NCBI GenBank assembly: GCA_907163375.1
Contig: CAJQUW010003421.1
Span: 62,001-126,000, forward strand
Direction: 5' to 3'
DNA: 64,000 bases
DNA from: Prostheceraeus crozeri
Taxonomy: Eukaryota; Platyhelminthes; Polycladida; Euryleptidae
Numbering within the stretch: position 1 is the stretch's first letter; each line of letters begins with the position of its first letter. Below the pieces are notes generated by a model, which saw nothing but the letters and a program-made list of their open reading frames with translations, ran no database searches and had not been told where the DNA came from. This document shows positions 1-64,000 of the stretch, one piece after another. Position numbers and translations under genes: made by a program.

Positions 1-511
1 AAAGCATTAAACCACAACTTAGAAGTTATCACCGGCATTTATGGAAATCGTTTGAGGTATGAAGAACGTCGATGTGAGCAATGCAGTGATTCACGGGTAG
101 AAAATTTGCATCATTTTATGATTGAATGTTCAAGATATCAGAAATTACGACAGGAACTAGCACCGATATTATGCCACTGCAAAAGTACAACTGAGTTCTA
201 CAAATTGATGAACACACATATTCCAAATAATCTTAAATGCATTGCTAAATTTCTTCAAAAAGCTAAAGAGTTGCGACAGTCTACTACAGAAAACACAAAC
301 TGAATGAAATTTAGAAGCAAATTTTTCTCCTGTCCTTCCTGAATACGATTTCTTTTATTGTTGAAATTGACCGCACGCTTGAAATGTACTTTTGATGTCT
401 GAGTTTCAATAGTTGTGTTTGAAACACGAATGTTTTTGTCCACACACATGTTCCCCATATTTTTCCATGTTTCCCAAAGTTTTTGGAAATAAACATTTAT
501 TGACTTATTGA
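1..511 (+). pseudogene. 3' end of a non-LTR retrotransposon (LINE)
   Basis: The open frame at 52-303 has the Cys/His pattern CEQC...HHFMIEC followed by a basic Arg-rich stretch, the usual C-terminal zinc-binding tail of LINE ORF2 proteins after the reverse transcriptase. It stops at 303. About 200 bp of AT-rich 3' UTR follows, with AATAAA near 488 and a short TTATTGAC repeat as tail, a common LINE 3' end. The window edge cuts off the RT domain, so the clade cannot be assigned. The family call rests on the Cys/His spacing and tail layout and is moderate. Confidence 0.55.
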
Positions 512-960
512 CTCTGTCGTTTTTCGCCAATCTCCCAAATCTTAAATGGCGTCTCACATCTAAACGAAGACAGATATGAACAAGCCGTTTCTTTCAGTAA
601 ATTGGTCTCACTCTTAGCTTTCAAACGAGCTATTGCACGACTTTCTATGATCTCTAGAACCAAAGTTGGAAGATCGGTGCCGTGGGGGGGACGTCAGCGA
701 AAATTTTTTCTCTCCGATTGCTTTCAAATTCACCATACAAATGCAGAATTGTACGCTGATTCCAAATCTGACATCCGTTTTGCTCTCCGATGCTTCGTTG
801 TGAGGCTACAACCCAAAACGTCCACAATTTTACCTCTGTCGTTTTTTCGGAAAAATTTTGAAGAAAAATTTTTTCTCTCCCATTCCTTTAAAACTCACCA
901 TACCGATGCAGAATTTGACGCTGATCACGAATCTGAAGTCCGTTTCACTCTCCCGTGCCT
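511..960. repeat. Loose fragment of Polinton terminal-repeat sequence
   Basis: This stretch is a diverged copy of sequence in the Polinton TIRs at 26.5-27.7 kb and 48.3-48.9 kb. It shares the segments TGGCGTCTCACATCTAAACG, GCTTTCAAACGAGCTATTGC and the AATTTTTTCTCTCCGATTG block. It lies 23 kb outside the element, in the orientation of the right TIR. It is either a solo or truncated relic of a related element or a repeat captured by the Polinton TIR. Confidence 0.75.
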
Positions 961-990
961 CCTTCACCCTCAAAACACACTCTCACTCCA

Positions 991-1140
991 CCACGTCAAC
1001 CTGATCGGTCGGCCAAGTCAACCTAGTCGGTCAGCAAAGTCAACCTGGACGGTCGGCACCGTCAACCTGGTCGGTCGGCCAAGTCAGCCTGGACGGTCGG
1101 CCACGTCAACCTTGACGGTCGGCCAAGACAACCTCTCACT
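991..1140. repeat. 22-bp minisatellite
   Basis: Six full units and one partial unit of 22 bp, consensus close to CCAAGTCAACCTGGTCGGTC plus GG, begin at 991. Units differ by a few substitutions. The array is GC-rich in an AT-rich window. Confidence 0.85.
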
Positions 1141-1161
1141 CCAACCTGGGCGGCCGGCCAG

Positions 1162-1329
1162 GCGCGCTGTGTTTGTATGGGAGCTAGCCATTTCGAGGCG
1201 CGCTGTGTTTGTATTGGACCCACCCCATTTCGGGGCGTGCGTGTTTGTATTGGACCCACCCCATTTCGGGGCGCGCTGTGTTTGTATTGGACCCACCCCA
1301 TTTCGGGGCGCGCTGTGTTTATTATGGAC
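1162..1329. repeat. 37-bp minisatellite
   Basis: About four and a half units of 37 bp, each beginning GCGCGCTGTGTTTGTATTGG and ending CCCATTTCGGG. The first unit is divergent and one unit is a base shorter. The array directly abuts the end of the minus-strand frame at 1332. Confidence 0.85.
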
Positions 1330-1331
1330 CT

Positions 1332-1907
1332 TTACTTACTACTGGCACGAATCAGAGACAAGGATTCGTCCAACTCCTCGTCAGTCAACTTCGCCTGTAA
1401 CTGACGTTTGGCCCACTTGGTGACGACCGCGATTGACTTGTCCATGAGAGTTGCAGGCATTGGAGAGACAGACAAGGTTGCCAACGATTCTTGGATCTTC
1501 GACGAGTAGTGTTGTCTCAGTGCGGCAAGTACAGCATCACTCCATTGGTTAGTGATGCCAGCCATTGAAGCTGTAAAACAGTCGCTCATGAAAGCTGGCC
1601 TGATAGAATCTTGTAAAATTTTGGACTTCTTCTGTAGAGATGGAGGTAAACCACCGCGTAGTTGATTGCAATGATGTATCGATTTAACGATAGAAAAATG
1701 CAATCGTGTAATAAAAAAGTACGCAGGCGGGATAGCGTGTTGATGAGTACGAGTATCACGCTCTTGCTGTGTCGTCCATTGGCGGCCTCTGGTCTGGTCA
1801 GCAGCTCCATCCCGACGCCTTCCATATGACTGGGCGCGGTGACCACTTACAGGACCATGTGCATGCCATCGAGATGTGTGTTGTCCGTTGTAGAATGTCC
1901 GAGTCAT
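1332..1907 (-). CDS. Unrecognised 191-aa frame, probably mobile-element derived
   Basis: This open frame reads leftwards and ends against the 37-bp minisatellite. The first 60 or so residues are Arg/Gln-rich and low complexity. Residues about 85-191 look like a genuine helical domain (PPSLQKKSKILQDSIRP, then WSDAVLAALRQHY and KWAKRQLQAKLTDEELDESL). I do not recognise a family. It lies downstream, not upstream, of the Penelope reverse transcriptase on the same strand, so it is not simply that element's N-terminus. Confidence 0.35.
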   Translation of the reverse strand: MTRTFYNGQHTSRWHAHGPVSGHRAQSYGRRRDGAADQTRGRQWTTQQERDTRTHQHAIPPAYFFITRLHFSIVKSIHHCNQLRGGLPPSLQKKSKILQDSIRPAFMSDCFTASMAGITNQWSDAVLAALRQHYSSKIQESLATLSVSPMPATLMDKSIAVVTKWAKRQLQAKLTDEELDESLSLIRASSK

Positions 1908-2142
1908 CGAGAAGAGGTGTGTCCTGGGCTAATAGCAATAGTAGAAGTAGTAGTCTTCCGACCACTACTTATTCCCAAAGGAAAAGTGCCACGCACCCCT
2001 CCCCCTCTCAAATATCGGACAAGCGCAAAAAACAAAGGCAAATTGACGGAGGACCGGTTTCACTTTTAATGCTTTATCAACTCCGAAAATACAGGCCAGC
2101 AAGAGAAGAGGAAATACATCGACTTAAATACATTGCAACAGG

Positions 2143-4246
2143 TTAACGATTACAATTCAGCATAGAGCGTAGATTCCTGTGCATTTTGTAAGAACCTCTG
2201 ATGCGTACATCGTTGAACAAACGTTTGCATCGGTTGACAGTCAAAACACTACAATCACTATATGGAACAACCAGGTTCAACGTCACATCGGTATTGTTTG
2301 GAAGAGTATTCAGTCCATTGGGTACAATGGTCGATAGACGAGACATCCAAACACTTTCTTTTATACGGCGCTTGTTCTGATCGATTATCTTTCCTAGACA
2401 CGTGAAAGAAAAAATCAGACAAAGAACAGCTACTGTTAAAATGATTGCTGACAGTAGTGCTATTAAACGTTCTGATGTTCCGCAGATGCTCATTAATGCG
2501 GCAACGCAAACTTAACGATTATTCACAAAATTACAAAACGTCAGAAAATCAGCTTCACTAAAGTTCCAAATACCGAATATATCATCGATGTATCTCAACC
2601 AGAGGTCAGGCGCTTTTTCGAGGTCAGCAAAAGGTTGCTCCCATTCACTAAGGTAAATGTTAGCCAAGGATGACCCGAACGGGCAGCCCATTGCTACTCC
2701 TTTCTTTTGAATAAATTGTTCGCCTCGAAAAATGAAATCATTGTTGCACAAAATAATTCTTAACATTGATAAGATGGTCAAATCTGGACGACGACAGTTA
2801 TTATGCTTCAAAAAGGCTCGACCGACTGCTGCTACACCATCCTCTATGCGTATGTTAGTATATAAGGAGTTAATGTCCATGGTAAAAAGTATGGTAGATT
2901 CAGAGATGTTGACATTCTTGAGAAGGGAAACAACATGTAGAGAATCACGAACATAACTGGGGATCTCTCGAACCAAAGGTGTCAAAAACATGTCTATATA
3001 GGCAGCACAATTGCGAGTAAGGCTATTGCAGTCTGAAACAATCGGACGTCCAGGAGGCATCTGAGGATTATTCCAGTCAGATTTATGAATCTTAGGCAAA
3101 ATATAAAAACGGCGATCAGAAAAATCGTCCAGAGGTTTAAGAGCCAAAAACTCTTTTTTAGACAAGAATCGTTTACAGTACAGGTATGACAGAAAATTAC
3201 AAAGTCTCAGTCGAATGCTGTTAGAAATATTCTCTAATAATAGTCCGGGAGCTAGCGTGAACTTGTGCAGGGAACGAGGTAGTACATAAAACTTTCACAT
3301 AGCATAGTACACCTCTAACCTACTGCAAAACTTCGCGTCTGCCGGATCAGATCATTTGCTTTTCAGAAATAGAGATGATAACAAAATCCTATGTATTTCC
3401 AATGGTAAAATTGTGACATCTGAGGTGTTGACTCCATTTTTTCGAATTTTTGCTCATAAAAGTTACACAAATTGGTATTTTGTTGAATTGGTTATTATAG
3501 AAATCATCTACAGATCATGATCTTTCAAATGAGTTATCATTCAGTGACAGAGGATGAAGTAAAGTGTACAAACAGACACTTTTCGTTAAAGTATATCAAC
3601 AATTTTCCTGAAATTTCTATGTTAAAATTTGCAGTTACACCAACGAAAAGTGTCTGTTTGCACACTTTACTTCATCCTCTGTCACTGAAAGATAACTCAT
3701 TTGAAAGATCATGATCTGTAGATGATTTCTATAATAACCAATTCAACAAAATACCAACTTGTACAATTTTTATGAGCAAAAACTCGAAAAAATGGAGTCA
3801 ACACCTCAGATGTCACAATTTTACCATTGGAAATACATAGGATTTTGTTATCATCTCTATTTCTGAAAAGCAAATGATCTGATCCGGCAGACGCGAAGTT
3901 TTGCAGTAGGTTAGAGGTGTACTATGCTATGTGAAAGTTTTATGTACTACCTCGTTCCCTGCACAAGTTCACGCTAGCTCCCGGACTATAATGGCGTATA
4001 GAATTCAGGATTAGAAAGCTGACGAAAAGCTTCGTTGTCATAATCTTCCTTAGATACAATAAACCATTTACCACCTTTATCTACCGGTGTGATAATGACA
4101 GCAGGTTCGGATTTAAGTCTTTCAAGTTCCTTTCTTTCGGAAGGACGAAGATTGTCTTTAGGATAGCAAGCTTTGCACTTTCTGAGATTAGCACGGACAG
4201 AATAAAAAACATTATTACAAAGACGTTTGCTTACTACTAATGACAA
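2143..4246 (-). pseudogene. Penelope-like element reverse transcriptase, split and frameshifted
   Basis: The N-terminal part (4246-3989) has the Penelope-type ITPVDKGGK block. The RT core (3165-2512) has FYILPKIHK, the LFTMDINSLYTNI palm motif, KKGVAMGCPFGSSLAN and the catalytic LRYIDDIF (YIDD). The two parts are separated by the 748-bp palindrome at 3241-3988. After a stop at 2512, frames at 2509-2258 and 2493-2143 probably hold the decayed region after the RT. No GIY-YIG endonuclease domain is recognisable. The element is dead from one insertion plus frameshifts. Confidence 0.85.
3241..3988. mobile_element. Palindromic fold-back MITE with TAA target duplication
   Basis: The two halves are near-perfect inverted copies over about 350 bp each (TAGTCCGGGAGC at the left, GCTCCCGGACTA at the right), with a short unpaired centre near 3590-3640. 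The trinucleotide TAA flanks both ends (3238-3240 and 3989-3991). A 3-bp TAA duplication is typical of PIF/Harbinger insertions. There is no transposase inside; the small open frame at the centre is a product of the palindrome. Confidence 0.85.
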
Positions 4247-4304
4247 ACATATTTTTCAGTTAATTATTAATGATAATAAAAATCCCTTCTCACTCCACAC
4301 ACAG

Positions 4305-5864
4305 TTAGACAGGTGCATCAATTGTCTTTGTGTTGAAGAAACGCCGCTTGAATATAGATATCAATATCTTCAATGTTGTGTCCAATATCTCCATTATTTT
4401 GAAGATGTTCAGACCAAGGTAAAGACTAGTGGTTCCTCCTATTGCTGGGAACAAAGACGATAGGGGAAATGCGTTTGTTTCCTTCATGGAGATGGAATAA
4501 GTTTCCGCTGGCCGCATAGTAACTTTAAGAAAGGACTGCTTTGATATCTTGTGAAGTTTAGTCAAGCTTCTATTTTTGTACAACTCAACCAACTGAGCCC
4601 AACCTGGTGCTGCGTGCAAAATGGTTGAATTTAAAGGAATATGAACGATCCCCAATGTTTCCATAACTGAGCCGAGAAATACGGGAGCAGGCCATGTACT
4701 TGAGCTGGTTTGTAAGGAATATTTATGACGATGACACAGATCCTTGCATTTGATATTCAGCATCCGTGTCAGTGAGACATCGTTAAACATGCTTTCAATA
4801 CACATGATGTCCTTGGAAACAGATTCTAAAGACGAAATGGAGGCATTGTGACAAATCCTGGTTGAAGTCTTCACCTCGGAGGGGATGATGAAGTTGTAAG
4901 GAATACATCCACAGGCATCGTGAAAAGCCTTCGATAGATTGTAATTGATGCACATGCTGAAGTCCATGACGTACTCAACCGATCTATTATCCCAATGGAA
5001 AGAAAATGACACTTTTGGTTTTGACGACAAGCATGGCTTTCCTGGAATGTCCAAAAGTGTCAAGGATTCCATAGAAATCGACAAGTCAGTAGCCATTCCT
5101 GAACCTGCATGCAGCTGTAAAGAATTGTAACTGGGGAAAACATCCTTTTCAGTAAAGATGAACTTTAATCCAGCTGTCATTGCACCATCGGTATCTGCAT
5201 CAAAGGGTGACGACAGTAAATCAAACAAGAGATCCCCCATAGCAACTTGTGGTCTCGCGTGAATCAGGTCAGCAAATAGGTAAAGAGTCAATTCTGTCTT
5301 TGGAGTTGACAGCAATGATGAGTTTAAGAATTTGAAGCAAGAGTGATAAAGATCATTTGAATATTTTTCAAATCCATTGCGTATTTTATATGTGTCGACT
5401 TCTGTTTTGACAAAAGCTTTCACTATAGTCTGCAATGCAGAATGCATGATTTTGGTGAGGGTATCTTTACTCGAAGAGGCCAACGAGAGACCATACAGCC
5501 GTTTCCAAATATTAGGCCTACCAGTTTGATTGATGTAATTCTCTTCTAGCCACAATAACCAACGAAGAAATTCAGTAGATTCCCTGAAATTCAAATTCTG
5601 AATTGCTTTTGACTGAGAAAAGGGACTCAAGTTGCAGATATATAAATCAGGGAAAATAAATGAAATTCCTTTTTGTTCGATATTTAAATTCACAGGATTT
5701 TCGTTGAATAATTTCGCAAGACTTCGGATGTTAAAGATGTATAGACTCCACATTGCCGCAAGAATGAGGCACCAAGCAAGTTTTTTGAATATAGACTTTG
5801 ATTTCAGCAGCCGAGAAAGACCAGGAATTGAAGCCGCAATTATCTTTGTTTTTATATCATCCAT
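4305..5864 (-). CDS. DEG/ENaC-family sodium channel subunit, intact single exon
   Basis: This 519-aa open frame has the layout of an acid-sensing/epithelial sodium channel subunit: a short cytoplasmic N-terminus, TM1 near residues 28-46 (LAWCLILAAMWSLYIF), the post-TM1 FPDLYICNLSPF block, a large Cys-containing extracellular domain with DACGCIPYN and CKDLCHRHKY, and the pre-TM2/TM2 block near 465-490 (SLFPAIGGTTSLYLGLNIF). Members are trimeric channels of the plasma membrane gated by protons, peptides or force. Length and domain order match the family. No intron or break is seen, unusual among so many dead elements. It could be a functional host gene or a recent retrocopy. Confidence 0.85.
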   Translation of the reverse strand: MDDIKTKIIAASIPGLSRLLKSKSIFKKLAWCLILAAMWSLYIFNIRSLAKLFNENPVNLNIEQKGISFIFPDLYICNLSPFSQSKAIQNLNFRESTEFLRWLLWLEENYINQTGRPNIWKRLYGLSLASSSKDTLTKIMHSALQTIVKAFVKTEVDTYKIRNGFEKYSNDLYHSCFKFLNSSLLSTPKTELTLYLFADLIHARPQVAMGDLLFDLLSSPFDADTDGAMTAGLKFIFTEKDVFPSYNSLQLHAGSGMATDLSISMESLTLLDIPGKPCLSSKPKVSFSFHWDNRSVEYVMDFSMCINYNLSKAFHDACGCIPYNFIIPSEVKTSTRICHNASISSLESVSKDIMCIESMFNDVSLTRMLNIKCKDLCHRHKYSLQTSSSTWPAPVFLGSVMETLGIVHIPLNSTILHAAPGWAQLVELYKNRSLTKLHKISKQSFLKVTMRPAETYSISMKETNAFPLSSLFPAIGGTTSLYLGLNIFKIMEILDTTLKILISIFKRRFFNTKTIDAPV

Positions 5865-5984
5865 GTCGACTTGTCAGCAATCTTTTCCAAATGAATCTCT
5901 GATAAAAGGAAAAGTTGAAATAGAAATGTGTTGCATAATTTCTCTCATATCACAATTGTTGTCGATTAAAGTCAATAATATTTA

Positions 5985-6650
5985 ATGGATGACTTTGACA
6001 TATGAGAAACTTGAGATTGATCATTTCTCCATAATAGGATGCAGAATAAACAAGCAGCATTTGACAATTAGGTAGCCAATGTTAGATAAGTGTTTCCGCG
6101 AATATGAAGTTTACTTCCATTTAAATTACTTGAGTGATCATGCGCTCAACGCCGCTAAAATGTCACAGAATCAAATACTTTTGATCACGCACGTACGTGC
6201 TCGAACATCACAATTTTCTCCTATGCTGCATTGCTGCTGCTTTCAATATCAAGCACTACTGAAACGCAAAATGAAGTGTAATGACAGGCGCAAGATACTT
6301 GTTAAATTATGGATTGTTGCCTCTGATGATCGACAACGATCATGAAAGCGCTTAAGTACAGAGATGATCATAAAATTTTGACCACTAAAAATTTGTCTTG
6401 TTCAACAAAATCTTGTCAATTCCAGATACAAATTTGGCAGATAAGTGAAAATAAAGGTTCTTCGTTGTTCACTGGCTCATTAGAGCCAGTTGGCTCTTCA
6501 TGGTACGTTCGCTGGTGGTCACTAATATTTTGTGACCTCACCAGAAAGTTCAATCACTTGTCGAATCCGGGAAGGCATGCTTTTGATCAAGCGGTTCATT
6601 ACTTCTTGATCTAAACTCTCCCACTCATGCCTTAGCAAAGCTTCAAGTCG
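5985..6650. other. Unassigned intergenic DNA
   Basis: AT-rich sequence upstream of the channel gene. Short open frames here have no recognisable domain and look accidental. The promoter of the channel gene should lie at the left edge of this stretch, but I see no clear TATA box. Confidence 0.4.
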
Positions 6651-6677
6651 AGAAAGACCATCTCCAGGAAGAATTGA

Positions 6678-7530
6678 TCACTTCACACCACGCTTCAGTA
6701 GACTCCGGACATTTTCAATTGGATTGAGGTATGGTGAGCAAGCGGACCACTTCCAAGTTCGCACGCCAGCTTGAGTTTTGAATGAATCAGTTAGACAGCT
6801 CCTGTAACAAGTGGCGCTGTCGTTCATGTAAATCCGGTAGGAGGAAGGATTGCCCAATTGGAAGGACAATGGAAGAATGTGCCTTTGCAAAACATTCACG
6901 TATCCATCGAAATACATGTTATCCCTTTGGATATGGAGTTCAGTTCGGCCCTTAATCCATATCGCAGTCCAAATCAACAATCTTCCACCTCCTTGTTACA
7001 GGCGATGTCAAATGATCAGAAATTGCGTCACCTGACTTCACCCAAACTCTCAAACGGCATCTCGACCTCTTAAACAGACAAGAAGCTCAATCACTCCAAA
7101 CAACTCGATTCCATTGAGAATGCCAGTGGCAATGTTGCATCGCCCACTTCAGCCTTAAGCTCAATGCGGTTGGCTGTCAATTCGATCCTTGATGGTCTCT
7201 TACGGCTTTTAAAAGGCTCACTTTTCAGGCGACGTCTCTTTTTGTGGCAGAATCCGTCGACTGTCGAAGTGAACTCCTCAGCTCGACTGAAGACAGAGGG
7301 GATCGTTTCTTACCATTAATGATCATTCGATCTGTTCGAAAATTTGTCTTTCTTTTCCGACCGGATCCAACTTTACTGGAAATGGAGAAAAAAAAATAGT
7401 TTTCCACCTGTGGACGGTGGTCTTTGGGACACCTACTTTTCGACTAGCTAGCCGTTCGGACAGTCTTTCTTTCTGACGAAAGAGCAGAAATGTTGCTCTT
7501 CAAAAACACTTTCATAAGCTTCGAATCAGT
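6678..7530 (-). pseudogene. Tc1/mariner transposase relic
   Basis: Reading leftwards, 7407-7225 keeps the second HTH and linker region (GRKRKTNFRTDRMI, then PLSSVELRSSL). The segment 6980-6678 keeps the C-terminal catalytic block (WIKGRTELHIQ, then SACSPYLNPIENVRSLL, matching the family SPDLNPIE motif). Stops and shifts interrupt the middle. No convincing terminal inverted repeats were found by eye. Confidence 0.8.
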
Positions 7531-7741
7531 CATCATCAGGTCATCACGACCCATCATGACAAGATGAATACAAAACCGAATGGAAACTTTGTTTACAACT
7601 TATCTGGGTTAATACTTTGATCTGGCTATGCAGACGTCTAGCCACCATGGATATTGAAAGCCTGAAAATGACCTTGTAAGCAACAGAAGATTTAAACAAC
7701 TTTTCAACAATCATCAGAAACAGAAAATTATGCAATGAACT

Positions 7742-8089
7742 TTGGACATCATTACTTCTCTAAAAGTACACCGATTTCGAGAGTGCTCTTCTAGATTGAA
7801 ACCTACAAATTCAAACTCAAATTCGAAATATTCTTCGAAATCTGGCAAGAATAAAACTGCTAATTTAAAATGTTACAGCTGTGGATCTAAGGACCACTTA
7901 ACCAATGATTCGGCTTGTCCTGCTAGAAATTCAACTAGTTCGAATTGTAAGAAAGTTAGTCACTTTGCATCAGTCTGCACTACTAAATCGAATTCCTCTG
8001 ATCTGTTGAATCATAAGAATTTTCGCGTTAATATGACTCGCCGTTCTGAGTGTCTTCCTCGTAGTAAAGTATGCCAGATTATTACATAG
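7742..8089 (+). pseudogene. gypsy-type Gag nucleocapsid fragment
   Basis: Two zinc-knuckle-like modules follow an Asn/Ser/Lys-rich linker: CYSCGSKDHLTNDSAC, then a degenerate SNCKKVSHFASVC lacking its first Cys. Such knuckles bind RNA in Gag proteins. The frame runs into foreign hairpin sequence near 8068. The protease, RT and integrase of what looks like the same gypsy element resume at about 11.03 kb and 14.88 kb on the same strand. Confidence 0.7.
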
Positions 8090-8560
8090 TTGTAGAATCG
8101 CATTTCAGAATCCCTTCGACATGTGATAAAATTTGTTCCCAGGGAAAATCTTGGTAGATAAGGATTCTATCGCGGATATCTATGGCCCTAATAATCTGGC
8201 ATACTTTATAACGGATAGAGGATAGCTATGCGATTCTCTGGCATATCTCGTGAAATGTACATTCCTATATGTCTATGAATGCATCCACTATATTGAACAA
8301 GACTTAATTTGAACTGCACGAACCCGAAGGGCGAGTGCATAGTTCAATCAAGTCGAGTTCAGATATCAGGGGATGCATTCACAGCCATATAAGAATACAT
8401 TTCTATCATACTTTCCGAGATCTGTGTAATCATGGTCATGGCCAGATCTATGATCTTAGTCAGTGATTACATTATTCACTTCAAATTTCAAATCTATACC
8501 ATAGTAGCCTACAATTTGACATCATAATATAGTAAGCAAAATTAGTTATTTCTCATTTCT
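8068..8560. repeat. Hairpin-forming segments beside the Crypton
   Basis: TATGCCAGATTATT near 8068 is inverted as AATAATCTGGCATA near 8193. GAATGCATCC near 8278 is inverted as GGATGCATTC near 8383, with internal TTGAACT/AGTTCAA pairing. An inverted partner of the 8206-8232 segment (GGATAGAGGATAGCTATGCG) occurs near 10960-10990, on the other side of the Crypton. These may be the ends of the insertion that carries the Crypton, or separate MITEs. Confidence 0.5.
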
Positions 8561-8578
8561 CGAAGTGAATGAACAAAG

Positions 8579-10700
8579 ATGACAACTTCACGATTTGCAA
8601 CACCATTAGATGAGGATATGATAGAAGAAATGATGAGATCAAAGATACCAGATGGGACGAAAAGAAAAGAAATATGGGCAATAACATTATTCAAAGACTG
8701 GCTGAAGAAGCGCACACCGAAGGAATATTACAGGAAGGACAGCTACATGTTTTTAAGGGAGTCGATGAACTAACAGCGAATGAGTTGGACTATTTGTTTA
8801 GTTTTTTTCATATTGGGAATTCGCACCTTCAATGGGAACCGATTCAAGAGCTCCACTTTGAAAAACGTAGCATCTATGATACAATATCACTATAGAAGTA
8901 GAAGAAGTAGAAGTAAAGTGTTTATATTTGAAATAATGAAAATCGAGAGTTACAGTCATGAGAACAATAAGACAAATAATAGTGTACAAAATAATTCATT
9001 CAAAACCATGCAAAATTACAAATTTATCAACTTTACATGTACGATTTGTTGTCAACACTAAACACGAATATCATAATGATGTCGAAGAATTCATTAAAAC
9101 ACAGGACCAAGGGAAAATGAGTGAAGTCTTCTTGAAGTGCTGATCGGTGGTAAACATAGCTTATTAGTTCTTGGCACACGCACAGGCATAAATTCATGTA
9201 AAGGATGGAATACATATGTCTCACATCTACTAAGGAGATTAAATGCACGTTTTTCACGCAATGACAAAACAGATGGAAAGAAACAACATCCACAATACTT
9301 GCCACAAATTATTCTATGAGCTCTTTTGTGAAATAATTCAAGTTTCTGCTCTAAAGTCTTGGAAAGCCATACAAAAACAGGAGCAGCATACAACAAAATT
9401 GATAAAATGATGGAATTATAAACCATACGTAAATTATCACAAGAGAGGTATGGTTTCAAGACACGAATAACACAGAGCCTTTGTGACGCAAGCTTTAGAA
9501 TTCTCTCTATATGCGAAGACCAATCCAAGCCGTCGTTCCACGTAACACCAAGGATCTTTATTGCTTTGGTTAGACTAATATTATCGTAGGCAAGCTCAGC
9601 CGAAGTACAGTTACCTTTCCTGAAAATCAGCTGCTGAGACTTCCTCAGATTCAAAGACATCTTACTCATATCCATCCAACTTTCAATGTAGTGCAGATTA
9701 TTAGGCAAATCCCTATCCTTGAATATCGGCTCTATTAAAGTCATATCATCAGCATATATCAACGAGTTAACTATAACAAGCATTTTAATAAAGGTTGGTC
9801 CATTTTCAAGGAAAAAGATTTCCAACGGTCAAGAAACAATCTCGATTTATCAATGAAGCTCAGTCGAGAATCTGGAGTGGATGGTAACTCCAGAAGAGCA
9901 GAAATCATTGAAGAGAGTCATGATCAGATTTTGTGGGACAAGAAACTGCTGGGATCAGATACTCCGAAGAAATTGGTCCATACTTTGGTCTATCTTTTTG
10001 GAAAAAACTTCGCTTTGAGAGGAAGAGATGAGCACAGACGACTCCAAATGTCTATGATAGAGGAGCAGTACGATAATTTAGAGCAACGCTGTTTTCATTT
10101 ATACATTGAAGACATTTCGAAAACGAGTAAAGGTGGAATTCATGATACTAAGAAGGAACCAAAAAGACCAGAGCATGCGAAAATCAATTAAATGCGGGTA
10201 GATGCATTTTCCAACTGTACAGATAATAATTGACCCATCGTCCTCCAGGAGTTGAAGACTTCTATCTGACACCTCTGATTAACCCAAAAGATGACATATG
10301 GTACAAAATTACTCCCGTGGGAGTGAACCAGCTTGGTAGTGTCGTGAAGAAACTGTTTATGAACGCCGAAATTAAGGGACGTTTCACCAATCATAGCTTA
10401 AAAAGTACTGCACGATCCCAACTGTGTGCTGATGGATTTGGTCGAGACGTTGTGATAAAGAAAACAGGACATATATCGGAAAGTGATTTGGACTATTTGG
10501 AGGTGGGTCGCAAACAAGAAATTGGTATGAGTGACTCAAACAATTACATTCGAAAGAAGCAAACTTCAACAACAATCATGGTGAATGATAACAAGGAAAA
10601 TATCTGCGTATCTACCAGTAACTCATCAGTTGCAACTTTATCAGAGCCTGCAAGAATTGTTATAGAAAAAAATGGATGTAAAGTATCAATTTTCATGTGA
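8579..10700 (+). pseudogene. Crypton-type tyrosine recombinase, split by a LINE
   Basis: Residues from 8579-8895 match the N-terminal region of the Crypton/DUF3504 family (SRFATPLDEDMIEEMM, NELDYLFSFF), with one frameshift near 8700. The catalytic part resumes at 9853 (LLGSDTPKKLVHTLVYLFGK, NFALRGRDEHRRL). After another break it ends with GVNQLGSVVKKLF, FTNHSLKSTARSQL and KKTGHISESDLDYL, the C-terminal R-x-x-H-like and catalytic region. Tyrosine recombinases of this group move Cryptons through circular intermediates. The middle is replaced by a minus-strand LINE. Confidence 0.8.
8889..9835 (-). mobile_element. 5'-truncated LINE inserted in the Crypton
   Basis: The frame 9825-9094 (minus) encodes the end of a LINE reverse transcriptase: IYADDMTLIEPI (YADD catalytic motif), LNLRKSQQLIF, KILGVTWND and the thumb region LLYAAPVFVWLSK. 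The 3' end (low coordinates) carries a TAGAAG-type microsatellite tail. Near-identical ACAATATC (8881) and ACAATCTC (9836) flank it as a possible target duplication. Everything upstream of the palm is missing, as expected for a 5'-truncated copy. Confidence 0.8.
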
Positions 10701-11025
10701 TGTCACAGTTCTTGACATTATTTTTTGACTTTATGATTAATGCTATTGTCATAGTTTTGTTATGCCAGTAGGTCCCAGTTCCTGCACAGTGCAAGAACTT
10801 CGAATTATAATTTCATAGTTCAAGAACCAAGAAATTTTGCACTATAGATATCATGCATAAAGGGATATCTCAAGACAAAGTGTGATAGAAATTATTTGAT
10901 ATACATGTATCCCTCGGGCTAAAGCGCTCGGGATTCATCAAAAAATTTCCCTCTCAATCGCATAGCCATCCTCTATCCATTACGTAGAATTTCGAAACCT
11001 TACCTAACATTGTCAGTTTCGTGTA
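10701..11025. other. Non-coding segment between Crypton and gypsy protease
   Basis: No gene is seen. It contains the inverted partner (about 10960-10990) of the repeat at 8206-8232 and a CCCTCGGGC/GCGCTCGGG imperfect hairpin near 10911-10933. It may be the right terminal part of the insertion that brought in the Crypton. Confidence 0.4.
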
Positions 11026-11215
11026 ATAATGGAAACTCTTTGGCAACGTTTTCTGTTGGATGCAGGTTCTGATGTTCATATCTAACCTACAAGTATTTTT
11101 AACCAATGCTTTCAAAATGTTCTAAAACCACTTGATAATGCAACTTTGACGGATTTCAATTTCTCTCAAAGTGTAGTTCAATTAATTTTGCCTAACGTCA
11201 CATGTACATTTAGAA
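11026..11215 (+). pseudogene. gypsy protease fragment
   Basis: The translation FLLDAGSDVHI gives the aspartic protease D-[ST/A]-G active-site block of gypsy Pol. Downstream residues (DFNFSQSVVQLILPNVTC) look like the remainder of a retroviral-type protease. The frame is cut at 11215 by an insertion and continues at 14880, where the codons for RSRSADVDFLI resume. Confidence 0.65.
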
Positions 11216-11491
11216 GCAGATCCTGATTGAAGATGTCTTGGCTTAATATAATATAATATAATACTTATGATACCATAAGTCATCAAGTCATTTTTCACAT
11301 TACCTTCCCTTTCTACTTTTGTATGCACATTATGTATTTTGTATATTTTGATAGTGATATTTCTAGTCAGATCAATTACTATTGCTATTGGTAGTAGTCC
11401 AATACCATGGATTTCTATATAGTATAGTATATCGGGATGAGACACTACCGATATCTACATACATTAGTAGTGGTGTTTTGAAGACAGTTGA

Positions 11492-12300
11492 TTGTTAAGT
11501 ATCACGATTATACTTTTCAAAGTGACTTTCAAATGTGTTGTCGATGGTTGTAGCACAGATTGTAGAACCCAAATAGAAAACAAGATAATACTATTTCATT
11601 TCATTTCCCAAAAGACTCTGAAAGATACAGGAAAATATATGCTGCAAAATATTCGAGACTTTGAAGAGGGAATTTGGAATCACATAATATCAAGAACATC
11701 TACTCGCACAACAACATTAAAATCCAGTGAATTTGTTATTCCTTTTGCTCCCAGTTGATTCAATTATAGCAACTCCATTCTAGGAAAGTTGTCTGATATC
11801 AAGGAACTCTACTATATCGAAAAGTCAAGACAGTTAAAAATGGCACATAATTATGTTGAATAACAAAGCTTTGGCTTCAAATGGAATATAGAAAAGTTCA
11901 GCTCTTTTAACTCATTCTTTTTTACACGAATTAGCCATTCAAGCACTGGAGCAATACAACCTCATTGACATTTTGGTAGCGCTCCAAATTTTCCGTTGTT
12001 TTATTGACGTGATTAATGTAAAGACTCCAACGATAGGACTTCATAAACGAAGTGAGCATTCTGATCCTATAAAATTAATTCAGAATTGTAAACTTGATTA
12101 TCTGGAACGTTTCCTTGTTGTCATGCTAGAAGCTTGGGTGGTCTCAAAATCTCTTAGCCTGAGTAGAGTCATTTTACGACATGATCCAGTCCACCAAAAC
12201 CCTTTGAGTGTAATTAGTGTTAGCTTTGAACATTGCTGCTGACCGCTCAGAATCAATTAATTTGGATTTTCTCGAGGTTTTTTTCAATCATGCCTGAACC
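11492..12300 (+). pseudogene. P-element-like THAP transposase remnant
   Basis: Residues from 11523 give a THAP-type C2CH zinc finger (KCVVDGCSTDC, FHFISQ, then a degenerate RYRKYMLQNI region). It has the same role as the site-specific DNA-binding domain of P transposase. Further right, 11973-12242 encodes NVKTPTIGLHKRSE and KLDYLERFLVVMLEAW, resembling the central or C-terminal part of P-family transposases. Stops and frameshifts separate the pieces. No intact catalytic core is visible. Confidence 0.65.
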
Positions 12301-12831
12301 CACAAACTCGGACCTAAGAAGGCATTCTATGTAAAGCTTAGATGGATTCATAGTCAGAAAAGTCATCATTAAAAACTGTAGTCTTTCGTGTTACTTGATT
12401 GATTCAAGTGAGAAGAGACCTCGTCCGACACTGCTTCAACTTAGATGAACAGGATTATTTGCTGTATTTTCTCGTGATGGCTTGATTGTACCAACAAATT
12501 GTCTGATGGACATGACCATAAAAGCATGGAATAGATTGAAAATCCACAAAAAGAAAACCCGAAAAAATCCTATCCACAAGAATACGAAGTTTTCGAAAAA
12601 CTTCTTTGCATTTGTTTGCAAGAACTTTTATCCCGATAATTTGAAATTAGACATCCATTTCAATTTTCTGTACTGAAATGATTCGTCAATTGTTGCATGA
12701 AAATTACACATCAGGATGGAAATCTGGTTGTATAGGCCATCCGTCCAAGTCTGTATTTGAAAAGTGTAGAAGTCGTCTAGCAAGTTCTCATGCATTTTTC
12801 TTGAAATAAGCGATCGATTTATGCAAAGTTG

Positions 12832-13123
12832 GGCACTATTGCAGTTTAGTGCACCCTCTATGAAAGAGACGGAAACGCGCCTACTACAGTTTAGTGCACC
12901 CTAAAACAACGGCGCAACGATGACTACGCACATTACACCGAAGCGCGCGCTCGGTGTAATGTGCGAAGACGAAGACGAAGACACAAAGACACTCATTTAT
13001 AACTATAGGGAAGAACGAACGGCATTCATTCTGTTGATTAAATCATGCTGTTCTCACATGCATTTTAGGGTGCACTAAACTGCAGTAGGGGTAAAAGAGG
13101 GTGCACTAAACTTCAGTAGTGCC
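12832..13123. mobile_element. 292-bp hAT-type MITE
   Basis: The 8-mer CAAAGTTG flanks the element at 12824-12831 and 13124-13131. Terminal inverted repeats start GGCACTA and include AGTTTAGTGCACCCTCT and its complement. A second internal inverted pair (CAGTTTAGTGCACCCTA) and a palindromic core (ACACCGAAGCGCGCGCTCGGTG) lie inside. An 8-bp duplication fits hAT. There is no coding capacity. Confidence 0.85.
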
Positions 13124-14772
13124 CAAAGTTGTTTGTTAAGAACGATTGACATGGATGGCCCCGAAATTCTACAACTTCAATCAATTGCGTAATGCACAAT
13201 CTATCCTCTATCAAAACCATAAGTAAAGCTCGTAGAATGATATAAAGAAACACTCATGCACTAGTTGATATTTTTTATTTATTTATTCTTGATATTATGT
13301 GATTCCAAATTCCCTCTTCAAAGTCTCGAATATTTTGCAGCATATATTTTCCTGTATCTTTCAGAGTCTTTTGGGAAATGAAATGAAATAGTATTATCTT
13401 GTTTTCTATTTGGGTTCTACAATCTGTGCTACAACCATCGACAACACATTTGAAAGTCACTTTGAAAAGTATAATCGTGATACTTAACAATCAACTGTCT
13501 TCAAAACACCACTACTAATGTATGTAGATATCGGTAGTGTCTCATCCCGATATACTATACTATATAGAAATTAACAATACCATAGAAAGTCCTATAATGG
13601 AAATTGCATGAAAATTATGGAACACGCCGGGGAACTTAGTTGGGGCAAAATGCAACTTGTGCGATCTGGCTTCCATGTTTTGTGATTGGCATTTATATTT
13701 ATCAGGCCAATTCTTGATCTGGATTGTTGGCCCTTGTCCAAAGACCATGTACTCAAAAGCAATAGTGAATTTACAAAATGCTGCGCCGACAGGATGATAA
13801 AGAAGGAAATCCTAAACGTTCTGTACGTTCATCATTTTGAAATATCGCTCCGATAATCTATCAATAGTTTAATCAGACTCTTATGCAACTTGTAATGTCG
13901 ATTTCGATCTACAGATTGAACATGCATAACTTCAGCTTGAAATCAGAGGCCAAGATATCTTAGAGTATTCATTTTGCTTTAAAGGGTTCCCCTGTTCACT
14001 AAATTTGAATAATTTTCAAAATCTCTACATACATTTGAATATCAGCTTCCAAAATATCACATGTGTCGTTCAGTGATTAATTGAAAAGTTCCAGCGACAT
14101 TTCATTTATTTGAGAAATGATTGTCAGTAAAGAAACTTTCAATGTGTTTATTCCAGAAAAGCGCCAGGTTTCTTAACCGCTTGAAGAAGAAATTATCCAA
14201 TAATTAGACTTTCTATCTGTGAATTCTTGAGATGTTCTTACAAACAGCACACCGACCACTTTCAATTATGACTTTGTGAACCAATTTTTAATTCGCATTC
14301 CAATATTGAAAAATTGGAAACTAGTTGTCAGTGACTGCTACAAATAGACACACTGTATTTATCCATGGAATTGTAGGCTATTTCACATGAAACAATGCCG
14401 CCATCTCACTTGCAATTCTCTTCATGAAAATCCTGCAATTAGGTGTCAACAACTTCCACAAACAACTTGGCAAATAGTTTCACTATGATGCAATGTTTTA
14501 GATCGAATCTGATCTACAAACCATAGATTTTTCCATGTGCCATCATTGTACATAGGCAAGATATCAAACTTCCATTCTAGTGTACTATTATCCACTTCTA
14601 TGCTATACTATATAGAAATCCATGCCAATACTATCTGTCGCATATTTCTATTCCTCCTTTTCTCTACTGAAATTTGTTAACATAGTTCTTACTTTTTACT
14701 AGATTTCTTGTCTACTCTCTTAATTCCTATGTTAATGTGAAATTTGAATTCATGACTTTTGCGTTTATGTTC

Positions 14773-14831
14773 AATTCCTTCTATCTGATGATGGTTGCTG
14801 AATAGCAACCGAAATTGATTGTATCATAATT
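14773..14831 (+). ncRNA. Hammerhead-ribozyme-like motif
   Basis: The core CTGATGA (14785-14791) is followed by a 7-bp stem II (GGTTGCT/AGCAACC with a GAAT loop) and GAAA (14811-14814). After it, ATTGAT...ATCAT can form a short stem III with one bulge, ending in a UA cleavage-type step. CTTCTAT upstream and ATTAAAG downstream can form a weak stem I (5 of 7 pairs). The core and stem II are seen directly; stems I and III and activity are inferred. Confidence 0.5.
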
Positions 14832-14875
14832 AAAGTACAACATCATTAAAACCTTGGCTCTTCCACAACCATTAA

Positions 14876-16565
14876 ATATAGAAGCAGATCCGCAGATGTT
14901 GATTTCCTTATCTGTAGATATGACACAGGTGTCTTAGGTGTTGATGCTATTGCGCAATTACTAATGTCGATACAAGGAAACACAACTGAACTGGATACAA
15001 CGTACACATTCAATACAATTCAATGCAACGCACGCAGACTGATTTATGCAATTCCAACTCTTATTGTGAGCAGCATAACTCTAGCAAAAAAATCGAATCT
15101 AATTCGCTTTCTAAAATCAAGGGAATTCAACTTTTCATTCAGCTAAAAGAAAACGAAACTTCATTGATACAAAAACCTAGACGAGTTCCATTTGCACTAG
15201 AATCAGCAATTGAGAAAGAAATTAGTCTAAAAGATGGCATCATTGAAGAGGTGGATTCATCTCCTTTTCTTTCACCGATAGTGGTAGTACCGAAAGGTGA
15301 TCAGAGTATTCGCCTTTGTGTGGTTATAAGAAAATCAACCAATTTATTGTTGTTGACCAACATTCTCTGCCTACTGCAGATGAGATTTTTGCTAGGTTGT
15401 CAGGTGCTAAGATCTTCTCGAAACTTGATCTTCGTGTGGCGCATTATCAATTAGAAATTTTAGAGGAATCTCGCAACCTTTCCGCGTTTGCGTCTCATGT
15501 TGGCCAGTTTCGTTATAAAAGGCTTCCGTTCGGGTTAGCTAACACACCTTTTGCCTATATGAAGGTCATTTTCAATATCCTACGTGATTGCTCTAACAGT
15601 TAGTTACCTCGATGACATTCTGATTTTCGGAAAAACACTGCCGAATATAATCGTTGTCTAAATTTGACTTTAGGAAAGCTCAGAGAATACGGAATTACCC
15701 TGAATGAAGCCAAATGCCAATACCGCCAGACTCGATAAAGTTTTTGGGACGTATTCTGGGTCAGGAAGGAATCTCACCACCACCAAGAACTTTGGATGCC
15801 ATTCAAAAGGCTGAGGAACCTCGGGATAAACATTCTTTACGTGATTTTATGTAGTTGATTAATTTCTATAGGAAATTCATATCCAACGCATTGATTATCT
15901 CAGCAAATCTTTGTGAATTACTTAAAGACAAAGTTCCGTTTATTTGGACTGAAACTCATACAAGAGAGTTTTATTCTTTGAAAGATAGTCTTAGTAATTA
16001 CATGCTTCTAGCCCACTTTGATTCAAACTTGAATACCGCAACTTCCGTTACAACAGATGCCTCTTGACACGGAATTTCAGCCGTTCTCTCACAACATGAC
16101 AAAGATGGTAGGGAAAAACCAGTGTACCATTTGAGTAGAAAGCTCTCTGAAACCGAAAGATCACACTCAAGAATTTTTAGCGGTTCTTTGGGGGTTGTTG
16201 AGCGGTTACACCAGTATCTTTATGGTCGAGCACTTGCAATAAAAACAGATCACCAGTGTTTGAAGCAGTTGTTGTTGTGTAATGGCATTGAAGGAGGATC
16301 TGCGTCTTGTAGGGTGATTCGCTGGGCTACCCGACTGCTCCAGTATAATTACTTCTTTGAGTACATTTCTGGGAAGAATACTGTCGCAGATGCTTTGTCA
16401 AGAGTACCACACCAGTCTGAGGACTCTCATCTTGAGCGTTATGCTGCTTCCTTAACTCCAGTGTCTTTGGATGAAGTGAAGCGAGAGACTTCAACAGATC
16501 AGAACTTGCAGGAAGTCATCAGATTGATGGAAAGTGACTGGCTAAACAAATTCGCCCATGCCTGA
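14876..16565 (+). pseudogene. gypsy protease end, reverse transcriptase and RNase H
   Basis: After the interrupting insertion the frame resumes with the protease C-terminus. RT follows at 15200-15620: SPIVVVPKGDQSIRLCV, FSKLDLRVAHYQLEI, FRYKRLPFGLANTP and the catalytic YLDD at 15605-15616. RNase H lies in 15855-16565: NFYRKFISN, TTDAS just before a TGA at 16066, YHLSRKLSETER and VADALSRVPH. Order and motifs are those of Ty3/gypsy Pol. At least three frameshifts or stops make it non-functional. No long terminal repeats were found by eye. Confidence 0.9.
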
Positions 16566-17275
16566 AAGTACTGGAACATACGACATGAGTTATCTTGCAT
16601 TAATGCAGTGTTGTACAAAAATGAAAAAGTGGTCACACCTTCTTCCTTGAAGGAAAGATTGTTGAATTTTCTCGTGAGGGTCACATGGATATTTCTAAGT
16701 GTAAATTCCGTGTTAGAGAATTCTTTTGGTGGCCTTGCCTGAATCTGGATGTTGAAAGAAAGTTGACAGCATGTAGTTGTTGTCATGAAGTAGCTCGGGA
16801 ATCTTCATCAGCTCGCAGTGGACATAGAAAGTCCAATTTATGACTCGAATAACAGACCATTGTACATTTTAGTTTTAGTGGATTGTCACACTAAAATAGC
16901 AACAACTCGAGTTTCAAACCTCGAAAAGTGCAATTCAGTTTTTGAACAGTACTTTTACTATTTTTGGAAACTGTACAATATTTTCCAGGGACAATGGATC
17001 TCAATTTATTTCTTACGAATTTAAGCAATTTCTGCGTAGTCGTGGAATTATTCATAGATGTTCAGCTGTGTATAACGCTCAGAGTAATGGATTCGTTGAA
17101 CGATTTAGCAAGAATTTGTCCAAATTAATTGATAATACCATGTTTCAAAACAGAGAAAGTTTACAGGACTCTTAAACCTTTATGTTCAAAATTACGAGTA
17201 CAATGCAACAAAACATTGTGCCACAGGAAAATCCCCTGCTGAACTGATGCTGAACTCTGCTATTTGAAATAAGAT
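16566..17275 (+). pseudogene. gypsy integrase
   Basis: An HHCC-type zinc region is visible in broken frames near 16670-16790 (EGHMDISKCKF, CSCCHEVA). It is followed by the catalytic core: LVLVDCHTK, SRDNGSQFISYEFKQFL and NAQSNGFVERFSKNL, giving the D, D and E positions. A frameshift near 16950 separates the first Asp from the second. The C-terminal part fades after 17175. Integrase inserts the retrotransposon cDNA into host DNA; this copy is dead. Confidence 0.85.
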
Positions 17276-18220
17276 TTTAGTGCATGTCTCTTATTATTCA
17301 GTGATACGTTTTTGTTGGTGATACCCAAATCATCCCAATTTTCAAAAATTCGTTAATGTTAGCTTTTGATAAAAAATTTAACGTGATTTCTAAAGTCGTG
17401 ATTAATTCTGTTTTTATCATGAGTAAGCATATAATGGAAGAATGGAATCAATGGTTGATTTGTGGCGCCAACTTTGTATGATATTACTTTTCGCCAGCTC
17501 TGACAGGCAGTTTTATTTGTTATCGCAATTGACAACAGAATATGTATAGGATATCAAACGATATTTGAAAGCATTATCAACATAACAAACGACGGCCGCA
17601 GGCCGGAGTTTGTTGTAGGATAATGCTTGAAAATATCGTATGATATCTATCATAACGCATAGTTTTACCTGTAATTCGCAGTGTGATATCTGATGGTTTC
17701 CGTTTGTTATGTACATAATACACGGAATATATCAGGCAATTACCATGGATTTCTAAATGCTATGGAAATCCATGCAGAAGTCCATGTATCCAAATCCATT
17801 CATTTCCATCCAAGTCATTTAGCGCATGAATACGGCGAGAATTTCCATGAATTCTGTTTATAGCCTACCACTACATGTACATCAATGGTGTCAAATTTGT
17901 GTTTTCAATCTTACTACTCAGATCCCAATGACGGGCATGAAAAACAAGAAAATTGTGAATCTCGACATTCTTGAAGTATAGCATGACATATCATATTCAA
18001 GATAGCATGACTCAAGCTTGATAAAATGCATATGGTTCAATGGTCCGTCTAACTCTGATAGCATTCAAATTTTTCTCAGCTAAACATTGTGCATTTTATG
18101 ACTTCCTCTAAGAATGAGTGAACTTATAGCAGCATCAAGAATCAAACTTGTCCTTCGGGTTGCTCAATGACTGAAGAAAATTATATTATATTTCAAGCTT
18201 GGCTCAGGTATCAAAAGCCC
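17276..18220. other. Non-coding segment with a strong hairpin
   Basis: No gene is seen. Around 17540-17655 a hairpin is centred on GGCCGCAGGCC: ACAAAC/GTTTGT, AGCATTATC/GATAATGCT and AAACGATATTT/AAAATATCGT pair in nested order. This could be a short fold-back MITE. The rest is AT-rich without recognisable features. Confidence 0.5.
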
Positions 18221-18224
18221 GACT

Positions 18225-18640
18225 ATTATGAGCTTCATCACCGTATGTCAGTAGCTGGCTGAACGCTATTCCTGTTTCCGCAATCGGTACCCACCTTACT
18301 AATGAAACATTCCGTGTAGGTGTAGCACTACGTATAGGCGGAGATGTTTATCAACCTCATCGTTGCCGCTGTGGACGTATTGTGGACAAGCTTGGACATC
18401 ACGCACTATCTTGTTCATTCAGTGTAGGCCGTCTTCCGCGACATGCAGATATCAATGACATCATTCGCCGTGCTCTAAATGTATAGCGGGTGTCCCTGCC
18501 ATCTTGGAACCTATTGGACTAGCCCGTGAAGATGGAAAGAGAACAGATGATATGACAACCTTCCCATACATGTCTAGTCGCTATCTTGTGCGGGACGCAA
18601 CGGTTGTTAATACTTATTCGAAATCGCATACAGACCGTAC
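18225..18640 (+). pseudogene. C-terminal domain of a non-LTR-type retroelement polyprotein
   Basis: Broken frames together read LNAIPVSAIGTHLTNETF, VALRIGGDVYQPHRCRCG, DKLGHHALSCSFSVGR and PRHADINDIIRRAL, then TTFPYMSSRYLVRDATVV. This Cys/His-containing module recurs in reverse-transcriptase-associated proteins of invertebrate retroelements. No RT domain remains here. The family is recognised by motif memory only and the copy is heavily decayed. Confidence 0.5.
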
Positions 18641-19480
18641 AAAAGTAATTGCACAAAAAAGCCAGGCAATTTTCAAATGAAATTTTCGTGTTGAAGTCTT
18701 GGATCAACTTTGATAAACGATATGCCATATGAAACTTTATGTTCTATAGATTATTTTGGTATATATTTCGTTTTCATGTGTGGTCAGCTGTGGTCAGTAG
18801 GCATCATGAAAAAAAATTGAGCGTTTTCTTTGATGCAGGATTTCAACATGAAGACGACAGAATTTTTTATGAAAGTTGGCAGACAGCATGAACTATCAAT
18901 CAGCTTCATCATGACACAAGGTTTTTAGGATTGGCTGAATGTACAAAAAAATTCAATGCAAATATTTTTTACCGAAAAATTGTTGCTAAAAAAATCTCAC
19001 AAGATTTTCTATTTGATGAAGATGCTCAATTTCAATAACCTTTGCACCATGTGAAAGATTGTGTCAAGCACATTAATCTGGCAAAGCGTTTAAGTTATGT
19101 CTGCTCAGCTGTGGTCAGCAGACTTAAAAGTATGAATGTTTGGTCAATTCGTTCACCAATACCTACAGACGAAACTATGCAGCACAGAAAATTAAGGTTA
19201 TCACCATTGAATCAGGCTCGTGTTAAGCTTTCAGATGATATAATTTTGATTTTTTCGAATTCGGACATCAATTTGTGCAATATCATTCAATTTATACTTT
19301 TACATAATTTTGCTCCACGTTCGCGTTAACAATGTTCAACAACGGTCAACTGCTAACAACTTAACAACTTCTGTTGTATTAACGCTGGTGCTTTCGAGTT
19401 TGGGTTTAAAATAATGCTGGTGTTATCAGCTCCAAGAATTTGTTATCAAAATCGGCCCATCCGTTCACTGACAAACTTCA
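18641..19480. other. Unassigned region with one 95-aa open frame
   Basis: The open frame at 19042-19329 has no recognised domain. The phrase CAGCTGTGGTCAG occurs at about 18787 and again near 19108, hinting at an old duplication. Nothing else supportable is seen. Confidence 0.3.
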
Positions 19481-19499
19481 AATTTACATTATTCCCATA

Positions 19500-20060
19500 G
19501 TCATCATGCGTGAGTCATCATTTCCCTCACTTGAGGTCAGACAAAATTCAAATCTCGGATCTGTTTCGTCTCTGCACCTGTTCCAAAAGAGCCAAAAATG
19601 AGCCAAAAATGCCAAAATCACAAAAGAGCCAAAAAAAGCCTCAGAATTGATCTGATAACCCAAAAAAGCCATACTTAAGCTCAGCACACCAGTCTGCATC
19701 CACACTATCAGCTTCATTACCACAGCTATCGATGCCACTCCTCCACAGCAATTCAGATCAACAAAATCAGTCCACCTTTCGGTACTCAAATCCAAAAAAT
19801 CCAAAATATTCTGGTATACTGCACCGATTACCCAAAAAAGTCAAACTTAGCTCAGCACACCAGTCTACATCCACACTATCAGTTTCATTACCATAGCCAT
19901 CGATGCCACTCCTCCACAGCAATTCAGATCAACAAAATCAGTCCACATTTCGGTACTCAAATCCAAAAAGCCAAAATATTCTGCGATGCTGCACCGATTA
20001 CCCAAAAAAGTCAAACTTAATCTCATCACATCAGTCTACATCCACATTATCATTATTATT
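19500..20060. repeat. 171-bp tandem repeat related to a Penelope tail
   Basis: Units containing CTCAGCACACCAGTCT, TCGATGCCACTCCTCCACAG and ACCGATTACCCAAAAAAG recur at a spacing of about 171 bp (marker near 19681, 19852 and 20023). The same module occurs once in each arm of the fold-back Penelope structure, near 50535-50700 (inverted) and 54730-54890. The array therefore amplifies a sequence also carried in that element's tail. Confidence 0.8.
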
Positions 20061-20527
20061 GCTAGAGATTTCTGAAAATGATTCGAATTACTGACTTTTA
20101 TCTTCTTTTTAGCTAGTGAGTTTTGGTAGTTTGATTCAGTCCGCCTGAGTTTGGTTTTCAAAATCCCGACTTTGATGATAGAATTGATCTCTTTTTTTGA
20201 GATGGGGATCCTGAGATTGTTTCATGGATAGCAACCCTGCCCGCTTAGGCAAATTTTTTGAATATCTTTTAATCCAAGCAATCATGGTCACCAGATTTTT
20301 ACTATTTTATGTTTTGTGTATTATGCAACTTTTGACAGAAGGATAATAAGTTTGGCACAATACTTTCTTCGTGAGAGTTATTTTTTAAATTTGAATGTCT
20401 GCATCATTTTGGCTGATTTCGCTATATATTCAGTTCTAATTTATATTGAGGCATCAATTCTTGGTGAAATATGGGTTAATGAATTTTTACTATAGACCGA
20501 AAATAAATAACATTACGACAAAAAGAA

Positions 20528-20810
20528 CACATCGAGCCAAAACTTCTGCGCAAAACTCGGAAAACGCAATAGAGCGAAATTCAAGTTCTACAGTACCACA
20601 CTCACTTTCAAGTAAAGTTTGATCAAAATCCATGCAATACTCTGTCCTACACAGCATTCACAAGTTTGAAAATATGGCCTATTCAGCGACATTTCAACTT
20701 TTCAAACACACATCGAGTCACAACTTCTGCGCATCTTTGCGGAATACGCAATAGAGCGAACCTTAAGCTCTACAGCACCTCACTCACCTTCAAGTGACAT
20801 TTCAACTTTT
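20528..20810. repeat. Two-copy direct repeat, about 178-bp spacing
   Basis: ACACATCGAG, CAACTTCTGCGCA and ACGCAATAGAGCGAA followed by a CTACAG...CACTCAC block occur twice, starting near 20528 and 20706. The remaining sequence from 20061 to 20880 shows no gene. Confidence 0.7.
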
Positions 20811-21017
20811 CAAACACACACTGCTTTTTTCGAGGCTGGTGTGGAAAGCGGCACGTCAATCACCCTCGTACCAGAATGACTGGTGCCAAAGTAGTTGACG
20901 CTGTCCTTTCTCTATAAATATAATACCGAAGTTGCTACCAAAGAGGAAGGACAATAGCATAGATATCTGATCTCTATGGTTGCAACAGCATGGCTACAGC
21001 TTGTCTACACCTTTTTT

Positions 21018-21160
21018 CGTTCTAATTAAAACAGTTTGCGTTCTAATTGAAACACTTTGCATTCAATTTAAACAGTTTGCATTCAATTTGAAACAGTTTG
21101 CATACAATTTAAAACAGTTTGCATCTAATTTAAAACAGTTTGCATTCAATTTAAACGACT
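21018..21160. repeat. About 21-bp tandem repeat in the transposon TIR
   Basis: Six to seven units of about 21 bp (AAAACAGTTTGCATTCAATT variants) lie just inside the left end. The same array in inverted form lies at about 23268-23405 in the right TIR. Iterated subterminal motifs often act as transposase-binding sites, though that role here is inference. Confidence 0.75.
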
Positions 21161-21802
21161 TTTTTAAAATTATCTTTTACTTATTCTATTCATGTTTTAT
21201 ATGTCTTTAATATAATTTAGGTATGTGATATATTATTTCATGTATTTCACATATGTATTATATCATTTTTATGTGATATATTAGGTGTACAATCAAATCC
21301 TACTTCTGAAGCATCAAGTTTTGCCCAAACAGATAATCTAATACTCTGAAATACACTTTGTTATTTATAGTCTCTGTGTAATGAATTCAGCTTCATAAGT
21401 TTTTTGTCATATCAAAACAAAATAAATTCCACTTGCATTTTTATTCAATGTTAGTGTAAGAAGACAAGTTATTTAGATATTGTACCTTAAATCTTGCATT
21501 CGCATCACATCACCATAGAAAGAATATACATGATTAGGCCTATAATAACCCTCACACTGAACAGACTGATTGCTCTCGTTAAGGGCTAGCTGCATAGTTT
21601 CTTCAATTATGCGAAGACGGTGCTCTGTCTGAGTCATGGCAGAAATCATTGACGTTATGATCACATATCTGCAAGATATCTATGCCCACCGTTTCTATGG
21701 CAATATGCATTCTGATATCCTGCTTTTGAGTGTATGTCGAATTGGCAAACTTCATAATTGACAGTGAACGTTTGACTGACGCTTCGTATTTTTGTCTTCA
21801 AT

Positions 21803-22957
21803 ATGCATTATTCAGATGATACCGTATCCGACATCTCCAATGGTGCTCGTGCTCCTGGAGTTCGCCCAAGGTCATTGCGCGGAAGCTACAATACGTGTGA
21901 CCCTGCATCCAAGAAAAGAATACTCGAGTGTGCCGAGGCACATGGCGATTTTAAGGCTGTCGCACTGGCGAATGGTGTAAAGATTCAAACTGCCCGTCGA
22001 TGGGTGAGAATGGCTGAAGAAGAAATTGAAGAAAAACCGCGTGGTGGGGCATATAACAAAAAGGTGACCAGTAAGCATGTCGAGCACATGATAACAATGT
22101 TAGAGACGAATCCTCAGGTGACTTTGGAAGAAATATAGAGCTCCCTTCAACATCAATTTAACCTTCAAGTGAATATATCCACGATTCACAGACACTTAAA
22201 GGATCAACTCTACACCGTAAAGAAAGTCTCGTTCGTGCCATCGACTGCAAATACTGAAGAAAACAAAGAGCGAAGGGCATCTTTTGTGCAGAAGATCATG
22301 GAGCTGACTGGGTCTCAAAAGGAAATATTTTACCAGGATGAGACTAATGTGAATCTATTTTGTCGTCGATCTTACGGTCGCGCAAGACGAGGAGAACTTT
22401 GTTGTGTGATTGTACCCAGTTCCCGTGGTCCTAACGTTCATTGTTGGAACCTGCTCAGCAAGCGAGGTATTGTATATTCACGCATTTGCCGCGGATCAAT
22501 AAAGCGTGATCGATATCACGAAATCATGTCTTGTGCACTCGACGAACTGTTATTGTCCCGCGATTGTCTTCAAAATGTTGTAATAGTCGTTGACAATGCG
22601 CCATCACATTCGGGCATCGAAGACATTGTTCAGACGAAAGAACAGTATGCTGGCCTTACAATTCTGCGGATGTCGCCGTATTCTGCTCCCCTCAACCCCT
22701 TAGAGTATTTATGGTCGTCCATGAAAAGCAGAATCAAGAACGTTATGTCAAGAAGAATCTTAGACGTTCTCAACACGTCAATGATTTCTGCCATGACTCA
22801 AACAAAGCACCGTCTTCGCATAATTGAAGAAACTATGCAGCTAGCCCTTAACGAGAGCAATCAGTCTGTTCAGTGTGAGGGTTATTATAGGCCTAATCAT
22901 GTATATTCTTTCTATGGTGATGTGATGCGAATGCAAGATTTAAGGTACAATATCTAA
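21803..22957 (+). pseudogene. Tc1/IS630-superfamily DDE transposase with one stop
   Basis: An HTH region (SKKRILECAEAHGDFKAVAL, IQTARRWVRMAEE) lies at residues about 30-75. The catalytic domain shows FYQDETNV (first Asp), VVDNAPSHS (second Asp) and APLNPLEYLW (Glu). By my count 36 residues separate the second Asp from the Glu. A single in-frame TAG at 22136-22138 interrupts an otherwise continuous frame. The last residues lie inside the right TIR. The protein cuts and pastes the element at TA sites. Confidence 0.85.
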
Positions 22958-23757
22958 ATAACTTGACTTCTTACACTAACATTGAATAAAAATGCAAGTG
23001 GAATTTATTTTGTTTTGATATGACAAATAACTTATGAAGCTGAATTCATTACACAAAGACTATAAATAACAAAGTGTATTTCAGAGTATTAGATTATCTG
23101 CTTGGGCAAAACTTGATGCTTCAGAAGTAGGATTTGATTGTACACCTAATATATCACATAAAAATGATATAATACGTATATAAAATACATGAAATAATAT
23201 ATCACATACCTAAATTATGTTAAAGACATATAAAACATGAATAGAATAAGTAAAAGATAATTTTAAAAAAGTCGTTTAAATTGAATGCAAACTGTTTTAA
23301 ATTAGATGCAAACTGTTTTAAATTGTATGCAAACTGTTTCAAATTGAATGCAAACTGTTTAAATTGAATGCAAAGTGTTTCAATTAGAACGCAAACTGTT
23401 TAAATTAGAACGAAAAAAGGAGTGTTACCCTCAGCAAAATGATAGCAATGATCGCTGGCCCCAGACAAGAGATTGTCGGCAGACTCAACAGCACCTGGGG
23501 CCTATTTCATAAAACTTTTATCAGCTATCAGTTGTCAGTTGACAGTTATCAGTTGTAAGTTATCAACTGATAGAATGTCAATTTCATAAACGAGTGATAG
23601 AAGTAACAGATAGCTGATAAAATGCTTGTCTGTTGCACGTCATTTGACCTATATTTGTGTCTGATTATGCAGCATCGTCGCTATGCAACCTTTGTCTGAT
23701 TGGCGATACAACAGACTTTTATAAGAAGTGCTTGGTCAAGAAAATTATTGTTGATGA

Positions 23758-24330
23758 ATGATATTGAACGTCATGTTATCCGCGGAACAGAAACTATTGC
23801 TTCTTAAAAAAATCCTGAGTCGCAACAACATATTATTCGGCAGCTACGATGACTTCGTTGAAGGAAAAAGGAAGAAGAAATTGGCTTGGGAGGAAATAAA
23901 ATCTGTTATGGAATCGAATGGCATCAAGAAAGAAAGTGAAGTTTGGAGAGACGTGGTGTGGAGGAATATTCGTGGATCAACCATGAAAAAGGTTGATAAC
24001 CGTCGACAAACCGGCAGCGATGGGGGTGTCGACAAGAAGTTGTCTGAAGCAGACGAAATGGTGCTTGCCATTATTGGTAGGGAGAGCCCAATCATGCAAG
24101 GTCTCCGAGTCACAGAGACTGAGGTTGTGGAACTTCAAGCGACCACCAGTGACAACGTTGTCTCCGCTGGACAGATCACGAAGTGTGTAGCAAAGAGAAA
24201 AACCGGAAAGAGAGCAGTTGAAGTGGAGAAAGATGAATTGTTATTGGAGCACTTGAGGCTAAAGAACAAGAAATTACGGCTCGAAATAAAGATCTTAAAG
24301 AGACAAGTGTCGGACTCCGATAGTGACTGA
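23758..24330 (+). CDS. Harbinger Myb/SANT-like DNA-binding protein
   Basis: This open frame of 190 aa shows the trihelix/SANT-type pattern near residues 30-90 (AWEEIKSVMESNG, EVWRDVVWRNIRG) and a basic, charged C-terminal helix (RLKNKKLRLEIKILKRQV). In Harbinger elements this partner protein brings the transposase to the nucleus and to the ends. The frame starts at an upstream ATG but ATG at 23764 is equally possible. It appears unbroken, unlike its transposase partner. Confidence 0.75.
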   Translation: MILNVMLSAEQKLLLLKKILSRNNILFGSYDDFVEGKRKKKLAWEEIKSVMESNGIKKESEVWRDVVWRNIRGSTMKKVDNRRQTGSDGGVDKKLSEADEMVLAIIGRESPIMQGLRVTETEVVELQATTSDNVVSAGQITKCVAKRKTGKRAVEVEKDELLLEHLRLKNKKLRLEIKILKRQVSDSDSD

Positions 24331-25104
24331 TCATTTGGAATTTTCATTTTCATTTTCATTGTTATAATAAATAATTTGTTATCAAATAGAGTGTTTTTGA
24401 CATGCTTCATCGAAATTGTCTTAGGAAATATAATTTGAGAAATTGTGCATTATAATGCTTCATAACAAAATTAGGAAACAAGAGTAGACCTACCTACTCG
24501 CAAGCATGAATTCTCCAACCTCCATCCGCACAACCCATTCAAGTTAGCAGTTATGAAGGCAGTTAAAAATTTTAATCGTTTGTTATATCTCTGAAACCTC
24601 ATAAGAATAATACAAATGAATTTCAGAATGAAAGTTATCTGGTACGAAATGCTGATTGTTATATCAGTGAAACCCCGTGCTATATCTGAGTTCTTGAATA
24701 AATACTTAATGAATTGAAAATCCAATTGGTTCAATTGTTGATGAATACTTTGTCATAATTCGTAATTATTTCAGGAGAATTCTCCTCGAAGCTCTCTCGT
24801 TTGAGTTTGTGTTTATTACGCAGACATTTTCATACAGCGTCGCAGAAAGAGGCACTAATTATGCTAGTATGCAAGCAGTTTAGCGCACCCCATCCAATAT
24901 TTATCATGTAATCCTATATTGAACCTTTTTTGTATTTTATTTGTATTAAAATTTTGCTCAAATACATGGACATCTTTTTGTGTTTTCCGTAAATTGCACA
25001 GTGCTAAACATAACTCTAAAAACCATCTCTTAATCGATGAACAAAGCAACTTGAATTCCAGTAATATACAGTATATTATATTGTTTTAAGGTCAAACGCT
25101 CAAG

Positions 25105-25767
25105 TCATGGTTGTCTGAAATTATCAACAAGTTGTCTTCTCCTCCCAGTTCTCTCTTGAAACTCGAGTCCACTCGAAAGCCATGTTTCAGCCGATGTTGA
25201 TGTCTGCTCTGAGATGGCATCCGTAGGATCCATTGAATCGCCTTTTGCGATACAGAAATTGTGTGTGAGAAGAGTGATTTCCTTGGCGATCCACAAACTG
25301 ATCCTCATGAAACGTCGGTCTTTCAATGTCGATCAGAGTTCCATCAACAACTCCACAGACTGAAGGCATGCCTGCAACTTCATAGAAGTCCTGTCTGACT
25401 TTATTACAGTCCGACGAGAATCGAACATATTCTTGGAACATATTGTCGTTTATAGCGGACGTGACTCTCTGAACGCAGCGACAAATTGTCGACTCTGACG
25501 GTCCGTGTGCATCCCTTAACACATGATAAAAGCTGTTGGTCGCAAAAATCGAATGCAGCTTAAGATTTGTTCCTTTGGGGAAAGAGCATGGTTCCTTTCT
25601 GTCTCATGCTTGAGGAGAGGACCGATAACTTCCTCTAATGCTTCGTAAGTACTCTCTTGTATTCTGAAACGCTGATGAAAGTCAAAGTCAGTGTCAAAAT
25701 GCTCTCTGTTCAAAAATATTCTCGGCCTGCGGTTTTTAAACTCCCCAATAATATCAAGCAAATTCAT
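25105..25767 (-). pseudogene. Harbinger (HARBI1-type) transposase, frameshifted and internally deleted
   Basis: Three successive minus frames keep the N-terminal part (FDFHQRFRIQESTYEALEEV, SPKEQILSCIRFL), the Cys-containing helix (STICRCVQRV) and the first catalytic Asp (MPSVCGVVDGTLIDI). They then jump to a typical C-terminal tail (RRRQLVDNF). The region that should carry the second Asp and the Glu is missing. About 220 codons remain compared with the usual 350-450. The element could only move with a transposase supplied elsewhere. Confidence 0.85.
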
Positions 25768-26126
25768 TTTATCATGCGTCTGTGACTGACGAAATTCTAC
25801 TCGCTTTTATCAGTGAAATTTAACAGTTGTCAGTCGATTCAATGTTTATGAAATTGACATTTTCATCAATTGATAGAAGATTAACACAACAGTCATGTGA
25901 TTTATCAGTACCGTTTCTTGATCTCACCTACTTTCGCAGGGAATTCTATTTTAGCGTTCCGTCAGTGATTGTTTATGAAAGAGAGATCTATCAGTTCGGT
26001 TTTATCAGAATGATATCAACGATTTTGTCAGTTCATAGATATTGAACTGCCTCCGTTGTTTTATGAAATAGGTTACTGATTTATCAGTTGATTTTATCAG
26101 TTATCAGTGTTTTATGAAATAGGCCC

Positions 26127-27153
26127 CTGTTGACAAACGATAGCATTATTCACACAGTCTTGTCAGATGCCAGCTGCCGCTGCTATGAACCTTGTCCGAT
26201 AAATGGATCGAAAAGATTTCGCAGTCAAGTCAAACCACAGAATGTCACGCTCAGTCGCCTCACACGCTGAATAATCAATATTGATTGATCAATGAGGTTT
26301 TTAATCCAGGGATTAGTTAACCAGGATTCCGGGATTCGCTAACATCTGTTTTTAGGCAATTAAGCTGTAAGTAGTAAGCAAAACTCCACCACTGGACCGC
26401 GCAGGATGGCCGCCATCGAAAAATAGTCGCTGACGTCCCCCCCTCTGGAACGACAGAGTGTCGTGGGGGTCTTGGGCGACCGCCAGGTTGTCTTGAGGCT
26501 ATAGTGTGTGTTGTTTTTCGTGCAATCTGATGACTGTTGGGTTGTAAAATGGGATGTTTCGAGTGGAAGCAGTGCTCGGATGTGAAAACGGAGGCCAGAT
26601 TTGGATTCAGCGTGAAATTCTGCATCTGTATGGTGAGTTTCAAGTCAATCGGAGAGAAAAAATTTTCAACATTTTTCGAAAAAACGACAGAGTTAGAATT
26701 TTGGACGTTTTGGGCTGTAGCGCCAAAACGAGGCATCGGATGGGAAAACGGAGGCCAGATTCGGATTCAGCGTGAAATTCTGCATCTGTATGGTGAATTT
26801 GAAAGCAATCGGAGAGAAAAAATTTTCGCTGACGTCCCCCCCCTCGGGAGAGCTAGCTTCGATCTTGGCTTCCAGTGGACGGATTTTGTCGTGCAATAGC
26901 TTGTTTGAAAGCTAAGAGTGAGACAAATTCACTGAAAGAAACGGCTTGTTCATATCTGTCTTCGTTTAGATGTGAGACGCCATTTAAGATTTTGGGAGAT
27001 TGGCGAAAAACGACAGAGTTAGAATTTTGGACGTTTTGGGCTCTGGCGTCAAAACGAAGCATCGGATTGGAAAACGGATTTCAGATTTGGAATCAGCGTG
27101 AAATTCTGCATCTGTATGGTGAGTTTCAAGTCAATCGGAGAGAAAAAATTTTC
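26127..27153. repeat. Polinton left terminal inverted repeat
   Basis: With 23490-23497 this makes a TIR of about 1.03 kb. It matches the reverse complement of 48310-49096 joined to 57308-57557. Sequence near 26400-26900 contains internally repeated blocks with GAGAGAAAAAATTTTC and AACGACAGAGTTAGAATTTT. The open frames in it are repeat products, not genes. Confidence 0.9.
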
Positions 27154-27715
27154 GCTGACGTGCACCCCTACGCCAAACTTCCAATTTTGTTTCTAGTGGA
27201 TGGATTTTGTCGTGCAATAGCTCGTTTGAAAGCTAAGAGTGAGACAAATTCACTGAAAGAAACGGCTTGTTCATATCTGTCTTCGTTTAGATGTGAGACG
27301 CCATTTAAGATTTTGGGAGATTGGCGAAAAACGACAGAGTTAGAATTTTGGACGTTTTGGGCTGTAGCGCCAAAACGAGGCATCGGATGGGAAAACGGAG
27401 GCCAGATTCGGATTCAGCGTGAAATTCTGCATCTGTATGGTGAATTTGAAAGCAATCGGAGAGAAAAAATTTTCGCTGACGTCTACCCCTACGCCAAACT
27501 TCCAATTTTGTTTCTAGTGGATGGATTTTGTCGTGCAATAGCTCGTTTGAAAGCTAAGAGTGAGACAAATTCACTGAAAGAAACGGCTTGTTCATATCTG
27601 TCTTCGTTTAGATGTGAGACGCCATTTGAGATTTTGGGAGATTGGCGAAAAACGACAGAGTTAGAATTTCCCAAGAAACAGCTCCAGCGGGCGAATGAAG
27701 GCTCGGATTGGTAAA
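26861..27715. repeat. About 320-bp tandem repeat spanning the inner TIR edge
   Basis: Blocks starting near 26861, 27181 and 27502 repeat the order TGGATTTTGTCGTGCAATAG, GCTAAGAGTGAGACAAATTC, TGGACGTTTTGGGCT and GTGAAATTCTGCATCTGTATGG. The right TIR has about one copy, so the two ends differ in copy number. Confidence 0.85.
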
Positions 27716-27791
27716 CGGAGGCCAGATTTGGAATCAGCTTGATGTTATTGTCCAATGAGGATCATCATCCAATGACAATCAAGCATTTCTA

Positions 27792-27799
27792 TATAAATA
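27792..27799 (+). promoter_or_regulatory. TATA box of the left gene
   Basis: TATAAATA lies about 95 nt upstream of the first ATG in otherwise non-coding DNA just inside the TIR. A plausible start region (GAGAATCATTCC) lies about 30 nt downstream, with a CT-rich leader (CTCTCTCTCTATTC) before the ATG. Confidence 0.6.
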
Positions 27800-27893
27800 G
27801 CGAGCCTTCCACAGTGAGAATCATTCCATCATTGAATCACACGAGTGACGGACGCACATTTTCTCTCTCTCTCTATTCTATTATCCAACTAAA

Positions 27894-28668
27894 ATGGTAA
27901 GTCGCTACTTTCCTCCCTCTCCTCCCTTGAACGTAAACTTAATACAATCTTTTTCATTTTCAGGCATCTACTCCATCTGCTGCACTAGTAGGACAAAATG
28001 GCGGTCAAACGTTACAAGGTTCGCTACGATCAGATCATCTACAACTGAGGCCAGTGGAAGAAACAACCAAGGTACATAATCCTACACCGCTATAGCGTAA
28101 ATTTAAACAAGTCTTGCGTTATGACGATCATGGCGTAGTACTCCAAACGGGAATGCTCCCTTCCACGGATGTCAAGATAATGCACAATCAGTATGGGGAC
28201 TACATACTGATTCCCTTGAGTCCGTACATTCGCCGCCAACTTGATATGATTGAGGAGTACGTGACATTAAATATGGACATTCCTACTACTCTTGCTCAAG
28301 AGTGGAAGGCGAGAGATGACAAGGATACTCCCTATAGAAAGATTTGGGATGGTAATCACATTTGCCTACCATTATCACATTGGTGTACTTACTATAAGAA
28401 GGAGGGAGATCATTCAGTACCCATCAGATGTGATGAGCTCGGAGAAGGTACTTGGGATATCCTTTTCAAAGTGAATGGGCTATATTATGGTCGGCACAAG
28501 GATAATAAAATAGCCTCTCTCTCCATGCATATGGAATCCATCCTATATATTCTAAAACCACCCAATGTGGACGACATAATTGATCAAATCCTTAACAGCA
28601 GTGGTACGAAGCGCAAGTCGGAGAAGAATGCTGCCTCAAAACGCAAATCAAAGAAGGAGAATTACTAG
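27894..28668 (+). pseudogene. Spliced left-end Polinton gene, function unknown
   Basis: The start codon (27894-27896) directly abuts a splice donor (GTAAGT). A 67-bp intron ends TTTTCATTTTCAG at 27963, and exon 2 opens in frame as ASTPSAALVGQNGGQ. It runs to 28668 except for an in-frame TAG at 28093-28095. The body (about 190 codons) includes GTWDILFKVNGLYYGRHKDN and ends in a basic Lys-rich tail (SKRKSKKENY), suggesting nucleic-acid binding. I do not recognise a family. The placement next to the TIR and a TATA box suggests an early gene. Confidence 0.65.
27897..27963 (+). other. 67-bp leader intron of the left gene
   Basis: GTAAGT donor and TTTTCATTTTCAG acceptor, immediately after the ATG. 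It has the same length as, and resembles, the PolB leader intron at 43828-43894 (shared CTCCCT, AACGT, TAATA and ATCTT in register). Confidence 0.7.
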
Positions 28669-28702
28669 TCCTTTCCTAACTCTACCCTATGACAATTCGC
28701 TT

Positions 28703-28828
28703 ATGTGCTTTGAGTGTCGTAGATGTGGTCTTATTAGATACATTTTACTTCTTCGTTGCCATCATATCATTTGTGTATTTTGTCGTGAAAAGCATCGATG
28801 TAATTCTTCATTTTGTAATATGTTATAG
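28703..28828 (+). CDS. Small Cys/His-rich RING-like protein
   Basis: The 41-aa frame from the ATG at 28703 reads MCFECRRCGLIRY, then LLRCHHIICVFC and later Cys residues. The CxxC...CxHxxCxxC spacing resembles half of a RING finger. A second, longer RING-like protein lies at 29909-30232. It follows the left gene by 34 nt. It could be a real small protein or a remnant of a longer one. Confidence 0.4.
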   Translation: MCFECRRCGLIRYILLLRCHHIICVFCREKHRCNSSFCNML

Positions 28829-28862
28829 AACGTTTCCTTAGATGTGTAAATTTCCGTTTTAG

Positions 28863-29411
28863 GCTTCTATCATCATTTTTATGGATTGTGAGGGTGAACC
28901 TGTACAGGAGCTCAGTGCTATTGCTATGAACAATTGGACATATCAGATTGTTAGTGTCTATCATCAACATGCCAACTGCGATCCCAATGTTGATCAATGG
29001 GCGAGAAAACACATTCATGGACTTAATCTGAAATATTTGCAAGACTATGGCTTTTCTTGTGAGAGTGCTCTTCTTATTGACTTTAAACGATGGTTAGCTG
29101 CTTTCAATGTTATACGCATCTTTTGTAATAATCCTGGTAAGGAGAGGAAAGTATTTCCCAATCTAATCATTGATGACATTTTGCTCCCACCTTGGGATAG
29201 TAGAGTGAATCAACATTATCATGAAGTCACGAAACGTTTTAAGGATTTGTGTGTTCCTATTTTGTCTGTTCGTTGTAGTAGCTACGTTCATAACCAATGC
29301 TTCTTTCCTCCTTACCTCAACACTGCTAAAGTCCTGTATGGTCATCATTGCTCGCTGTATGATAGTTACCACCTGTATCTATTTTATCTCTTTCAAACCA
29401 TTGATTTATAA
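28863..29411 (+). CDS. DEDDh exonuclease-like protein
   Basis: From 28863 the frame reads ASIIIFMDCEGEPVQELSAI, matching an Exo I motif (Asp and Glu in D-x-E context). A CNN block near residue 80 could be Exo II, and HHCSLYDSYHLYLF near the end matches the Exo III H...D pattern. Such proteins are 3'-5' exonucleases used in repair or replication; PolB has its own, separate exonuclease domain. The first ATG is at 28881. However, TTTCCGTTTTAG just before 28863 is a good splice acceptor, and joining to the ATG-only leader exon gives the same M-A-S start as the left gene. No break is seen. The catalytic assignment is by motif only. Confidence 0.5.
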   Translation, partial: ASIIIFMDCEGEPVQELSAIAMNNWTYQIVSVYHQHANCDPNVDQWARKHIHGLNLKYLQDYGFSCESALLIDFKRWLAAFNVIRIFCNNPGKERKVFPNLIIDDILLPPWDSRVNQHYHEVTKRFKDLCVPILSVRCSSYVHNQCFFPPYLNTAKVLYGHHCSLYDSYHLYLFYLFQTIDL

Positions 29412-29433
29412 TGCATGCTTGTTACTATTATTC

Positions 29434-29439
29434 AATAAA
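29434..29439 (+). terminator. Poly(A) signal after the left gene group
   Basis: AATAAA lies 23 nt after the stop of the exonuclease-like gene and before the next frame, marking the likely 3' end of the left transcription unit. Confidence 0.55.
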
Positions 29440-29495
29440 TGTTACTATGAGAAGAGTTGTTTTCATGCAATGGATGGGTTAGATAAAGGGCGATC

Positions 29496-29906
29496 ATGTC
29501 TTTCTCAAACGACTGCGGAACATTACATTTTCATAGGCAAAGTTTAAAAGGAGCTGTTCAAGATTATGTGATAAGTTTTCATAAAGATGAGACCGACATC
29601 GAAGCAGTGGTCGATGATGCTAGCACTCTATTTCTAGAGTTAATGAATACATTCTCTGATAGCATTATCATGGCGCGATTAGTTGCGAAAACTAAGTTTA
29701 GTCATTTTGGAAAGGAAGAGGTGGAAAGTCGCTCTTTCCATTTTGCTTCTTATTCAATGGAAGTGGTAGATCACCCCGAAGAATTTTTTAAAAGACATAT
29801 GATAAAAATTGCTGAACGTCTTAACGCATTTAACCATCATGGTAGCAGTCTAGTGATTGAAGCGATTTCAGATATTCACATTCAACTTTCCATAAAGAAA
29901 AATTGA
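29496..29906 (+). CDS. Polinton conserved protein resembling a PolB-associated domain
   Basis: This intact 136-aa frame contains FHFASYSMEVVDHPEEFF, IAERLNAFNHHGSSLVIEAI and a C-terminal IHIQLS strand. The SGS/SxLVIEAI-D-I pattern resembles the helical and beta module seen at the N-terminus of, or separately from, protein-primed polymerases in Maverick elements. It may be a replication accessory protein. The following gene begins 2 nt after its stop, suggesting co-expression. Confidence 0.45.
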   Translation: MSFSNDCGTLHFHRQSLKGAVQDYVISFHKDETDIEAVVDDASTLFLELMNTFSDSIIMARLVAKTKFSHFGKEEVESRSFHFASYSMEVVDHPEEFFKRHMIKIAERLNAFNHHGSSLVIEAISDIHIQLSIKKN

Positions 29907-29908
29907 AA

Positions 29909-30232
29909 ATGCAGTGGTACTTGATTGTAGCACAACTGGTTTTCGAGCTGTGTCTGCTCACTCTCGAAGTATATTCCTTCTGCACATGCGTCTATTATTT
30001 AGAAAAGGCTAGCAAATTCATATCTTCAAGAAGACTTGCTATAGACATCAGTAACGGTGAAACTATGTGTTGTGATGTATGTAAGCGAAAGGATGGAAAT
30101 GAAAAGCGCATCTTCAAGAGATGTAAGCATGCTTCTTGTCAACGCTGCTTCATACGTAATTGCATTCAACTTTGCAAATGTAACCACTGTGATATTGCTC
30201 ATTTCGAGTGTCACTTATGCCGCAATAGTTAG
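29909..30232 (+). CDS. Membrane-anchored RING-like protein
   Basis: From the ATG at 29909 a hydrophobic segment (YLIVAQLVFELCLLTLEVYSF) is followed by a RING-like C3HC4-type array: CCDVCKRKD, FKRCKHASCQRCF, CKCNHC and CHLC. The design resembles viral transmembrane RING ubiquitin ligases that act on host membrane proteins or on budding. Whether the zinc ligands form a true RING is uncertain. The gene is unbroken. Confidence 0.55.
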   Translation: MQWYLIVAQLVFELCLLTLEVYSFCTCVYYLEKASKFISSRRLAIDISNGETMCCDVCKRKDGNEKRIFKRCKHASCQRCFIRNCIQLCKCNHCDIAHFECHLCRNS

Positions 30233-30237
30233 TACCT

Positions 30238-30246
30238 ATGCAAATG
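30238..30246 (+). promoter_or_regulatory. TATGCAAA-type motif before the core-protein gene
   Basis: ATGCAAATG lies 6 nt after the preceding stop. It is 53 nt before the ATG at 30300, a gap that includes a 15-bp tandem duplication. Confidence 0.5.
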
Positions 30247-30299
30247 TGGTAAATATAGGTTTTAGCAAAGACTAACACGGAAAATGGCTAACACGGAAA

Positions 30300-30641
30300 A
30301 TGACGAAACGTAAAAGTCAAAAGTTTTCTTCAGCCATTCAAGCTCTCCGACGAATGAAAGCAAATCAGCGATACAATGCTATACGACATGCTAACGATAA
30401 ATTCATTTGTGAAATTATTTCTCATGTGAGGAAGTTGAGGACGAAGAAATTAGCGCCAAAACAACGAAAGTTACTTAAGCGATATGCCACAAAATTGCGT
30501 TTCATCTCCAATCCTAAAGTCACCCTTCAAAGAAAGAGGAAAACTCTAACACAAAAGGGTGGTTTCCTTTCAGCAATACGTCCAATGTTAGCTCCTGTCG
30601 TGGGTAACCTATTGGGTAATATCTTTGGCTCTAAGCGTTAA
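30300..30641 (+). CDS. Basic core-like Polinton protein
   Basis: This 113-aa, strongly basic protein has a helical N-terminus (SSAIQALRRMKANQRYNAIR), a Lys/Arg-rich centre (KLAPKQRKLLKRYA, QRKRKTLTQKGG) and a hydrophobic Gly-rich end (PVVGNLLGNIFG). The same basic-then-QKGGFL layout recurs in Mavericks and adintoviruses and is thought to be a virion or DNA-condensing component. The frame is unbroken. The exact family function is not established by sequence here. Confidence 0.6.
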   Translation: MTKRKSQKFSSAIQALRRMKANQRYNAIRHANDKFICEIISHVRKLRTKKLAPKQRKLLKRYATKLRFISNPKVTLQRKRKTLTQKGGFLSAIRPMLAPVVGNLLGNIFGSKR

Positions 30642-30643
30642 TT

Positions 30644-30652
30644 ATGCAAATG
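30644..30652 (+). promoter_or_regulatory. TATGCAAA-type motif before the ATPase gene
   Basis: ATGCAAATG (preceded by T) begins 2 nt after the stop of the core-like gene and ends 20 nt before the ATPase ATG at 30673. Confidence 0.55.
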
Positions 30653-30672
30653 TTGAATCTCAAAGTATTAAA

Positions 30673-31290
30673 ATGGATTTCAGACTTCAATGCGATAAAG
30701 TTCTGACTGTATCAGGTCCATCTCATGCAGGTAAAACTGTTTTCACGCTGAATTTATTGGATAAAAGAAGGGAGTTGTTTAAGGAACCTATCAATCGAGT
30801 GATTTGGTGTTATGGTATTTATCAACCGTCGCTGTTTCAGGAATTGCAAAGTCGCAACTTTATTCGACATGAAGGAATTATTGCAGTGGATAAACTTCAG
30901 TCTAATGATGTTGTTGTATTGGATGATTTATTAAAAGAAAGTAAGAATTCTAAAGATGTTACAGATATGTTCACTCGCGCAGCACATCATAAAAGGTGCT
31001 TTATCATCTATATCACACAAAATTTGTTTCCTGATGGAAAAGAAGCTCGTACACGAAACCTGAATACACACTATTATGCTATTTTCAGGAATCCGCGAGA
31101 CAAAAGTTAATTTGAAATTTTAGCTCTACAAGTTGCACCCAGAGAATCAAAAGCCTTAATTGAAATTTTTCAAGCAGCTACTGAAAAACCATACGGTTAC
31201 TTATTCATTGACTTTACACAAGAGTGTCCGGAAGAATTTAGATTTCGAAGTGATATTTTGAAAACTCCCATGATTATCTACAAACTATGA
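30673..31290 (+). pseudogene. ATP: FtsK/HerA (A32)-type genome-packaging ATPase
   Basis: Walker A is VSGPSHAGKTVF and Walker B is VVVLDDLL, followed by a sensor-like IIYITQN block. This is the packaging ATPase that drives DNA into capsids in Polintons and related viruses. I place the start at the ATG at 30673, just before the first beta strand (DFRLQC). An in-frame TAA at 31108-31110 interrupts the frame, which otherwise continues to 31290. Total length of about 205 codons is usual. The stop overlaps the next start as ATGA. Confidence 0.9.
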
Positions 31291-31979
31291 GTTCTTATTC
31301 TCGCATGATTGTTATTCCTCAGGATGAATATGTACAATTGACTGCCATGCAGCAAGTAAAGCAACCTCTTGCAAATCAAATGTATAGGAAAGAAATAGAT
31401 TATCAGCAAAATGTTCACATCAAAGATCCACATCGTGCTGTATTATTACAATCGGAAACTGTTGAGCAATTGAAAAACTTGAAGAATAAGATGCGTGACT
31501 CTGTATCGACTGCTACACCTTTAGCATCTCGCGCACATGCCATATCTCTTTTCAACAGTATCGAACCCCATCTCAATGTAAATGATAGAGGAGAAATCAT
31601 TACAGATGAAAATAAAGTGATTGATGCTTCACGTTATGAAGACTTGATTCAGTATGCGACACGTAGAAAGCGCCGTCAGGGCTATGTTCCACCTGGTTGG
31701 TCATACTTTCTTAAACTATTGAAAAAGCATAATGTACCAAAATTTGCTTTGAATAATGAGACATTGAAAGAACTTGATTCAACAGTGGCTACTGCTCCAA
31801 TGCTTCAGACGATGAAAATGCCAACAAATTGGTTTAAGACGTCACCTGCTACATCCCCTCCCACACTCACTAAGCAAACAAGAGGAAGAACTCGACGTAG
31901 ATCTACGCCACCACTAAAACTAGTAAAAGGAAAACGTAAAACAGCTCCTCCCAGGAAATACATGTTCTCAGACTATTAA
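31287..31979 (+). CDS. Conserved Polinton protein of unknown function (PX/PY-like)
   Basis: This intact 230-aa frame starts within the ATGA shared with the ATPase stop. It has a charged helical N-terminus, a central VPPGWSYFLKLLKKHNVPK block that recurs in Polinton proteins, and a very basic disordered tail (RGRTRRRST, KGKRKTAPPRKY). The tail suggests contact with DNA or capsid interior. Position between packaging ATPase and integrase matches other Polintons. Confidence 0.6.
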   Translation: MSSYSRMIVIPQDEYVQLTAMQQVKQPLANQMYRKEIDYQQNVHIKDPHRAVLLQSETVEQLKNLKNKMRDSVSTATPLASRAHAISLFNSIEPHLNVNDRGEIITDENKVIDASRYEDLIQYATRRKRRQGYVPPGWSYFLKLLKKHNVPKFALNNETLKELDSTVATAPMLQTMKMPTNWFKTSPATSPPTLTKQTRGRTRRRSTPPLKLVKGKRKTAPPRKYMFSDY

Positions 31980-31980
31980 T

Positions 31981-32196
31981 ATGAAGCAGATGTGTTGCTT
32001 ACGATGTAATGAGCCGCCAGAGGTAAATGTCATTGTCACTTGCACTTGCTGCGCCAGCTCTCACAATGAAACCCCTAAGCAATGTGAACACGATCGCAAA
32101 ACCGCTAAAGCTAAATGCTGCAGTTGTTGTAAATGTAGAAAGGCAAGAAAACAAAAAGATGAGAAGGAGGAAAAAGAGTCAGTCGTCATCGACTGA
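31981..32196 (+). CDS. Small Cys-rich protein overlapping integrase
   Basis: The 71-aa frame starts one base after the previous stop. It has Cys pairs (CCLRC, CTCC, CCSCCKCRK) and a highly charged tail. It overlaps the integrase start by 38 nt in another frame. It could be a zinc-binding protein or a detached remnant of an integrase N-terminal zinc domain. Confidence 0.4.
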   Translation: MKQMCCLRCNEPPEVNVIVTCTCCASSHNETPKQCEHDRKTAKAKCCSCCKCRKARKQKDEKEEKESVVID

Positions 32197-33246
32197 ACGT
32201 TTGAAGTCAATCTATTATGATGTAAAACATCCGGCAGGATTTGCATCTGTCAAGAAATTATCAAAAGCGAGTGGTCTTCCACAATCACAAGTGAAACGAT
32301 GGTTAAAGGGTCAGGCTACCTATACACTCCACAAACAAGCGAAAAAGAAGTACCGCACCCGCCATTATATTGTTCATGACATCGATGAACAGTGGCAAGC
32401 AGATTTGTGTGATGTCGCCTCCATTTCAAAACATAACTCGGGCAATAATTTTATTTTAACCGTCATTGATATTTTCTCGCGTTATGCGTGGGCTCAACCT
32501 TTAAAAACTAAAGAAGGGAAAGGAGTAGCAAAAGCATTCCAAACAATTTTTCGAGAAGGTCGCATTCCAAAAAGAATTCAGAGTGATCAAGGAAAAGAGT
32601 TTGAAAATCAGCATGTGAGAAGATTATTTGAGAGGCATGACATTGAGTTGTTTAGTGTAAAGAGTGCCTATAAAGCTGCACTCGTTGAACGTTTTAATCG
32701 CACATAAAAAATCGCTTGCGGCCACATTTTACCGCCAACTTGACACAAAATTGGACAAAGGTTCTACAAGATACACTCCATGCCTACAATTACTCTATCC
32801 ATCGTTCTATTGAACTCAGACCAGTAGATGTAAATGCTGACAATGTAGATAAAGTGCGCGAATCATTCCAACGTAAACGCACTCATGTGAAAAGTGATGT
32901 GAAAATTGGTGATAAAGTTCGTATCTCAAAAGTGAAAAGTGTTTTTGATAAAGGGTACCTTCCGAATTGGACAGAGGAGGTATTTACAGTATCAAGGATT
33001 AATCAAAAAGACTCTCCGACCACCTACAAGTTGAAAGATTACGATAATGAAGAAATTGAGGGTAGCTTTTACCGCGATGAGATTGAGGTAGTCACTGAAA
33101 GTGAAACATATTTGGTAGAGAAAATCATTCGATGTAAAAAACGGCAAGGTGAAGAATGGTGTCTTGTTAAATGGACTGGTTATCCTTCAAGTATGAACTC
33201 TTGGATGCGTCGTGCCGACATCTTTCATCTAAGTGATCGACAGTGA
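32159..33246 (+). pseudogene. INT: Retroviral-type integrase with chromodomain
   Basis: From the ATG at 32159 there is a basic start, an HTH-like segment (SGLPQSQVKRWLKG) and the rve catalytic core with WQADLCDV, RIQSDQGKEF and ALVERFNRT, giving the D, D and E residues. A frameshift in an A-run at about 32705-32711 separates the core from the C-terminal half. That half has an SH3-like region (GDKVRISKVKS) and a chromodomain (YLVEKIIRCKK, WCLVKWTGYP, NSW). Polinton integrase inserts the element. The chromodomain may guide it to marked chromatin. Confidence 0.93.
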
Positions 33247-33249
33247 TTC

Positions 33250-33257
33250 ATGCAAAG
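33250..33257 (+). promoter_or_regulatory. TATGCAAA-type motif before the pVI-like gene
   Basis: ATGCAAAG begins 4 nt after the integrase stop and ends 30 nt before the ATG at 33288. Confidence 0.5.
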
Positions 33258-33287
33258 TTGTAACTAACAATGTTTAGGGTTTGAGCT

Positions 33288-33743
33288 ATGAATCAAACTG
33301 CCTCATTTTATTCACGACCCTCCTATGTAAGTGGTGGAGGACAAATTTACATCGGCGCTCGCCGCCAACGTGGAGGTAGCATACTTGGTGCACTGAAATC
33401 TGTTGTAGCACCTCTCATATCCAATGTCGGTAGATCTTTAAAACGAAATGTTTTAAGTAATGCCGTTGGCTTTGCTGGTGATGTTGCTAGTGATCTTTCC
33501 AGAGGTAGAAGTTTTAAGAGCAGTTTGTTGAATCGTGGGAAGGAACGTGGTTTAAAAACATTGAAGCAGACCTTTGCTGGTGTTACTCAAGGAAAGAAAT
33601 CACCTAAACGAATGATAAAATGAAGGAGGAAACATCGCGGAGCTGGTAAGGTGCGATCTTCAGTCAAAAGGCATTCACGCAAACGTCGCAGAGGCTCTAA
33701 TCATTCATCAGGCGCTAAACGACGACGCTACCATAACTTCTAA
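33288..33743 (+). pseudogene. pVI-like minor virion protein
   Basis: The frame has an N-terminal GGGQIYIGARRQRGG, an amphipathic Gly-rich helix (ILGALKSVVAPLISNVGRSL) and NAVGFAGDVASDLSRG. It then reaches a TGA at 33621-33623, after which the same frame continues with a very basic tail (RKHRGAG, RKRRRGSNHSSGAKRRR) to 33743. The layout matches the Maverick/adintovirus protein compared with adenovirus pVI, a membrane-lytic internal capsid protein. The repeated GG sites could be protease targets. It is broken by one stop. Confidence 0.65.
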
Positions 33744-33745
33744 TC

Positions 33746-35024
33746 ATGGAGTGTAAAACTTCCGGTTTTTGTTTGTTTGATCAACAAGCCATACAGACAG
33801 ATATTCTTAGTTCAAGTATTGTAGATTATCATCCTCGAACAGCTGAGAATGCTGGCCCCATTGAATTTGTTATTCCTGGTGGTAGTGATGACTACATAGA
33901 TTTGAGTTATGCGATGGTTGATTTGAGGTTTAGAATTCACCAAGCAGATGGAACTGCTATTGACGATACACATAAAGTTGGACTGAACAATTTACCATTG
34001 ACTACATTACTTCGCGATGTTTCTCTAACGATTGGAGAGCAGCAGGTGGAAGGTGGTCAAAGCGATTATCCCTATAAATCATATTTCAATCATGTATCAC
34101 AGTTTCATCCAGCAGCACAAAAAGGTCATATGGAAGCCATGGGATGGTATAGAGATGAAGCAGGAAAATTTGATGTTGAAACAAACAGTGGCTTTGTAAA
34201 GCGATCTGCTATGATTAAAGATAGTAGAGTATGTCAGCTATATGGTCCGCTGAATTTAGACTTCTTTAGACAGTCAAAGTTTTTACTCTGTAATACCAGC
34301 ATGCGACTCAAGCTGACATTGAATAAGCCTGAATTTGCGCTGAATGCATTTGCTAAAGTTGACAATTTTAGAATTCATGTGGAAGATATTGCACTTTACA
34401 TTCGTCGAGTAGTACCGAATCCAAGTGTCATTAGAGGACATGCTGAAGGTCTTAACCGCCAAAATACCATTTACCCCGTTCAGCATACAAAGCTTCTGAC
34501 CTTTACAATTCCGAAAGATCAAAAGAGTTTCATGAAAGATGGCCTCTTTCCATCGGAAGCACCGAAGCTCCTCATGGTGGCAATGGTTGAAAATGATGCA
34601 TTTAATGGTAATATAAAGAAGAATCCTTTCAATTTTAAACACAATCAGTTAAGTGAAATTGCTTTAATGTGTAAATGGTGTGAGTCATCCTGGTCCACCC
34701 TACAAACCAGATTTTGCTGCGGATCAATTTATGCGCAGTTATGTTGATTTTATGGATGTCTTTGGCTTTTACAATACGGATGACACCAACGGACTCACTA
34801 TGAAAGAGTTTAAGAGTGGATATACTATTTATGCATTTGATTTGACTGCTGACAGCGATATTAGTGCCCCCTATCGTCAAGCGAACGTGCCTCATAATAT
34901 TCGTTTGGATTTGACGTTCAAAAGAACACTACCTGAGACAATCAATATATTAATTTATGCAGTCTTCGATTCAAATATTGAAACTACAAAGTATCGTGAC
35001 GTGATTCTTCAGTATAATCGTTAA
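33746..35024 (+). pseudogene. MCP: Double-jelly-roll major capsid protein
   Basis: The N-terminal part has IEFVIPGGSDDYIDL, LPLTTLLRDVSLTIG and the central CNTSMRLKLTLNKPEF. A frameshift lies near 34664-34680. Beyond it the frame continues with FAADQFMRSYVDF, FDLTADSDI and NIRLDLTFKRTLPETI. Total coding length of about 425 codons is below or at the low end for the family. This builds the icosahedral shell. The stop overlaps the protease start (TAATG). Confidence 0.9.
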
Positions 35025-35485
35025 TGAGTTGGTTGACTGCTGACGATATTAAGACTAAAGTGCAGCGTAATGCAGACGAAGCGACGTTGAAAGCTTTCGA
35101 TAATGTCTATTCACTCGATACCTTACCACCTGCAGTAAATCACTATCCCATCTTTATTGTGCTAAACACTCATTCGCAGAATTTAGGCGGTGAGCATTGG
35201 AAAGCGATCTTTATTGGAGAAGACCGACGTGGTGAACTATTTGACTCTCTTGCTCAACCTCCAAATGTACCAACACAGCAGTGGTTGAGAAAACATACGC
35301 GTCAATATCAGCGAAATGAACGCATACTACAACATCCACTTTCATCAACGTGTGGTGCTTTTGTACTGTACTTCATCTTAAAACGTTTACATGTATCTCG
35401 ATTTGTATCTGTTATTCAAAACTTTTCATGTAATCCATCCTCTAATGAAAAAATGATTTGTAAGTTCTATCATGATTTGAAATAA
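35024..35485 (+). CDS. PRO: Adenovirus-type (Ulp1-like) cysteine protease
   Basis: This unbroken 153-aa frame carries the catalytic His in NLGGEHWKAIF, the acidic residue in GELFDSLAQPP, a Gln in LQHPLSS and the Cys in STCGAFVLYF. These C5-family proteases cleave virion precursors during maturation; the GG sites in the pVI-like protein are candidate substrates. It starts inside the MCP stop. Confidence 0.92.
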   Translation: MSWLTADDIKTKVQRNADEATLKAFDNVYSLDTLPPAVNHYPIFIVLNTHSQNLGGEHWKAIFIGEDRRGELFDSLAQPPNVPTQQWLRKHTRQYQRNERILQHPLSSTCGAFVLYFILKRLHVSRFVSVIQNFSCNPSSNEKMICKFYHDLK

Positions 35486-35516
35486 AAACATCATGTTGGA
35501 AAAAGTGTTTTTTATT
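35481..35516. terminator. Back-to-back poly(A) signals between convergent genes
   Basis: AATAAA on the plus strand (35481-35486) serves the MCP/protease unit. TTTATT at 35511-35516 is AATAAA for the minus-strand TBP-like gene and overlaps its stop codon. Confidence 0.6.
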
Positions 35517-36057
35517 TTACAATCCGCTGGGTACGTACATACTCGATGAGATAGTCAAGGATCACATTTGCTTGTACATGACATTTTAATCCAGTAATGA
35601 TCACTTTACTATTATGAAAGATTGCCACATGCACAGGTAACCAACAACTAATGAGAGCTGCAGGAAAAAGTTCGGGTTCATAACACAAATTGTAACTGCT
35701 GGTACGAATCTTCAAAAATGATACACTTTCACTCAATTGAGTAGAGATCACCATATTGTCCACAGTCAGATTCGACATCACACACCTCTCCCTCTTCCAT
35801 ATCCGACGTAGTAGTCTTTGTAGCTCTAAGCGCATTGACTGCGCCGATGAATGAGAAAGGGCGCCGAGAATCTGTACAGTCCCATTTGGGAAGAGTTGAA
35901 GATTCCGTGAATTGTTCATCTTCACCACTAACATTTGAGGTCGGCCCGGGTAATACTTGCTGTTTGGAAGGTGTTGGTGTAATGTTGTGAGATCGATTTT
36001 GGTGTAGAGTCTGAAGCGGCGGAGAATGTTGACGATGGTGTAGCGATGGCGCTTCAT
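35512..36057 (-). CDS. TATA-binding-protein (TBP)-like protein
   Basis: From the ATG at 36057 this gives 181 aa, the size of a TBP core, and shows the two pseudo-repeats of TBP. Repeat 1 (residues about 6-85) has IVNILRRF, KIDLTTLHQHL, KYYPGRPQMLVVKM and LQLFPNGTVQILGALS. Repeat 2 has LCYEPELFPAALISC, HVAIFHNSKVIITGLK and a final helix VILDYLIEYV. The YEPELFPA and SKVIITG blocks are hallmark TBP motifs. TBP bends TATA DNA and recruits TFIIB and polymerase. The frame is open and lies in a tail-to-tail position with the capsid genes. Longer starts exist (36201) but add non-TBP sequence. Confidence 0.85.
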   Translation of the reverse strand: MKRHRYTIVNILRRFRLYTKIDLTTLHQHLPNSKYYPGRPQMLVVKMNNSRNLQLFPNGTVQILGALSHSSAQSMRLELQRLLRRIWKRERCVMSNLTVDNMVISTQLSESVSFLKIRTSSYNLCYEPELFPAALISCWLPVHVAIFHNSKVIITGLKCHVQANVILDYLIEYVRTQRIVK

Positions 36058-36379
36058 GATGAAAGAATGAGTAAATTGAGCGATGTACCTTCCTTTTATA
36101 CTTCTCCCAACTACCTTGATGAAATGTGAAGTTAGTATGAAGTTGGGAATGATAGAGTTGAATTCGCCGATTGTTGACGCGCAGCCAGATGCGATTTCCA
36201 ATACGTGAATGTCTTTTCATATAGAAGTATTTCAAATCCTTCATGATATGATGTAGAGATTGAAAATGACGATAAGATAAAGCAAACTCTCTTCTCACAT
36301 TTCCAGTTGAATCTTTGAAATAGACGTTTCGATCATGATCCGTTTCAATACGTTGTAGGGAATCTAATTTCCAACTCAT
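35729..36379 (-). CDS. Polinton paralogue A with overprinted tail
   Basis: Residues 1-107 match the neighbour at 36402-36758 (W.LDSLQ.I...D.NVYFKDS, R.F..L..IM.DL.YF, WEKYKRK.HRSI). The remaining 108 residues (PPLQTLHQNRS, SNVSGEDEQFTESS, DMEEGEVCDVESDC) are acidic and lie entirely over the TBP-like frame in another register. The compact beta-rich domain is faintly reminiscent of PC4-type ssDNA-binding folds, a weak inference. The domain is unbroken. Confidence 0.55.
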   Translation of the reverse strand: MSWKLDSLQRIETDHDRNVYFKDSTGNVRREFALSYRHFQSLHHIMKDLKYFYMKRHSRIGNRIWLRVNNRRIQLYHSQLHTNFTFHQGSWEKYKRKVHRSIYSFFHHEAPSLHHRQHSPPLQTLHQNRSHNITPTPSKQQVLPGPTSNVSGEDEQFTESSTLPKWDCTDSRRPFSFIGAVNALRATKTTTSDMEEGEVCDVESDCGQYGDLYSIE

Positions 36380-36401
36380 GGTGCGTGGTAGTCATGTCTG
36401 A

Positions 36402-36758
36402 TTAAGATTTGCATAGTAGGGCGATGAACTCACGACGAATAAATGTCATGATGGAGCGATGTATGTATCTTCTATACTTCTCCCAATTGTATTTGCGAAA
36501 TGAGAAACAGTTTGCGGAATGAGAATGGCAGATTTGAATTTCATTTCTGTAATGTTGAAGCCAAACTTGATCACCCAAGGAGATGAATCTTAATGTTTCA
36601 AAATATTCCAAATCCCTCATGATATCATTGAGGTTGACAAATTGTCGCCATGTTAATATAATACCTCTTGATGTATGACCATGAGAATTTTTGAAATGTA
36701 CGTTTCCATCACGATCAACTCTGATATATTGTAGAGAGTCCAAAATCCAAGTCTTCAT
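36402..36758 (-). CDS. Polinton paralogue B
   Basis: This 118-aa protein (first true ATG at 36758) contains WILDSLQYIRVDRDGNVHF, LTWRQFVNLNDIMRDLEYF and WEKYRRYIHRSIMTF. It ends where the shared domain of paralogue A ends. Its last codons contain the motif that precedes paralogue A. Tandem duplication is clear from the shared residues. Function unknown. Confidence 0.6.
   Translation of the reverse strand: MKTWILDSLQYIRVDRDGNVHFKNSHGHTSRGIILTWRQFVNLNDIMRDLEYFETLRFISLGDQVWLQHYRNEIQICHSHSANCFSFRKYNWEKYRRYIHRSIMTFIRREFIALLCKS
36407..36415 (-). promoter_or_regulatory. TATGCAAAT motif before paralogue A (minus strand)
   Basis: Read on the minus strand the sequence is TATGCAAAT, located 27 nt before the paralogue A ATG at 36379. 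Orientation follows the gene, as at the plus-strand sites. Confidence 0.55.
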
Positions 36759-36763
36759 GATGT

Positions 36764-36773
36764 TATGCAAAGT
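36764..36773 (+). promoter_or_regulatory. TATGCAAAGT motif before the first structural paralogue
   Basis: TATGCAAAGT ends about 20 nt before the ATG at 36794, in the divergent spacer with the minus-strand paralogue B. A TATAAAA also lies directly before this ATG, and read on the other strand it could serve paralogue B. Confidence 0.55.
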
Positions 36774-36793
36774 CGCAGATCAGCAATATAAAA

Positions 36794-38191
36794 ATGTCGT
36801 TTTATCATATTTTGCTTAGCAATGCGGCCGCAAATAGATTTGCTAGTAATCGAGCCGCACTCTTTTCTACTCCCATTGATCATACACAACAGCTAAATGG
36901 AAATTGGGAAGTGGGTGTCACTCAACTTGTTTATAGCAACTGTGTCTATACTTTTGATCATGAGGTGATGACTATTAATATGAGACGTACAGCTGCTTAC
37001 CAATGTGAAAAGGGCTGCCGAGTATACATTCCACAGTGGCCAAAGAAAGATCTCTTATCATGTAAAAAGTTTATATATGATTTCCTGAATAAAGCGTGTA
37101 AACATATTGTCCAATTTACTCCGCACAATGATGATCATACTTATGTACATCATGTAGTTGAGAAAGATTGGATTGTTGGTTTAAGTCCAAGTTTAAGAAA
37201 TGATTTAGGTTACCTCGCTAGCGCCTTAACAAGCTATGATAATTTTAACGTTAATTACCACATAAATGGTTATAAACAGTTAATATATCGAGAGGAAGCT
37301 TATTATGTAGATCTTATTCCAAGAAATGAGAAGACGTTGGTGAAGAAGATTGTGATTAAGGCAAGAAAGACAAACATGAGTCCTGAAACATTATTGAAGA
37401 AATTTAATTATCTCCTTCGAGTTGATGGTAAACAAGTGGCAACATTGACTTATATCAAATCATCTAATCATATTGCAATAAGTAAATTAAATGATGATAA
37501 TCTAGTATTAGTTTGTTCAAAAGATTTTCATCAGTTCTTACGACATCATTCTGCAGCTGTTCATGGAAAATTTGATATGCAACATTTACCATGTGAAAGG
37601 TCAAATCAATTTGATACAGAATGGAGCGTATCTTTATACAGAAAGTGTGTAGAGCCTTTAGGTGGTATCTTACATGAAACAAGAGTGTTGATGCCTCGCA
37701 TTATTACTTCAGTTAAATTGGTTGTAGATTATTTAAATGAAATGATTAATGAGCAACATATTTCATTTTCTGAAAAAGAAGGTACTTTGTCTCTCACTAT
37801 AAGTGGAAAAGGTATTGAACTAATTATGGATAAAACTCTAATGGACATTTTGGGTTTTGATCAAAATATCTTTAAAAGTGGTACTGTAACCAAAGCTAGC
37901 GCAGACATGTCGCTATCGCGTCGTATTAACTATTATCAGATATATTCCAATATTGGTGAAGATGTACGTGTGGGAGATGTTGAAGCTCCATTGCTAGCAA
38001 TGATACCATACCAGCCAAAAAGCTGCAGTATTTTATCTGAGCATACTTTCAAGAAAGTGCATTATACAAAGCTGAAATCAAACTACATCCCACAAATTGA
38101 TATTGCAATTTATGACAATGCTGGTGCGTTGATTCCTTTTCATAAAGATGCTGTGACAAGTATCACACTCCATTTCCGAATGAAGAGCTAA
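36794..38191 (+). CDS. Large structural-type Polinton protein, paralogue 1
   Basis: This unbroken 465-aa frame has an N-terminal motif (FYHILLSNAAANRF, LNGNWEVGVTQLVY) and a conserved late block (YYQIYSNIGEDVRVGDVEAP). Both occur in the second copy at 38223-39745 (EGEWEVGVSSICY and LYIQSDLILPISVG). The GEWEV plus LY.YSDI...VGD layout is a recurrent Maverick/adintovirus protein found beside capsid genes. A virion-surface or assembly role is likely but unproven. Confidence 0.6.
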   Translation: MSFYHILLSNAAANRFASNRAALFSTPIDHTQQLNGNWEVGVTQLVYSNCVYTFDHEVMTINMRRTAAYQCEKGCRVYIPQWPKKDLLSCKKFIYDFLNKACKHIVQFTPHNDDHTYVHHVVEKDWIVGLSPSLRNDLGYLASALTSYDNFNVNYHINGYKQLIYREEAYYVDLIPRNEKTLVKKIVIKARKTNMSPETLLKKFNYLLRVDGKQVATLTYIKSSNHIAISKLNDDNLVLVCSKDFHQFLRHHSAAVHGKFDMQHLPCERSNQFDTEWSVSLYRKCVEPLGGILHETRVLMPRIITSVKLVVDYLNEMINEQHISFSEKEGTLSLTISGKGIELIMDKTLMDILGFDQNIFKSGTVTKASADMSLSRRINYYQIYSNIGEDVRVGDVEAPLLAMIPYQPKSCSILSEHTFKKVHYTKLKSNYIPQIDIAIYDNAGALIPFHKDAVTSITLHFRMKS

Positions 38192-38199
38192 TGCAAAAG
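38191..38199 (+). promoter_or_regulatory. TATGCAAA-type motif before the second structural paralogue
   Basis: ATGCAAAAG starts at the last base of the preceding stop codon and lies about 24 nt before the start region of the next gene at 38221-38223. Confidence 0.45.
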
Positions 38200-38222
38200 T
38201 ATGCTAATATATTTTTTCCAAT

Positions 38223-39745
38223 GTGAATAATGTGGAAAGTGAAAATAAGGACTCGTTTCTAATCTACTTACCCAGTAATGCTTCTATGAATAAATTTCCC
38301 AAAAATAAACCATCAGACTATCGAGTAGAATTAAATCGCCCACTGCATTTAGAAGGTGAATGGGAGGTTGGCGTTTCTAGTATTTGCTATGATAGCAATA
38401 TTCAGAATGTGAATGATTTGGAAGAAATGATATTGACTCCTCGCACCCATGATGGAATAATGATGAATAATGCATTCCAGTTCCCATACAATTTAACATC
38501 AGATGGATGAATGAATGGATTCAGATAAAATCAGATTATTATGAACCATTTGGGAATCAGAAAATTATTAAGGCGTTCAATAGTGGTAATACTTCCATCA
38601 TGAAGAATAAAAATCAGAAAGCTTATGAGTTTACTATCTATCATTGGATTGGGAGACAGTTCCTTCGCTTTCATTCTTTTACTAAAGGTCTTACACTGAG
38701 GTTGGATAATGAATTCTATCCACATCTCGGTTTTGGTCATGGACTACATCTAACGTCAATTGCTACTGCAAATGTTAAAAAAGTTTATTCAAATCGAATC
38801 AACAAATTTTATTATAGATTTAAAATATTTGATGGAGATGTTGTAGAATGTGAAGAACGCATCATTTTGAAAAAGCGTGGTGTTCAACCTTTATCACTTA
38901 TTGAGTTAGTAAAACGATGGAATGAGACTGTGGATAAGAAGTATGGAGAGAAAATTATGGCGGAAAAAAATAAGTTGGTTATTCAGAAATATAATGACAA
39001 TTTTACAGTTTATTTTTCTCCAACCTTGCGTCATTTTGTAAGACATTATACACCTATCATTGGAAGCGGTGTGGTGTATGGTTCTCATGAATATCACACT
39101 AAAGCTGATTCAGTTAATGATGAATGGTGGGTGGACATCTATGGTGATCGCATCAAGAAAATTTACCAGTCTTATGAAGAATCTAAAGTTGCTATCAATA
39201 TAATGCCGCGTCTATATCATACAGTTGAAAACTTCATTCATGTAGTAAATCCTTATATACAACAGAAGTCGAAGCATGTGATGAAAAGTAAATATGATGT
39301 AAAGACACACCACATTTCGTTTTCAATTGAAAATCAACGCGTTGTTCTGAAACTGGGTGATGACATTCAATGTCAATTGAGTAAAAATTTGAAACAACTC
39401 TTTGGTTTTTCAATGCTACAAACTGTGTTTACTGCTGCGCATACGATTGGTATAGAAACACCAATGACACTTGATAAACATGAACAACACCTTTACATTC
39501 AAAGTGATTTGATTCTACCTATTTCTGTTGGCGAGGAAAAAGAATACATTTTACGTGATTTCATTCATGATAAAGACGCTTCATATGGAATAGTCGAGAA
39601 GATGTTTGAATCTATTTTCTATCATCCCGTCGTCAAACAAACTATACCCTCTATTACTATCAAAATTACCAATGGTTTACAAGAGTGCATCCATGTGAAA
39701 GATACTAAATCCCTCGTAACTTTAGTGTTTCTGAAAACAAAGTGA
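38223..39745 (+). pseudogene. Large structural-type Polinton protein, paralogue 2
   Basis: About 505 codons in two frames: 38223-38510 and 38507-39745, joined at an ATGA/ATGA/ATGG repeat near 38505 where slippage probably shifted the frame. No in-frame ATG sits at the expected start. An ATG at 38221 is out of register by two bases, so the start may also be damaged. Motifs SFLIYLPSNASMNKFP, EGEWEVGVSS and LYIQSDLILPISVG align with paralogue 1. Its role is presumably the same. Confidence 0.6.
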
Positions 39746-39760
39746 AGTCATTGTGATATG

Positions 39761-39774
39761 TTTATTGAAATAAA
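39761..39774. terminator. Overlapping convergent poly(A) signals
   Basis: TTTATT (39761-39766, AATAAA on the minus strand for PolB) and AATAAA (39769-39774, plus strand for the structural paralogue) lie three bases apart. Confidence 0.6.
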
Positions 39775-39923
39775 AATATGTATATGAAAAAGTATTTTCA
39801 CAGATATAGGGGGAATGAGCTGACTGTAGGCATATATTCACAAGGAAGAAACGATCTCATGCGGTACATAAACAACCATGTGTATCTACAAAAAGCAACA
39901 TCAAATTACTGAGTTAAAGTTGA

Positions 39924-42900
39924 TTATGTCAATACATCTCCTGAATGTGGTAGCGTGAGTTTTATTCTTTTGGGTGGAGGTATGTTTGTGTCAGGATGTC
40001 CATGTGGAAGAGATGTGTTATGTCCTATCCAACACCTCTTATCTTCCCATGCTGAAAGCGCTCGTTTCTTGAACGTGTGCGTCTTCACAGTATGAACTTG
40101 AGATTTTAAGATTGTCAGATTGACAAACGTTATAGTTTTATTTTTATAGGCCTTCTTATAGGACCGATGTTTCATTTTGTGAACAATGGATTTTGATATA
40201 CCTTTAGCACGCTTAATACTATCTGCACATTCTTTTAATTTCATGGAATACATTTTAGGACGGAGGAGAATCATTTCATCTATTTCCTTTCCTGCTGTTT
40301 CATCCTTAAAACAACCAAGTTTGGCTTTATTCTGTATGGAATAGAGTGGATGAGTGGGATTGTAGTTAGATGTGTCGAAATATTTTTCTAATGACTTACC
40401 TACTTCATTAAAATTTAAATCTTTTTGAGTGATAATTCCTAAAAAGACACTATCTGTATCACCACCCAGCAAGCGAACCTCTTTTACGAGAGGGCATGGT
40501 TTTAATATTTTGTAGAAGAGTTGATACATTTCAAGCTTGGAATAATCTAAAACGGCTTGCCCAATATAGATGGGTTTGCACAACTCAACTTCAGATTTTA
40601 TCATTTTAACACCTACAAGATCCTCATCGATGATGTCTCTATCAATGAAAAGAGGTGATGAGGTCAATTTGTGATATTTTTGTTCATCAACGACTAGTTT
40701 GTAGTTCATACGTTTTCTAACATCCTCCATGGTCTTTCCGAAAAGACTGTTATTCTTATATTTATAAAAATCCTTTTCAAAATTATTTTGGGCGAGTGCA
40801 CGTTTTTGACTGTTACTATCTATGTAGGGTTTGAGGAAGGCTTTTTGTCTGAATTTGATAATGCGGTGAACTGACTTTAGAAGCATGCCCATTTCTAAAT
40901 AGAATTTTAGTATGCAGAAGTGCACGAGATAATTTTTCTTATCATATTGGGTGAGCAAAAGTTTGCGGCATGGTTTGTACCTTGGCTGTCCACACTCTGT
41001 TAAGCTATTATGAAATTGTGACATGAATGGTGAAAACATATCTTCAGTCACTTCACCAGATTCAGGTGCGAGTGGGAAATCAGCAGTTTTATTTTTAATA
41101 CTATTTGGATAAATCAAATCCACTTCAAAATAATATCCCCAATCACCTTCATCTGGAATCTTCAGAATGTTTGAAGGGTTGGAGTAATACGTAAGCTCAT
41201 CTTGATTTAACCAACTAAACTCGGAATGAGGTAGTGGTTTCGACAGTGAACTGCCATATAAATTATTTTGGTCATAGTACTTTAGGTGGATATGATCATT
41301 ACCTACTGTTTTAGATTTTATGTGATGTTTATTCACAAATGTGAGACCACCGCGTATTCCGCGCTCAAATATGTTATACATCTCCGGGTCTTGTAAGAGA
41401 TGGATGGTCTCACCAGTCATTTTAAAGGCTGATTTAAAGGACATGGCTGGTAGACTGACAAAGTGGACAGGATCTAATTTGTCTTCTTCTAATGCCACTC
41501 GTCGAAATTCCTGAAAGACATCAGCCAGCAAAATGACATCTAATTCTAAGTAAGCGATCATATAATCGCCAAACGTTTTACAATCAAATTTTAACCATGC
41601 CTCTTGAGCATGTTCATAGTCCTCTACTGGACAATCTTGACCCGTCAAATCGTTTTGGAATTTGTCAATGGAAGGAAGGGTTGTTTCATTTAGTTTAGAC
41701 ATTGAGCTAAAATACGCATAGGGAAAGACTCCTTTGCGAGTGATTATTTCATCCGTTAAGTTTGGATAGTGTTTCTTCAAAGTTTAACTATGGGGAAGAA
41801 ACTTGAGATTACGAACGAGAGAAGCTAGTGACGCTGACATGAATTGGAATGAATCTAAAAAATTTATTTCGAAGAAGACTCTCTTATTTTCTTTAGTTTT
41901 ATCTACTGGTACTTTTGCTGTCATTGTCATGAATTTTTCTCTCGTTTGCGCTATTACATTAAACTGCCACGATTTCATCTGGCTCAACCCTCCTTTTATT
42001 ATCATATGACTGTCATAGCCCTTAAAGTTATGAAAAATGACGGGTAGAGCACGACGTCTCAACCTAAGTGAAAAGTTACATTTGGAGCAGAGTGCGTTTC
42101 TAAATTTACCAGTGATGTGATCATGATCACGCACTTTCTTAATTTTATCGTCATCAAACGTTTTATGACATTTAGGGCACGATGTGCAACTTTCAAATTT
42201 TTGTTTGTCTTCATCTGACATATGTAGTGACTTACGCTGCAATTGGGAATCATATGATTGTTGAAATTTAGCAGCTTTATCGAGAAATTCTAGAAATTTT
42301 GAAATGCAATCTTCACCTTGCCAAGTATGCATTTTGTTTTGTCTATTCCTAAAGTGGTCATGCCATACTTCATAGCAGGATATGGCTGCTGGCTTGTGGA
42401 TGATATCATCAATGTAGCATTCTATGTCTGCGTAAATGACAGGCAGGGGACTTAATTCGTCACCATTATCCCTATGTGAAAATATTTTATCTTTGGCCAT
42501 GCGTTCCATTTGTAATTTACCTCGCTTGCACCATTCATAGTGAGTTTCAAATTTATCTTTACTCCAAAAGGAGCGGATGCAGCGGTCGCATACAAAATGT
42601 TCACCTCTTTTAGAGTGCCCCAAGTGTGTGTACAAGCGAGAGATTTTGGGAATACCACAGTAGTGCCATTCCTCGCTATCATCTTGTTTTACTAATAAGA
42701 GGTTGACTACACGTTCATAACAAGTTGAACGTGAATTATAGCGGGCACCCTTCAACCCCTTCTCCCACACGTGAACGACAATTTTAATCTGATTATGTTT
42801 TTCGAACGTTTCTACATCTTTGATTTTCATGTTGTCACTATCACAACCTTCAAAGTCTAGTTCATCCTCCCACTGTCTATAGCTATAGGTGCGATCTCGA

Positions 42901-43897
42901 TGCGCGTTGATATCATTATAGTGAAGGATGGATAGGACTGCATATTTGAAACACTGTGATTTACAATCGACATTGATGACAGCTTTCTTATTATACAACG
43001 TTTTTGGTAGTTTAAATGTGCCTCGAGCTGCATGACTTTCTAATAGGGAAATTTTGAATATGGCTGAGTCCACACCATCAAAAATGAGAGCGCTGTCGCG
43101 TTGATTGAATTTATCTACATTTGATTTTAAACATTGAATGTGAAAATTTAGCCAAGATTCGCAGTCTACAACTTCGGTTGCGGAAGAGGAAGGAACATGA
43201 AACTGTATTCTCTCCGTCACTTGACCCGTTTGAAAATCTATCTTAATATATTTTAGTTTAAGGTAGATGAGCGCCTTCATTCTAAAATTGTCTAAATTTT
43301 TGAAGAGCGCTTCGATAATGTTAGAATTTTGAAGGAACCACTCAGGAAAATCTACTATTTGAGTATTGGACTCCATGCAGTAGTCGCGTACTAAATTATT
43401 GTGTGAAACATTAATGAGGGAGATGGTAGAGGTACCGTTGTTGTAGTGATCATTTACATGCGTGTGTTGAAGTCTGTGCGAAGATCGCTGAAAGTGACTA
43501 TCAAAAGAAAGAGGGCACAAATCGCAAGGAAAGGAGATGTCATCGTCAGAATCAACTTCGCCTCCGGAGATTGACGCCGCTTTGCGTTGACACACACGTT
43601 GTTTGATGTGTCGAAGGAGACTGTGCTTCCTTGTAAACATATGTCCGCAGTCGTCACATTCCCCTCGTTGCCTTGTCGCGAGAGTCCTGAGCTGGAACTC
43701 ACATCACCTGAAAGAGAAATCATTCTATCATCTCTGTTCAAGTTTCAGTGTATTGTTACAACCTACTTTGACTCAACAACTCTAAACTTTCCTCGAGAAG
43801 GGAGGGCGTTGGTGATGGAGTTGATGCCTGAAATTGAGGAAGATGCTATTAGCCACACGTTTGAGGGAGATGAGTGAAGAAATTTTCAACTTACCAT
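39924..43897 (-). pseudogene. POLB: Protein-primed family B DNA polymerase, spliced 5' end
   Basis: The main frame has C2H2-type zinc fingers (ECDDCGHMFTRKHSLLRH, FPCDLCPLSF, FVCDRCIRSFWSKDKF) and exonuclease motifs PVIYADIECY, FHNFKGYDS and YLELDVILLADVF. The polymerase motifs are YYDQNNLYGSSLSKP (A), KYKNNSLFGKTME (B) and GGDTDSVFL (C). One in-frame TAA at 41784-41786 splits it. The first exon is only an ATG (43897-43895) abutting GTAAGT. Exon 2 starts at 43827 with ASTPSPTPSLLEESLEL. A further short intron or a frameshift near 43668 is needed to join this to the zinc-finger frame. Confidence 0.93.
43828..43894 (-). other. 67-bp leader intron of PolB
   Basis: Minus-strand GTAAGT...CCTCAATTTCAG directly after an ATG. 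It has the same length as the left-gene intron and is alignable with it. The exon that follows starts GCATCAACTCCATC compared with GCATCTACTCCATC in the left gene. Confidence 0.75.
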
Positions 43898-44171
43898 TTC
43901 AACGAAATCAAGTTTAAGGTTGATACTTCAACAAGATAGAGACTTCACTCAAATTTGGAATTCACGAGAGAGCAGTTCACTTGTACGCCTCAAATATAGA
44001 AGTCGCCAGAGAACACTTCACTTATATGTCAGAAAGACAGAGTGAAATGACACGAATGTCACTTTACATATATACTTTCATATCCATCATTCATTGGCTG
44101 TTCATTCTGATTGGTTGCTTGTTGATACTTAAGAATTAGAAAACATTTCAAAGTTATTATTCACAGTCAAC
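43898..44171. promoter_or_regulatory. Divergent promoter region between PolB and the 148-aa gene
   Basis: About 270 bp separate the two start codons. Two inverted CCAAT boxes (CATTGGCTG near 44094 and GATTGGTTG near 44110) and an AT-rich ACATATATAC near 44068 lie in the middle. A bidirectional promoter is inferred. Confidence 0.45.
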
Positions 44172-44618
44172 ATGACAAGCCCTCCGACAACGCCAAATAC
44201 AAAATTCTCTTCTCCATGCTCAACACCAAAGGCGCTCGTTGCACCAAACGCTCCAACGAAGGGGAAGGTAGAGAAGGTGTACCGACTGGACAATATCAGA
44301 AAGTTGTCATTACCAGCGGACGGCGAAGAGAGTGTATGTGAGAAGGAGTGTCCCGACTTAACAGGCGTGAGGTGGAAGTATCTCCAGTACGATACTGACG
44401 ATGTGATGGAGATCACCAGCACCAAATTCCTCCACCTATTATGGGAATGGTACACCCCTAACTCCCAGCCACGAACTATGGCGGAGTGGGAGTATATCGA
44501 CAATGTGAGGCTTGCAGTGGAAGAACGATTAAAGCAAGTGAACTGTTTTTGTTATCTATGTGAAGCCAGACTCTGGGACGATATTGACGATGAAGACCTT
44601 TTGAAATACATGCCATAA
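44172..44618 (+). CDS. Unrecognised 148-aa Polinton protein
   Basis: This unbroken frame begins with a Ser/Pro/Thr-rich stretch (TSPPTTPNTKFSSP) and continues with an acidic globular part (VRWKYLQYDTDDVMEITS, LHLLWEWYTPNSQP). A Cys pair (CFCYLC) lies near the end. The stop overlaps AATAAA at 44617-44622, so the message ends at once. It is transcribed away from PolB and could be an early regulatory protein. No family recognised. Confidence 0.55.
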   Translation: MTSPPTTPNTKFSSPCSTPKALVAPNAPTKGKVEKVYRLDNIRKLSLPADGEESVCEKECPDLTGVRWKYLQYDTDDVMEITSTKFLHLLWEWYTPNSQPRTMAEWEYIDNVRLAVEERLKQVNCFCYLCEARLWDDIDDEDLLKYMP

Positions 44619-45360
44619 TAAATTTTTATTTCGTATTATCTTTGCTTTCATACTGACTTACTTGAATGGGGCTTCAGTGGATGATTTAACCATGTATACT
44701 TTTTCATTTGGAAATAGTAGCACACTTAGTCTAACTTGTAAATCTTAAAACATTTCATATGGGTGATGATGGTAGTTGAAATAGTGTTAAATAAAATTAA
44801 GATAGCTTACATGATTCTGGGATAGCAATCGACTGCGATCCCTGTGTAAAGAGCTTGTTAGACTACGGAAGAGAGAAGTGTATTATGTTGCGTGTGGCGC
44901 GTGAGTGTCCTCCCTTTCATTCCATTCATCAATTCATCTGATTGATAGAGACAGGTAGAACTCATGGTTCTTATAACGTATGCAATGGAAAGTTTTAGGC
45001 AACCTTCGACAGTTGGCTAAATGTCGCCCTGGCGCGAATGCATGCTACGTTGAGACAGAGGCAATCACTTGCAAACATGACGCAGAGAGGTTTAACAAGA
45101 TTGACCATTGCCGAATGTCCCTTGCGGTATACATAGCTACGGGTTTCACCGCCGCCCTTTACAGGAACGCCCGTCGAAAGGAAGTATTACACCGAACTTC
45201 ATTTGCAACGTTCAAGTTGACTGATAGCAGATTCAACTTAATGATAGTATTCGCCAGTCCGACGACTGCCCAGGGCAAACTGCGTGGAGGTTCTATCATG
45301 TCTTGCCCCATGGTGGCCCTTTAGAGAGCCGATGGTTCGTTCTCGGGAGTAACAAGATGA
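44619..45360. other. Spacer with first copy of a 145-bp duplicated segment
   Basis: A 114-aa open frame (44980-45324) is of unknown meaning. Its end (FKLTDSRFNLMIVFAS) is repeated at 45745-45890. The segment ACGTTCAAGTTGACTGATAG occurs at about 45207 and 45749 with the following 125 bp, in the same orientation. Confidence 0.5.
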
Positions 45361-45633
45361 CTATTGGCTTGAATAGTCAATAGGTATGACGGTTAGGTTC
45401 TCGTATACCCTATACCGCCTAGGCCGTGCTGGTGCATCTGGCACCTTTCGGATGCGGGTGGTATTAGGAGTCCACACCTCATCCGTCCAAATGATCCTCT
45501 TGATCTTCCCCTTCTTCTCATCCTCTTCATCCCACTCGTCGAGGATGATGAAGTTGGGAATGGTGTTGTCTTCATCCCACTCATAGAGGATGATGAAGTC
45601 GGGAATGGTACTAGCAGGAGATGTTGCTTCCAT
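45361..45633 (-). CDS. Small acidic protein with an internal repeat
   Basis: This 90-aa frame begins EATSPASTIPDF and repeats IPDFIILYEWDEDNT as IPNFIILDEWDEEDE, then turns basic and Pro/Arg-rich. It resembles nothing I recognise. It lies between the two 145-bp direct repeats and follows the coiled-coil gene on the same strand. Confidence 0.4.
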   Translation of the reverse strand: MEATSPASTIPDFIILYEWDEDNTIPNFIILDEWDEEDEKKGKIKRIIWTDEVWTPNTTRIRKVPDAPARPRRYRVYENLTVIPIDYSSQ

Positions 45634-45964
45634 CGTGACTTAAAATTGAATGAGAAGCGCTACAATCTTCTGGCTTATATAGGGTTTTCAACAATGAATT
45701 GCTCAACAGCGAATCAGAATGCTTCAGGGATGGCAATCGACTGCATAACGTTCAAGTTGACTGATAGCAGATTCAACTTAATGATAGTATTCGCCAGTCT
45801 AAAGACTGCCCAGGGCAAACCTCGTGGAGGTTCTATCATGTCTTACCCCATGGTGGCCCTTATGAGAGCCGTTGGTTCGTTCTCGTCGCATCTGAAAAAT
45901 AGAAAGAAAATAGATGAAATTATATTCAAGTGATAGAGATGATATTAACTTACCATAAATAAAT

Positions 45965-47218
45965 TCAACCGGTTCGTTGAACCTTCGATGGTGGTGGCTG
46001 AGGCAGGTACTTGTCCGGCAACTTTCGCTTACGATGGCGCAATTCCTGGATGTCACCATTGTGTTTGATGCTTATGTGGAGACAGCGAATATCTGGCGTT
46101 GCTCCTTCATAGCACTCGCTCGTTTTATCCAAATCCTCCGACTCCATTATTACATCGTCGATCATTTTGCTACCGACTACGGGGAGGTGGAGCGTTGTTC
46201 TTCTCTCCTTGACAGCGTTATTCTTCGCCTCAAGAAGAGCCATCTTCTCCTGCTCATGTTGGAGTTTGAGCGTCGCCTCCTTCGCCTTCATGTTCTTAAT
46301 GCATGTGGCCTGATCCTCTACGCGACTCTCACTCGCTAGAGCTCTCTTTTGGAAACCTTCCAACTTCAATACTTGAGCCTTAAGACTCCTAATTTCCGCC
46401 ACCTGCTTTTTGAGTTCAAAATTCTCATCCCTTAATGCTGAGCATTCGTTTTTATAACGGCTCATTTCATCCTTCAGCTTCTTAATGGCGTACTCTTGGC
46501 TAACCCTCGCCACACCATCATCCTTAGCCCACCGCTTGGCTTGGGCTTTGATGCCTCTCCCTTTTTTAGGTGAGGAGTGCATTTTTGGCGCTGGCACTGC
46601 CCGACTCTTCGCAATCGCCTTATCGGGTTTAGGAGCTATGACCGCCTCCTCGGGACTGTTAGTGACGACCGCCTCTTCCGTTTCCGATTCAGATTCGGAG
46701 ATTTCCGACTCAGAGCTAGAAGAGCTGAGGTGAGATGTCGTTGGCCGCTCATTCTTGCAGTCTTGTATGGCTTGAACTGCCATCTGTAACTCTGTCTCCG
46801 CATCTAGATCAACTTGTCTTTCAACCGGTGGGATGATGACTTTCCCAACCTCTGAGGCATGCGTCTCTGTCTCCTCATCTTGATTAGCTTTTTCAAAAAG
46901 TGGGGTGATGGCTTTCCCAACCTCTGAGGTGGTATAATTTTTCACCTTCTTAATGAGACATGTTGAATGCGTCTTATAGAAAAACTCGTTCAGGTTTCCA
47001 CTGACGAATTTCATACACGATGTGCATCCGCTCACCACAGCGACCTCCTTATGCTCTTCGGGAGAGTCGGGGAATTTATTTAAATGGCGTTTGAACTCGC
47101 CACCTCGCTTGACTTCGCCACATAGGCACTTTTTAAAATGAAACTTTGAATTTCCTCCCATTTTGTAACTTATGTATCTGTAAAGGATGGATGAAATAGA
47201 ATTACTAACAGGCGACAT
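45965..47218 (-). CDS. Intact zinc-binding coiled-coil protein, unknown function
   Basis: This 417-aa frame (or starting at MGGNSKFHF, 47161) has four features in order: a Cys/His N-terminal region (KKCLCGEVKRGGEFKRHL, CTSCMKF), an acidic Ser-rich stretch (SSSSSESEISESESETEE), a long coiled coil (YAIKKLKDEMSRYKNEC to about residue 330) and a basic nuclear-localisation-like tail (RHRKRKLPDKYLP). It is open in a copy whose other large genes are mostly broken. Just after its stop, ATG|GTAAGT recurs at 45956-45948 with a 62-bp intron candidate ending CTATTTTTCAG. Confidence 0.55.
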   Translation of the reverse strand: MSPVSNSISSILYRYISYKMGGNSKFHFKKCLCGEVKRGGEFKRHLNKFPDSPEEHKEVAVVSGCTSCMKFVSGNLNEFFYKTHSTCLIKKVKNYTTSEVGKAITPLFEKANQDEETETHASEVGKVIIPPVERQVDLDAETELQMAVQAIQDCKNERPTTSHLSSSSSESEISESESETEEAVVTNSPEEAVIAPKPDKAIAKSRAVPAPKMHSSPKKGRGIKAQAKRWAKDDGVARVSQEYAIKKLKDEMSRYKNECSALRDENFELKKQVAEIRSLKAQVLKLEGFQKRALASESRVEDQATCIKNMKAKEATLKLQHEQEKMALLEAKNNAVKERRTTLHLPVVGSKMIDDVIMESEDLDKTSECYEGATPDIRCLHISIKHNGDIQELRHRKRKLPDKYLPQPPPSKVQRTG

Positions 47219-48309
47219 TGGCAGTCATTTTTATAATCATACAGCTAAATTGTGAGATTGGTGGAAAGTGTCGAACCTTTGAATCCGTTACAGGCATTAC
47301 TCAGAGGGGATCTTATCCCAACTCCAAGGCCTCGACCCACAAATCCAACCTCCCGCGGATAGAGCGTGCGTCATATCACTGTGTTGGTATCCGGACCCTG
47401 ATTTTGACATGAAAACCAGTGGATTGTTTACAAAGGTTGATAATTCCAAGCCGAAGCTCGTCTCCCACAACTTAATAAATGTCTTAGTTGAATTCAGCAG
47501 GGTCGAAAACCCCAGAAAACCTCCAAAACCAGTGAATTTAAATTTTTCAACTTTTTAGCACTACTTATGAAATTTTATAAGTAGTCTATCACTTAGGGCA
47601 GGTCAATAGCGACCGAACCCTTTTTGAATCAAGTCAAACGGACTTGTAGAAGCAAAGTTACAAGCCTTTAAAGTTTTGGAGTCTTTTATGGCCTGGAGAC
47701 GAAGGCCATCTCCTGGCTAACCTCTAAGTCTGACGGCTTAGCTGATATCAGCAATGAAATTTTCTAAGTCGGTTTCTTACAGAAACCCGGATTTGGAGCC
47801 GGAGCTCGGATCTGTTCACGTACCTCTAGCAAGTTATTAGTAAAAGTGATTTCTCAGTTGATGCTCGTGCTTTTATAGTCGGCCAATTGTCAAATCCTGA
47901 AAAATTCCTAAGTTGGAAAATGGGAAAAATTGGCCTTATTACGGTTTTCAATGGCATCTCAACTCACAACCCTGACTCCCATCCGTCTCAAAATTTCGGA
48001 TCTAGTACATGTCAGTGCGGTCTGTCCACTGAAATAGGTCCGAAGCCTTGAATCGATCTAGTTTTTCGGTAAAAAATAGCCAAAAATGCGAAAAATTCAT
48101 CATTTCAAAAAATGTGCAATTTAATATCTGAAGTGGTGTTTTCAATGAACTAGAAATCAAAAAGTCTGACTCCAATCAGTCTCAAAATTTCAGATCTAGC
48201 ACATCTCAGTGCGGTCTGTCCACTGAAATAGGTCCGAAGCCTTGAATCGATCTAGTTTTTCGGCTAAAATAGCCAAAAATGCAAAAAATTCCTCATCTTG
48301 AAAAAATTT
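47219..48309. other. Non-coding segment with a 180-bp direct repeat
   Basis: No gene is seen. Sequence containing AGTGCGGTCTGTCCACTG, AGCCTTGAATCGATCTAG and TTTTTCGG occurs twice, near 48000-48100 and 48180-48285, just inside the right TIR. Confidence 0.65.
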
Positions 48310-49096
48310 GAAAATTTTTTCTCTCCGATTGACTTGAAACTCACCATACAGATAGAGAATTTGACGGTGATTCCAAATCTGAAATCCGTTTTCCAATCCG
48401 ATGCTTCGTTTTGACGCCAGAGCCCAAAACGTCCAAAATTCTAACTCTGTCGTTTTTCGCCAATCTCCCAAAATCTTAAATGGCGTCTCACATCTAAACG
48501 AAGACAGATATGAACAAGCCGTTTCTTTCAGTGAATTTGTCTCACTCTTAGCTTTCAAACGAGCTATTGCACGACAAAATCCGTCTACTGGAAGCCAAGA
48601 TCGAAGCTAGCTCTCCCGAGGGGGGGGACGTCAGCGAAAATTTTTTCTCTCCGATTGCTTTCAAATTCACCATACAGATGCAGAATTTCACGCTGAATCC
48701 GAATCTGGCCTCCGTTTTCCCATCCGATGCCTCGTTTTGGCGCTACAGCCCAAAACGTCCAAAATTCTAACTCTGTCGTTTTTTCGAAAAATGTTGAAAA
48801 TTTTTTCTCTCCGATTGACTTGAAACTCACCATACAGATGCAGAATTTCACGCTGAATCCAAATCTGGCCTCCGTTTTCACATCCGAGCACTGCTTCTAC
48901 TCGAAACAGCCCATTTTATAACCCAACAGTCATCAGATTGCACGAAAAACAACACACACTATAGCCTCAAGACAACCTGGCGGTCGCCCAAGACCCCCAC
49001 GACACTCTGTCGTTCCAGAGGGGGGGACGTCAGCGACCATTTTTCGATGGCGGCCATCTTGCGCGGTCCAGTGGTGGAGTTTTGCTTACTACTGCT
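48310..49096. repeat. Polinton right terminal inverted repeat, inner part
   Basis: Reverse complement of about 26370-27153. It is cut at about 49096 by the fold-back insertion and resumes at about 57308-57557. The point of interruption is clear because the left TIR keeps the uninterrupted sequence near 26365-26390. Confidence 0.9.
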
Positions 49097-49489
49097 GTAT
49101 AAAGATGAAGTAACAAGAAAGTAACAATGAAGATAAACGTATTTCATTGCTGCAAATTGCAATGCTGTTATATTTGAAACTTCCTTTTTCATTATAATAT
49201 TAGACTTAAACTATCAAGAACACAACAGACACGATAGTCTTATAATTACATGTAAGTGTGCATTACTTATTCATACATTTTATCATATACTAGAAATAAT
49301 TTTAGCGTATGTTTGTGCAGTATGCCAAAAATTTACTTTCATTGATATTGATCAACAAATAAAACTGTTCAGGCAGCCGAGAGAAAGAAAGAGCATTATG
49401 CATGACAAGCGTATTAATATTTAATGAATTTTTAAAGCGATTATTACAGAATATCGATCTTTTACCAGACGTCACAAAAGTCTCGGTAT

Positions 49490-49729
49490 TTGCATTTCGA
49501 TTTGAAAATCACATACCACAGTTTCAACATTATGACTTGGAAAAGCACTGAAATAAGAGAAGCTATGAAATATTCTTCAAAAAAAAAAAGATTCATTGCG
49601 AAAGAATGGATGCGAGACAAGGTCTTTGCTTTCATAAAAATTTACTCCACAGGCTTAGTTCAAAAGTGGTCAGTGACTCAAAAGGACAGATTAAGCCTGA
49701 TTAATAACGAAGCAAACCACAAAGAGTAG
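49490..49729 (+). other. Repeated open frame in the fold-back arms
   Basis: A 79-aa frame (TWKSTEIREAMKYSS, RFIAKEWMRDKVFAFIK) is present in both arms, truncated by an indel in the right arm (56921-56709). It may be a remnant of the hAT-like element whose terminus lies next to it. Not recognised as a gene. Confidence 0.3.
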
Positions 49730-50854
49730 TGTGTACATCTCGGGATCATTGCAGTTCGTGAAGTTAATGCCGTGGTCCGGATCCGAACCGTGGTTCGGAG
49801 TTTGGGAACCTCTGCTCTATAAAATGTTTAGAGGAAGAAAACTGCTTTCTAATGGACCTTTTTTGTAGATTTTACTTTAATTTATGGCCGCCAGTGACGA
49901 GCTAGAGTGGGCAACTTGATTCTTTATTAGATTATTAGCTTACTGGGCCTACACAGCAGTTAGCCTATTACTTAGCATTCACAACGCATTTGCTACTGGT
50001 TTTCACATCATTTTCTGGCTATCGTAGAATTGCTTTTGCACTAATGACATGAAAGTTAAGCTTTCTCATCTCAGCACATTAGGCAGACTAAGCAGTAAAC
50101 ATCAATCCATGCTGTTCCTGCAAACTCTGTAGGCAAAGAATAAACCTTTATATCAGTATTTAGCAGAGCATCTGAAATAATCCGAATCTGTGAGACATAT
50201 ATGCTTTTTATAACGTTTTTGTCATCAACCATGACATGAAAAATAAAGAATGTATTTGAACAGGATAAGAAACCTACTCCTACTTCAGTTTTCCCACATG
50301 GGTTCTCCTTCCGAAAATATGAAGGCTGAACAACCAAATCTCCAAATTGTTGGCTTCATAGAATTTCATATTATATGTACAGACAGCAGAATTGATGGCC
50401 ACTCACATCCTGCAGCAAGTAGTTTTACAGACATCATACCATGTTTCTGTCCCCAAATCGGACACGAATATTAACAAGGTCGAGTAAATAAATAAATTTG
50501 GAAATTCATACAATTTTCTCAAATCTCACCTTGTTTGAATTGCTGTGGAGGAGTGGCATCGATAGCTATGGTAATGAAACTGATAATGTGGATGGAGACT
50601 GGTGTGCTGAGCTTAAGTTTGGCTTTTTTGGGTAATCGGTGCTGTATACCAGAATATTTTGGATTTTTTGGACTTGAGTGCCGAAAGGTGTATGTAATGG
50701 CTTCAGGCAGGAGGCGCATAAGGAATAAAATGAAAACGTCACAAATCTCTCCCGAAACATATGTAATGCCGAATAAACACAAAGGTTTAAGTAAAAATAT
50801 AATACAGGTAAAATCGGCAAACGTTTCGCGTCCAGACGCTTGGTCACTGCCTTA

Positions 50855-53050
50855 CTAAATGATTTTAACAGTAGGTGCACCCTCGTGACGCCTGTTCAAT
50901 TCTAGCTTACGAAAATCGATCAAACGAGATTCCATCAAACTTGTCTCAATCGGATCATGCACACACTTTAAGAAATTGATATTGAAGCTATCTATGTTGG
51001 TGCACGGGTTGCAAAATTTTATATGATCGCTCAAGGCGCTATGACAATCACGCTTGATGATGCTATTTTTATGTTCGTTATACCGCAAACGGAACGGCCG
51101 AGCAGTTTTTCCTATATATTTAAAATTACAAAATTTACACTCTAATTCATAAACAACGCATGATTTATCACAATTATACTTATCAGGAAGTTTTACGCAG
51201 ATTTCACAATTGCTATGTTTTTTACACGGACTCTTTCTTTTCATAGCCTGGCGCAGTTTCTTATTTCCGGTAGTTACAAAGTTGATTTCTAATTTGTATC
51301 TACGAATGTTGTAATTAATTTTTCTTATTAAACTATCGCTGACAAAAGGCAACTTTAGTGTACATTTCCTACTTATTGATTTTGTATTATTTATGCTATC
51401 ATTTGATCTGTGTTTATTTTTAGTTTTGTTGCACTTCCTTTTGTCATTGTTAGTATATCCGTTCAATTTTAAATTACTTTTACACGCTTCAATGTCTGCC
51501 TTCATGGCTTCGGCAGGCAAAGTCGCACTACTACGAATTTCTATGTCATTAACTTTTTGTTGGACAAAATTCGTTTTTACAAAGCTGGGTAGCCAACTAT
51601 CTTTTTTAAGAGAATTACCGGAGGAGATCTCTTTGACATATTTCTTATGGGTTATTTTTCCATTATTTGTCCAAACCGCTAAATCTAGGAAGTTCAATCT
51701 ACCGGTATGTGGAGATTCCACGGTAAATTTAATATTGTTGTCAATCGAATTAAAGGTCGTACTTATTAAATCGAAAGTGTCAGAATCTCTTTTGAGGGGA
51801 CCTATTATAATGTCGTCAATGTATCTTTTATAAATAATGTTATCAAAATTGAGCTGAGCTCTAATGGCAACAATAGCTCTTTCTTCTATACTGTTCATAA
51901 ATATGATTGCCAGTGGTGGGGCATAGTGTGATCCCATGGGAACATCCTTAATCTGGAGGTAACTTTGATCATTAAAAGCGATCTCATAATTATAAGACAC
52001 GAATTTTAGCATAGTGAGAAATTGGTCTACAGTTATATCAAAATTATCTATCTGTGTCCAATGCTTATGAGCGAATAAATTTACAGCATCCAAAGCAGGG
52101 GCTATCGGAATCCTGGGGTAGAGATTGACCACATCTAAAGATATGAACATGCAGTCTTCACTTATCACTTCAGTATAACTTTTAAATATATCTATAAGTT
52201 CCAGAGAACTTTTAAATGTGCAGGTACAAAGTTCACAAGTTGATTCAAAATACGGCCGCAAATCCAATCAACTTTGTTAATAGGGTTATTGGTAACCGAA
52301 GCAATAGGCCTGAGAGGATACTGATTACATTCACTTCTCTCTTTATGATCTTTGATCAACGCGTAGAAATTTGAAGGTCGGCTTCCCGAAACATGCAAGC
52401 GCTGCAAATTCGATTTGCTCAAGTTATCTTTAAAAATATTATTTATCAGTGTTCACTTGCTTCTCTAAACTATTTTTCTTACTTTTATTGATTGGCTTAT
52501 ACGTGGATCTGTCTTTTAAGATCTCCTCAGTTCTAGCTATCATTTATGAGGCTTTCGTGACACAAAGTCTATTACTTTTATCGGTAGCTGTAATCATAGG
52601 GTCATTTTTGTCAAGAAATTTTTTACTGTTTCGCATTTTTTTATTGAAACTTGTACAGCGATCTTTGTGTTTGACATGAGACACTTCAGTTTTAACAGCT
52701 TCAATTATTTCTTTTTTGAACAACAGCAAATTGACTTCGTTTTCGTTATCCATGCAATTGGGTAACGTGACAGTACTTTTAAGAAAAGGTATGTTCATAA
52801 AGTCATTATTGCCATTGTCATTTCTACGCTCGAGGTTAAATTTCCAAAGCATATTATACGTCAGTTTTTCTAACGCTAATTCAACATCATCCATAAACTC
52901 ATCGGAATTCAAGTTTGGTGGAATCCTGAAATTAGGGCCTTTTTGAGAATATCAATCAAGTCAAATGGTAAATCAATGTTCGTTTCGTTCGTGTACAAAT
53001 TACAAGATGCGTCACGAGAATGTTATAGAAGCTTACCCAACTGGTACTGC
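50855..53050 (-). pseudogene. Penelope-like element polyprotein (RT plus GIY-YIG), nearly complete
   Basis: The N-terminal part (52912-52544) has NDPMITATDKSN. The middle (52422-52192) has FYALIKDHKE and RPIASVTNNP. The RT core (52267 leftwards) has CMFISLDVVNLYPRIP, KDVPMGSHYAPPLA and the catalytic YKRYIDDIIIG. A basic Cys-containing linker (SPCKKHSNCEICVKLP) and a GIY-YIG endonuclease follow (VVYELECKFCNFKYIGKT, RPFRLRYNEH). It has at least two frame breaks near 52250 and 52540. The endonuclease nicks the target and the RT copies the RNA. Confidence 0.92.
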
Positions 53051-53094
53051 GGAGAGACGCGGCAAAGATATTCATCTGCATACTCGAAAGGAAA

Positions 53095-54560
53095 TGATGG
53101 CTTGACGGAAAGAGTCCGTGTAAAAAACATAGCAATTGTGAAATCTGCGTAAAACTTCCTGATAAGTATAATTGTGATCAGTGCGGCTCGTGCAGTTCAG
53201 CTAAAGTGGGGCGCAGTCCAAATTTCATTATTTAAGTTCATAAGCTAATGTGGTCTCATTTGCAGCTAACTATAGGCCTACATACTACAATTACTATTAG
53301 TTTTACATGTAAGCCTAGACTTATATGAAACTGTTTAATTATGACATGGCAAAATTGAATTGTTCCATTCGCTAACTGCGATCCCTTAATGATAAAGAAC
53401 TATTTTTATAATAAGGACTCACCATCAAGCAAAAATAGAAAATATGTTTGAATTCGCAACAGGTTATTGAAATAAAAAAATCATTATAAAGCTCCTTCAT
53501 TCAATTTAATTTCAAATTATTCGCAATTTTTTAAAGCTAAATCGGCTTTCAAGGCAAAAATATGTCAAACTATTGAGCAACTTTTTCATTCGAAATTCGG
53601 AAGGTTACAGACAAGGTTTTGTGAAACGTTAACGTGATTCCTGATGTAACCTTGGTGAGTCAATACTTCTTCATACGAATTTTTCTTTATTTGAAATGTT
53701 GAAATAAAGTCTTTCTTGAGAAAAATATTCTGATTGAATTCCAATCGAATCTACATGAGAGACGTACCAATTAATAGTGACCGAATGCGTTTCGACTGCA
53801 GTCTGCAATGCTTGCACATGTTTAATAAAATTGGCGTTAGCTTGACTTCCTAACACACACTGCAGCGTTACAACTAATAAGAATGCGCGAAACTGTACCA
53901 TAGGGACATTGTGAGAGCGCCCCATCTCAGCACAATTTACGCGTGTGATGCAGCCAGAAATATTTGATGTATGCAAATGTATGATCAGCAAAACCTGTAT
54001 GAAGCGAGGCGCATTTGCTGTGCGCCCCATCCACGAGGGATAGGGACGGTGACGTCTGCTGAGTCACTTGAAACGAGCTTTGATTGATGTTTGCGCATTC
54101 TTGGTTATTGGGCAGGTTGAGCCATTGACCGTTCAGTTAGCGTTCATTTAACTTGATGATGATATACATGTATGTAAATTTTGGTGTATTATCTAATGGA
54201 GGGCTGCGCCCCAGGCGCCCATATGGACGGGCCGCCGCTGATTGCGATAAATCATGCGTTGTTTATGAATTAGAGTGTAAATTTTGTAATTTTAAATATA
54301 TAGGAAAAACTGCTCGGCCGTTCCGTTTGCGGTATAACGAACATAAAAATAGCATCATCAAGCGTGATTGTCATAGCGCCTTGAGCGATCATATAAAATT
54401 TTGCAACCCGTGCACCAACATAGATAGCTTCAATATCAATTTCTTAAAGTGTGTGCATGATCCGATTGAGACAAGTTTGATGGAATCTCGTTTGATCGAT
54501 TTTCGTAAGCTAGAATTGAACAGGCGTCACGAGGGTGCACCTACTGTTAAAATCATTTAG
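53095..54560 (+). pseudogene. Second, 5'-truncated Penelope copy on the plus strand
   Basis: Codons for SPCKKHSNCEICVKLPDKYN (53115-53178) and for the GIY-YIG domain (54249-54560) are the same as in the minus-strand copy. They are separated by the hAT insertion at 53179-54240. The copy starts within the linker, so it lacks the RT. Confidence 0.85.
53179..54240. mobile_element. 1062-bp non-autonomous hAT element
   Basis: Ends are CAGTGCGGCTCGTGC and the complement of CAGCGGCGGCCCGTCC, typical of hAT. ATTGTGAT (53171-53178) and ATTGCGAT (54241-54248) form an 8-bp target duplication with one mismatch, inside the Penelope codons. A 119-aa minus frame (54030-53671) includes a signal-peptide-like segment (VQFRAFLLVVTLQCVLGS) but has no known domain. 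Confidence 0.85.
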
Positions 54561-55487
54561 TAAGGCAGTGACCAAGCGTCTGGACGCGAAACGTTTGCCG
54601 ATTTTACCTGTATTATATTTTTACTTAAACCTTTGTGTTTATTCGGCATTACATATGTTTCGGGAGAGATTTGTGACGTTTTCATTTTATTCCTTATGCG
54701 CCTCCTGCCTGAAGCCATTACATACACCTTTCGGCACTCAAGTCCAAAAAATCCAAAATATTCTGGTATACAGCACCGATTACCCAAAAAAGCCAAACTT
54801 AAGCTCAGCACACCAGTCTCCATCCACATTATCAGTTTCATTACCATAGCTATCGATGCCACTCCTCCACAGCAATTCAAACAAGGTGAGATTTGAGAAA
54901 ATTGTATGAATTTCCAAATTTATTTATTTACTCGACCTTGTTAATATTCGTGTCCGATTTGGGGACAGAAACATGGTATGATGTCTGTAAAACTACTTGC
55001 TGCAGGATGTGAGTGGCCATCAATTCTGCTGTCTGTACATATAATATGAAATTCTATGAAGCCAACAATTTGGAGATTTGGTTGTTCAGCCTTCATATTT
55101 TCGGAAGGAGAACCCATGTGGGAAAACTGAAGTAGGAGTAGGTTTCTTATCCTGTTCAAATACATTCTTTATTTTTCATGTCATGGTTGATGACAAAAAC
55201 GTTATAAAAAGCATATATGTCTCACAGATTCGGATTATTTCAGATGCTCTGCTAAATACTGATATAAAGGTTTATTCTTTGCCTACAGAGTTTGCAGGAA
55301 CAGCATGGATTGATGTTTACTGCTTAGTCTGCCTAATGTGCTGAGATGAGAAAGCTTAACTTTCATGTCATTAGTGCAAAAGCAATTCTACGATAGCCAG
55401 AAAATGATGTGAAAACCAGTAGCAAATGCGTTGTGAATGCTAAGTAATAGGCTAACTGCTGTGTAGGCCCAGTAAGCTGATAATCTA

Positions 55488-56482
55488 CACTGTAAATCGC
55501 TCAATACCAATCACATACGAAGGATGCATACCAAAATATTTTTTTGGTATATTTCTGTATGATCTTGGTATATATTTGTATGCTTTTCGCATGTTATTTG
55601 AAGTGTGGTATGCTTTACATACTATAGCCATACCAGCACAATGTTAAAAGAAAGCATCAATCATGTCCAAAGTATCTTGATTTAAGGACTTTTGTCAATG
55701 AAGATCACACTAATGTTACTACTGTTCTGTAAGTAGTTAGATAATGACATTCAAGAGTGATACTTTTAATGCTGAATTCGATTTTAATACACGTAAGTCT
55801 AAGGCATTTCATGAATAATCAATAAGTATTCAGCCATCAACAATTATGTATCATGTAATTTTGAAATAAGGCATATTATCAATCCGAAGTAAAAACACAT
55901 TATAATTCATTAAACGCAAAAATAGTTATGTTTGAGATATATAAGTCAACATGGTTGCTGAAAAGTTATCGTTAAATGAAATGATGTTTATCAATTTAGT
56001 TCAAGGAAATGGGCTAATTATGAGTCTTGTGAATGCTATAAGACAAGTTGCGAAGATGACATGCGGCTTTAATTCCACAATAAATCTAATCTAGTTAAAT
56101 TCCATACTTTCACAAAGAAATATTCACGGCTGGTATTACTGGAAAAAAGTTATTTGTAAGTAGTATGTAGTATAACATATTTTTTGCCATATGACATAAA
56201 GCTATTCATACGAAAGACATACGAAACACATACCAATTTGCATCGGGTCTCGTATATAAAACATACCAAGAATTCGTATTTCAACGTAAAACAGCCAATC
56301 ACAGTTAACATAGTTCGTATCGTTTACATACCAATCACATACGAAAGTAAATGGCCATTCGTATGAAAAACATACCAGATTTCTTTATATATACCAGAAT
56401 CTCGTATCAAATGTTGGTTTCAAATTGTATGTAAACTTGGTATGTGTTTGTATGTAATTTTCGTATCCAGCGATTTACAGTG
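55488..56482. mobile_element. 995-bp TA-flanked MITE with iterated CATACGA motifs
   Basis: Termini CACTGTAAATCGC and GCGATTTACAGTG are inverted repeats, flanked by TA (55486-55487 and 56483-56484). The undisturbed left arm of the fold-back shows the empty site with a single TA. Many copies of CATACGAAA and CATACCAA in both orientations fill both subterminal 150-200 bp. There is no transposase. Confidence 0.9.
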
Positions 56483-57571
56483 TAATAAAGAATCAAGTTG
56501 CCCACTCTAGCTCGTCACTGGCGGCCATAAATTAAAGTAAAATCTACAAAAAAAGGTCCATTAGAAAGCAGTTTTCTTCCTCTAAACATTTTATAGAGCA
56601 GAGGTTCCCAAACTCCGAACCACGGTTCGGATCCGGACCGCGGCATTAACTTCACGAACTGCAATGATCCCGAGATGTACACACTACTCTTTGTGGTTTG
56701 CTTCGTTATTAATCAGGCTTAATCTGTCCTTTTGAGTCACTGACCACTTTTGAACTAAGCCTGTGGAGTAAATTTTTATGAAAGCAAAGACCTTGTCTCG
56801 CATCCATTCTTTCGCAATGAATCTTTTTTTTTGAAGAATATTTCATAGCTTCTCTTATTTCAGTGCTTTTCCAAGTCATAATGTTGAAACTGTGGTATGT
56901 GATTTTCAAATCGAAATGCAAATACCGAGACTTTTGTGACGTCTGGTAAAAGATCGATATTCTGTAATAATCGCTTTAAAAATTCATTAAATATTAATAC
57001 GCTTGTCATGCATAATGCTCTTTCTTTCTCTCGGCTGCCTGAACAGTTTTATTTGTTGATCAATATCAATGAAAGTAAATTTTTGGCATACTGCACAAAC
57101 ATACGCTAAAATTATTTCTAGTATATGATAAAATGTATGAATAAGTAATGCACACTTACATGTAATTATAAGACTATCGTGTCTGTTGTGTTCTTGATAG
57201 TTTAAGTCTAATATTATAATGAAAAAGGAAGTTTCAAATATAACAGCATTGCAATTTGCAGCAATGAAATACGTTTATCTTCATTGTTACTTTCTTGTTA
57301 CTTCATCTTTCTACAGCTTAACTGCCTAAAAACATGTTAGCGAATCCCGGAATCCTGGTTAACTAATCCCTGGATTAAAAACCTCATTGATCAATCAATA
57401 TTGATTATTCAGCGTGTGAGGCGACTGAGCGTGACATTCTGTGGTTTGACTTGACTGCGAAATCTTTTCGATCCATTTATCGGACAAGGTTCATAGCAGC
57501 GGCAGCTGGCATCTGACAAGACTGTGTGAATAATGCTATCGTTTGTCAACAGGTGCTCTACCGTCGGCAGC

Positions 57572-58290
57572 AAAAACAACGTACAGTCCGTTTCATAAAA
57601 AGTGGATCATCCTAAAATTTGACTAAATAAAATATAAGTATGATACAGAAAGCATTTTTCATGTTATTTCATGTCCCTAATATACTTAAATGTCCTCATA
57701 TAATCTGATAAGCTATGATACAGAAACGGTTCTTAAGAAGCTAATATTTTGTGGCCCTACCCTTATTGTCAATGACATTACCAATTCGTCTAGGCATTGA
57801 TTCGATGATATCGTTGATTTTTGACTGATCTAACTTTCTCCACTCTCTTTTTAACAGTGACGTAAGTTAAAATTAAAATTAAAGTGACGTGTCTCATTGC
57901 CCATGTGAGACGTCTTTTTGTATGCTGATCTGATAATTCGATCTGAGAGGGCCTCTTACAGCTCTTGAAATTCGACTCAATATGTCTTCTACGAATAGTG
58001 GACTTAGAAGACTTGCACATAGACGAGTCTAGTGCAACCATCTCAGTTAACGAGAGACTTGGATCAACTTTAACAAATCTTAAATTTAGGCGGTCTCTAC
58101 GTTTGGATGTTTTGCGTGGACGGCCAGAGCCCTCTTTACGATAGAGTCGAAAATCATCATTATGCCATCGATGCACATTTGTGTAAGGGACATTTAGTCG
58201 CTTGCTTGTAGCTCGCAAAGAAAACCCTAGTTTATAGCAAGGCTGACACTTTGCCTTTTGTGAATGCGATCTCGTTATTGTTCATTTGTG
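57572..58290 (-). pseudogene. Internally deleted Tc1-type transposase
   Basis: Minus-strand HTH regions (ATSKRLNVPYTNVHRW, SGRPRKTSKRRDRLNLRF, SLTEMVALDSSMCKSSKSTI) lead to the start of the catalytic domain (DQHTKRRLTWA). The frame then jumps directly to C-terminal sequence near 57850. The DDE core is missing. The left end begins ACAGTCCGTTTCATAAAAAG after a TA-containing site. No matching right TIR was found. Confidence 0.75.
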
Positions 58291-58365
58291 CTTTGTATTG
58301 TTTTCAACCGGTAAGAGATAGATTTCTAGCTGAAACCCTAGTTGCCGGTCCATGGATATTTATGG

Positions 58366-58480
58366 ATGATCGACATGCATGATTTACAGATGAAACATTA
58401 ATGTCTTATGGATGATCATGCATGATTTATAGATGAAACATTAATGTCTTATGGATGATCATGCATGAATATTGGATGAT
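58366..58480. repeat. 43-bp short tandem repeat
   Basis: TATGGATGATCATGCATGAT followed by TTA(C/T)AGATGAAACATTAATG occurs about two and a half times with few changes. Confidence 0.75.
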
Positions 58481-58539
58481 TATCCAGGGAATATCGATGA
58501 ATAACAAAATATCATCCATGATATATCCGTTGCCTAATG

Positions 58540-58775
58540 GAATTTTCACTCTCATGGAAGGTTAATCATGGTTAATGTGTAGGCAGCAAATGCACTGATT
58601 CCTGTGTAAGCAAACCAGTTAACAGGGCACAAAGTTATATACACACATAGCAGCAACAGTTCTACTTTTCTTATTGCCCTCCTGTTAACTTGCTTGTTTA
58701 CACAGGAGTCAGAAGATTTGCTGCCTACACATCAACTATGATTACCCTTCCATGGGAGTGGAAATTTCATAACAA
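58540..58775. mobile_element. Short palindromic MITE
   Basis: Arms of about 95 bp are inverted copies: GTGTAGGCAGCAAAT against ATTTGCTGCCTACAC, and CCAGTTAACAGGGCA against TGCCCTCCTGTTAAC. A spacer of about 40 bp lies between. No target duplication was resolved. Confidence 0.7.
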
Positions 58776-59189
58776 TAATGCATCACATTTTTCAACGATT
58801 TTTCACATCGATCTGCAGTAAGTGCGAAGGTTTTTGACGTAGAAACTTAAAAGATGAATTCTTATTATTGAAAATGTAAATTTATATACAAGAATATGCA
58901 TTACATTCGATGTTGCACAAAAATGGTTTAGAAAGAAAATATACGACACTACAATTAACACAGCAGTTTTCTTTTCATTACATGAAGTAATTTAACAAAG
59001 CAATAGTTCACCATTTCAGAAGTTCAGATGCGAAATGCAAAATAGCAAAAATCACTGAGGCATACCAGAGAATGAAACCTAGTTCACTACTACACTAAAT
59101 TCATTTATTCATGTAGAAGCGCCTGACACCAACGACTATGAGTTTAAAATCACCAGCAAATATGAAGTTCGAGTAATCAGTAAAATTTC

Positions 59190-60970
59190 GGGAATCGTGC
59201 CACCTCGCAATCAACTGAAAGAAATCAGCAGTTTTATGATTGATTCAGTACATATGAGTAAATATACTAGAAAACTTACTGTTGTGACTGTGTTGACTTG
59301 AAATCGAATACTGTAGTAAAATTGGAAAGAACAGGAGAATACGACATATTGAGCTGAATGGAATCAGAGAACGGGTACCACTTTGAATAGCCGAATTGAA
59401 CCGACCTGAGGTAAGATGAGTGATTGAGCTTAATGGGAAGAATTGGAGAACGAATGCTACCTTGCTATTGCTACCAACTGAAAGGAATCAGAACATTTAT
59501 TTGATTCAGTACATATACACTGCTCGAAAAAAGTTCTGTTACACTTTCATAAAGTAAAACGTTTTTTTGATTGACTTTCATCTAGAAGGATTTTTACACA
59601 TCAGGGACATTTATACGTTGCCTAAAGATGTGTAGTGTAATCATTTATCAGAATAATAATCAATTGAGGTCGTATGAATATAACACAGGCTAATTCATAT
59701 GTTCAAAAAATAGCATTTTATCATAGATCGGTAAGAAGATACCATTTGTTCTGTCTTTGATACAAAACATACCGTACATAAAAGATGAGTAAATTGGTTG
59801 ATCATTCAGATGATGTATAAAATTTCTTTTAAGAGATAAAACACTCAGCATCCGGTGTCGTCACTGCCGTCATCACGGTCATAGACGAAACTCGGTCGTT
59901 TCGGTTATAGACGAAGCTTTCCTGACTGGATTGACCAAGTTGCTGGCGAGTATTCGACTGACGATTTGAAGGAATGGTTTAGTGACGGTTTGGGTTATGA
60001 ACACTAGGATGACGAAGGGATTGCTCAGCACGTGCACACAGAGTGAAAGTGAAGATGAGGACGATGTTATAGTAGAAAGAAACACCCTGTGACCCACGCG
60101 GAAGCCTAGCATCATATTGACCGATTCCTGAGTTATTTGCGGAGTGAGGGCTTGGCTGATCCCGTCAATACAGCGACATGTTTGGAATGGCGCAACATAG
60201 CGGCCGAGCAATCATTTTTAGATAAAGATGACGCTTTTGTACATTGTATTTCACGAGTTAGTAGTTTAATATTGTTTGACAACGATCAAATTTTGGTTGT
60301 TATTTTGAAGTAACTTTTAAGCATTAATTTTTATGCAGATTTGCATTGCAAAATATTGCAATTTATGTACAATGTCATTAAATAAAGAAGTTTTTCATCA
60401 TATCAACACAGTAATAGTATGGAAATCTTGGGAATAGTACATGGACTTCACTAGCTATGTTTATAACTTTTAAGTTCAAAATTCAATTATCCGGATCGCT
60501 CTTTGACCTATTTGGTTTGGGTCGCCCGTATAATCGAAGATGCACTGCATATGAAGTAGTGTACACTCTATTTTATGACATATTCCATAACTACAGATCG
60601 GTGAAGTAACATGTAAAAACCGAGCGTCAATTAAGCGTAACAGCACTTTTTTATGGGTTTACTTGAATAATGATAACTTACCGTTGTAAGTATGTTGTAT
60701 TGAAATTGAGAGAACAGGGGATTAGGAGAGATTGAGCTAGACTTCGAGAACCGTGCCACCTCGCAATCAACTGAAAGAAATCAGTACATTTATGTTTGAT
60801 TCAGTGCATGTACTTTAATAATGATAACCTACCGTCGTGACTATGTTGACTTGAAATCGAATGGTAAAATTTAGCCGAAATAAGACGAGATATGGAGCCG
60901 AATAGAATCAGAGAATGGGTACCACTTTGAATAACCGAAATTGAACCGACGTGTGGTTAAGACGAGAGAT
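59190..60970. repeat. Diverged tandem repeats split by a pogo insertion
   Basis: The block CACCTCGCAATCAACTGAAAG followed by TTTGATTCAGT and a GATAACYTACCG segment recurs near 59199, (diverged) 59448 and 60743. GGGTACCACTTTGAATA occurs near 59376 and 60918. The third copy (GATTCAGTGCATGTACTTTAA) shows the site into which the pogo element at 59518-60659 inserted. Confidence 0.7.
59518..60659 (+). mobile_element. pogo/Tigger-type transposon remnant
   Basis: Flanking TA at 59516-59517 and 60660-60661. Imperfect TIRs share AAAAAAGT.CTGTTAC. Broken plus-strand frames between about 59900 and 60260 read LAGEYSTDDLKEWFSDG, HAEA with HIDRFLSYLRSEGLADP, resembling the acidic C-terminal region of pogo/Tigger/CENP-B-like transposases. 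The catalytic core is gone. Confidence 0.6.
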
Positions 60971-61559
60971 TCGTAGGAGAACTTCGTAGGAGAATTTGAT
61001 GATACCGAGCTCAACTTGAACATACTCCCATCAACTGCTTTACAATCCTGAAATCATTTAATTCAACGCTTAGGAGCAGTAGATATACAGATTTATCAAC
61101 ATGTCAATAAACTAGTAGAAAATACTCTTTTTATCTATCTTTTATCAATTTTACAATATGTAGTCGATCTTATATTTCGTCATACAATTTAACGCTATCA
61201 AATCTTACAGAAAATTACGCTTAACTTTCAGTTCCGTTCAATATTGGAGCAAGATCAATAGACAACATTTATTAAACAGTTCGAAATCCAGCTACCGGTA
61301 TATCCATCATCAGAGAATACCTCATGCCCAACTTGACGTCATGAGCAAATATGAGGAGATATCTGCCTCAGACCGCAGTATATAATCCGATGTGTGGATA
61401 TGACCAGTGTACCCTTCAGACTGTCCGTCAGAGACGAAACGCGTCGGGTCACTTTTTTTATTTTATTCAATAAAAAGTAGTAACTATCACGGAGTGAATC
61501 TTTTGTCTCAACGCAACTATTGTGTTTCATCACGGAACTCTCAGAGAGTCGAATGACTT
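60971..61559. other. Unassigned DNA with a possible retroelement 3' fragment
   Basis: No gene is supported. The segment ACGAAACGCGTCGGGTCAC near 61434 followed by an AT-rich tail resembles sequence often seen near the 3' ends of Penelope or similar retroelements. A ribozyme core is not complete here. Confidence 0.3.
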
Positions 61560-61770
61560 CCAACTTTATCTGAGGCTTGGCCTGAGCCTCACTTGAAGCT
61601 CTCAGGGTCGTTCAGACTAGAGACAAACTTCTTCGTGGAGTTCATCTCGCAGACCTCGCTCAGATCGTTCAGGCAAGCTTGTCTCAGGACCTGTTCACAC
61701 TATCTCTCGGCAAGCGTGCCGAGTCGCCCCAAACAAAATGACGGCTGACGAAGTTGGTGAGTCTCAGCAA
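61560..61770. other. Possible 5' exon or MITE with TCGTTCAGACT-type repeats
   Basis: GC-richer sequence with repeated CTCAG and TCGTTCAGRC motifs leads to CAAAATGACGGCTGACGAAG and then TTG|GTGAGT, which could be a first coding exon followed by a splice donor. The iterated motifs also fit a MITE. Neither reading is confirmed. Confidence 0.3.
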
Positions 61771-64000
61771 GTAATTTGTCGCACCTTCTGTTTGATTGAC
61801 ATTTAAAACCGACGACGACGACTCCAATTCTGCGGTTTAATTGGATAGTGGCTGAAGTCTCAGATCTCAGCTCTCATGTCTGAACCTACCTTAATGACGA
61901 TGTCATCAATTCTGAAGTTTATTTTAATATTTATTAGCATTTCATTGAGTGCTACAGCTCCATCATCATTGTGTCTTTTCTGTGAACTGACAACTATTCA
62001 GAAATTATTCCGTCCGACTGAAACCGGCACATTATATAGGTCTATTACAACAGATGGAATTATATATCTAATAAAAGGGAGCAATAGAAAAATATTTCAA
62101 CTTACTTCATCATCAAAACTTTTCAAATGCACTGGAAGATCAGCGATCGTTATCTTGTTCATTTTATGATTCATTCTTCTCTCCATTAGCTCAAGCCTCT
62201 TGAACATGTCGGTATGATTCACCTGCATTGCTTCATGTAAGTCGTCTGAAAGTAAGTACGACAAATATTAATTAATAGCATTTAGTGAAGGTCGATATAA
62301 TCTTCCTGATTTTTTTCATGATAGTTTTTTGGTTCTGGTCCTCAAACCTCTGGTCAGATGAGTTCTGCAATTGCGTCTGAGAAGCTGAAAAGCATCATTC
62401 ACCATCAAGATTGAATTTAGTAATTCACAATGGAATACTATTCACACTTAATTGATATAATCAGGGATGCAGAGACCACGATTGTTAAAAGTGTTCCTTA
62501 TATTAGAGGAAATAGGGTATGTTTAGCTGAGATAGGTGAAATTCACAGCTAATAACTCCTTAAAATGGTTGTTTAAAAATATCTAGTTCAATGATAATAA
62601 TTCAAACCATGATATGTAACGTAAAGAAATAGTGAAACTCTACTCCGAACTCAACTCTATGAAAATGATAACAAGATAAAAAATAAAATATGCCTGTATG
62701 GCCATGGAAACAGTCGAGTCAAAAGTGAGACAATTGAACGTTAATGACACACTTCAACATTTCCTTCCCCAATTTTAAAAAAAATGTTGCAACCCAAAAT
62801 CATTCATAACATAGTAAGTCCTCATTTATTGGCACTCTGGCCATTTCTCCTTTAACAAGTTCGGTGAAGGATATCATTCAGTCTAAAAACACAACTATCA
62901 ACTCTATCAGCTGATAGAAATACAAGAGTGCTTTCATGTGCTACAAGGGTGTCCACACGATTTCTGAAAAAAATTCCATGTTTTCCTGTCCTTCCCTCAT
63001 CTTAAAAGCCTTAATCTTAAGTATTTCAAGCATCCGATTCCATCAACAGCGCAGTATTATAGAAAGTCAGTAACCATTATCGATCCTATTCGCATTTACG
63101 AGATCCTAGTTCAGCAGAGGCAAGCTTCCAAGCTTCCCAAGCTTCTTAGCGCTTTCGATGTGCCCTGCAAATCGATTTTTCTTGAAAATTTTGTTAACAG
63201 CTAGTGTTGAGTGTAGATTTTTAAACAAGGAGGTTAAAGTTGTACCGTTGAGTAGAACGTTTTGTAGTAAGACGGTATATAGGTAAGACGGTAGACTGAT
63301 ACGGTATATAGGGTAGGGTAGGGCTGTCGGCCACATTTTAACATTTCTGTAAATCCCCAGTAACTCAAGTTGCAAATTTTTTATCCGAAATGTTACCGTC
63401 TTTGCAAATGACTGTAGAATGACTTGTAGAATGGCAAGAGTCGGCATTCACATAAAGATCAGTATGAGGATCAAACGAAGATTTTACCGTAATTTTCGAA
63501 ACAGAAGTTGGCATCAAACAGATTATAAGCAAAACAAATAATGCTGCAAAACCATCAACGAAAACGAGTTCGAAACTAACTTTTCATTTTCTTCCAAACT
63601 TTGCTCAAAACGTCGTCAGTGTCTTCAAAATCACTGAGAGTGTTTTCTAATATAGTCGTTGATTCCGTCATTAATTTTGAAGATCCCCGGCAAACTAACC
63701 TCGCTGGAAATAATTTGTCGTACATCGTAAGGAAAACTCTGTCTCCCTAAGAGAATACCAAGAAATTATGATCTTCATAATACCATCTATTTATGATCTT
63801 CAGCTTTTGCTAAAAGCAACTTTATGGCTTTCAATATGTTTAACATGAAATAAAATATCAGGCTATGTAACGTTTTTAAGTGTTAGGCATTAAAAACAAC
63901 ACACACAAAATAAAAAAAACATAAACACATAAATAACCATACAAAAAAAAACAATAAATAAAAAACAAAACCTAAATACATACCTACCAAAATCATACAA
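61771..64000. other. Unassigned AT-rich DNA
   Basis: Short open frames (for example 61876-62169 with a hydrophobic N-terminal stretch FILIFISISLSATAPSS) have no recognisable domain. The last 110 bp are A-rich low-complexity sequence. Nothing further can be supported. Confidence 0.4.

Follow-up and report, generated by a model that had tools for sequence, protein, structure and literature searches.

A minus-strand frame of 181 residues at positions 35512–36057 of the window (the whole stretch of 64,000 nucleotides of DNA that was analysed) is, as judged from its sequence, a two-lobe TATA-binding protein (TBP) encoded by a Polinton/Maverick element, and chance resemblance to this family can be ruled out. 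The frame is stop-free in translation, and an upstream TTG start in the open reading frame (ORF) listing would lengthen it to 229 residues. The sole Pfam-A family identified on the 181 residues is TBP (PF00352), with an E-value of 5.6e-20 and a score of 71.4 bits, above the curated cut-off of 22.9 bits. Since this family is matched in two stretches, the two TBP-like pseudo-repeats that a preliminary description of this DNA had pointed out in the frame are both real; used as separate profiles, the N- and C-lobe align to each other with an E-value of 7e-7. The comparison with TBP profiles proposed in the same description gave a clear match. Profile-profile alignment (hhalign) with two eukaryotic TBPs yielded a probability of 98.3%, and a profile built from 62 family members matched the archaeal TBP 2z8u with an E-value of 1e-24, positions 2–176 of 180 being covered. 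Ten NCBIfam models for TATA-box-binding proteins were also matched (best E-value 2.3e-18), all of them under their own curated cut-offs. A PDB search with an E-value limit of 10 gave 35 sequences, each a TBP or a construct holding one; one entry carries only the locus name ECU04_1440.

The element and its genes

The TBP gene lies in an element of 22,724 bp (26370–49093), which is bounded by terminal inverted repeats of 784 nt and by a 6-bp target-site duplication. Repeat comparison places the left terminal repeat, beginning with AGTAGTA, at 26370–27153 and the right one at 48310–49093, with 98.6% identity between them (11 mismatches). The duplicated target site, GCTGTA, is perfect on both sides (26364–26369 and 49094–49099). 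The presence of just 11 mismatches suggests a young insertion, provided that both repeats were equal at insertion. The left terminal repeat continues into a tandem repeat of 321 bp with about three copies (26680–27669), part of which lies outside the 784 nt common to the right end. The terminal repeats, the 6-bp duplication and an rve-type integrase agree with the earlier assignment of the gene to a virus-like element, which is taken here, from these sequence features, as a Polinton/Maverick, an integrated virus-like transposon.

On the plus strand, the integrase with its chromodomain (32027–33246; rve 4.6e-11, Chromo 2.1e-7) is split over two frames in the window copy. It is followed by a frameshifted capsid-type gene from the ORF listing (33746–35024), which we take to be the major capsid gene; it has no Pfam match, and its profile gives no credible solved structure in the PDB. 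Next comes a putative Ulp1/adenain-type cysteine protease (35024–35485), matched by Peptidase_C48 at 8.9e-4 (19.6 bits, 1.1 bits below the cut-off of 20.7) and by Peptidase_C5 at 0.045. A pair of structural-type paralogues, recognized from the ORF listing and locus comparison, occupies 36794–39745; their structural role is presumed and is without profile support. The TBP gene thus has the protease on one side and the structural paralogues on the other, as originally described.

A stop-interrupted frame on the minus strand (39924–43640) is predicted, from the domains of its homologues, to encode a family-B DNA polymerase (PolB) with an endonuclease VII domain. The PolB piece itself and its closest listed homologues give no match to a polymerase family. 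The prediction of family B is therefore indirect, via more distant whole-length homologues (e.g. P0155, 58% identity) that carry PF03175. The endonuclease VII domain is found in the N-terminal half of the frame (41784–43640, minus strand), and PF02945 (endonuclease VII) is listed for many of the PolB homologues too. An ATPase-type frame (ATG at 30673) has just a match to a phrog annotated 'ATPase' at 0.0016. The preliminary description had most large genes of this copy broken, and the TBP frame open. This holds for the integrase (two frames, near 32707), PolB (a stop near 41784) and the capsid-type gene (a shift near 34660), but not for the protease, the gene at 36794 and the small-protein frames, which are open; the TBP frame is open as claimed.

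Two small proteins are encoded on the minus strand next to the TBP, as seen in the ORF listing and the copies compared. The first (35729–36379) is in frame +2 relative to the TBP, and its C-terminal tail, acidic by eye, overlaps the TBP gene. The second (36402–36770) is its paralogue, for which no Pfam match and no credible PDB match could be identified. A PC4-like nature of both proteins, an idea formed by eye, was dropped, with no PC4 in Pfam and nothing in NCBIfam. The comparison of a small-protein profile with the PDB gave adiponectin at 0.0049 (the stretches fail alone) and two weaker rows. In the early-type gene cluster a small cysteine-rich frame looks RING-like by eye (29903–30232, plus strand), with no notable Pfam match. 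Around the element, Penelope-like reverse transcriptases and Tc1-like and Harbinger-like transposases could be recognized by eye (frames at 2512–3165, 22169–22957, 25187–25522, 50855–52267 and 57790–58218). An open frame of 519 residues (4305–5864, minus strand) has the look of a DEG/ENaC channel and is probably a host gene or a retrocopy.

Copies, relatives and origin

The genome search covered the 2.05-Gb assembly that holds the window. With the protein as query, all 150 scored copies, including the window copy, were stop-free and 99–100% identical over the 181 residues. As scoring was confined to the top 150 among 11,870 first-look candidates, the number of open copies is a lower bound and is biased towards good copies. 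In the search with the Pfam model all 150 scored rows were above the cut-off; four were host TBP/TRF2 rows, and 8 of the 146 non-host rows had a stop in the matched lobe. The host controls comprise a canonical TBP (L001, L003; C9306) and a TRF2-like gene (L002; C3829). These two genes, together with the assembly size, suggest that the host is an animal.

From the fetched genome pieces several TBP subfamilies could be drawn, with identities to the subfamily of the window (F1) of 82% for F1b, 42–44% for F2, about 43–45% for F3 and 40% for F4. The order capsid-type gene, protease, TBP (minus strand) and structural gene is common to the F1, F1b and F2 pieces, and three F2 copies keep the order around a TBP that is just 42–44% identical. 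The F3 loci (L020, L021, L022, L025–L028, L030 and L035) were seen in pieces that stop short of the element ends. TBP and PolB were matched in all nine, and early-type genes (28881 or 28114 type) in seven of eight. No capsid-type, protease, ATPase or integrase match was found within the 6.5 kb of each of these eight, and the ninth, L030, had no protease or structural-type gene on testing those two. Besides TBP, the stretch seen holds early-type genes and a PolB in convergent orientation; in L030, two inverted TBP genes have mirrored PolB pieces in between. Because F3 keeps TBP and PolB with no capsid-type genes in the stretch seen, service to capsid genes can hardly be the only use of the TBP.

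The proximity of TBP and PolB in F3, with no capsid-type genes seen, would also suit a TBP that serves replication or integration, for instance at the terminal repeats and together with PolB, rather than initiation. We consider such a role improbable, since replication does not call for the two glutamates that contact TFIIB, which 135 and all 139, respectively, of the family proteins compared below retain.

In the public protein collection, 61 relatives were found at 1e-3 with the single sequence. A profile search gave 1060 matches at 1e-5, the best 120 of these 1060 all being at 1e-59 or better; cellular TBPs may be among the matches beyond these 120. Together, the two lists contain at least 138 different relatives, known as proteins without genomic context. 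Neither the single protein nor the family alignment identified a TBP relative in IMG/VR, where no relative of the capsid-type gene was found either. The GTDB contigs held no relative of the element TBP, and a microsporidian TBP used as scan query matched nothing. With a mixed TBP alignment as query, 12 IMG/VR TBPs were found, of which L078 was partly read and two pairs differ little or not at all; as several look archaeal by eye, they serve as controls of mixed origin.

A tree was made from 39 rows of our choice, i.e. 27 family proteins, host TBP, host TRF2, a microsporidian protein, two archaea and seven IMG/VR TBPs. The 27 family proteins, among which three subfamilies of the host genome are represented, group together apart from all other rows with 100/100 support, their common stem being 2.4 changes per site long. 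Within this clade, the subfamilies of the host genome are interleaved with the public relatives. AU tests were performed on a 28-row tree without the long-branched L071, L075 and TRF2 and without some family rows. They rejected a clade of the window TBP and the host TBP (p-AU 1.4e-81), as well as one of the host TBP and three copies of its own genome (p 6.6e-5). Tree and AU tests speak against a recent capture of the host TBP and, in answer to the choice between host capture and old viral TBP raised at the outset, favour an old viral-type TBP.

A source for capture is at hand in the host, TBP being a host gene and both the canonical TBP and the TRF2-like gene being present. Still, a recent capture of either is highly improbable in view of the rejected host clades, the single fully supported clade shared with public relatives and its long stem. 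Moreover, identity with the host TBP is limited to 17 of 84 residues in the N-lobe and 19 of 64 in the C-lobe; the AU tests covered the host TBP, and TRF2 was included in the 39-row tree only. As to the deep origin, the AU tests are compatible with either a eukaryotic (p 0.458 for the element clade with eukaryotes) or an archaeal-type TBP (p 0.086 with archaea) as the source of the clade.

Residue pattern and selection

Residues were counted over 139 proteins (the window TBP and the 138 listed relatives), which were gathered by similarity to the window TBP, so that shared residues are favoured. Residue numbers and contacts are given after yeast and human TBP. In the C-lobe, the DNA-contacting Asn159 (N101) and Val161 (V103) are kept in all 139 proteins, as are Pro191 (P132) and Phe207 (F147); Phe190 (F131) is kept in 138, and Thr215 (T155) in 137, with Ser in the other two. 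The TFIIB-contact glutamates are also conserved, E127 in 135 proteins (Asp in four) and E129 in all 139. The N-lobe retains Phe116 (F56) in all proteins and Asn69 in 115 (23 gaps, one Asp). It has Pro for Phe99 (P40) in 133 of 139 (three gaps), Gln for Leu114 (Q54) in 135, Gln for Val122 (Q62) in all, and Leu or Met for Thr124 (position 64) in 132, with Phe in seven. The residues at these changed positions are F, L, V or N, and T in four cellular TBPs that were aligned. The Pro/Gln/Gln pattern was found in none of these four, nor in any of the 11 readable IMG/VR TBPs (nine different). The Glu that contacts TFIIA is replaced by Lys in 109 of 139.

The element TBP thus combines a canonical C-lobe with an N-lobe whose canonical DNA contacts have been rewritten, a pattern common to almost every one of the 139 proteins. 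Three of the four DNA-kinking phenylalanines are kept, the first one of the N-lobe being Pro in the 133 proteins mentioned. The loss of one kinking Phe makes a canonical TATA binder less likely, and leaves the assignment to the TBP family unaffected.

With its TFIIB glutamates kept and its TFIIA-contact positions and one kinking Phe changed, such a protein is competitor-like, and might act against the host, binding TFIIB or DNA with little initiation and thereby dampening transcription or blocking host TBP at the element promoters. We regard this as unlikely, since the common upstream motif described below, which is kept in F1b, points to a promoter class of the element's own.

The element TBP is under purifying selection despite a second reading frame over its 5' half. 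Copies of F2 compared with copies of F3 give dN/dS values of 0.27–0.42 at dS 1.1–1.6. Near-identical pairs within subfamilies, with a handful of changes, give erratic values between 0.1 and 3.8, and the reading of selection therefore rests on the distant pairs. The second frame is the tail of the gene starting at 36379, which covers the first ~108 TBP codons (35729–36057, minus strand). Six copies (three related ones of F3 and one each of F1, F1b and F2) have this frame open for 308–338 nt into the TBP, a length reached by synonymous shuffles of the TBP with P 0.0002–0.0016 per copy. Between F1 and F1b, dS is 0.579 and dN 0.140 in the part that codes for TBP only, versus dS 0.283 and dN 0.069 in the overlapped part. 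The shuffle P values and the halved dS in the overlap agree, so the 5' half of the TBP gene is very likely dual-coded, the overlapping gene being probably real. The second reading frame over the N-lobe could have shaped N-lobe residues.

Upstream motifs and proposed function

The sense-strand motif ATGCAAA lies within 70 nt upstream of six out of 19 element genes, and in 1000 dinucleotide shuffles no 7-mer attained six genes. The six copies precede the gene at 30300 (30238–30244, plus strand, 62 nt before the gene), the ATPase-type frame (30644–30650, plus, 29 nt before its ATG at 30673), the gene at 33288 (33250–33256, plus, 38 nt), the 36379 gene (36408–36414, minus, 35 nt), the structural-type gene at 36794 (36765–36771, plus, 29 nt) and the structural-type frame at 38223, which has a GTG start (38191–38197, plus, 32 nt). 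The gene starts were of our choice, three of 22 being dropped; for the ATPase-type frame, 30673 replaced 30625 as the start once the motif had been seen. The unadjusted count is five of 22 starts. The whole element contains eight copies of ATGCAAA. At four of the six genes the sequence is TATGCAAA, which resembles a TATA box with a central G and C.

In F1b, five of these six genes are again preceded by ATGCAAA, the exception being the ATPase-type gene with TGTGCAAAT. Over four upstream stretches compared between F1 and F1b, one of which (38223) is identical throughout and hence uninformative, the motif letters agree at 28 of 28 positions, versus 97 of 134 in the flanks (Fisher p 0.0003). In F2, ATGCAAA occurs before none of 12 genes. 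AAGCAA is found there before six of 12 genes (P 0.026 over all 6-mers; P 0.059 for the best 7-mer), in a set that reaches beyond the F1 motif genes to include the 31287-type and 33746-type genes. The pattern TAAGC, spotted by eye and post hoc, precedes five of 12 genes (P 0.004 when this pattern alone is considered). By eye, TAAGC or TAGGC stands before both 30300-type copies, the ATPase-type and 33288-type genes and both structural genes, which is the F1 motif set minus the 36379 gene.

The TBP gene has a different upstream sequence, TATAAAAGG (36092–36100, minus strand), 43 nt before its start codon in the upstream comparison. TATAAA is found at a similar distance in seven of nine other loci (absent from L019 and L022); as it also codes for Y-K-R of the overlapping frame, its conservation is no evidence by itself. 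A canonical TATA box as the common promoter was rejected, TATAWA being present within 110 nt of just five of 22 starts, and at -17 to -48 in three.

We propose that the element TBP probably serves as a core-promoter factor of viral type, by which host TFIIB and RNA polymerase II are recruited to the promoters of the element. It would bind the element's own core promoters, where the three remaining intercalating phenylalanines would bend the DNA; the kept C-lobe glutamates would dock host TFIIB, and TFIIB would bring host RNA polymerase II to the element genes. Programming of host RNA polymerase II would fit both the kept TFIIB-contact residues and the common upstream motif. The changes at known TFIIA-contact positions suggest that control of the host TFIIA/TFIID type may be bypassed. 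No TFIIB domain was found among the 36 frames of at least 90 residues in the window copy of the element.

More speculatively, the target may be the ATGCAAA situated 29–62 nt before six genes, which the rewritten N-lobe might tolerate, and F2 would then use another site. We put forward, with considerable doubt, an extended version in which an asymmetric TBP would read the GC-centred TATA variant TATGCAAA at the structural genes and commandeer host TFIIB and RNA polymerase II without a viral TFIIB, the code having shifted in a sister subfamily (TTTAAGCAA-like), for the most part before the corresponding genes, as protein and promoters co-evolved.

For this motif step there is a serious competitor, to which we give somewhat less than an even chance, namely that a host factor, of POU type or another kind, recognizes ATGCAAA, or that the motif denotes the start site, with the TBP uninvolved. 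Because host POU factors have ATGCAAAT as their octamer site, ATGCAAA may be unrelated to the TBP. In addition, at five of the six genes the start codon follows after 29–38 nt, a spacing that also suits a start-site element with a short leader, and F2 lacks ATGCAAA. The resemblance of ATGCAAA to a TATA box with two central changes speaks for recognition by the TBP instead, as does the fact that the N-lobe is changed at residues whose contacts lie at the centre of the box and in one of its halves.

Comparison with known systems

The element TBP resembles the cellular TBPs (PF00352) of eukaryotes and archaea in its two lobes, central asparagines, TFIIB glutamates and three of the four kinking phenylalanines. 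It differs from them in its N-lobe (Phe to Pro, Leu to Gln, Val to Gln and Thr to Leu/Met) and in the frequent change of the TFIIA-contact Glu to Lys (109/139); moreover, the window TBP is encoded by a transposon.

TBPs are encoded by giant viruses and mirusviruses (PMC7221094, PMC10132985, PMC12085832, PMC11464507), with which the element shares a TBP encoded by a virus-like genome. PMC7221094 describes viral TBPs of two lobes in which DNA contacts are partly kept and contacts with host regulators lost, and a TFIIB-like protein in almost all TBP-bearing viruses, with none in poxviruses. In contrast to those viruses, the present element is just 22.7 kb in size, keeps the TFIIB-contact residues and has no TFIIB homologue in the 36 frames of at least 90 residues scanned. 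An orthogonal pair of viral TBP and TFIIB, of the kind described in PMC7221094, was therefore not found in these frames.

ORF24 of KSHV is described in PMC12529657 as a gammaherpesvirus TBP mimic for a separate promoter class (TATTWAA). Its DNA face is more polar than that of TBP and it is without the TFIIB glutamates; its four Phe are retained and required, and five other viral factors act together with it. The element TBP would be similar in being a viral TBP with a more polar DNA face and, putatively, a separate promoter class. Unlike ORF24, it has lost one Phe and kept the glutamates.

With Polintons/Mavericks and adintoviruses the element has in common the terminal inverted repeats, the 6-bp target duplication, the rve integrase, the predicted PolB and the putative cysteine protease. 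In the open-licence PMC literature no TBP was found in Polintons/Mavericks or adintoviruses, and the terms TATA and TBP are absent from the papers on adintoviruses and Polinton-like viruses that were examined. According to PMC10675990, TBPs are present in repeats of Cymbomonas, in elements of putative mirusvirus origin without Polinton-type DNA polymerase and capsid genes. No mention of TATA was found in PMC10328495, on the background of Maverick origins.

General initiation factors are known from giant viruses, mirusviruses and herpesviruses, and a TBP in a Polinton/Maverick would be new as far as the open-licence literature shows. Polintons/Mavericks have a central place in thinking about how the DNA viruses of eukaryotes arose. 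A 22.7-kb element that brings a TBP of its own, with no TFIIB among its scanned frames, would represent a minimal step towards transcriptional independence. The predicted combination of TBP, motif and host TFIIB is open to tests with purified components, and a natural TBP with one lobe rewritten may help to ask how TBP reads DNA and which of its host contacts are dispensable.
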